35,681 nucleotides of DNA, taken from the NCBI GenBank assembly GCA_015655335.1, contig JAATFF010000136.1, positions 1 through 35,681 of the forward strand. The letters are read 5' to 3'. Shown piece after piece: positions 1 to 35,681 of this stretch (within the stretch, counting starts at the first letter, position 1; every line of letters begins with the position of its first letter). Under the pieces are notes generated by a model, which was not told the DNA's origin, did no database searches, and saw only the letters and a program-made list of their open reading frames with translations. The translations under genes and the position numbers were made by a program. The stretch comes from Lysobacterales bacterium. Lineage in GTDB: Bacteria; Pseudomonadota; Gammaproteobacteria; Xanthomonadales; Rhodanobacteraceae.

Positions 1-825
1 CGGCTCGATGTTCGTCTCGCCCTTCTTCGGACGGTCGAACTTGAAGTTCACGCCACGCAGGTCGATCACCACCTTCTGCGGGCAGCCATCCGGACCCACG
101 ATCGTACCTTCCGGCAGATCCGGGCACTTGTTGTCGCACAGGTTCACGCCGTTGCGGAACTGCTTGGAGCAGTCCGGTGCTGCCGGCGGCGAGGCCGTGG
201 GCGTAGGCGCGACGGGTAATGCGCCGAGACGTACGACGAGACTAAAACTAATGAACTCGTCTCCGTAGCCGCTCTTCGATGGGAATGTTTTATCGTCCCA
301 ATCGTAGCGGTAAGCCGCTTCAACTCGGAAATCCATGTTCTGTGTGATGATTTTGGAAAGACCCACACCCGCTTCAGCAGCCGGATCAATCCCTCTGTCG
401 AAAGTGTCGATGTGTTGACTCGCCATCAGGCCGCCCAGCAAGTAAGGGCGCCAGGCAGTCCAGTCTCTGAAGTAATAACGCACGGCCACACCAAAGTCAT
501 TGCTCGCCCATCGACCACGTCCGAGGTCGTAGTCAAGAGTACGCCGGGTGCGGTCGGCGAATAGATCGACCGAAACATTTGGCGAGAAAAATCTGCCAAC
601 GCCAATGCCGTAGAAGATCTGGTTTTTATTGGTAAAACGACTTGTGTCGTTGTGGTAATAGCCAACCATCGGTGCGACGTACCAGCGATCATCGTACGTG
701 GTTGCCTGGACATCATTCGTGCTGCCAGCGGTGCCGGCGGTGCCGGCGGTATTGTCCTGAGCATGGACGATGCCTGTGCAGCTCAGAGCAAGCGCAATAG
801 GAAGATATAAGCTCCTACGTTTCAT
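1..825 (-). CDS. OmpA-family outer membrane protein (3' end cut by window edge)
   Basis: 275 codons are visible and the frame is still open at position 1, so the C-terminal part is missing. The protein starts with a signal peptide (MKRRSLYLPIALAL..., probable cleavage after VHA near residue 22). About 185 residues follow with alternating aromatic and polar segments typical of an eight-stranded OmpA-type barrel (for example WYVAPMVGYY near residue 48). Then comes a Pro/Thr-rich linker and a Cys-rich calcium-binding-like piece (CDNKCPDLPEG, GPDGCP) of the thrombospondin type 3 sort, often found before a peptidoglycan-binding OmpA domain. The last visible residues (VVIDLRGVNFKFD) match the first strand of that domain. 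The start is supported by GGAG nine bases upstream. The likely role is an envelope porin or structural protein that ties the outer membrane to peptidoglycan. The family call is strong, the substrate unknown. Confidence 0.85.
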   Translation of the reverse strand, partial: MKRRSLYLPIALALSCTGIVHAQDNTAGTAGTAGSTNDVQATTYDDRWYVAPMVGYYHNDTSRFTNKNQIFYGIGVGRFFSPNVSVDLFADRTRRTLDYDLGRGRWASNDFGVAVRYYFRDWTAWRPYLLGGLMASQHIDTFDRGIDPAAEAGVGLSKIITQNMDFRVEAAYRYDWDDKTFPSKSGYGDEFISFSLVVRLGALPVAPTPTASPPAAPDCSKQFRNGVNLCDNKCPDLPEGTIVGPDGCPQKVVIDLRGVNFKFDRPKKGETNIEP

Positions 826-918
826 CAAGTGTCTCCAGTATGCAAATTTGATATTGGTTTTCATCCAGCCGAGGGCAACGGGCTCTCAACATCACCAACA
901 TCGAAAAGGAGGCCTCGA

Positions 919-1044
919 GTGAGTGATCGCGTTTTATCGCGACGACGAAAAGCATTAGCCGTTCTCATAGTTATTCTTCGAACGGAAGCATTCGTTTATG
1001 CAGGTTCTGCTATGCGCCGCTGCAGCGCGACCGCATTCCGGTAG
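919..1044 (+). CDS. Possible small protein, 41 aa, unknown
   Basis: A GTG codon is preceded by a near-perfect ribosome binding site (AAAAGGAGG, six bases upstream). It opens a 41-residue frame with a basic N-terminus (SDRVLSRRRK), a short hydrophobic stretch (ALAVLIVIL) and an Arg/Cys-rich tail. I do not recognise it. The strong ribosome binding site is the only argument for it. The composition could equally be a decayed gene start or chance. Confidence 0.25.
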   Translation: MSDRVLSRRRKALAVLIVILRTEAFVYAGSAMRRCSATAFR

Positions 1045-1130
1045 CTCGACAACGCTTGCCAGCGTGCCAGGAATGAATGAAAAATTTGCCGATGACCAGG
1101 GCCTTGGTCAAAACTTCCCCGGTCTTTCGT

Positions 1131-1313
1131 TCAACGCTTTCTCTCGTTTGGAGCGACCTTAGCCAGATTGGCCGAGGAATCACGTTGACGCAGCGCCTTT
1201 TCGGTAGCCTTATCTATCTTGGTGTCGTGGCGCTGATTGCTCGGGCCGGCGCCAGATTTTTGTTCCTGGACATGCTTTGAGGTATCAGGGCTATGGTGAT
1301 TTTTGATTTTCAC
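1131..1313 (-). CDS. Possible small hydrophilic basic protein, 60 aa, unknown
   Basis: A GTG start has GGAG eight bases upstream and opens a 60-residue, highly charged protein (KIKNHHSPDTSKHVQEQ..., ending in NERKR). It has no hydrophobic segment, no signal peptide and no cysteine. The composition is like that of disordered stress-type proteins, but no family is recognised. A longer frame exists upstream to 1406 without a better start. It ends on the same DNA as a hydrophobic plus-strand frame (1077-1280), and only one of the two is likely to be real. Confidence 0.3.
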   Translation of the reverse strand: MKIKNHHSPDTSKHVQEQKSGAGPSNQRHDTKIDKATEKALRQRDSSANLAKVAPNERKR

Positions 1314-1510
1314 GAATGAAGCTCCATGGCGTTGCCCAGGTGTGGGCGAGTGTGCTGTCAGAGCACCATACGCACTAGGCTTGCGCACCTCTGTGCGCCG
1401 CAACACATAGGGCTGGAGATGGGCGTCGATAGATCAGTTACTTAACCACCGATGCACGACACACATGACGAGCATCGACTGGACGCTCGCGCGATATCTA
1501 ATGGTGATTT

Positions 1511-2242
1511 CTAAATAAGCAGTGTATGAGCCGAAACGACTGGGAGCAGGCGATCGTATTCTTTCTTGACGACGGCGTAGCATTCACAGGTACGCTGTTC
1601 GAGTCCTGGACGGTCGAGTACGGTTATGTGCCCACGGCGATACTCGATCAGCCCCGCGTTCTGCAGGTGGCCGGCAGCTTCAGTGACACCCTCGCGACGC
1701 ACGCCAAGCATGTTGGCGATAAGCTCCTGCGTCATGACCAATTCTTTGGAATGCAGACGATCAAGGCTTAAAAGAAGCCATCGACAAAGCTGTTGATCCA
1801 ATGAATGGTGTCGATTGCATACTGCTGTTTGCGACATCTGCGTGATAAGGGCCTGCGTGTAACGGAGAAGTAGATGCATCACGAGGCCGGCTCGGTTGAA
1901 TTCCCCAAGCACCATGTCTCCTTTAAGCCGAAATCCCTTACCCGCGCTTTGTACAAGCGCACGACTTGGTGTCGACGCCCCACCCATAAAGAGCGAAATT
2001 CCTACGATGCCTTCATGACCGACGACCGCAATTTCGGCGGAAGCACCATCTTCCATCACATAGAGCAAAGAGACGATCGACGTGGTGGGGAAGTACACAT
2101 GCTCTACGCGGCTGCCCGATTCGTAGAGCACTTTCCCGAGTGGCATATCGACGGATTCCAAATGAGGCATCCATCGCGCCCACTCGGCATCCGGCAACGT
2201 GGCCAGTAGTTGATTTTGTCGCGGACCGGAACCCCAAGACAT
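1511..2242 (-). CDS. CRP/FNR-family transcriptional regulator (paralog 1)
   Basis: 243 aa from the ATG at 2242, chosen because GGAG lies six bases upstream; a longer frame to 2275 has no ribosome binding site. Residues about 10-130 form the cyclic-nucleotide-binding-type beta-roll (GKVLYESGSRVEHVYFP, then VGHEGIVG). A long dimer helix follows, then a winged helix-turn-helix at about 171-205 (TQELIANMLGVRREGVTEA). There is no FNR-type N-terminal cysteine cluster; a Cys-X-Cys-Tyr motif sits at 219-222 near the C-terminus. The canonical cAMP-binding Arg-Ser pair is not obvious, so the ligand is unknown. It is a paralog of the regulator at 3436-4167, with the same length and the same C-terminal motif. 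It is divergent from the stress-type gene starting at 2462, with a shared 219-bp control region. Confidence 0.85.
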   Translation of the reverse strand: MSWGSGPRQNQLLATLPDAEWARWMPHLESVDMPLGKVLYESGSRVEHVYFPTTSIVSLLYVMEDGASAEIAVVGHEGIVGISLFMGGASTPSRALVQSAGKGFRLKGDMVLGEFNRAGLVMHLLLRYTQALITQMSQTAVCNRHHSLDQQLCRWLLLSLDRLHSKELVMTQELIANMLGVRREGVTEAAGHLQNAGLIEYRRGHITVLDRPGLEQRTCECYAVVKKEYDRLLPVVSAHTLLI

Positions 2243-2461
2243 GTCGATCTCCAAAGCACCCCAGCGACAAAGCAATTTGCTTCAGGTTCGTCTTATCGGT
2301 CAGCCTGAAACACTACCGCGAGATCTTGCTGCGTGCGGCACCGTACCGACCTATCCCACTTATAGCACGCATAGTGCTGACGCATCTGTTATTGCGCAGG
2401 ACTAGGTGCCTTAATAGGAAAATCACATCTGTTGCTTTTGAAAATCGCTCGGAGTCGTAAA

Positions 2462-2947
2462 GTGGCTGACCTCATTGTTGCCAAGTTCGACACGCAGTTT
2501 GCAGGCATGGCTATCTTTGAGCGATTGCTTGCGCGCGGGGTGCGGCGCGATCAAATTATTCTGAGTGTCGACGAGAGTGTGGGAAATTCGGCAGCCAGTT
2601 CAAGCGCCCCTACGACAGTCATATCGACCATCAGTCATCTGGGCCAGCGAGAAGGTCGAGATGCTGCGGAGAAAACGCATCGCACTTCTGGCATTCGGTC
2701 GCCCAGCGATGTTCCGAGCCCCAAGGCTTTCGGTTATACCGTCGTCACTGTTCAACTTCCCTGCGAATTGTCGGCCGATCAGGTTGATCAACTGTTGAGT
2801 GATGCGGGCGCACAATCGATCGTTAGGGAGAGTGGCTCTTCGCTAACCGAGGATCCAAACATGTGGCCTGAGATTGGGCACGCTTCAAACATCGATGTAC
2901 AGCGGGCTATCGCCGCCGTCAAAGGTGGAGACGCATTGGGTCGTTAG
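2462..2947 (+). CDS. Small stress-type protein (general stress protein 17M-like fold)
   Basis: 161 aa from a GTG at 2462 that has GGAG about seven bases upstream (CGGAGTCGTAAAGTG); an in-frame start at 2432 lacks a good site. The N-terminus (ADLIVAKFDTQFAGMAIFERLLARGVRRDQIIL) matches the pattern of proteins in which a short beta strand and a helix separate two neighbouring residues of a chain; such proteins are often called general stress protein 17M-like or heat-induced YflT-like. The C-terminal half repeats the pattern (VVTVQLPCELSADQVDQLL, then DAGAQSIV). The middle (about 50-105) is Ser/Thr-rich and probably a linker. No catalytic motif or signal peptide is seen. It lies between two CRP/FNR regulators, which suggests control by one of them. 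The family assignment is a pattern judgement. Confidence 0.55.
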   Translation: MADLIVAKFDTQFAGMAIFERLLARGVRRDQIILSVDESVGNSAASSSAPTTVISTISHLGQREGRDAAEKTHRTSGIRSPSDVPSPKAFGYTVVTVQLPCELSADQVDQLLSDAGAQSIVRESGSSLTEDPNMWPEIGHASNIDVQRAIAAVKGGDALGR

Positions 2948-3435
2948 GTTGCGCCTTGAGTAAATCTCCTTGAGCTGTCTCGAACGTCGACGGGCCTGCT
3001 ATGTTCGAAAGCGTACAGATCCTGATATCCAAACAACTGATACTCCTTGGGTATCGCCGGGGAATATCCGTTTGGCAGGGACGCCCTCATGGGAAGGATT
3101 GCCTTTAAGGGGCAGGGATGCCCTAAGAGGATGGTGTGCCATGTCAGCATTGTTCTCGCCGGGGTCTTGGCTCCTATCGCTTATCTTCATATAGCTCCTG
3201 CTTATCGCTGAGCCTAAGCCACGGACTTCTTCTGATTTTTCCCTGCCGTTCGCGCAAGGCGAACGTAGATCGTCGCTATGACGTGGGCCCATTCCGAATG
3301 ACTTGATTGCGCGTATGGCGAGTTTGGTGCCTAAGCGAACAGATCGCTATTCGGTCTTGGCCTAGTCTGTGTTGTAGGAACATGTGCCACGGATCTCCCG
3401 ATCCCAACCGCCACGTAGTACATAAGGGCAGACAT
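2948..3435. other. Intergenic region with GGA-rich hairpins and an inverted repeat
   Basis: This 488-bp gap separates the stress-type gene from the second CRP/FNR gene. It holds the GGA-rich segment listed separately (3028-3145) and, further on, a 7-bp inverted repeat (CGTTCGC, then GCGAACG at about 3247-3265) that is not followed by a T-run. A minus-strand frame at 2999-3292 is open across the hairpins, but its sequence is only a read-through of them. Confidence 0.5.
3028..3145 (+). ncRNA. Candidate CsrA/RsmA-binding hairpin RNA
   Basis: Six GGA triplets fall within 71 bases (3061-3131). Two are in the exact CsrA core pattern CANGGANG: CAGGGACG at 3076-3083 and CAGGGATG at 3113-3120. Both are presented in a loop: GGC-AGGGAC-GCC and GGGC-AGGGAT-GCCC. 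Upstream, GATAC and GTATC form another stem at about 3040-3056, and AAGG/CCTT a short one at 3095-3104. This is how CsrB/RsmX-type sponge RNAs and CsrA-target leaders look. No promoter or terminator could be fixed, so it may instead be part of a long 5' leader of the CRP/FNR gene at 3436, or a dispersed intergenic repeat. The orientation is inferred from the GGA content of the plus strand. Confidence 0.35.
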
Positions 3436-4167
3436 TTGAAAATCAGAAGCGAAAGGCACGTCGTAAATAGGCTGATCAATGGCCTACCGCGCAAAGAGCG
3501 GGCAAGCGTGCTTGGGCGTTGCGATGTCGTAGAACTAACTTTCGGAGATGTCCTTTTCGAAGCAGGCTCAGCGATGGGTCATGCGTACTTCCCACTTAAC
3601 GGGTTCATATCGCTGTTGACGCTACTGGATGGTCGTCAACCGCTTGAGATGGCGTTAATAGGAAACGAAGGTATGGTCGGCGTCACGTTGACGCTCGGTG
3701 TATCCATGGCCCCCATGCGCGCCATCGTTCAGGGAACCGGTCAGGCACTTCAGATGAAAGCAGACGACCTTAAGCAGTCGCTGATCGAATGCCCGACCAT
3801 TAAGCAGACACTAAACCGGTATCTATACGTAACGATGCGACAATATCCACATATAGCCGCATGCACACATTTTCATGAGATCGAGCCGCGCCTGGCCCGA
3901 TGGTTACTCATGACGCATGATCGATCGTCGTCGGACAGCTTTCATCTAACCCATGAGTTTCTTGCCCGCATGCTTGGCGTACGCCGAAGTGGGGTCACCG
4001 TTGCAGCACGTACATTGCAACTGAGAAAGCTTATCGACTATCGGAGAGGGGAGATCACCGTTCTCAACCGTAAAGGACTAGAAAAGGCATCCTGTACTTG
4101 TTACCAGACACTCATCAATGATTACGAAAAACAATTCAGCGCTGGTCGTCGGATGGTTCGGCACTGA
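3436..4167 (+). CDS. CRP/FNR-family transcriptional regulator (paralog 2)
   Basis: The frame is open from 3307, but the conserved region begins late. A TTG at 3436, preceded by AAGGG seven bases upstream, gives 243 aa, exactly the length of the paralog at 1511-2242. The beta-roll domain (GDVLFEAGSAMGHAYFPLNG, then IGNEGMVGV) spans about 15-130, the dimer helix follows, and the winged helix-turn-helix is at about 172-206 (THEFLARMLGVRRSGVTVAA). A Cys-X-Cys-Tyr motif at 220-223 is shared with the paralog. There is no N-terminal FeS cysteine cluster. The ligand and targets are unknown. The long leader (2948-3435) with GGA hairpins could give it post-transcriptional control; this is inference. 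Confidence 0.85.
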   Translation: MKIRSERHVVNRLINGLPRKERASVLGRCDVVELTFGDVLFEAGSAMGHAYFPLNGFISLLTLLDGRQPLEMALIGNEGMVGVTLTLGVSMAPMRAIVQGTGQALQMKADDLKQSLIECPTIKQTLNRYLYVTMRQYPHIAACTHFHEIEPRLARWLLMTHDRSSSDSFHLTHEFLARMLGVRRSGVTVAARTLQLRKLIDYRRGEITVLNRKGLEKASCTCYQTLINDYEKQFSAGRRMVRH

Positions 4168-4203
4168 GACGCCAATAGCGCATCAACCCATAGGATCGAT
4201 GAC

Positions 4204-4377
4204 ATGAGCAAGGTTACGTACAACGAACTGACTTACGACTTCGATGACATCTGTAATCAGATGGACAAAAGTTTGACGGATAAGATTTATGATGCAACGA
4301 AGACAGATCAGGACTTTTTAAACAGCTATCTCGTCGTTCATCACGAAAAATATGGTGAGCAATTTGTTGTAAAGTGA
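4204..4377 (+). CDS. Small acidic protein, 57 aa, unknown
   Basis: An ATG with AGGA eight bases upstream opens a 57-residue frame (MSKVTYNELTYDFDDICNQM..., ending GEQFVVK) just 36 bases after the second CRP/FNR gene and on the same strand, so it may be co-transcribed with it. The protein is acidic and probably cytoplasmic, with two likely helices and a single cysteine. No family is recognised and no function is proposed. The good ribosome binding site and protein-like composition make it more likely real than not. Confidence 0.5.
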   Translation: MSKVTYNELTYDFDDICNQMDKSLTDKIYDATKTDQDFLNSYLVVHHEKYGEQFVVK

Positions 4378-4497
4378 GCTTAAAACTACCATCACCATCG
4401 ATTTTGTTCAGATCGTTCTGGCTGATGGAAAGAACGCCCAGCGCGACATGCTCGGCAAGTGATGAGTGGATGGCGCGTCCATGCGCAGACTATGCGT

Positions 4498-4956
4498 TTA
4501 TTGCCTTGCGCGGGTTAAGGTGAAATCGCCAACATCGACGCCAATGTCCACGCCTTCACCGTCTCCGGCCAGGACAAGTGAAACGGTTCCCTTGGTCAGA
4601 ACCTTAGCATCGCCGGACTTGACAACTCCAGCGTGAGCTTCACCTTGTGCATATGAGCCGATTACATCATTAATGGAGCGAATGTCGGAAAATTTTCCGG
4701 TTCCGTTACTAATGCGCGATTTCCCAACCGTCAAACCGCCGCCTTTCGCAGAAATATGGACATGCATGGATGTACCGTCGGCGCATTCCACCAAGCCGCT
4801 ACCCTTAGCCTGCTTGTAGATAACCGACCAGCTATTGAGTGAAAAGTGAAGTTTGCAATCGAGAGTTGCCTCTGAGGCATATGACGTGTTGCAGCTCATT
4901 CCGATGACGCCGACCGCTAGGAATGCAGCGATAGATTTTGCCAATACATGATTCAT
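4498..4956 (-). CDS. Conserved exported protein, unknown function
   Basis: 152 aa from the ATG at 4956, which has GGGGAT nearby and directly precedes a clear signal peptide (MNHVLAKSIAAFLAVGVIG..., cleavage probably after SYA near 27). A longer frame to 5121 is ignored because it would bury the signal. The mature part starts ATLDCKLHFSLNSW and holds a Gly-rich beta pattern (ISAKGGGLTVGKSRISNGTG), then VIGSYAQGEAHAG and a repetitive VDIGVDVGDF strand near the C-terminus. Two cysteines (in LDCK and VECADG) could form a periplasmic disulfide. This looks like an all-beta periplasmic or surface protein known as a hypothetical in Xanthomonadales. No activity can be assigned. It is divergent from the RcnB-like gene. 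Confidence 0.65.
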   Translation of the reverse strand: MNHVLAKSIAAFLAVGVIGMSCNTSYASEATLDCKLHFSLNSWSVIYKQAKGSGLVECADGTSMHVHISAKGGGLTVGKSRISNGTGKFSDIRSINDVIGSYAQGEAHAGVVKSGDAKVLTKGTVSLVLAGDGEGVDIGVDVGDFTLTRARQ

Positions 4957-5235
4957 GATTTCATCCCCAAAAAATGTGATGGAATTGCATAACCCGGGAG
5001 ATGCCATGGGGCGCATCTTGCATTGCGTCGTGAGTGACTCGTGAATCGCCCATCGCTGTTGCGCATCTGTGGCGTGTAGATCTGAATCATGTCGGACTGC
5101 TCTAGCAACCCATGCCAGCACGATGGCGTGATCCTTCAGGGAGGATAGTCCACCAGACGGCTTTCTGTCGGTGCGCTTGCGTACCGACGCGCCACTTCAA
5201 GGCATGCATGCTTAACATCCATGTAGGAGTAGATG

Positions 5236-5559
5236 ATGAAAACGAAATTGATGCTTGCCATTTGCGCAGCCCTTCTTTTTTCCACCGCAACCATGGCAGT
5301 CCAATCCGACAATCGCGGCAACGACCACCACCAAAGTAGCTCGGTGATGCACGATAGAGGCACTCACGAGGGTTGGTATAAGAAAGGTGGCGTAATGCCT
5401 AGCGATTATCGTAGCAACCAATATGTGGTTTCAGATTGGCACTCCGAAAATCTGCGTCAACCGCCGCCGGGATACAACTGGGTGCGTAGCGACAACGGTG
5501 ATTTCCTGCTTGTTGCCATAACGACGGGCGTGATCTCAAGCATTCTGTTGAGTCACTGA
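5236..5559 (+). CDS. RcnB-family periplasmic protein
   Basis: About 107 aa; the alternative first Met at 5233 is only three bases from AGGAG, so Met at 5236 (six bases away) is preferred. A signal peptide (MKTKLMLAICAALLFSTATMA) is followed by a His/Asp/Asn-rich stretch (QSDNRGNDHHQSSSVMHD) that could bind metal. Then comes the family signature: YVVSDWHSENLRQPPPGYNWV, then GDFLLVAITTGVISSIL at the end. RcnB in E. coli is a periplasmic protein needed for nickel/cobalt homeostasis with the RcnA exporter. No rcnA is seen nearby, so a metal role here is inferred from family only; many members of this family have unknown functions. Confidence 0.75.
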   Translation: MKTKLMLAICAALLFSTATMAVQSDNRGNDHHQSSSVMHDRGTHEGWYKKGGVMPSDYRSNQYVVSDWHSENLRQPPPGYNWVRSDNGDFLLVAITTGVISSILLSH

Positions 5560-5716
5560 GACTAAGCTGATCTTTTAAATGTGTAACGGACTCATCAAGG
5601 TTATGGGTCCATTTTCTTGACGAAGATTTCGATATGTCCACATTCCTTGTCCATCGGGATCCGGCGGCGATCACAGCCAACGAAGCGCACCCACATATCG
5701 TTTTCGGAGAATCACG

Positions 5717-6112
5717 ATGAACAATAGGTATACCTTAGAACTCGTTCTGGCCTCGTCGTTTGCTGTCTCAGCTGCCTACGCCGCGCCACGGGATAACCCA
5801 GGGGCACCGCAATCCAACGCGCCGCAAGTTAACGCTCAGGGCAACACTGTTGCCGTATCCGATCCACAAGCCCAGGTTACGTCTACGGTGCAGGTCGTTG
5901 ACGCCACGAACAATCAAGTCACCATCCGCTCCGCGCAAACTCCGCCACCTCAATATGGGCCCAAGGCTTCATTCGATGCACTCGACGTAAACCACGACGG
6001 AGTCGTCAGTAAATCGGAAGCCGACGCATATCCGCCACTGGCAAACGACTATCTTTACGTGGCTCGAAGAGGGAGTCGTGGTGTGACGCGCGCAGAATAC
6101 GATCGCTGGTAA
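5717..6112 (+). CDS. Exported EF-hand calcium-binding protein
   Basis: 131 aa with a signal peptide (to about AYAAP, residue 23). A Gln/Asn/Pro-rich low-complexity segment follows, then one canonical EF-hand loop at about 94-105 (DVNHDGVVSKSE, with acidic or polar residues at loop positions 1, 3, 5, 9 and 12). A second, degenerate EF-hand is suggested by the end (GVTRAEYDRW), where the loop has lost its acidic residues. A ribosome binding site (GGAGAATCACG) precedes the ATG. It is a probable periplasmic calcium sensor or buffer. It follows the RcnB-like gene in the same direction, but with a 157-bp gap, so an operon is uncertain. Confidence 0.7.
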   Translation: MNNRYTLELVLASSFAVSAAYAAPRDNPGAPQSNAPQVNAQGNTVAVSDPQAQVTSTVQVVDATNNQVTIRSAQTPPPQYGPKASFDALDVNHDGVVSKSEADAYPPLANDYLYVARRGSRGVTRAEYDRW

Positions 6113-6259
6113 TTTGAGTGCTTTGTAACGAGGCATAGGCTATAGGAGTGCCGCGGCCAAATGTCATCGACAGAGCGTAGACCGTACGCGCGAGCCACGT
6201 CGGCTACTGGATAGAAGAGGTCGGTCATTGATTGAAAGATTCGCCAGAGGATAGGCCAA

Positions 6260-7840
6260 GTGTTAGTCATGCTGCTACGTAGAACCGTTATCGCCGCGCT
6301 GGCGATCATGGCGCTTCTACTATGCGCGTGCTCGGATCTGCGTACTGACTTCGTCAAAAAGCCATCAAAGGCGTTGCCGCCGACAACGAGCACAGCTAGC
6401 GCTCAATATGTGCATGCCAGGGTAGATCAGCATCCGGACGAGTCTGGCTTTCGCTTGCTGACGAACAGTACCAATGCGCTGATGAGCCGGGTTGCACTTG
6501 CCGATCGTGCAAAAAACTCTATTGATCTCCAGTACTACATCTTCAACAACGACGCGACAGGGCGGTTGGTCGCGCAACGTTTGCTGGCTGCGGCAGATCG
6601 CGGCGTGCGTGTTCGCATACTGATCGATGACATTGGCGTACATGACGAGATCGACATGCTGGATGCACTCAGTGCACATAAAAATATCAAGGTACGATTA
6701 TTCAATCCGTTTCATACGCGTAGCCCTTCTTTCCTATCTAAGCTAACGCAATTTATGTTTGACGAGCATCGGCTTAACCGACGCATGCACAACAAGTCAT
6801 ACATCGTGGACAACAATGTGGCAATCGTCGGTGGTCGCAACATAGGCGATGAATATTTCGATGCTTCCAATGACACGAATTTTCGTGACCTTGACCTGAT
6901 TGCCATCGGTCCGGTCGTGATCGAAGCGTCGCACGCCTTCGACGAATACTGGAACTGCGATGCCTCCTATCCGGTTACGGCATTTCGTGGCAGGCGCGCC
7001 AGTCACTACGATCTCGCACAGCTGCGTATCGATCTCATCAAGGACGCGCGCGCATTCTCCCAATCCGACTATGCGCAGGCAGCGTCGGATGAATTTCCAA
7101 GCGGCCCTTCGGCAGATCGCCCTGGTGCGTGGTTCTGGGGTGGCGCCACGCTGGTGGCCGATCAGCCAGACAAAATAGAGACCACCAAGGACGATCCGGC
7201 ACTCCGCATCGGGCCACACATTAGGGCAATGATTGACCAGGCCCAGGGGGACGTGCTGCTGATATCTCCCTATTTCATTCCTGGAGACAGCGGCACGCGT
7301 TATCTCAGCGCGTTCACTGCTCGCGGCGTGGCGGTGAAAGTGCTTACGAATTCGCTCGCCTCCACCGATGAGACAGCGGTATATGCGGAGTACTCACGTT
7401 ATCGACGCAGGCTTCTCATGAGCGGTGTGCAGATCTATGAGTTGCGTCCCGCTGCAGGCTCAAAGCAATCGGTGACCGGCGAGGGGACATCGTCCGGTGT
7501 CAGCCTACACGCCAAAGCCATCGTGGTGGATAAGCAATGGGTTTTCATCGGTTCGATGAACATGGATCAGCGATCGAAACTGCTGAACACCGAAATGGGA
7601 ATTATTGTCGATAGCCCGCCGCTGGCGGCAGCTTTAACGCAGTTCTTCGATACCGCAACATTGCCAGCCAATGCTTATCACGTCGTATTGACAGCAGGCG
7701 GTTCTTCGAACGGAATGTTGCAGTGGCAGGCGAGCGATGCCGGCAAGCCTCTGGTCTATGGACATGCCCCCGATGTCACTGCGAGCCGACGGATGGGGGT
7801 GGTTATTTTCAAGCTGATGCCGATTGAGGGAATGCTTTAA
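6260..7840 (+). CDS. Phospholipase D / cardiolipin synthase-like lipoprotein
   Basis: 526 aa from GTG 6260 (AGAGG nine bases upstream); ATG 6269 is an alternative. The N-terminus is a lipoprotein signal with lipobox L-C-A-C24. Two complete HxK(x)4D motifs mark a phospholipase D fold: H177-N-K179...D184 and H417-A-K419...D424, each followed by the usual Gly/Ser (GGRNIGDEYF, GSMNMDQRS). Length and spacing match the ClsC (YmdC) branch of cardiolipin synthases, which uses phosphatidylethanolamine and phosphatidylglycerol in E. coli. That enzyme needs the partner YmdB, and no such gene is seen here. The lipobox suggests a periplasmic, membrane-tethered enzyme. A general phospholipase D activity is the alternative. 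Confidence 0.8.
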   Translation: MLVMLLRRTVIAALAIMALLLCACSDLRTDFVKKPSKALPPTTSTASAQYVHARVDQHPDESGFRLLTNSTNALMSRVALADRAKNSIDLQYYIFNNDATGRLVAQRLLAAADRGVRVRILIDDIGVHDEIDMLDALSAHKNIKVRLFNPFHTRSPSFLSKLTQFMFDEHRLNRRMHNKSYIVDNNVAIVGGRNIGDEYFDASNDTNFRDLDLIAIGPVVIEASHAFDEYWNCDASYPVTAFRGRRASHYDLAQLRIDLIKDARAFSQSDYAQAASDEFPSGPSADRPGAWFWGGATLVADQPDKIETTKDDPALRIGPHIRAMIDQAQGDVLLISPYFIPGDSGTRYLSAFTARGVAVKVLTNSLASTDETAVYAEYSRYRRRLLMSGVQIYELRPAAGSKQSVTGEGTSSGVSLHAKAIVVDKQWVFIGSMNMDQRSKLLNTEMGIIVDSPPLAAALTQFFDTATLPANAYHVVLTAGGSSNGMLQWQASDAGKPLVYGHAPDVTASRRMGVVIFKLMPIEGML

Positions 7841-7880
7841 AGCGGTCAGCTAAGACGCGTGACATGGTTAAGCATCGTCA

Positions 7881-7908
7881 ATTGCGCATAATGTATATTA
7901 TGTCAAAT
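7881..7908 (+). other. dif: XerCD recombination site (dif)
   Basis: The 28-bp site reads XerC arm ATTGCGCATAA, central region TGTATA, XerD arm TTATGTCAAAT. Compared with E. coli dif (GGTGCGCATAA, TGTATA, TTATGTTAAAT), 25 of 28 positions agree. The centre is identical, and one change (T to C) lies in the XerD arm. XerC/XerD resolve chromosome dimers at this site next to FtsK at the terminus. A second copy was looked for by eye in the window and not found, which favours the chromosomal dif over an integrated dif-using phage or element flanked by two sites. Confidence 0.85.
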
Positions 7909-7946
7909 TTAATCAGAGCCGCGAGAAAGGCTGGTCTGGCGGTCGG

Positions 7947-8000
7947 CCAATAAATTGGACTAGCGACCAGTTATGTGGATTGGAACGAGCAATTTATTGG
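7947..8000. repeat. Perfect 11-bp inverted repeat next to dif
   Basis: CCAATAAATTG at 7947-7957 and CAATTTATTGG at 7990-8000 are exact reverse complements separated by 32 bases. A second, shorter pair (CTGGTC 7931-7936, GACCAG 7965-7970) is interlaced with it. There is no T-run after it, so a standard terminator is unlikely. It may be a protein-binding palindrome or a small mobile-element remnant. The function is unknown. Confidence 0.5.
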
Positions 8001-8184
8001 AATCGCCAAGTAGTTAATTAGACTGAGTTGGTTGTCTGCCGCGTTGAACTATGCGCCGTAACCGCGAAGTTGATGCTTCTTCCCTGTGGACATCTCTGCA
8101 TTGCTCCCATCAGGCGCACATAACTATGTACCGAATCATCAGTTAGCGCAGACAATGATGCCGACTTCCGAGCAGCGCCAACCT

Positions 8185-8538
8185 TTAAGACGTCGACTTA
8201 CTGGTCCGATTACGTAGTTTAGGTTTCACCGCAGCGACTGCTTTGCGGGTGGCCGGCTTCGATGTCGGCGTTTGGCGGCGGCCTCGATGTAAGGCAACTT
8301 CTAAGGCAGCAACTCGCCCAGCCTGATGGGCGGCTGCCTGTTCAGCTGTTCGCACGGCGGACCGTAATGCTTCCAATTGAGTGGTGAGCTGGGCGACTTG
8401 CTTGCTATGGTCGCGTTGCTCACGCTCCAGCCGTTGTTGGAGGGTTTTGATTTCCTGGCGAGCCTGATCGACCTGCTGATGGGCGCGGTCCTCTAGGAGG
8501 CGTGCTTGCTCAAGCGCAGTCGTCCGTTCGGCGCGCAA
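8185..8538 (-). pseudogene. KfrA-like coiled-coil fragment (5' part missing)
   Basis: 117 codons from a TTG; the open frame begins only about 45 bases further upstream. The sequence is one long heptad-type coiled coil (ERTTALEQARLLEDRAHQQ..., LQQRLEREQRDHSKQVAQL..., AAHQAGRVAALEVAL) followed by a Lys/Arg/Thr-rich tail (RKAVAAVKPKLRNRTSKS). This is the C-terminal pattern of KfrA-type plasmid or island DNA-binding proteins, which carry a helix-turn-helix domain of about 120 residues in front. That domain is absent here and its place is taken by the divergent gene at 8615. It could instead be a small stand-alone coiled-coil protein, but no convincing start or ribosome binding site is present. 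Confidence 0.5.
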
Positions 8539-8614
8539 TGTCTGGACGTCTCCTAGTTTTTCGTAATACCTGCCAATTGATTGGCATCATAGCGTCGTGC
8601 CAGAGGAGAAACGC

Positions 8615-8842
8615 GTGGCAGATCACCGACAGTACGATCTGGTACCGCTGCAACGTCTGCTTAAGGTGTTGGACGACGAGACTCGTCTTGAGCTTGCGTA
8701 TGCACCTCGATTTATTCACTGGTTTGATCACGAGCCGCTGTCGGCCTTTTCTGGTTTGACCGCACGGCAGTTGGTAGAGCGTGGGTGCGAGAACGATGTC
8801 GCGCGTTACCTGTCGAGCCTTCTGGATGGATTCTTGGGTTAA
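8615..8842 (+). CDS. Short Xre/MbcA/ParS-type antitoxin-like protein
   Basis: 75 aa from GTG 8615, preceded by GAGGAG six bases upstream (an earlier in-frame GTG at 8597 has no site). The C-terminal 40 residues (FDHEPLSAFSGLTARQLVERGCENDVARYLSSLLDGFLG) follow the toxin-binding domain found at the end of Xre/MbcA/ParS antitoxins (DUF2384 type): Pro-Leu near the start, a GLTARQL helix, then a long C-terminal helix ending in Gly. The N-terminal helix-turn-helix of full antitoxins is missing and no RES-domain toxin lies next to it, so it is probably an orphan or remnant. It is divergent from the KfrA-like fragment. Confidence 0.6.
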   Translation: MADHRQYDLVPLQRLLKVLDDETRLELAYAPRFIHWFDHEPLSAFSGLTARQLVERGCENDVARYLSSLLDGFLG

Positions 8843-8915
8843 CACTTTTCATCGTGTTTGCGCCGCCCTGACCCGAGCTGGGTCACCGTGGACCAGTACA
8901 ACGACACACTGAAGT

Positions 8916-9358
8916 TGTGACCAAACCACTATGTGATGCTGTGACTTTGCCCCTTTTCTGCCCTGTGACCAGCCAAGCTAAAAAACTCACAGCTTTAATA
9001 TGGGCTGCAGCCGTGTCCTCCAAAAAGTCACAGCTTCTGGTGTCGAGGCTCAACCGATCCCGGTGAATTTTGTGCCACCAACTGGTTACCGCCGAAAAGT
9101 CTGGGCCGAATCTGCCAACTTTTTGGTCCATTCCTGCCAACAACTTCATGCCATCAATGCCATCTGCCAACTAGTTGTGGCCACGGTTTAAGCATCTGCC
9201 AATAACTTGAGGCCAACGTAGAAATTCGACCCAAAAGTCTGGTCCGCGGTGTCGTTGGAAAATCCACTGATCCGTTCGTACGTCGACGGACTGCGGCTGT
9301 GACCAAACCGCAACGTGATGCTGCGGGAAACCAAGAAGCTGCCACGGATAACTTGTAC
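8916..9358. repeat. Array of short direct repeats, possible transposon end
   Basis: No gene is seen in 8843-9431. Instead several repeat families occur. (a) A motif near CTGCCAAC-(A/T)A-(C/G)TT-x-TGGCCA occurs at about 9110, 9132, 9162 and 9194, with looser copies at 9071 and 9336. (b) A 28-bp unit starting TGTGACCAAACC occurs at 8916-8943 and 9298-9325, with 24 of 28 positions equal. (c) AAAAA(C/G)TCACAGCTT occurs at 8980 and 9022. (d) A-AAAAGTCTGG-type copies occur at 9093 and 9231. Multiple spaced binding sites of about 20 bp are typical of the ends of Tn7/Tn5053-like (TniA/TnsB) transposons, and a tniQ fragment lies close by at 9561-10190. Plasmid iterons are an alternative because a KfrA-like fragment also lies near. 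Confidence 0.5.
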
Positions 9359-9431
9359 AAACTAGACTTAGTTCTGGCCACCAGCGGCCATCCAGCACTC
9401 AATGGATGAAGGAAGCCATTATAGGTGTCAC

Positions 9432-9560
9432 TGGAGTTACCAGGGTTTCGTGGACACGGGATCAGTGCTGCTTGATCGCTGCCTCGTAGCTAGATGGACT
9501 CATGCCTTGTAAATAGCTGTGGTGGCGTACTGAATTGTAGAAATTTTCTATAGGGCCCCC
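9432..9560 (-). mobile_element. 3' end fragment of an IS3-family insertion sequence
   Basis: On the minus strand a frame ending at 9462 reads IENFYNSVRHHSYLQGMSP, then SSYEAAIKQH and stop. This is the conserved C-terminus of IS3-family OrfB transposases (the stretch after the last catalytic Glu, with FYN.xR.HS.L..MSP..YE). After the stop lies a terminal-repeat-like sequence whose outer end is TGGAGTTACCAGGG and inner end TTTCGTGGACA (9432-9456), in the style of IS2/IS407-group ends. The catalytic core and the left end are missing, so only about 130 bp of the element remain. Confidence 0.7.
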
Positions 9561-10190
9561 GTTTGACTGTTCGAGCCATAAGCTCCCTGATGTCTTGCGT
9601 CAGAGCATTGCCCTTCTCCGGAACATGCCACGGTTCGACGTGAAACTGCCAAGCACCGTGCGAGTAGTCGTGAAACGGCAAGAACGGCGGCAAATTACTC
9701 ATATAGGGTCGAAGCGCGTCGCACAACACGGCGGTGACACCTTTCGATGCGCGATACGGAACCATGCTGGGCAACTGTTGACTCGGTGGATACGCGATAT
9801 AGATCGGGTCGATCACAAAATCGATCACCCTTTTCATGTCCTGCGCCCATGCGAAATGCTGAGCTAATGCATTGTCAAGGTCGTCAAGAGGATCGAGGAG
9901 TCCGAGCAGACAATGACCCGATAGATCGCAGCCACGGGGACAGCGGAGTGCGCTCTTTGAGTACGGCAGATGGCTCTTCCAAGGGACGGGCGTATCACAC
10001 TGCGTGCAGCAACTTGTGAGTGCCACGTGATGTCTTGGGCATTAGTCAAGCAGCGTGCATTGATACGCGTAGCTATAGCGCCCCTCTATGAGGCATCGTG
10101 GGCAAAATCGCATGTACTCGTTGGGGTGGCTCTCCAGTGTGGGTAATATTTCCCACGCCGCCGTCAGGGTTTGAGCGGGTGCCCAAGACA
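9561..10190 (-). pseudogene. tniQ: tniQ/tnsD-family transposition protein fragment with in-frame stop
   Basis: Reading the minus strand, EYMRFCPRCLIEGRY, then SYAYQCTLLD, stop, CPRHHVALTSCCTQCD gives the zinc-binding signature of TniQ/TnsD proteins (CPxC ... CPRH ... CxxC), broken by a TAA at 10042-10044 in the codon just before CPRH. The frame is unchanged on both sides, so this is a nonsense change and not a frameshift. The fragment then continues for about 150 residues (PRGCDLSGHCLL..., YRASKGVTAVLCDALRPYM) until it runs into the IS3 end at about 9560. The N-terminus is also missing: upstream of about 10190 the DNA is the MXKDX gene. TniQ/TnsD select the target site in Tn5053- and Tn7-like transposons. 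This copy must be inactive. Confidence 0.75.
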
Positions 10191-10195
10191 GTGGA

Positions 10196-10399
10196 ATGGC
10201 AAAGGACTCGATGAGCCATGACGACATGACTCACGATGGCATGAAGAAGGACGCTATGGGGCACGACGCGATGAAGAAAGACGCGATGTCCAAGGACACT
10301 ATGGCGAAAGATGCCATGTCCAAGGACGCCAAGAGCAGCGATGCAATGAAGGGCAACATGAGCCACGACACCGCGGGAAACGACAGCTCGCAGCATTAA
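10196..10399 (+). CDS. MXKDX pentapeptide-repeat protein, 5' truncated
   Basis: About 67 residues made of near-perfect five-residue repeats of the form M-x-K/H-D-x (MAKDS MSHDD MTHDG MKKDA MGHDA MKKDA MSKDT and so on), ending HDTAGNDSSQH. Proteins of this pentapeptide MXKDX family are normally exported small proteins with a signal peptide ending near Ala-Gln-Asp. Here in-frame codons for A-Q-D-S-G precede the ATG, then a stop occurs at about 10168, and no ribosome binding site or signal sequence is left. The signal-peptide part has therefore been lost at the junction with the tniQ fragment. Probably not expressed as an exported protein. The function of the family is unknown. Confidence 0.6.
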   Translation: MAKDSMSHDDMTHDGMKKDAMGHDAMKKDAMSKDTMAKDAMSKDAKSSDAMKGNMSHDTAGNDSSQH

Positions 10400-10414
10400 A
10401 AGCCCCTGCTATCT

Positions 10415-10452
10415 CTGCCCATGTCATCCCAGCTGGCATGGGCAGCTTTTTA
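10415..10452 (+). terminator. Rho-independent terminator after the MXKDX gene
   Basis: CTGCCCATG at 10415-10423 and CATGGGCAG at 10437-10445 form a perfect 9-bp stem with a 13-base loop, followed at once by CTTTTTAC. It sits 16 bases after the stop of the MXKDX gene and 47 bases before the end of the convergent response-regulator gene. Confidence 0.8.
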
Positions 10453-10498
10453 CTTTCGCCGAAAATTGAAATCGCTCATTGACGGCACAACTTCGGTA

Positions 10499-11254
10499 TC
10501 AGCAGTTGCTTGACAGCTCTGCCAGACGGTCCTGAATGCGCTTGCGGTAACGGCGGCTCAAACGGAGACGAGCCGTGGAATCCAGCACGACCTCGTATTC
10601 GCCACCATCCTGCAGTTCCAGCCCCCGAACTCGGTTGAGGTTAACGATGGTCGAGCGGTGGGTACGCGCGAATGTTTGTGCGTCCAGATCCTGTTCGAGC
10701 TCCTGCAGCGTGCGGCGCAGGATGTGTGTGTCCGCGCCCACATGGATGCAGGCGTAGTAGCTTGCCGCTTCGATCCAATCGATATCTGCGACGTCAATGA
10801 ACAAGGTCTGCCCTCGGCTCTTGACCGCGATTCTGCTGATCGAGCGGCGTTGCGTTGGTGCATAACGCGCAAGCTTTTCCTTGGCGCGTGCAAGGGCGCG
10901 ATGGAAGCGCGCATCGTCGAAGGGCTTCAAGAGGTAGTCCAGGGCGCCCGCCTCGAAGGCGCGCAACGCATACACATCGTAGGCCGCCACGAAGATGACG
11001 GTCTCAGGCATATCCGCACCAAGCAGCTCGAGCACATCGAAGCCATCACATTCGGGCATTTGGACGTCCAGGAACACGAGGTCTGGCCTGGACCGCCGAA
11101 CCTCCTTGATCGCCTCCAATCCTGATTCGCATTCGATCACCGACGCGATATCGGGATCGTTGCGCAACAGGAGCGTGAGATTGCGCCGCGCCAAGGCCTC
11201 GTCATCGACGACCAGGACGTTGATCGACTGGGAATGGTTCTCAGACGATGCCAT
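10499..11254 (-). CDS. LytTR-family response regulator
   Basis: 251 aa. Receiver domain at about 11-125 with acidic pocket D17-D18, phosphoacceptor D63 (LVFLDVQMP) and conserved K110 (LLKPF). The LytTR DNA-binding domain spans about 140-245 (IAVKSRGQTLFIDVADIDWIEA..., RTHRSTIVNLNRV). The position of the conserved switch Thr (FVTAYD in most relatives) is Ala90 (IFVAAYD). The gene starts directly at the stop of the histidine kinase gene upstream (TGA then ATG, no gap), so the two are made from one transcript and probably translationally coupled. Function: phospho-dependent DNA binding, target genes unknown. AlgR/LytR relatives control exopolysaccharide, pili or cell-wall genes. Confidence 0.9.
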   Translation of the reverse strand: MASSENHSQSINVLVVDDEALARRNLTLLLRNDPDIASVIECESGLEAIKEVRRSRPDLVFLDVQMPECDGFDVLELLGADMPETVIFVAAYDVYALRAFEAGALDYLLKPFDDARFHRALARAKEKLARYAPTQRRSISRIAVKSRGQTLFIDVADIDWIEAASYYACIHVGADTHILRRTLQELEQDLDAQTFARTHRSTIVNLNRVRGLELQDGGEYEVVLDSTARLRLSRRYRKRIQDRLAELSSNC

Positions 11255-12361
11255 TCACGTCTCCAAGAATGGCAAGGTCACAACAACCTCCACGCCACTG
11301 GTGTCGACAGGCCTCAACAGCAACTCGGATCGGTCGCCATGCAGGATGCGCAAACGGGTGCGCAGGTTGCTCAGGCCGACGCCATCGGACGTCGCATCCA
11401 GATCCTCCTGGACCCATGGCCCGTCGTTGTAGACCGTCAGACGAAGTGTGTCATCGCTGCACGCCCCTGCGACACGGATATCACCGCCGGCGACGCGCTT
11501 GGACACGCCGTGTTTGATGGCGTTCTCCACCAGCGGCTGCAGCAGGAGATTCGGAACCTGCGCATCTCCAAGCTCGGCGGGAATGTCGAGACTCACGCGA
11601 AGGCGGTCCCCGAACCGGACCTTCTGGATATCGATATAGCGCTGCAGGTATTCAACTTCCTCCGTCAGAGTCACTTGTGCCCGGTGGGAGTCTTCCGACG
11701 CGCGACGCAGAAACTCGCTCAAGCCCACGATCATCCCGATCGCTGCATCGTTGCGTTGGTCTCGTACAAGGCCAACGATCGAATTGAGCGTGTTGAACAT
11801 GAAGTGCGGATCCATCTGGCTCCGTAGCGCAGCAAGCTGGGCGCGAGACAACTCCCCATTGAGCCGTGCGGTCTCGCTCATCTGCCGCTGCACCTTTTCA
11901 CGCGAGTCCACGACATATGTGACGGTCAGGATCAGCGCATAGGCGATCACGAATGTCACGATCTGGTCGGTGAGCAACGAGTACCACGTGTCGACGAAGT
12001 TGGGCGCTGGATTGTGGTGCCACGGATTGACGATGACCCGAAGCATGGCCGACCACGCCTCAGCGACCATGCTGACGATGGCGAAGGCCACCAGATGCAT
12101 GATTCCCGCCTTCAGAACCGCCCCGCGAACGATCGGCCGCCTTCGCGCCAGTTCGACGATCAATGGTGTCGCCAACATCCAGGGCAGCCAGGACACGAAC
12201 ACGACAATGAATGGAGAAAACCACAACCCTTGCGCGCCCATGGCGCGCATGGTGAAGATGGTCTGACTCGCATCGAAGAACGCGCCGGCACACCAGATGG
12301 CTGCGATCCAAGTCCAGCGGGTCGAGCGCGAGTTCGGGCGAGTATCTGTCATGACCATCAC
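11255..12361 (-). CDS. LytS-type sensor histidine kinase
   Basis: 368 aa with four likely membrane segments at about 19-36, 49-70, 84-108 and 128-150. A short coiled linker (REKVQRQMSETARLNGELS) follows, then the His_kinase (HisKA_3/LytS) domain. The phosphorylated His is H186 in QMDPHFMFNTLNS, and the ATP-binding N-box is LLLQPLVENAIKHG (N280). The G-box is DGVGLSNLRTRL. There is no periplasmic sensor domain, so the signal is probably sensed in the membrane. It is the partner of the LytTR regulator directly downstream. The start MMVMTD has a second in-frame Met at position 4; either could be used. Confidence 0.9.
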   Translation of the reverse strand: MMVMTDTRPNSRSTRWTWIAAIWCAGAFFDASQTIFTMRAMGAQGLWFSPFIVVFVSWLPWMLATPLIVELARRRPIVRGAVLKAGIMHLVAFAIVSMVAEAWSAMLRVIVNPWHHNPAPNFVDTWYSLLTDQIVTFVIAYALILTVTYVVDSREKVQRQMSETARLNGELSRAQLAALRSQMDPHFMFNTLNSIVGLVRDQRNDAAIGMIVGLSEFLRRASEDSHRAQVTLTEEVEYLQRYIDIQKVRFGDRLRVSLDIPAELGDAQVPNLLLQPLVENAIKHGVSKRVAGGDIRVAGACSDDTLRLTVYNDGPWVQEDLDATSDGVGLSNLRTRLRILHGDRSELLLRPVDTSGVEVVVTLPFLET

Positions 12362-12638
12362 GCTACATCAAAGTCATCGCGAAAATCCCACGCTGCAGCG
12401 AACGGCCGGTACGGTGCAACAAGTGGTCTGGCGAAACGTATAGCGCTTTCGCCAGACTAGGCAACGAATGTACGGCATGGCCTGCATCTCCAGAAGATCT
12501 CTTAGTTCGATTGTCCGCCTTGGATTGAACGTAGATATTAGGCAAAACCGCCTTCCCTATTCATCGTCGCCATATCTGTAAATGGCGCGATTGATACGAG
12601 CACTCATGCATTCGCATTTCCAGGAGTTATCACACTGT

Positions 12639-13448
12639 ATGAAAAAGAATTCAGCGGTCGCCCTCGTATTCTTTGGCACTGCAACGCTGTTGCATGCCCA
12701 AACATTATCTCCTCCGGCCTATGTAACCGATGCCGTCGCCGATGCCGCGCGTCCGGCCGCCGATAAGCAAGTCGACAATGATCGCAAGCCGGCTGCGCTA
12801 GTCACATTCGCCGGCATCAAACCGGGCGACAACGTCGCTGACGTAATGCCGGGTGGCGGCTACTTCACGCGCATCTTCAGCAAGGTGGTTGGCGCAAAAG
12901 GTCATGTCTACGCCGTCATCCCGGAGAGCCTGGCCACCAAGGCGCCACCGGAAAAGTTCAAGCCCATCCATGCGCTGGTTGCCGATCCCGCCTACAGCGG
13001 TAACACCAGTCTAGAAATTCGACCGTACGACCGACTCGATGTCGGCGCGCCGTTGGATGTCGTTTGGACATCCCAGAATTACCACGACGTCTATGGCGCC
13101 GTGCCTGTTTTCAGTGTTAGCGGAAGCACTGGGCCCGAGCAGACAGCCAAACTCGATGCCGCCGCGTTCAAAGCGTTAAAACCAGGCGGTGTTTTTATCG
13201 TCGTCGATCATGCGGCTGCACCTGGCTCCGGCGGCAGGGATGCCTCCACGCTGCATCGCATCGATCCAGCTACGGTCATCGCGCAAGCGAAGGCAGCAGG
13301 TTTCGAACTGGAGGGAACCAGTGACGTGCTCAGCAACCCGCAGGATGGGCACGACAAATTGGTGTTCGCTCCGGAAATCAAAGGTCACACGGACAAGTTC
13401 GTGTTGAAGTTCCGCAAGCCCGCCGTTGGATCGAGGGCCGAGCCGTAA
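12639..13448 (+). CDS. Exported class I SAM-methyltransferase-like protein
   Basis: 269 aa from the ATG at 12639, chosen because it opens a clear signal peptide (MKKNSAVALVFFGTATLLHAQ); AGGAG lies 12 bases upstream, a little far. Earlier in-frame starts from 12582 would hide the signal. The mature part has a Rossmann-type motif I (GDNVADVMPGGGYFTRIF, residues 63-80), then GHVYAV at the motif II position, and a post-motif (FKALKPGGVFIVVDHAAAPGSG) typical of methyltransferases. An exported methyltransferase fold is unusual, because SAM is cytoplasmic. Homologs of this kind are common in Xanthomonadales and annotated as predicted methyltransferases. It may be active before export or have another ligand. 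Confidence 0.7.
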   Translation: MKKNSAVALVFFGTATLLHAQTLSPPAYVTDAVADAARPAADKQVDNDRKPAALVTFAGIKPGDNVADVMPGGGYFTRIFSKVVGAKGHVYAVIPESLATKAPPEKFKPIHALVADPAYSGNTSLEIRPYDRLDVGAPLDVVWTSQNYHDVYGAVPVFSVSGSTGPEQTAKLDAAAFKALKPGGVFIVVDHAAAPGSGGRDASTLHRIDPATVIAQAKAAGFELEGTSDVLSNPQDGHDKLVFAPEIKGHTDKFVLKFRKPAVGSRAEP

Positions 13449-13519
13449 TGAGCTGAAATAGGGCTGGCCGGAGCTGAAGAAAACCCCCAGGGCGTTACGT
13501 AGGAAGTCAAATACAGGGC

Positions 13520-14482
13520 TCAGTGCGAACCCACGCTAGAGGAAGCCGCTGGCGTGGACGACTCGGCGGCTGCGCGCTTGGGGGTGTCGGCTGGGCACCA
13601 GGTCTTGAGGCGCTTGCCCGCACGGAACAGATCGATGCATACACGCATTTCGGCCTGGAAGGCTAAGTCAGGCGTGTTTATCGGGCAGCCATACGACAGT
13701 GGCTTGCCGTCGTTGTACTCGTCGATGCAGGTCGACAATGGCAATGGCTTGACCGGATGCGGGTCGCCGACCAGCGACGGCGACGGTAGATTGAGGCGCT
13801 CGTCGGCATCCTTGGGCGACGGCGGCAAGGGAGGCACACCGCACAGCAAGTTGGAAGCCGTACTGCGTTTGTTGGGGTCGCACATGCTTTTGGCGATCGC
13901 CTGTATCGCATCGCCTATATGGCGACCCACGGCACCACCGGCTGTCTCGTTCGGCGGCGGAAAATATTTATCGAAACGCGTGGGCTTGAAGTGCGTGTAG
14001 TTGGTGTGCTGCATGATCTGACGATCGTCCGCGGGCTTGGTCGGTTTGGCGTCGACCCGTGGTGCTACCGAGGTATCCGTCGGCGCGGGCGGGAGCCGTA
14101 TCGAGCCATCCTTGTTGAACAAATGGGTGGCGGCCGATATGGCCACGGAGGCCGCCGGCGCAGGTGCCGTCTCGTGATCTTGCATGACCATCGCATCACG
14201 ACGTGGCTTCTCGTGCGACTTGGGGCGAGCGCGTGGTGCCGCCGCCTGTTGTGGCAACACCAACTCGGCCAGCGTGGGTGGGGCAGGAGGCGGCGCGGTA
14301 CGCGGCGTGCTGGTGTCATCCAGCAGACGCACGACCAGCGTCTGATCACTATCGACAGATGCTGGCTGCATCGCAGACCACATCACTAGCCCGAACAGCA
14401 TGTGCAGTGCCAATACCAAAGCCAGCACAAACACCTGCGCCTGGCGCGTCAGCGTCGGCTGTCGCCAGCGTCTGTGACCCAA
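13520..14482 (-). CDS. Membrane-anchored Pro-rich protein with Cys-rich C-terminus, unknown
   Basis: 320 aa from a TTG at 14482 with GGTGGG just upstream; the open frame extends about 100 bases further without a standard start, so the start is uncertain. One membrane anchor (about 17-38, FVLALVLALHMLFGLVMWSA) is followed by a Pro/Ala-rich periplasmic stretch with a TonB-like outline (VRLLDD, PPPAPPTLAEL). A C-terminal region holds about seven cysteines in pairs (SMCDPNK, LLCGVPP, STCIDEY, YGCPINT, RVCIDLF, TWCPADT), probably disulfide-bonded in the periplasm. No TonB C-terminal motif is seen. I know this pattern only as hypothetical proteins of Xanthomonadales. Confidence 0.65.
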   Translation of the reverse strand: MGHRRWRQPTLTRQAQVFVLALVLALHMLFGLVMWSAMQPASVDSDQTLVVRLLDDTSTPRTAPPPAPPTLAELVLPQQAAAPRARPKSHEKPRRDAMVMQDHETAPAPAASVAISAATHLFNKDGSIRLPPAPTDTSVAPRVDAKPTKPADDRQIMQHTNYTHFKPTRFDKYFPPPNETAGGAVGRHIGDAIQAIAKSMCDPNKRSTASNLLCGVPPLPPSPKDADERLNLPSPSLVGDPHPVKPLPLSTCIDEYNDGKPLSYGCPINTPDLAFQAEMRVCIDLFRAGKRLKTWCPADTPKRAAAESSTPAASSSVGSH

Positions 14483-15143
14483 GTTCCCACCCGTTTCGCT
14501 GCCGAGTAATGCCAGACCGCGCGCAAGCGCGCCCTCTCGTTGATGTCGGCCCTGCTCGGAACGTTCGATGACACAGCCTCATTCAAGCCAATTACCCGCG
14601 CAAACTTACGCATACTGTCAGCGCGTGTTACGGCCAACTTCGGTAGACAGGTTATTTCATCAAGGGTTCCCCGGATGGAAAGCGCAACGAGCAAACCGGT
14701 GCCGTGGAGGCTAAATGCCCCGCGGCCTCGTCTTCGCACGCCTCGGTCGCCAGGATCTGAAATGTGTCCGAAACAATCTCCAAGCCGGGACATAAACGAG
14801 ACGTGAGCTGTGGCTACGTTTTTTAGCCCTATGTTCGAACTGTAAAAGCGCATTCTATGCACGACAAACTTGCGATCGCTCTCACCTCGCCAGGCGTGCT
14901 GCATATCCCATCCATTCTTTCCTACCCACGATAACCTCTTCTAGTCGCCATGGCCTTGTCCGCCTCCAGTCAGAAGTGCACGAAACGGCTCGCCATGCGA
15001 TAAACATTAAAAGTATCGACCGTAGGCGAGTACGCTGATTCTCGGCGCACCGATAGCATGGCCAAGCAAGAGCATACTGACTTCCTTTGTAACTTCTTCT
15101 AATCCCCGAACGAATGGGTTCAAGGGATGATCTGGGGAGAGCC
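14483..15143. other. Intergenic region, no recognised gene
   Basis: This 661-bp stretch separates two divergent genes. Frames are open on both strands (14449-14904 minus, 14540-14806 plus), but neither has a ribosome binding site, recognisable motifs or sensible composition. No tRNA, obvious terminator or repeat was seen. Confidence 0.4.
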
Positions 15144-15935
15144 ATGTCCGATCTCAATTTCAACTGCACGCAATGTGGAAAGTGTTGCCACGATCTTAGG
15201 CTGCCACTTACCCGTAAAGAGGCCATCGGCTGGCTGGAGCGAGGTGGATCAGTTGAAGTGCTTTGCGAAGCGGTACCTTGGGTAACTGAGCCCGCCGCCA
15301 TGGATGCAGTGGCCATGCATAAGCGACGGCGCTCATTTTCCACCTCGAGTGGCGAGCTTCCCATTCGCGTCATTGCCGTGCTTACAGCCAACTTTGCGGG
15401 TGCTTGTCCGCATCTTCGTAGTGACATGCGATGCGGCATTTATGACAGCAGGCCACACGTATGCCGGATCTACCCCGCCGAAGTGAATCCTTTCATATCG
15501 CTTTCACCCGGTCATAAAAAGTGCCCACCGGAGGCGTGGACATCGTCCAATCCTTTTATGCGAGCGGGCAAAGTAGTCGACGCTCAGACACAGCTCCATA
15601 TAACGCTGCTGCAACATGAAGATCAGCTGGATGTCTCGTTCAAGGCAGAGGCCTGTGAGGAGCTCGCTATTCGAAGCGCCGGTCTTTCAAACGAAGGATT
15701 CGTCGTTCATCGTCCCTCCTGCGCAACGCTTCTCTCCGTGCTTCAGCGAGACGCCACTGTCGGGGACGGTAAGCCGCCAGCAAGCAACTGGGAGCTAGTA
15801 ACCAATCAAGCAACGACGTTAGAAGCGCTGCGCCAAGTTGGCGCAAAGCCGTTGTACACCACCATGTTTGCAGGAGGAGCACTCCAATATCTAGGCTTCC
15901 ATCCTGACAGTCCGCCGAATGTATTACCGTCCTGA
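15144..15935 (+). CDS. YkgJ-family cysteine-cluster protein
   Basis: 263 aa from ATG 15144, preceded by GGGGAG four bases upstream; an in-frame ATG at 15114 lacks a site. The N-terminus holds the YkgJ-type cluster C8-x2-C11-G-K-C14-C15, later joined by CPHL, MRCGIY and RPHVCRIYPAEV, the usual order of the putative zinc- or iron-binding cluster. The C-terminal 130 residues do not match a domain I recognise. The biochemical role of the family is not known; some members are linked to flagellar protein methylation or Fe-S chemistry. It sits alone, divergent from the Pro-rich protein and convergent with the oxidoreductase. Confidence 0.75.
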   Translation: MSDLNFNCTQCGKCCHDLRLPLTRKEAIGWLERGGSVEVLCEAVPWVTEPAAMDAVAMHKRRRSFSTSSGELPIRVIAVLTANFAGACPHLRSDMRCGIYDSRPHVCRIYPAEVNPFISLSPGHKKCPPEAWTSSNPFMRAGKVVDAQTQLHITLLQHEDQLDVSFKAEACEELAIRSAGLSNEGFVVHRPSCATLLSVLQRDATVGDGKPPASNWELVTNQATTLEALRQVGAKPLYTTMFAGGALQYLGFHPDSPPNVLPS

Positions 15936-16038
15936 ATGATGGGCTGCACCGTTGAAGAAATCAGCTTCTGAAAAAAACAACCAGGCGGATGCGGCAATGA
16001 ATAACTATATGTTCTTATTTTTATTCTCTTCCCAGAGA

Positions 16039-18363
16039 CTATGGTGACAGAGTTGACTGGGTGATGACAGCGGCCTTCAGCGAAACTGGAATGGATTTGT
16101 AGGCTGGCGTTCCCGACTGCTCATCGTGGCTGTCCAGTCCAACCAAGCAGTTTCCTTCTGGGTAGTACATGGCCACCGTGCCAACGGCGATGGGATATTC
16201 GACTGCGGTAAAACCGCGTACAGCTCTGATCAGTCCGCCGCCATCGATACTGGTGGGCCCAGTAACTTCGACATCGATGCGATCACCGTGACGTAATCCA
16301 TTGGACGCGAGATCTTCCGCACTAACGAACACTACGTCGCGCCGACCCGTAATACCGCGGTATCGATCGTTGAGGCTATAGATCGTGGTGTTGTATTGGT
16401 CGTGGGAACGGATAGTTGTAAGTGTGAGGTGCTTGTTGGCCACTGACGGATCTTCGTCCAGGCCCCTGGCAATGAGGAAATGTGCCTTACCGTCAGGCGT
16501 TGCCCACTTGCGCTCCGATGCTGCGATATAGAGACGAAATCCACCTGGGTTGCGAATTTGCTCGTTGTATCGGGCGAAGCTGGGATAGACGATCTCGATC
16601 TTGTCGCGGATGCGATCGTAGTCGGCGATGAGGCCATCCCAATCCACCATCGTTTGGGGAAGTGTTGCCTTGGCGATGGCCGCGACGATCCATGGCTCGG
16701 ATCGCAAATGTTCGGATGCCGGTGCAAGGTTTCCCTGTGACGCATGAACCATCGACATGGAATCTTCGACAGTCACTGACTGTACGCCGCTGGCCTGAAC
16801 ATCCAGCTCAGTGCGACCCAGGCATGGAAGGATAAACGATTGCTTCGCGGTGATCAGATGCGAACGGTTGAGCTTAGTTGCGATATGCACAGCTAGATCC
16901 AGCTTTCGCATCGCCGCGAAAGTGGCTTGGGGATCAGACATGGCAACAGCCAGGTTGCCCCCAAGGCATATCAATGCTTTCGATTGACCGTCGCGTATCG
17001 CTCTGACAGCAGCTATTGCATCGTGTCCGTGGTTCTTGGGTGCGGTAAAACCGAATGCTTTTTCTATGCCAAGGATGAGCTTGTCATCCGGTTTTTCAGT
17101 AATGCCTACCGTGCGATTGCCCTGCACGTTGGAGTGTCCGCGCAACGGGCAGACCCCTGCTCCTTCTCTTCCCATGTTTCCGCGCAACAGAAGCAGGTTG
17201 GCAATTTGCTGTACGTTTTGCGTGCCATGCGCATGTTGCGTGATGCCCATGCCATAGCAAACGATCACGCGCTTTGCATGGGCGTAGACGCTAGCCATCG
17301 TCGAGATATCGTCGTGCGTCAGACCTGATTTGTATTCGATGCTTTCCCATGTAGTCGCATCGAGATCGACGATAAGTTCATCGATGCCAACGGTGTGTGC
17401 AGCAATGAATTCGCGATCGAGTAGTCCTTCTTCGCCGCGCGCCAAAGATTTAGCGTCTTCTTCAAGCAGCCATTTCATGATGCCTTTAAGCAGCGCTGTA
17501 TCGCCGCCGCATTTGATCTTGTAGTACGTAGACGCTAGCGGCGTGGACTTACCCGTCACCATCTCGATCGGGTCTTGCGGTGAAGTAAACCGCTCCAGGC
17601 CACGTTCCGGCAACGGGTTGACAGCGATGATGGGGACACCTCGCTTGGATACTTCGCGCAACGTTGCGAGCATGCGCGGATGATTGGTACCCGGATTGTG
17701 TCCGATGCAAAACAACGCATCGCAATGATCGAAATCTTCGAGCGTGACGGTGCCCTTCCCTACTCCGATGGAATGGGGTAATCCGACACTCGTCGCCTCG
17801 TGGCACATGTTTGAACAATCAGGGAAGTTGTTGGAGCCCAATTCCCTGACGAAAATCTGATAAAGAAACGCCGCTTCGTTGGAAGTGCGGCCGGACGTGT
17901 AAAACTCGGCCATGTCCGGGTGTGGTAGTGCGTTGAGCGCTGCGCCGATACGGCTCACGGCGTCTTCCCAACTAATCGCTACGTACGTATCTGTCTGAGC
18001 GTCGTAGGCCATCGGATGCGTCAACCGCCCGAGTCCTTCCAACGCGTAGTCGCTCAAATGCCATAGCGACGAAACGGTATTGGCCGCAAAGAATTCCGGA
18101 CGAGCTCTTTTTGCAGTCGCTTCCCACGTAACGGCTTTAGCTCCGTTTTCGCAGAACTCAAACGAACTGGTGTCTTTAGGATCGGGCCATGCACAACCAG
18201 GACAATCGAAGCCCTGCGGTTGGTTAACCCGGCGAAGCGCCATCGCCTCGCGGCCTACGGCCATCTGTCCGCTCACCGCTTTAGCGACAGCACGAAGTGC
18301 CCCCCATCCTCCCGCAGGGCCTTCGTAAGTATCGACACCCGGAACTTTGGTTTTATCACTCAT
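16039..18363 (-). CDS. FdhF/YdeP-family molybdopterin oxidoreductase
   Basis: 774 aa, the usual length of the YdeP branch of formate-dehydrogenase-like enzymes. The N-terminal region has GFDCPGCAWPDP and FEFCENGAKAV (C54, C57, C71), the reduced Fe-S cluster motif of this branch instead of the four-Cys motif of FdhF. The central part holds cofactor-binding stretches (YTSGRTSNEAAFLYQ, CSNMCHEATSVGL, GHNPGTNHPRML, LRGNMGREGAGVCPLRGHSNVQG), and the C-terminal molydop-binding domain has SHDQYNTTIYSLNDRYRG. The acid-stress gene ydeP of E. coli is a relative. The natural substrate is unknown; electron partners are not encoded nearby. The start at 18363 has only a weak ribosome binding site. The gene is single, with no fdhD next to it. 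Confidence 0.85.
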   Translation of the reverse strand: MSDKTKVPGVDTYEGPAGGWGALRAVAKAVSGQMAVGREAMALRRVNQPQGFDCPGCAWPDPKDTSSFEFCENGAKAVTWEATAKRARPEFFAANTVSSLWHLSDYALEGLGRLTHPMAYDAQTDTYVAISWEDAVSRIGAALNALPHPDMAEFYTSGRTSNEAAFLYQIFVRELGSNNFPDCSNMCHEATSVGLPHSIGVGKGTVTLEDFDHCDALFCIGHNPGTNHPRMLATLREVSKRGVPIIAVNPLPERGLERFTSPQDPIEMVTGKSTPLASTYYKIKCGGDTALLKGIMKWLLEEDAKSLARGEEGLLDREFIAAHTVGIDELIVDLDATTWESIEYKSGLTHDDISTMASVYAHAKRVIVCYGMGITQHAHGTQNVQQIANLLLLRGNMGREGAGVCPLRGHSNVQGNRTVGITEKPDDKLILGIEKAFGFTAPKNHGHDAIAAVRAIRDGQSKALICLGGNLAVAMSDPQATFAAMRKLDLAVHIATKLNRSHLITAKQSFILPCLGRTELDVQASGVQSVTVEDSMSMVHASQGNLAPASEHLRSEPWIVAAIAKATLPQTMVDWDGLIADYDRIRDKIEIVYPSFARYNEQIRNPGGFRLYIAASERKWATPDGKAHFLIARGLDEDPSVANKHLTLTTIRSHDQYNTTIYSLNDRYRGITGRRDVVFVSAEDLASNGLRHGDRIDVEVTGPTSIDGGGLIRAVRGFTAVEYPIAVGTVAMYYPEGNCLVGLDSHDEQSGTPAYKSIPVSLKAAVITQSTLSP

Positions 18364-18609
18364 CGGAACGTCATTCGGTGGAGAGTTCGAATTGAGAAAG
18401 TCTACACCCTCAAACCATGAAATTCCCCGGATCGCGCTTTGCCGTTTGGCCTTTTAGCCATCGGTATCGTGAGGTGCTTGTTCATGAAACGTGACCATCA
18501 TTTATTGCGTGAAGGCTATCCGCCGACGCAATAAAGCGTATTCAGTGCTGTCGATCCGATTGCATATTTCTCCGCACAGGAATTCCCCGCGTGCTGCATC
18601 ACATTGCGG

Positions 18610-19278
18610 TCAACCCGCCGCCAGGGCACGAATATCGGCGGCTTCCAGAACCGTCTTTGGAGCGCCGTGCCGGGCCACTGCCAGCATCGCCTGTCCCATG
18701 ACTTCCGTAGAAAGCATCACGTTCGGCAACAGCAAACGTAGCGGCGTCAAAAGCGGCTTGGTCAGGCTATAAAGAAGCCGGTACGAAGTTGTCTTGGACT
18801 GTATGCCATGCAGAGGCTGGATCGCTCCGGGGCGGAACAAGTACACGGCTTTGAAGGGCAGTCGCTGCAAGGCATTTTCGGTGCGCCCCTTTACGCGCGC
18901 CCACATGTTCCTTCCCTGCTCGCTGCTGTCAGTTCCAGTTCCGGATACGTAGACGAAGGTCATGCCGGGATTTAGCAGGACCAGACTTTGCGCAATGCTT
19001 AGGGTGAGGTCGTACGTCAGGTGCGCATAAGCGGCTTCGGCCATGCCAGCGGATGAGACGCCCAGGCAAAAGAAGCAGGCATCGAAGCCTCTCAGGTTCT
19101 CCTTCACAGAGCCGGAGTCGAAGAGATCGTGCTGCACGATCTCCTTCAACTTGGGGTGCTGCTGTCCAGTAACCGTTCGGCCTACGGTTTGGATGAGCGC
19201 GACGTCCGGCGCCAGCAAGCACTCCCTCAAAGCACCTTGTCCGACCATCCCAGTGGCGCCATATAGAAGGACGTTCAT
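18610..19278 (-). CDS. NAD(P)-binding atypical SDR / NmrA-like protein
   Basis: 222 aa. The N-terminus (MNVLLYGATGMVGQGALREC) carries the G-x-x-G-x-x-G dinucleotide motif of atypical short-chain dehydrogenases, followed by DACFFCLGVSSAGM and by YVSGTGTDSSEQGRNMWARVKGRTE, where the SG-T and the K of an active-site-like triad can be seen, but the Tyr-x3-Lys order is replaced by a spaced W-A-R-V-K. Such proteins act as oxidoreductases, epimerases or redox sensors. The substrate here is unknown. It is divergent from the sirtuin gene at 19394 with a 115-bp gap. Confidence 0.8.
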   Translation of the reverse strand: MNVLLYGATGMVGQGALRECLLAPDVALIQTVGRTVTGQQHPKLKEIVQHDLFDSGSVKENLRGFDACFFCLGVSSAGMAEAAYAHLTYDLTLSIAQSLVLLNPGMTFVYVSGTGTDSSEQGRNMWARVKGRTENALQRLPFKAVYLFRPGAIQPLHGIQSKTTSYRLLYSLTKPLLTPLRLLLPNVMLSTEVMGQAMLAVARHGAPKTVLEAADIRALAAG

Positions 19279-19393
19279 TAGATTTCCTTAGGGAAAGTGG
19301 TGGACACTGCCTCACCGTTCTAGTGCTTGCACCAGTACTTTTCAACGCAATGGCTCAAACCCGCCACCACCAAACGGAGCCGACACGGCGTTT

Positions 19394-20731
<1,338 letters not shown>

Positions 20732-20804
20732 TTAGATGACTTTCTTACAGTGAGTAGCATGACGAATTGGCACGGAATTGTACTAACTTATTGATTTTAT
20801 TATT

Positions 20805-20816
20805 CCCACTCGATCA
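20805..20816. other. attL core (former guaA 3' end)
   Basis: TCCCACTCGATC is identical to 24316-24327. The outer flank on the minus strand completes GAA TAA, giving the same last three amino acids (E-W-E) as the present guaA but with a different stop codon. Confidence 0.85.
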
Positions 20817-21308
20817 TCAACGAGTCACGCAAGTCCGCGTGATTAAAGGGATTGGCTTTGATCGACATGAGCCTTTACCGTCGCTTTTACCGTCAGAAAA
20901 ACACGCCCTTTGCTGGCGCGGGTTTGCGCGGTATCGGCTCATGATCAACCAGCCCTAATCATACCGAACAGGCGACCGCACTTCAGCCCTTCTCTTCGAG
21001 AGCAGTCTGACGTACCTCATGCTCGATAGCCACGCTGGACGTTCGGTCAAATAGCCATTTTTGCTGTTCAGTGAATCTTGTCGTCCCCGCGACCGCGCCC
21101 CCCCCTGCCGCAAGCCGTCGGTGATTTTGAATTGTTGATCCAGTCGTAGCCAGACTACGACAACGACAACTTATCCAAAAATCTCGCGCGACCCTCGACG
21201 CTCATCCGGCACTGCGACAGAGAAGAACACTGTCACCACTGTCGCCCTTCTTGCCGCTGCCAAGATGTCAGAAACTAGTGTATCATTTCTCTGTTCCAGA
21301 GGTGCCCC
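20817..21308. other. Island left arm without gene, with arm-type repeats and a hairpin
   Basis: No gene is supported here. It holds two TTTACCGTC copies (20874-20882 and 20885-20896), matching the cluster beside the integrase, a run of nine C at about 21099-21107, and a 7-bp inverted repeat GTCGTAG / CTACGAC (21143-21149, 21155-21161) with a 5-base loop. Just before the antitoxin gene the sequence CAGAAACTAGTGTATCATTTCTCTG forms an imperfect dyad that could be an antitoxin operator. Confidence 0.5.
20874..20896 (+). repeat. Left TTTACCGTCA arm-type repeats
   Basis: Two direct copies, TTTACCGTC (20874) and TTTTACCGTCAG (20885), are of the same kind as the six copies at 24028-24197. Paired arrays at both ends of an integrase-encoded element are typical of integrase arm-binding or excisionase sites. 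Confidence 0.65.
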
Positions 21309-21905
21309 ATGAACACACTGCCCGAGACCATCCTGCAACAAGCACGATCTCTCCCCGAGGGAGGCGTGCTGTCGCCCAAGGAGTTCCTGCACCTGGGAAG
21401 CCGGTCGGCGGTGGATCAAGCGTTCTCGCGGCTCGCCAAGACCGGCAAGCTGCTGCGCGTGGCGCGTGGCGCCTATGCCGCCCCGGTTTCCAGCCGGTTC
21501 GGGTCGCGCGCTCCCGCGCCCGAGAAGGTCGTCAAGGCGCTGGCCGAACAAAGCGGCGAAGTCGTCGTACCGCACGGCGCCAGCGCGGCCAATGCCTTGG
21601 GCCTGACGCAGCAAGTGCCTATCCGCGAGGTTTATCTGACTTCCGGCCGCACCCGGAAGCTGAAGCTCGGGCGCTCGGAAGTGCTGGTCAAGCACGCACC
21701 GCGCTGGATGCTGGCACTGGGCACGAGGCCGGCAGGCGCAGCCGTGCGCGCACTGGCCTGGATTGGACCCACGCACGCCGGCAAGTCGCTGGCGTCGCTG
21801 CGCCGTACCCTTCCCCGCTCCGAATGGCAGGCGCTGACCTCGGCGCGTGCGACGCTGCCCGGCTGGATGGCACGAGCCATCGGCGAGGAAGCCGCGCGTG
21901 GTTGA
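21309..21905 (+). CDS. AbiEi-type antitoxin (DUF6088 family)
   Basis: 198 aa. The N-terminal winged-helix region (LSPKEFLHLGSRSAVDQAFSRLAKTGKLLRVARGAYAAP) is typical of AbiEi/DUF6088 antitoxins that repress their own promoter. The C-terminal region (VVVPHGASAANALGLTQQVP, then YLTSGRTRKLKLG) is the toxin-neutralising part. It starts at ATG with AGAGGTGCCCC upstream and overlaps the next gene by 8 bp, the usual coupling in type IV toxin-antitoxin operons. The GC content is higher than in the surrounding att arms, which suggests transfer. Regulation through the imperfect dyad directly upstream is inference. Confidence 0.85.
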   Translation: MNTLPETILQQARSLPEGGVLSPKEFLHLGSRSAVDQAFSRLAKTGKLLRVARGAYAAPVSSRFGSRAPAPEKVVKALAEQSGEVVVPHGASAANALGLTQQVPIREVYLTSGRTRKLKLGRSEVLVKHAPRWMLALGTRPAGAAVRALAWIGPTHAGKSLASLRRTLPRSEWQALTSARATLPGWMARAIGEEAARG

Positions 21906-22935
21906 GTATTTCTTCGATCTGAGCAAGAAGGATCAACGCGAGGCGCTGGAATACGGGCGCGCCGAAACCGGCCGCCCCGTCCACTTGCTCGAAAAGGACG
22001 TGTGGGTGGTGTGGACGCTGCGCGCCCTGTTAGATTCGCCGCTGGCGACCGATCTGACCTTCAAAGGTGGCACCTCGCTGTCGAAGGTCTACAAGGTCAT
22101 CGACCGCTTTTCCGAAGACATCGACCTGACCTACGACATTCGCAAGCTGATCCCGGACCTGATCGGCGAAGGCGGCGAGTTGCCGACCAGTCGCAGCCAG
22201 GCCGGCAAATGGACGCAAGCCGTGCGGCATCGGCTGCCAGACTGGATCACGCAGAACGTGCAGCCAGTGCTTCAAACCGCCTTGACGAGCGAGCGTCTGG
22301 CCGCCCGACTAGAACTTGGCGGCCAGGAGAACGACAAACTGTTCCTGCACTACCCTGCCCTGACCCAAGGAACGGGCTACGTGGCGCCTGTTGTCACGCT
22401 GGAGTTCGGTGCGCGCGCCACGGGCGAGCCGCATCAGGTATTCACGGTGACTTGCGACATCGCCGCGCACTTGGCTGACGTGTCGTTTCCCACCGCCTCG
22501 CCACTGGTCATGAGCGTCGCGCGCACCTTTTGGGAGAAGGCCACCGCTGCGCACGTATTCTGCGCGCAAGGCCGCATCCGCAGCGAACGCTATGCCCGGC
22601 ATTGGCACGACTTGGCCGCGATCGCACGAAGTCCTCATTTCGCCACCGTCATCGCCGATCACGCGGTGGCAACGGCCGTCGCCCGCCACAAGTCCTTCTT
22701 CTTCATCGAGAAGGATGCCGACGGCCACGTGATCGACTACATGCCCGCGACCATGGGACGTCTGAAAATCGTCCCCGAAGGCGAAGCCAAGACGGCACTC
22801 GCTAAGGACTACGCGGCCATGCTGTCGGACGAAGTGATGGTAGGCAATGCCGTATCGTTCGACGAGCTGCTGGAAGCATGCGCCGACCTCGAAGCCAAGG
22901 TGAACAGGGCTGCAACACAGCCACCCTTCCCCTGA
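21898..22935 (+). CDS. AbiEii-type nucleotidyltransferase toxin
   Basis: 345 aa from GTG 21898, overlapping the antitoxin stop by 8 bp; a longer frame to 21847 lies wholly inside the antitoxin gene. The nucleotidyltransferase core is complete: LTFKGGTSLSKVY (GGTS, 57-60) and FSEDIDLTYD (S-E-D74-I-D76). Later KATAAHVF and RHWHDLAAI match the family (conserved Lys, and the helix after it). In studied type IV systems the toxin modifies tRNA with nucleotides and stops growth, and the pair gives phage protection (abortive infection). All motifs are intact, so this pair is likely functional although its island is stuck. Confidence 0.88.
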   Translation: MVEYFFDLSKKDQREALEYGRAETGRPVHLLEKDVWVVWTLRALLDSPLATDLTFKGGTSLSKVYKVIDRFSEDIDLTYDIRKLIPDLIGEGGELPTSRSQAGKWTQAVRHRLPDWITQNVQPVLQTALTSERLAARLELGGQENDKLFLHYPALTQGTGYVAPVVTLEFGARATGEPHQVFTVTCDIAAHLADVSFPTASPLVMSVARTFWEKATAAHVFCAQGRIRSERYARHWHDLAAIARSPHFATVIADHAVATAVARHKSFFFIEKDADGHVIDYMPATMGRLKIVPEGEAKTALAKDYAAMLSDEVMVGNAVSFDELLEACADLEAKVNRAATQPPFP

Positions 22936-22983
22936 CGATCTCCGGGGAAATCCACGACTCCTGCCGAGGACATCAAAAGAAGG

Positions 22984-23452
22984 ATGACCACTAATCCTGG
23001 CTTCGAATACCTCAACAAGCAGTGCGAACGCAGCATCACGAAAATGAGCGATGCTGAGGCACTCGCACACATCGGCAAGTTGATCGACGATGCCTTCGAC
23101 GCATCCTTCGAGCGCGGTGGCAAGCGCGCACTCTATTTGCTCGACGAACTATCGAAGCGAAAACTTGGCGACTCGGATGGCGCGCTGGTCGAGTATTTCC
23201 GAGCCAATGCGTGGTCAGCACTGTCACATATAGCGAACGTCCGACAATCCTGGTCTTGGGAGGCGCCCGAGCGGCAGGCTGAACTGCTTGCGCTGTCACG
23301 CGCCTCAAGCCATGCCGGCTTTGCGAGCCTCGACAAGATTCGTCGGTGCCAGATACTCACTAACCATGCGAACCTGCTCAATACGGTCGGTCGCACGATC
23401 GATGCGATCGCCGTCTGGGACGCAGCTCTGAAGATCATTCCTGGCTTTGCTA
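22984..23452 (+). pseudogene. LA2681-type TPR-HEPN protein, 3' truncated
   Basis: From ATG 22984 (GAAGGATG just upstream) about 156 residues read as real protein, up to ALKIIPGFA. The stretch GFASLDKIRRCQILTNHANLL, then NTVGRTIDAIAVWDAALKIIPGFA is the tetratricopeptide-like N-terminus of LA2681-family proteins, in which a C-terminal HEPN domain (a presumed RNase) follows after about 200 more residues. Here the frame runs into the reverse complement of the integrase gene and stops at 23484, so the HEPN part is missing. It lies directly after the AbiE toxin gene, on the same strand. The family call rests on pattern memory and needs a search. Confidence 0.6.
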
Positions 23453-24000
23453 TCAACCTTTTCACCGTGGGCGATGGCATATAGGTAGACCTGCTTCACG
23501 ATGTCCCGAATCTGCACCGCCGTAGCAGGTGCTCCGCGCTCCTTGACCTTGTTGCACAAGGCCCGCAGGTCTTCGGGCTGGATTTCGGTCAGCAGGCGAT
23601 TCTGGAAAACCGGCAGGATGTCCCGGTCGATGATGTGCTTGCGCATCGCGCGGGTGCTGTCGGCCAATCTTGCATTGGCCAGCCATGTCTCCATCGCCGT
23701 GCCGAAGGTCTTGATGGCGACCACCCGGCGTTTCTCGCGTTGCTTTTCGAGCGCAGGTGATATGCCCTTGAGGACGGTTTTCCGCGCGTCCAGGAGCAGT
23801 TCGCGCGCCATCGCCAGAGAAATACCGTCAGGGCCATAGCGCCCGAGGGTCAGCGTTTCCCGGCGTCCGTTGAAACGGTAATCGTAGCGGAAGGTGACGG
23901 TACCGCTGGGTGATACCGTCACGTACATCCCATCACGGTCAGAAGCCTTATAAGTCTTGGACTTAGGCTTCAAGTTACGCAGTGCAGCGTCGGTAAGCAT
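23450..24000 (-). pseudogene. P4-type tyrosine integrase, catalytic domain missing
   Basis: The ATG at 24000 has GGAGG eight bases upstream. The first 183 residues are a normal P4-like integrase: the DUF4102 arm-binding domain (LTDAALRNLKPKSKTYKASDRDGMYV, RRETLTLGRYGPDGISLAMAR) and the core-binding SAM-like domain (TFGTAMETWLANA..., ILPVFQNRLLTEIQPEDLRALC, up to YLYAIAHGEKVD). After D183 the frame is the antisense of the LA2681-type gene and runs to 23305 without any Arg-His-Arg-Tyr catalytic residues. About 200 residues are therefore lost, by deletion between the two genes. It is located next to attR and reads away from guaA, as expected for the integrase of a guaA island. Confidence 0.85.
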
Positions 24001-24027
24001 CGAGGTTTCCTCCGGCTTTTTGACGGC

Positions 24028-24197
24028 TTTACCGTCAGGTTTTACCGTCAGGGACCAGGAGACCTGTTGATGCCCGGAAAGCCGCATAAAACAAGCTTTC
24101 CCGAGAAGCCTTTTACCGTCAAAGACGGTAAAAGTCTGAATAGTGAACGGGAGGGTCTTAATTCGGCCTCGATTCTTACCGTCAGCTTTACCGTCAA
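24028..24197. repeat. Right TTTACCGTCA arm-type repeat array
   Basis: Copies at 24028-24038, 24040-24050, 24111-24121, 24175-24185 and 24187-24197 on the plus strand, and an inverted one GACGGTAAAA at 24124-24133, which with the copy at 24111 forms a perfect 10-bp stem (TTTTACCGTC/GACGGTAAAA). They lie between the integrase start and attR, and matching copies sit near attL. They probably bind the integrase arm domain or an excisionase and may also serve as the integrase operator. Confidence 0.7.
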
Positions 24198-24311
24198 CCT
24201 GTTTTGCTGGCCGGCGATAGCCACCGATAGCTGCCGTGACGTATTTCTTTCCAAATCAATACGTTACGAGTTCTTTTCGATAGCTGGCGATAGTCCTCGA
24301 AGGACGTCAAT

Positions 24312-25892
24312 TCACTCCCACTCGATCGTAGCGGGTGGTTTGCCACTGATGTCATAAACTACACGAGAAATTCCGCATAATTCATTGATAATTCTATTAG
24401 AAACCGTACCAAGAAACTCATAAGGCAAGTGCGCCCAATGGGCGGTCATGAAATCGATGGTTTCCACTGCGCGGAGCGCGACCACCCATTCGTAAGCACG
24501 GGCGTCGCCCACGACCCCCACTGACTTCACGGGCAGAAATACGGCGAACGCCTGGCTGACCTTGTCGTACAGATCCGCCTTGCGCAGCTCCTCAATAAAG
24601 ATGGCATCGGCGCGCGCGAGCAGTTCGGCGTATTCGCGCTTTACTTCACCCAGAATGCGCACGCCCAGGCCCGGCCCGGGAAACGGATGGCGGTAGACCA
24701 TCTCGCGCGGCAGACCTAGTTCCACACCAATGCGGCGCACTTCGTCCTTGAACAATTCACGCAGCGGCTCGATCAGCTTCAGCTTCATGTGTTCGGGCAA
24801 GCCACCTACGTTGTGGTGACTCTTGATGACATGTGCCTTACCGGTTTTGCTTCCCGCCGATTCGATCACGTCCGGATAGATCGTGCCCTGTGCCAGCCAC
24901 TTCACATGACCGCTGCCGGTCGCGGTGACTTTGGCCGATTCCTCGTCGAAAATCTCCACGAACAAGCGGCCGATGATCTTGCGCTTGGCTTCGGGGTCGG
25001 CCACGCCTTCAAGCGCCTTGAAATAGCGTTCAGCGGCGTTGACGCGAATGACCTTGACGCCCATGTGTTCGGCCATGGTGGCCATCACTTGGTCGCCTTC
25101 CTGCCAGCGCAACAGGCCCGTGTCGACGAACACGCAAGTCAGCTGATTGCCGATCGCTCGATGCAGGAGCGCAGCGACCACGGACGAATCCACGCCCCCG
25201 GACAGACCTAGGAGTACATGATCGTTACCCACCTGCTCACGCACGCGGGCGATCTGGTCGTCGATGATATGCGCGGCCGTCCACAGTGTTTGACAACCGC
25301 AGATATCGGTGACGAAACGCTTGAGCAACGCGTTGCCTTGCTTGGTGTGCGTCACCTCGGGATGGAACTGCACGCCGTACCAGTGCTTGGCTTCGTTCGA
25401 CATGGCGGCGACCGGAATGCGGTCGGTCGTCGCCGTGATGGTAAAGCCCGGCGGAGCTTTGGCGACGTGATCGCCATGGCTCATCCAGACCTCAAGCGCA
25501 TGGCTGGATGCATGATCGCTGAGGCCGGCAAGCAGGCGATCGGCCGCAACGACATCGACGTGCGCATGACCGAACTCTCGCGCGTCGGCGGCTTCCGTGG
25601 CGCCACCCAGCTGTGCAGCCATTGTCTGCATGCCATAACAGATGCCGAGTATCGGCAAGCCCGAATCGAACACTTCCTGCGGTACCTTCGGTGCACCATG
25701 CAGCGTGGTGGATTCTGGACCGCCGGAAAGAATGATGCCTTTCGCGCCGTACGCGGCTATCTCGGCTGGATTGTGGTCCCACGCCCAGATTTCGCAGTAG
25801 ACGCCGATCTCGCGGATACGTCGCGCAATCAGCTGGGTGTACTGCGCGCCGAAGTCGAGGATGAGGATCTTGTCGCTATGGATATGGGTCAT
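24312..25892 (-). CDS. guaA: GMP synthase (glutamine-hydrolysing)
   Basis: 526 aa, full length. The class I glutamine amidotransferase half has Cys85 (GICYGMQ) and H177/E179 (VQFHPEVTH). The ATP-pyrophosphatase half starts with the P-loop SGGVDSS at 231-237, and the GMP-synthase C-terminal dimer domain ([13 protein letters not shown]) is complete to the final IEWE. It converts XMP to GMP. Its last bases are the attR of the genomic island downstream, which restores the same amino acids but a TGA stop instead of the old TAA. It follows guaB in the same direction, with a 164-bp gap that holds an inverted-repeat element. Confidence 0.97.
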
Positions 25893-25933
25893 GGCGGCGA
25901 AGTCAGGGAATGAGGGATGAGATGTGCTTGGCC

Positions 25934-26044
25934 GTCATCCGGAAAAAACCGGGATCTAGTCAAACATGCGTGCGAAGCGCACAAACCACTTATGAGCGCT
26001 TCGCACAGGTTATTCATACGAGATCCCGGCTTTTGCCGGGATGA
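25934..26044. repeat. Inverted-repeat (REP/MITE-like) element between guaB and guaA
   Basis: The 111-bp unit begins GTCATCCGG-AAAAAA-CCGGGATCT and ends AGATCCCGG-CTTTTG-CCGGGATGAC, nearly exact reverse complements of about 24 bases. Inside, GTGCGAAGCGC (25970-25980) and GCGCTTCGCAC (25994-26004) form a perfect 11-bp stem. Each outer arm is itself a small hairpin (CCGG/CCGG), as in REP-type palindromes paired head to head. Such elements may stabilise mRNA, weaken read-through or be moved by a RayT transposase. The TGA of guaB lies 13 bases away. Confidence 0.75.
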
Positions 26045-26056
26045 CGAGCGGGAGCA

Positions 26057-27541
<1,485 letters not shown>

Positions 27542-27655
27542 TTATACGCGGGAGTGGGACGAGGCGCGACTGCTGCCGACAAGAATGGTGCCAGATGCCG
27601 TTCCAAAACTGCCTAAAGGCCACGCCATTTAGCCAGCGTTAAACTCGAGACACCG

Positions 27656-28507
27656 TTACCCGCGTGCTTCGGCGGCTTCCAGGGTGTTTTCCATCAAGGT
27701 CGCCACCGTCATCGGACCGACGCCACCAGGAACCGGAGTGATCCAGCTGGCGCGTTGCGAAGCCACAGCGAAATCCACGTCGCCGACCAGGCGCCCATCG
27801 TCCAAGCGATTGATACCGACATCCACGACCACAGCCCCCGGCTTGATCCACTCCCCTTTCACGAGCCCCGGTTTGCCTACCGCAACAACCAGGATGTCGG
27901 CCTGTCTCACGAAGGATTCCAGATCGTGCGTAAAGCGATGACAACAGGTGGTGGTGCAGCCGGCGATCAACAACTCCAGTACGAGCGGACGCCCAACGTG
28001 ATTAGAGACGCCGACCACGACAGCATGTTGCCCACGCACGGGACGATCGGTATGTCCGAGCAACGTCATCACGCCCTTGGGCGTGCACGGGCGCAAACCA
28101 AAACGGCGCAAGGCCAAACGCCCGACATTGACGGCCTGGAAGCCATCGACGTCCTTGTTGGGATCGATGCGATCAACCAAGGCATCTTCATCGATATGTT
28201 CCGGCAGCGGCGACTGCACCAGAATGCCGTGCACGGTCGGATCGGCATTGAGCCGATCAATCAGCGCGAATAGTTCGGTCTGCGTCGTGTTTGAAGGCAG
28301 GTCGTAATCGAAAGAACGAAAACCCACTTGATGGCAAGCTTTGCGCTTGTTGCGCACATAGACCGACGACGCCGCATCGTCACCGACCAGCACGACCGCG
28401 AGGCCCGGCTCGGCATGCCCCTGTGCCTTGCGTTCGCTCACGCGCTTGCCGATCCGATCCAGCAGTTCCTGCGCGATGCGTTTGCCATCGAGGATGCGTG
28501 CGTTCAT
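27656..28507 (-). CDS. folD: Methylenetetrahydrofolate dehydrogenase/cyclohydrolase
   Basis: 283 aa from ATG 28507 (AGGA ten bases upstream); the open frame reaches 28675 but the protein family begins at [15 protein letters not shown]. The catalytic region is [15 protein letters not shown] (Tyr50, Lys54/Lys56), and the substrate site [11 protein letters not shown] and NADP-binding [19 protein letters not shown], then [13 protein letters not shown] are conserved. The protein interconverts methylene-, methenyl- and formyl-THF for purine and formyl-Met synthesis. It lies 141 bp upstream of guaB in the same direction. Confidence 0.95.
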
Positions 28508-28608
28508 GGGGTGTCCTGGTCTTTCTGAGCGACCATTATCCCGGCTTGTACGGGAACTCGCCATGCTTATTGCATGGGAAGAAGCATCGAGCTGTGCGGC
28601 CCTGAGGG

Positions 28609-29778
28609 CTATCCGTGTAGCGCGCAGAAGCGCTCGATATCTTCGTAGCCGTTGAACACGGCAGCCGCTCCACATCCCGGACAGGCGGGATCGCGCGGCA
28701 GCCGCGTTTCGCGAAAACGCATGCTGAGCGCGTCGAACGACAACAGTCGGCCGACCAGCGGTTCGCCAAGGTCAAGGATCAGCTTCAGCGCTTCGGTAGC
28801 CTGCAGCAAACCGACGATGCCCGGCAGCACGCCCAATACGCCGGCCTCGCTGCAGTTGGGTGCATCCGAGGCGGCAGGAGGTTCGGGGAACAGGCAGCGA
28901 TAACAGGGTGAATCGCTACGTCGCGGGTCGAACACGCTGACCTGGCCGGTGAAACGTTCGACCGCGCCGTAGACCATCGGTATGTTCAGCCGTCGCGTCG
29001 ATGCGGCGAGCAGATAGCGCGCAGGGAAATTGTCAGCACCATCGATGACCACGTCATGCCCGATCAGCAGGCGTTCGACGTTGTCAGCCTGCAGGCGCTG
29101 GTTGCGTAGATCCAGCTGCACACGTGGATTGAGCGCCGCCAAGGTCATGCGTGCGGATTCGGTCTTGGCCATGCCAACCCGCGCGTCCGCGTGGATCACT
29201 TGTCGATGCAGGTTCGAGCGTTCAACGCGGTCGTCGTCTATAAGCGTGAGCCGCCCCACTCCTGCTGCTGCAAGATAAAGTGCAGCCGGCGCACCTAAGC
29301 CGCCCGCGCCCAAGAGCACGATGCTGGCTTGGCTGAGTTTGAGTTGTCCAGACTCACCAACCTGTGGCAGTCGTAACTGACGTGCGTAGCGCTCTGCGAA
29401 ATCCGCATCGACGCGACCGACACGAACCGGCAAGCCCTCGTTTTTCCAGCGCTCAAAGCCCCCCGCGACGGACGACACCTGGCGATAGCCCATTCGCTGC
29501 AGCGCTTCGGCTGCTAGCAGGGATCGCCGACCACTGGCGCAGATCGTGAGAATGACGCGGTCGCGATTAGGTTCGTTATCTTCGATGCGTAATTCGAGAA
29601 ATCCGCGCGATAAAGCCAAGGCACCGGCAGGAGATCCTGCCGCACGCTCGTCGTCTTCACGCACATCGATCAGCAAGGCGCCTTTGGCCTGCTGGCCAAA
29701 GGCCTCGGCAGGTGACATCTCCGGCACGCTTTGACGCAATGTGGCCAACCAGGATTCGCGATTTAGGGATTCGCTCAT
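28609..29778 (-). CDS. moeB: Rhodanese-MoeB fusion: molybdopterin-synthase adenylyltransferase
   Basis: 389 aa. A rhodanese domain is at the N-terminus (about 15-115: [15 protein letters not shown]; active-site Cys80 in TICASGRRS, then [13 protein letters not shown]), followed by the ThiF/MoeB domain (about 125-389). The latter has the ATP motif [32 protein letters not shown], and the zinc pairs C292/C295 (CYRCLFPEP) and C366/C369 (CPGCG), with [14 protein letters not shown]. coli MoeB (about 250 aa) lacks a rhodanese, and in eukaryotic MOCS3 it is C-terminal. The order here may hand sulfur directly to the MoaD thiocarboxylate. A thiamine or tRNA-thiolation role is possible. The oxidoreductase at 16039 would need molybdopterin. 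Confidence 0.9.
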
Positions 29779-29816
29779 GCGTGCAGTGTAAGACGACGCG
29801 GGTGCAATACCCGTTA

Positions 29817-31214
29817 TTATTTACGCTTCTTCATCTCGCGGATCATGCGCTGGCGCTTGCGCTGTTGCGCCTCGGTGAGCACATTCCGCTTGCCTGCGAA
29901 GGGGTTGTCGCCGTCACGGAATTCGATACGGACCGGCGTGCCTTCCAGTTTGTAGCGCTTGCGGAAGAAATTTTCCAGGTAGCGCCGATACGCCGGCGCA
30001 ATGTGCTTGGTACGGCTGCCGTGGATAACGATGGTCGGCGGATTGTTGCCGCCGGGGTGGGCAAAACGCAGTTTCGGAGCATGCCCGCGCACGAGCGGCG
30101 GCTGGTAGCCCTCGTAAGCGCGCTCGAGCGTTTTAGTGAGATCCGACGAACCGAGTTCGCGCGTGGCCGCCGAGTGTGCACGCACGACAGCACGCATCAG
30201 TTCGCGCAGGCCTGAGCCGTGCAACGCCGAAATGAATACTTGTTTGGCCCAGTCCACGAATGCGAGCCGGCGTTCCAACGCACGCTGACATTGTTCGCGC
30301 TGGTATGTATCCATGCCGTCCCATTTGTTGACCGCAATCACTAGCGCCCTGCCCTCTTCGAGCACATGGCCGATCAAGGTGAGATCTTGGTCGGCCAGGT
30401 TTTCGCGCGCATCGACCATCAACACTACGACTTGCGACGCCGCCATGGACTGCAGGGTCTTGATGACGCTGAATTTCTCGACCGCCTCTTCGACACGCGC
30501 TCTGCGCCGTACGCCAGCGGTGTCGATCAGCGTGTACCGCTTGCCATCGCGTTCCAGCGGCACGCGGATGGGATCGCGCGTGGTACCGGCGACATCGGAG
30601 ACGATCAACCTATCCTCGCCGAGCAAGCGATTGATCAAGGTGGATTTGCCGGCATTGGGACGACCGACGATGGCGACACGAATGCTGTCTTTGTCTTCCG
30701 GAGCCAGCTCTTCGTGGACGTCTTCGGGCAACAAGGGCAATGCTGCCGCGATGAGTTCTTCCGTACCGCGGTTGTGCGCCGCCGACAATGGCAACGTATG
30801 AGCGATGCCGAACACGGCGAATTCCGCCATGGCATTTTGCTCATCCAGACCGTCGGTCTTGTTGACTGCGGTGATGATCGGCTTACCGCTGCGGCGCAAC
30901 TCATCGAGGATGCTGCGATCCTGCGGCAGCAGGCCATCACGCGCGTCGACCACGAAGATCAGTACCTGCGCCTCGTCGATAGCGAGACGCACTTGTTGTG
31001 CGGTCAGTGCATCAATGCCTTCATCGACACCGGAAAGGCCGCCGGTGTCGACCACCACAAACGGTCGTGCACCGGTGCGGCACACGCCGTAGTGGCGATC
31101 GCGGGTGAGGCCCGGCATATCAGCCACCAAGGCGTCGCGTGTACGCGTCAACGCATTGAACAGGGTCGATTTACCGACGTTGGGACGACCGACCAGGGCG
31201 ATGACAGGCAGCAC
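29817..31214 (-). CDS. der: Ribosome-assembly GTPase Der (EngA)
   Basis: 465 aa from a GTG at 31214 (GGAATTATGATTC upstream). Two tandem GTPase domains: first P-loop GRPNVGKSTLFN at 9-20, second GRPNAGKSTLIN near 180-191, with DTGGLSG and DTAGVRRRARV as G3 motifs and NKTD, NKWD as G4 motifs. The C-terminal KH-like domain ends in a basic tail (QRKRQRMIREMKKRK). It acts in 50S subunit maturation. It is the last gene of the conserved yfgM-bamB-der run, 18 bp after bamB. Confidence 0.97.
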   Translation of the reverse strand: MLPVIALVGRPNVGKSTLFNALTRTRDALVADMPGLTRDRHYGVCRTGARPFVVVDTGGLSGVDEGIDALTAQQVRLAIDEAQVLIFVVDARDGLLPQDRSILDELRRSGKPIITAVNKTDGLDEQNAMAEFAVFGIAHTLPLSAAHNRGTEELIAAALPLLPEDVHEELAPEDKDSIRVAIVGRPNAGKSTLINRLLGEDRLIVSDVAGTTRDPIRVPLERDGKRYTLIDTAGVRRRARVEEAVEKFSVIKTLQSMAASQVVVLMVDARENLADQDLTLIGHVLEEGRALVIAVNKWDGMDTYQREQCQRALERRLAFVDWAKQVFISALHGSGLRELMRAVVRAHSAATRELGSSDLTKTLERAYEGYQPPLVRGHAPKLRFAHPGGNNPPTIVIHGSRTKHIAPAYRRYLENFFRKRYKLEGTPVRIEFRDGDNPFAGKRNVLTEAQQRKRQRMIREMKKRK

Positions 31215-31232
31215 GAATCATAATTCCAAAGA

Positions 31233-32432
31233 TTATTTCGCGCCGAGGCGATAAGCGACGATATGACCCTGTACATCGACGACGTACACCAGGTCGCCGG
31301 CGACCACCGGCTGCGCCCGGATAGCTTTCTTGGAAAGACGCTCGCGCCCAGCCAAGGCGCCATCGCCAACCTGCAGCCAATGGACATAGCCTTCAATGTC
31401 GCCGACGACGACATAATTGCCCTGCACAGACGGCGCGGTCAGCCAGCGATATTTCAGCGCATCGCTCTTCCACATATCGGCGCCGCTGCTCTTATCGAAC
31501 GCCCACACTTGGGAATCCTCGTTCACGGCGAAAAGGCTGCTGCCACTCACGGCCAACGATGTGTACGTGGAGAACGGGCGCGCCCATACCGGACGACCAC
31601 TGGGGCCATCCACCGCCGTCAGGTTGCCATGGTAGGCGCTGGCGTAGAGGCTGGTGCCGTCGAGCAAGACGTTTCCGTCGGCATCGTTCATCCGGTCGAT
31701 ATCGGTACGGCCTTCGCCGCTCGACAGTTTCTGTTCCCACAGCTTATCGCCGTTGTCCAGGCGCAGCGCAATCAGTTTGCCGTCATCGCTGCCGAAGAAC
31801 ACGACGCCATTGGCGACCAGCAGCGGGCCATTGCCACGCAAGCTGAGCAGCGGGACGTTGCCTTGGTCATTGACCCAACGACGCTCACCCGTGCCGCTGT
31901 CCAGACCGTATATGCGACCGTCCTGGGTGCGCACGAGAACCAACTGGCCTGCAATCGCCGGGGAGTCGATCACTTCCGAGGGCAAGGTGCTGGTCCAGCG
32001 CTCGCTGCCGTCCTTGGTGTTCAACCCGAACACGTGCCCGTCGAGAGTGCCAACGGTCAGCAGGTCACCCGAAACAGCCGGACCGCCCGAATAGAACGCA
32101 TCGGCACGCTTCTTGTCGCCCCAGCCAAACCAGCCGTGAAGACGTGTCTTCTTTTCCCACAGTGTCTTGCCGCTGGCGGCATCGTAAGCAGCGATCACGC
32201 CATCGGTGCTGGCGGCATAGAGCACGCCATCAACGACGGCCGGTTGCATGCGCACACCGCTGTCACCGGCACCATGACCGACACGCGTATTCCACACCTT
32301 GGTCACTTGGACGGTGGGTTTGAAATCCTTAGCCAGCGGAGTCGGCGGCTGGATGTTTTCTTTCTTGAATGAATGGCAGCCCGCGAGGGCTACCAACGAA
32401 CCGGTCAGTACGATCAGCCAAAAACGTTTCAT
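31233..32432 (-). CDS. bamB: Outer membrane assembly lipoprotein BamB
   Basis: 399 aa. Lipoprotein signal ending in LAGC18. The remainder is a PQQ-type beta-propeller with repeated GVLYAASTDGVIAAYDAASGKTLWEKK and GHVFGLNTKDGSERW-like blades. BamB is the scaffold of the BAM complex that inserts beta-barrel proteins. Its ATG overlaps the stop of yfgM by 4 bp (ATGA), so translation is probably coupled. The gene der follows after 18 bp. Confidence 0.95.
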   Translation of the reverse strand: MKRFWLIVLTGSLVALAGCHSFKKENIQPPTPLAKDFKPTVQVTKVWNTRVGHGAGDSGVRMQPAVVDGVLYAASTDGVIAAYDAASGKTLWEKKTRLHGWFGWGDKKRADAFYSGGPAVSGDLLTVGTLDGHVFGLNTKDGSERWTSTLPSEVIDSPAIAGQLVLVRTQDGRIYGLDSGTGERRWVNDQGNVPLLSLRGNGPLLVANGVVFFGSDDGKLIALRLDNGDKLWEQKLSSGEGRTDIDRMNDADGNVLLDGTSLYASAYHGNLTAVDGPSGRPVWARPFSTYTSLAVSGSSLFAVNEDSQVWAFDKSSGADMWKSDALKYRWLTAPSVQGNYVVVGDIEGYVHWLQVGDGALAGRERLSKKAIRAQPVVAGDLVYVVDVQGHIVAYRLGAK

Positions 32433-33079
32433 GCACCCTGCTTCCCGGCCGTGGCCAGATCGTCGATTTTCATTTGCACTTCATTGCCCTGCTGCGCACT
32501 CGGGCCCATGGCCTTCACGGCGGCCTGATATGCCTTCAGAGCATCATCGCGCCGTCCAAGCTTGACCAGCGCATCGCCGCGTAGTTCCTGGCCCACGATG
32601 GCATAGCTGTCGGCAGGCATGCGATCGAGCGCGCTCAAGGCATCTTGGGCATTGCCCTGCCCCAGCTGCACATGGGCGATACGCAGCTCCACCAGCGCTT
32701 TGAATTCCTTGCTCGGCGCATGTTGCTCTGCCCAGTTGAGCGATTCGAGCGCCTTGTCGAACTGTTTGGATTCCACTTGCCGACGAGCACGGTCGCTGAC
32801 CGCCAACATGGCATAGGGCGTATCCGCGTAATCGCTCATCAGCTGCTGCGTGAGAGCGTCCACCGTCCGGCTGTCGCCGTTATCGAGAACGGACTGCAAT
32901 TGCTGATAGATACCCGACGCCGCCGTTTGATGCGCAACCCTGTGATTACGCCATTCCTGATACCCGAAAATGGCAACCAGGCCGATGACGACACCCACGA
33001 CGATCGACAGGCCATTCTGCCTTAGCCATTTTTGTACGCGTTCGCTCTGTTCGTAGTCGTCGTATGCATCAAATGCCAT
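32429..33079 (-). CDS. yfgM: YfgM-like ancillary SecYEG translocon subunit (TPR protein)
   Basis: 216 aa from ATG 33079, the known family start MAFDAYDDYEQSERVQKWLRQNG; an upstream frame to 33193 has no support. One membrane segment (about 24-42, LSIVVGVVIGLVAIFGYQEW) is followed by a periplasmic TPR region. YfgM in E. coli binds PpiD at the SecYEG translocon and helps periplasmic folding. It overlaps bamB by 4 bp. The neighbour upstream is rodZ; hisS and ispG, which lie between in E. coli, are absent from this locus. Confidence 0.9.
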   Translation of the reverse strand: MAFDAYDDYEQSERVQKWLRQNGLSIVVGVVIGLVAIFGYQEWRNHRVAHQTAASGIYQQLQSVLDNGDSRTVDALTQQLMSDYADTPYAMLAVSDRARRQVESKQFDKALESLNWAEQHAPSKEFKALVELRIAHVQLGQGNAQDALSALDRMPADSYAIVGQELRGDALVKLGRRDDALKAYQAAVKAMGPSAQQGNEVQMKIDDLATAGKQGA

Positions 33080-33230
33080 GCAATCACCGTGTCGCAAGAG
33101 ACGCCGCAAGGCGCCAGAAAGGGTGTTCTTGGGCCGCCGCGATTCGGCCGCAGGCGACATTGCCTGCCTCGTGGGCAGACAATGCGCAAGCATAACCGAT
33201 CAGGATGGTCGAGGGACGCCGAACCCGCCG

Positions 33231-34265
33231 TCAGGCGCCGGCCGGCGTCGCTTTGCCATCCTGAATATCGACGCGGAAATGCGCCACATTGGAGTGACGG
33301 TAGGGATCCAGCGGCATCGGCTGGCCGTCTACATTGACCTGTGCCCCGGCAGCATTGCCGATACGCACTTCAAGCGGCTGGTCGCTGCGATAGGTCTTGG
33401 CCGTTCCTGCTGATAGCAAGCCATATTCGAGACGCGAGCCGTCCTTGCCAATCACCTCTACCCAGCTGCTGTTGGCCAAGGTGAGTGTGAGGCTGTGACT
33501 GCCCGCACCTATCGTAGCCGCCGCGCTGTTGCCGGTTGGCGGTGCGATGGTCGCATCGCTCTCCAGGTTAGGAACAGGCACCATGGAGGCGAGCAGCGGC
33601 TGTTCGGACGTGCGCGCAATGGAAGATGCGGGCGCAGGCGCGACGATGCTCTGAGCGAGTGTTGTAGCGTTGGCATATGCCTTGGCGGCACTCGCCGCGG
33701 CCGCCGGAGCGGCCGGCGGCGGCGCATCCTGTTGCGCGACAGGGGTAGCGTCGAGGGGCGCCAGATGACTCATGTCGTGCGTCAGCGTGCCGCGCATGCC
33801 TAGCCACACCGTCGGCACCGCAATCACCAAGGTCAACACCACATAGGTGGCTGCGGTCGCGTAACGATCCAACAGATAGCGCGAGTGCGAAACACCGCCG
33901 GTGACGACCAGCGGAGGCTGGCTGGGTCTAAGTCGGGCGACTGCCGTCTCGATTTCGGACTCGTCGATTTCCAGGTAACGCGCGTACTTGCGGATGTAAC
34001 CGCTGAGATACACCTGGTAGTCGATGCCTTGATGCTCGTTGTTCTCGAGTTGGCGCAACACCTTCGCAGGCAGGCGCAAGGCGTGGCCGCAAGCTTCAAT
34101 ATCCAGGCCACGCGCTTCACGTACGGCGCGTAGACGCGAACCAAAGCCAGGTGCTTCGTTGAAGCGGAATTCGGCAGTGTTCTCATCCATGTTCACTGCG
34201 GTCGTGGCGGACGTGGCGGAGGTTGATTCCTCCTGTCCTCCCGGATTGGACTGCTCGGAAGTCAT
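33231..34265 (-). CDS. rodZ: RodZ-like cell-shape protein (HTH plus DUF4115)
   Basis: 344 aa. A RodZ-type helix-turn-helix domain (about 40-112: GSRLRAVREARGLDIEACGHALRL, then GYIRKYARYLEID) is cytoplasmic, a membrane segment lies at about 135-156, and an Ala/Pro-rich linker leads to the periplasmic DUF4115 beta domain (LTLTLANSSWVEVIGKDGSRLEYGLL, ending near VAHFRVDI). RodZ connects MreB with the cell-elongation machinery. Its ATG overlaps the end of pilF by 4 bp. A hydrophilic N-terminal extension of about 38 residues is not seen in E. coli RodZ. Confidence 0.9.
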   Translation of the reverse strand: MTSEQSNPGGQEESTSATSATTAVNMDENTAEFRFNEAPGFGSRLRAVREARGLDIEACGHALRLPAKVLRQLENNEHQGIDYQVYLSGYIRKYARYLEIDESEIETAVARLRPSQPPLVVTGGVSHSRYLLDRYATAATYVVLTLVIAVPTVWLGMRGTLTHDMSHLAPLDATPVAQQDAPPPAAPAAAASAAKAYANATTLAQSIVAPAPASSIARTSEQPLLASMVPVPNLESDATIAPPTGNSAAATIGAGSHSLTLTLANSSWVEVIGKDGSRLEYGLLSAGTAKTYRSDQPLEVRIGNAAGAQVNVDGQPMPLDPYRHSNVAHFRVDIQDGKATPAGA

Positions 34266-35056
34266 GGGCGTGCGGTTTGATTGAGGGCCTGTGCCTGCTC
34301 CGAATCCGGGAACTGACTTAATAGCCGTTTGCTGTAATTCTGAGCAGCATCCGTGTTGCCCAGGTGAGATTCGATTTCATAGCCCAGCTTCAGCGAATCG
34401 GGGCTGGCTTGACCCATCGTGTCGAGACGCTGCAAGAACGCACTGGCGTGGAAGAAATCATTATTGAGGTAGAGCACGTTGGTGAGCTGGAGCAATGCGT
34501 TGGCATTGTCCGCATTGCGCTGCACAGCCTGACGGAAGCTGGCCTCGGCACTCACGCGATCGTTCAACTTCAATTGACAGACACCCTGATTGGTCAGAGC
34601 GACATCGGGTGTTTGATAAAACGGGTCCGCTACCGCCTTGGTGAAGTACGGCAGAGATTCCTGCACCTTGCCGTCATTGCACAAGAATTGGCCAAGGTTG
34701 TTGTTGGTATCGCCCTTGCCCGGCTGCAGCTCGACGGCTCTGCGGTAATGGATTTCCGCATTGGGCATATCGCTGATGCGTTCGTAGATATACGCCATCA
34801 CCGTCTGCGCCGGCACGTAGTTCGGATCGTCGTTGACGGCGATCTTGACCTTCTCCAGCGCACCCTGCAGGTTGCCGATATCGATGTAGTGCTGCGCGAG
34901 ACGCGTATGCACATCCGCCGCACTTTGAGCTTTCTGCGCCTTGGTTTCCGAAGGTAATTTGGGCTCGGGCGGCGGTGGCGGGGCAACCATGCCTCGGTGG
35001 CAACCGGCCAGCAAGACCGTCATGCCGATGCCAAGCCAAAGACGATTACGCCGCAT
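34262..35056 (-). CDS. pilF: Type IV pilus biogenesis lipoprotein PilF/PilW
   Basis: 264 aa from ATG 35056; GAGG lies nine bases upstream and this start overlaps the rlmN stop by 11 bp. A GTG at 35065 gives three more residues. Lipoprotein signal ([19 protein letters not shown]), then a run of TPR units ([54 protein letters not shown], and so on). PilF is the pilotin that places the PilQ secretin in the outer membrane. The gene sits between rlmN and rodZ, the usual place in Xanthomonadales and pseudomonads. Confidence 0.92.
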
Positions 35057-35681
35057 GAGCTGCACCCTCGTCCAAACGTTTGCGGAATTCGGCCTGGCGA
35101 CGCGTGCGATCCAGCACCTGCCCCTTCAGCTGGCCGCAGGCGGCATCGATATCGTCACCGCGCGTACGGCGCAGCATGGTGAGGATATTTGCGTTGAGTA
35201 ATTGAGTCTGGAATGCGCGGATGACATCCGGCTCCGAGCGCTCGAAGCGTGTGCCCGGGAACGGGTTGAACGGAATCAGATTGACTTTGCAGGTCGGCAT
35301 GCGGCGCATCAGCTTGATGAGCTGTCGCGCATGCTCGGGTTGATCGTTGACGCCCTTCATGAGCGTGTATTCGAAGGTGATCGACGTACGCGGCTTGCGC
35401 GCGATCCAGCGCTGGCAAGACGCTATCAATTCGGCGATCGGATAACGCTTGTTGAGCGGCACCAGCTCGGTGCGCAACTCGTCGTTTGCCGCATGCAGCG
35501 ACACAGCGAGCGAGACGTCGATGCTTTCGGACAGCTTGTCGATCATCGGCACAAGGCCGGCGGTTGACAGCGTCACGCGCTTGGACGCGAGGCCAAAACC
35601 GAGATCGTCGCGCATCAGGCTCATCGCCTTCACGACGTTGTCGAAGTTCAGCAACGGCTCGCCCATGCCCATCATCACCAC
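35046..35681 (-). CDS. rlmN: 23S rRNA/tRNA adenine C2-methyltransferase RlmN (5' end outside window)
   Basis: 211 codons are visible and the frame is open at the window edge. They start within [13 protein letters not shown], a conserved block of the radical-SAM barrel, so the CxxxCxxC cluster lies outside the window. Downstream blocks [45 protein letters not shown] and [10 protein letters not shown] are all present. The C-terminal catalytic Cys of the family is in DIDAACGQL. RlmN methylates A2503 of 23S rRNA and A37 of some tRNAs. The 3' end overlaps pilF. Confidence 0.95.

Follow-up and report, generated by a model that had tools for sequence, protein, structure and literature searches.

Transposons of the Tn5053/Tn402 type are described as res site hunters, which use the resolvase of their target and insert so that the tniA-distal end comes to lie nearest to that target (available portion of PMC7765201). 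The IS1202 group contains "dif site hunters", ISAjo2 and its kin, with ends of the form TGT...ACA, which produce 5-bp duplications on inserting beside dif (available portions of PMC10132070 and PMC9455709). These elements are 1.5 kb long, encode one transposase and keep to a single orientation, 5 bp away from the XerC site. IMEX and filamentous phages occupy the same chromosomal address by integrating into dif through XerCD. Here, these systems are compared with the surroundings of a dif site in a 35,681-nucleotide stretch of DNA (the window), which is contig C13 of a draft genome, and with the dif regions of its relatives. The elements beside dif in the relatives share with Tn5053/Tn402 the tniABQ genes, 5-bp duplications, insertion at a recombination site and the same polarity (as given in the available portion of PMC7765201). 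They differ in that their constant landmark is dif, the site of XerCD, rather than a serine-resolvase res site, in that they use either side of it, and in that a KfrA-like protein and a tyrosine recombinase are found where tniR-res would be. Because the target is not a res site, we do not class these elements as members of Tn5053/Tn402 and regard them only as working alike. With the IS1202 group they have in common insertion beside dif with 5-bp duplications, and they are set apart by a size of 14.7–34.8 kb, by tniABQ and cargo, and by a distance of 27–53 bp from dif on either side. Unlike the IMEX and filamentous phages, they insert beside dif and leave it whole.

The dif site of the window lies at 7881–7908 on the + strand and consists of a XerC arm (7881–7891; ATTGCGCATAA), a centre (7892–7897; TGTATA) and a XerD arm (7898–7908; TTATGTCAAAT). 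An earlier note on this DNA had read the two arms and the centre in this way and had counted 25 of 28 positions as identical to E. coli, and a recount against the E. coli K-12 dif (as printed in the available portion of PMC2731167) gave the same figure, with three positions differing. The site therefore resembles the E. coli-type dif/XerCD system in its length of 28 bp, its 11-6-11 layout, its single occurrence, its position at a skew switch and the accompanying XerC and XerD genes, and differs from it at three positions, of which position 24 is normally C or A in the genus. Dinucleotide shuffles of the window yielded no dif match at three or fewer mismatches (0 of 100), and the search for a second dif-like site that the note had proposed found, at the same threshold, only the window's own site in the draft genome (3,504,455 bases in 169 contigs, 86% complete), where the dif pattern read backwards had 0 matches. 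The T-to-C change in the XerD arm, which had been taken for a local difference, is no such thing: the comparison with relatives found the same kind of site in 15 of the 16 same-genus genomes (own included), and at position 24 seven of these 15 sites carry C, eight carry A and none carries the T of E. coli. When the own genome and 60 relatives were considered together (n=61), 50 had dif, 49 of them as a single site and one (G042) as two. The identical 29 bp are present in nine named records, seven being Dyella species and two being MAGs with a beta-proteobacterial label. Both recombinases are encoded in the own genome with scores above the cut-off (XerC on contig C110, 345.9 bits; XerD on contig C30, 345.6 bits). 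The gap around the site (7841–8184) had been called AT-rich, which holds only mildly, at 48% G+C versus 57% for the whole window.

The position of the site within the chromosome was assessed from FtsK guide motifs, which we take to be GGGNAGGG, and from G+C skew. There is one forward motif at 3110, to the left of dif, and there are seven reverse motifs at 17753–32655, to its right, with the polarity flipping somewhere between 3110 and 17753; the skew of the window (+0.007 left of dif, −0.010 right) is weak on its own. In the closed genome of the relative G010, examined as 20 samples of 20 kb, both skew and FtsK motifs change over from the sample at 2.04 Mb to that at 2.28 Mb, and dif is at 2.25 Mb. 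In the closed relative G003, the skew turns between the samples at 0.78 and 0.96 Mb and dif is at 0.85 Mb, with the caveat that one later skew sample is out of line and the FtsK motifs are mixed. Since the site is single, is accompanied by XerC and XerD, lies where the FtsK motifs flip and has counterparts at the skew turn of relatives, 7881–7908 is the chromosomal dif at the terminus, as the note had proposed. Taken by itself, it is the ordinary chromosome-dimer resolution site of a Dyella-like bacterium. The G+C content of the window is ~0.50–0.55 at 1–10000, on the dif side, and ~0.57–0.63 at 20000–35000, in the housekeeping half.

The left neighbour of dif is a phospholipase D-like gene (6260–7840, + strand; PLDc_2, E 1.1e-42). 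A possible transposon-end scrap that faces dif on the XerC side (7859–7871, + strand; GTGACATGGTTAA) is present as a single copy in the window and has a non-significant end-profile match (E 0.96). The clearest piece of debris is on the XerD side, where a relic of the C-terminal part of a KfrA_N-type coiled-coil protein (8188–8586, − strand) lies 308 bp from dif with its transcription directed towards dif. This relic was recognized by homology to full-length Dyella proteins and is 57–62% identical to those of other Dyella genomes over ~110–130 aa; a full-length homologue matches KfrA_N (E 3.9e-20), and the own genome has no KfrA match other than the relic (E 2.4e-30). An 81-aa ORF in the debris (8597–8842, + strand) shares 69% identity with a sequence of G011 (L048) that lies ~9 kb from dif. 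Farther out are a possible relic of an IS3-type transposase C-terminus (9465–9599, − strand; rve_2 19.1 bits, below the Pfam cut-off of 22) and a possible TniQ relic directed towards dif (9493–10230, − strand; matched part 10018–10122; PF06527 26.9 bits, cut-off 27). The TniQ piece scored 27.3 bits with its neighbours and 15 bits in another scan, and has one internal stop. The debris is bordered on the right by genes for a LytTR response regulator and a histidine kinase (10499–12361, − strand; Pfam matches).

No TniB match was found in the window, and for TniA there is only a 54-residue stretch at 15097 (E 0.006); the one other candidate for a tniABQ remnant there is the weak TniQ piece. In the own genome, KfrA and TniQ had no match besides these, and TniA had none at E 0.001; scanning the window for Rfam families and tRNAs gave no hits. 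The relic in the window is decayed, with a strong KfrA, a weak TniQ and a transposon end that is not significant. An origin of the debris from a plasmid was considered and rejected, as the DNA search returned six records whose matches were all short, five of these falling at annotated MXKDX-repeat genes. At some distance from the debris, an AbiEi/AbiEii toxin-antitoxin pair adjoins the N-terminal part of a tyrosine integrase (21309–22935 and 23305–24087); these pieces, flanked by tadA and by the 3' end of guaA, are a remnant of another island. For the debris on the XerD side of dif, we put the probability at roughly three in four that it is the decayed remnant of a TniA–TniB–TniQ transposon family with dif as its landing mark.

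When the KfrA-like protein of G014 was searched against 197 family genomes, with up to 12 candidates scored per genome so that copies may be missed, at least 83 matches in at least 61 genomes were returned; a search of the same 197 genomes for dif was positive in 116. The matches divide into 15 in genomes without a found dif, 8 off the dif contig and 60, from 45 genomes, that share a contig with dif. At least 53 KfrA pieces in at least 40 genomes are no more than 50 kb away from dif, and at least 34 genomes have a piece within 10 kb and at least 29 within 5 kb. The orientation of the near-dif pieces is strikingly uniform: 52 of the 53 are transcribed towards dif, from both sides (23 on the XerD side and 30 on the XerC side), and the sole exception is a weak match in G083. 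Since dif itself is asymmetric, this mirror symmetry speaks for insertion next to the site and not into it. Seven matches on the dif contig lie beyond 50 kb, among them two diverged copies of G003, 65 and 225 kb from dif, whose orientation is the reverse of that of the near-dif pieces; G083 and G003 violate the orientation rule and count against the reading of a dif-targeting transposon. The match in G116 is ~48 kb from dif when counted across the start of a nearly genome-long contig, and then obeys the rule. The KfrA relic of the window fits the pattern in side, orientation and distance, and supports the reading of a transposon inserted beside dif.

In the relatives, the KfrA-like gene is divergent from a tyrosine recombinase gene. 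Relatives of this recombinase are common on plasmids, and in the three regions examined the divergent gene is annotated as "DNA-binding protein" or "hypothetical". Two such relatives (L186 and L185), on a Rhodanobacter denitrificans plasmid and a Xanthomonas plasmid, are divergent from "DNA-binding protein" genes, and the R. denitrificans copy adjoins CBASS phospholipase and mer genes. We rejected the idea that the KfrA/recombinase pair acts as an independent module whose own recombinase directs it to dif, as near dif it sits inside tniABQ elements. Because of that location, the KfrA/tyrosine recombinase pair is taken as, rather than proven to be, the putative resolution module of those elements. 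NCBIfam offered no useful name for the KfrA-like protein, TniQ, TniB or TniA.

In part of the genomes, the dif-adjacent end carries repeats like GTGACACGGTTAA, closing with GACGACA towards dif. Nine such ends were used to build a profile, which was applied to the two flanks of each of 113 dif sites from 112 genomes, the own one among them. Of these 226 flanks it matched 19 at E<1e-3, nine of them seeds and ten non-seeds. All 19 matches face dif and 0 face away, with 8 on the XerC side and 11 on the XerD side. As the best score in a background of 40 stretches of 20 kb (800 kb) from two genomes was only 7.6 bits, which 22 of the 27 listed flank matches exceed, the view that these are ordinary genomic repeats was rejected. 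Short motifs were counted as well. The 6-mer ACGACA, at a gap of 15–60 bp, occurred 17 times facing dif and once reversed in the 116 discovery flanks, and five times facing and three times reversed in 108 new family flanks, where it is hardly enriched and counts against the signal; the 5-mer CGACA gave 31 facing versus 7 reversed in the discovery flanks and 22 versus 7 in the new ones. The end-motif signal holds in the new flank set and is weaker there.

The gap between end and dif is mostly 27–53 bp. A profile match in G203 at ~75 bp counts against a narrow gap, and G010 has another type of end, at 22 bp from dif, which we take to be Tn5053-like; the ends of the main clade described below are, on our assumption, unlike Tn5053, and only that of G010 resembles it. 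The flanks of dif have little DNA in common even between congeners, and for this reason empty-site comparison within genera mostly failed. Where it worked, the alignments of G069/G096 and G148/G157 stop at the last base of dif, and that of G172/G163 runs up to its first base. It is possible to suppose that place and orientation are set by the direction of replication or of FtsK translocation near the terminus, with no recognition of dif, and the mirror-symmetric orientation on both sides of dif would fit that equally well. We nevertheless consider this unlikely, since a gap of 27–53 bp requires a fixed point and the flanks share little besides dif itself. Transposition next to dif, with dif as the mark, is the reading that we prefer.

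The element in G014 has, outward from dif, one end, KfrA, the recombinase, cargo, TniQ, TniB, TniA, a regulator and the far end at 34.8 kb, with Pfam matches to TniQ (E 3.7e-8), TniB (2.7e-35) and Mu-transpos_C (4.8e-13). The tniABQ genes were confirmed by Pfam in G014 and G010, and by homology the gene order of G014 is also present in G067, G020, G033, G144 and G010, with the TniA of G085 located farther off. The structures nearest to TniA are those of TnsB transposases; between TniA and the far end of G014, a list of ORFs of 120 aa or more holds the regulator only, and no TnsA-like gene was noticed in it. Perfect 5-bp duplications were found in four of the six elements for which both ends could be compared, a count that leaves out G085. 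These are CCAAC in G014 (42 bp from dif, element of 34.8 kb), GAAAC in G144 (53 bp, 30.6 kb), ATGCG in G067 (32 bp, 29.6 kb) and ACGGT in G033 (28 bp, 14.7 kb). In G020 and G010 the 5 bp outside the two ends do not match, which counts against this reading. In G020, another element has its dif-type end 7 bp beyond the far end of the first, and in G010 the first element is likewise succeeded by a second end; these arrangements indicate that copies stack. The cargo, described from the G014 element only, includes a CBASS-like set (oligonucleotide cyclase, TRIP13 and SAVED endonuclease) together with WYL, PDC-S39 and HEC-07 proteins.

In the family, 26 TniA matches were identified at E below 1e-50. 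Nine of these are on the dif contig, 11–38 kb from dif (G014, G067, G020, G085, G033, G144, G010, G077 and G035), three are off the dif contig in genomes where dif lies at least 75 kb inside its own contig (G004, G165 and G011), and 14 were not placeable relative to dif. A tree of 26 rows, made up of 25 matches plus the weaker G166 and with G128 left out, contained a main clade of seven (support 100/99), in which all six placeable members are linked to dif, and a sister clade of seven (support 99/99), in which neither of the two placeable members is. Outside both clades, G010, G077 and G035 are dif-linked; G011, which is close to G035, is unlinked and counts against the pattern. TniQs of other lineages lie far from dif in the closed genomes G145, G211 and G035. 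The TniQ piece of the window is weak and unlike the main clade, which also counts against our reading; the profile of the dif-linked TniQs does not recognize it (E 1.5), and the relic perhaps comes from another lineage. In other families of the order, among the matches listed, TniA is 36–82 kb from dif in G048, G050, G368, G385, G405 and G039, a TniA fragment is 86 kb from dif in G402, and G388, G232 and G049 have TniA and dif on separate contigs. End motifs near dif are weak or absent in the genomes beyond the family, and a spread of dif-linked TniA beyond it is only suggestive. With its different end, G010 raises the possibility that insertion at the side of dif had more than one origin within the tniABQ elements.

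These distributions also bear on the view that the terminus is merely tolerant, with insertions of all kinds surviving there and KfrA/recombinase modules present without any targeting. That flanks differ so widely even between congeners, and that other elements are at the same place (Zot-bearing phages and a weak IS3-type relic), would be in keeping with tolerance. It is, in our judgement, decidedly improbable as the explanation, given the narrow gap to dif, the one end that always faces dif among the 19 profile matches, the 52 of 53 KfrA pieces that point at dif from both sides, the 5-bp duplications, the clade-specific linkage to dif and the remoteness from dif of other-lineage TniQs in the closed genomes of G145, G211 and G035. 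A further reading makes the debris a decayed IMEX, the remains of a phage or island that entered dif through XerCD. Elements of this kind exist in G180, where a Zot gene is enclosed by two perfect, directly repeated dif sites that lie ~11 kb apart across the contig start, and in G002, with a Zot gene 1.4 kb from dif. For this debris the reading is hardly credible in view of the single dif-like site in window and genome, the absence of any phage family among the pieces of 7841–10500 tested with Pfam, and recognizable relics that are KfrA- and TniQ-like. The two-dif arrangement of G180 (L181, L182) is that of a typical dif-integrated filamentous phage, and the Zot gene of G002 (L040, 11393–12586), on the XerD side of dif, is likely to belong to another dif-integrated phage. 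The earlier note had suggested that mobile-element debris gathered at the terminus site, and this idea is supported and can be sharpened, in that the relatives have transposons inserting beside dif; the IMEX or CTX-like phages that it offered as the mechanism do not fit the debris, though Zot genes sit at dif in two relatives.

Our preferred reading, a transposon family with dif as its landing mark, can be extended to the way in which the elements work. A clade of TniABQ elements probably uses the XerCD–dif complex as a mark, inserting ~27–53 bp off on either side with a fixed end to dif, stacking, and carrying CBASS-type cargo and a KfrA-like/tyrosine recombinase resolution module, and a separate Tn5053-like lineage (G010) would do likewise at 22 bp. 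From what is known of the protein families, chromosome dimers would be resolved at 7881–7908 by XerC and XerD under the control of FtsK. We speculate that TniQ and TniB sense the XerCD–dif complex, or FtsK arriving there, that TniA would then insert the element replicatively, and that the cointegrate would be resolved by the KfrA/recombinase pair. The way in which the elements would sense dif is suggested by analogy with the res site hunters and the IS1202-group dif hunters. New copies would land between dif and older copies, and the older copies would be pushed outward and decay into a heap like that of the window, with the 28 bp of dif staying intact. The window may represent a late state of this process, in which dif is intact and a KfrA relic is left on the XerD side in the expected orientation.

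The literature that was searched, outside of which lay most subscription papers and all preprints, contained no description of a large TniABQ dif hunter. Nor did it contain, with subscription papers again mostly outside the search, a paper joining KfrA, a tyrosine recombinase and the dif site, or one joining tniA and XerCD. In the available text of the papers retrieved, Tn5053 and the dif site co-occur only in a reference list, and TniQ and the dif site are used apart; the available portion of PMC8649781, on Tn7-like cargo, has 0 occurrences of dif or Xer. The use of dif as a target of tniABQ transposons thus seems to be a new target choice. Because dif is widespread, is usually single and must stay intact, it offers mobile elements a safe place to insert. 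If the reading is true, the target choice of the Tn7/Tn5053 superfamily would be extended from resolvase-bound res sites to a tyrosine-recombinase complex, which would help to explain the variable flanks of dif and would make dif a place to look for defence islands.
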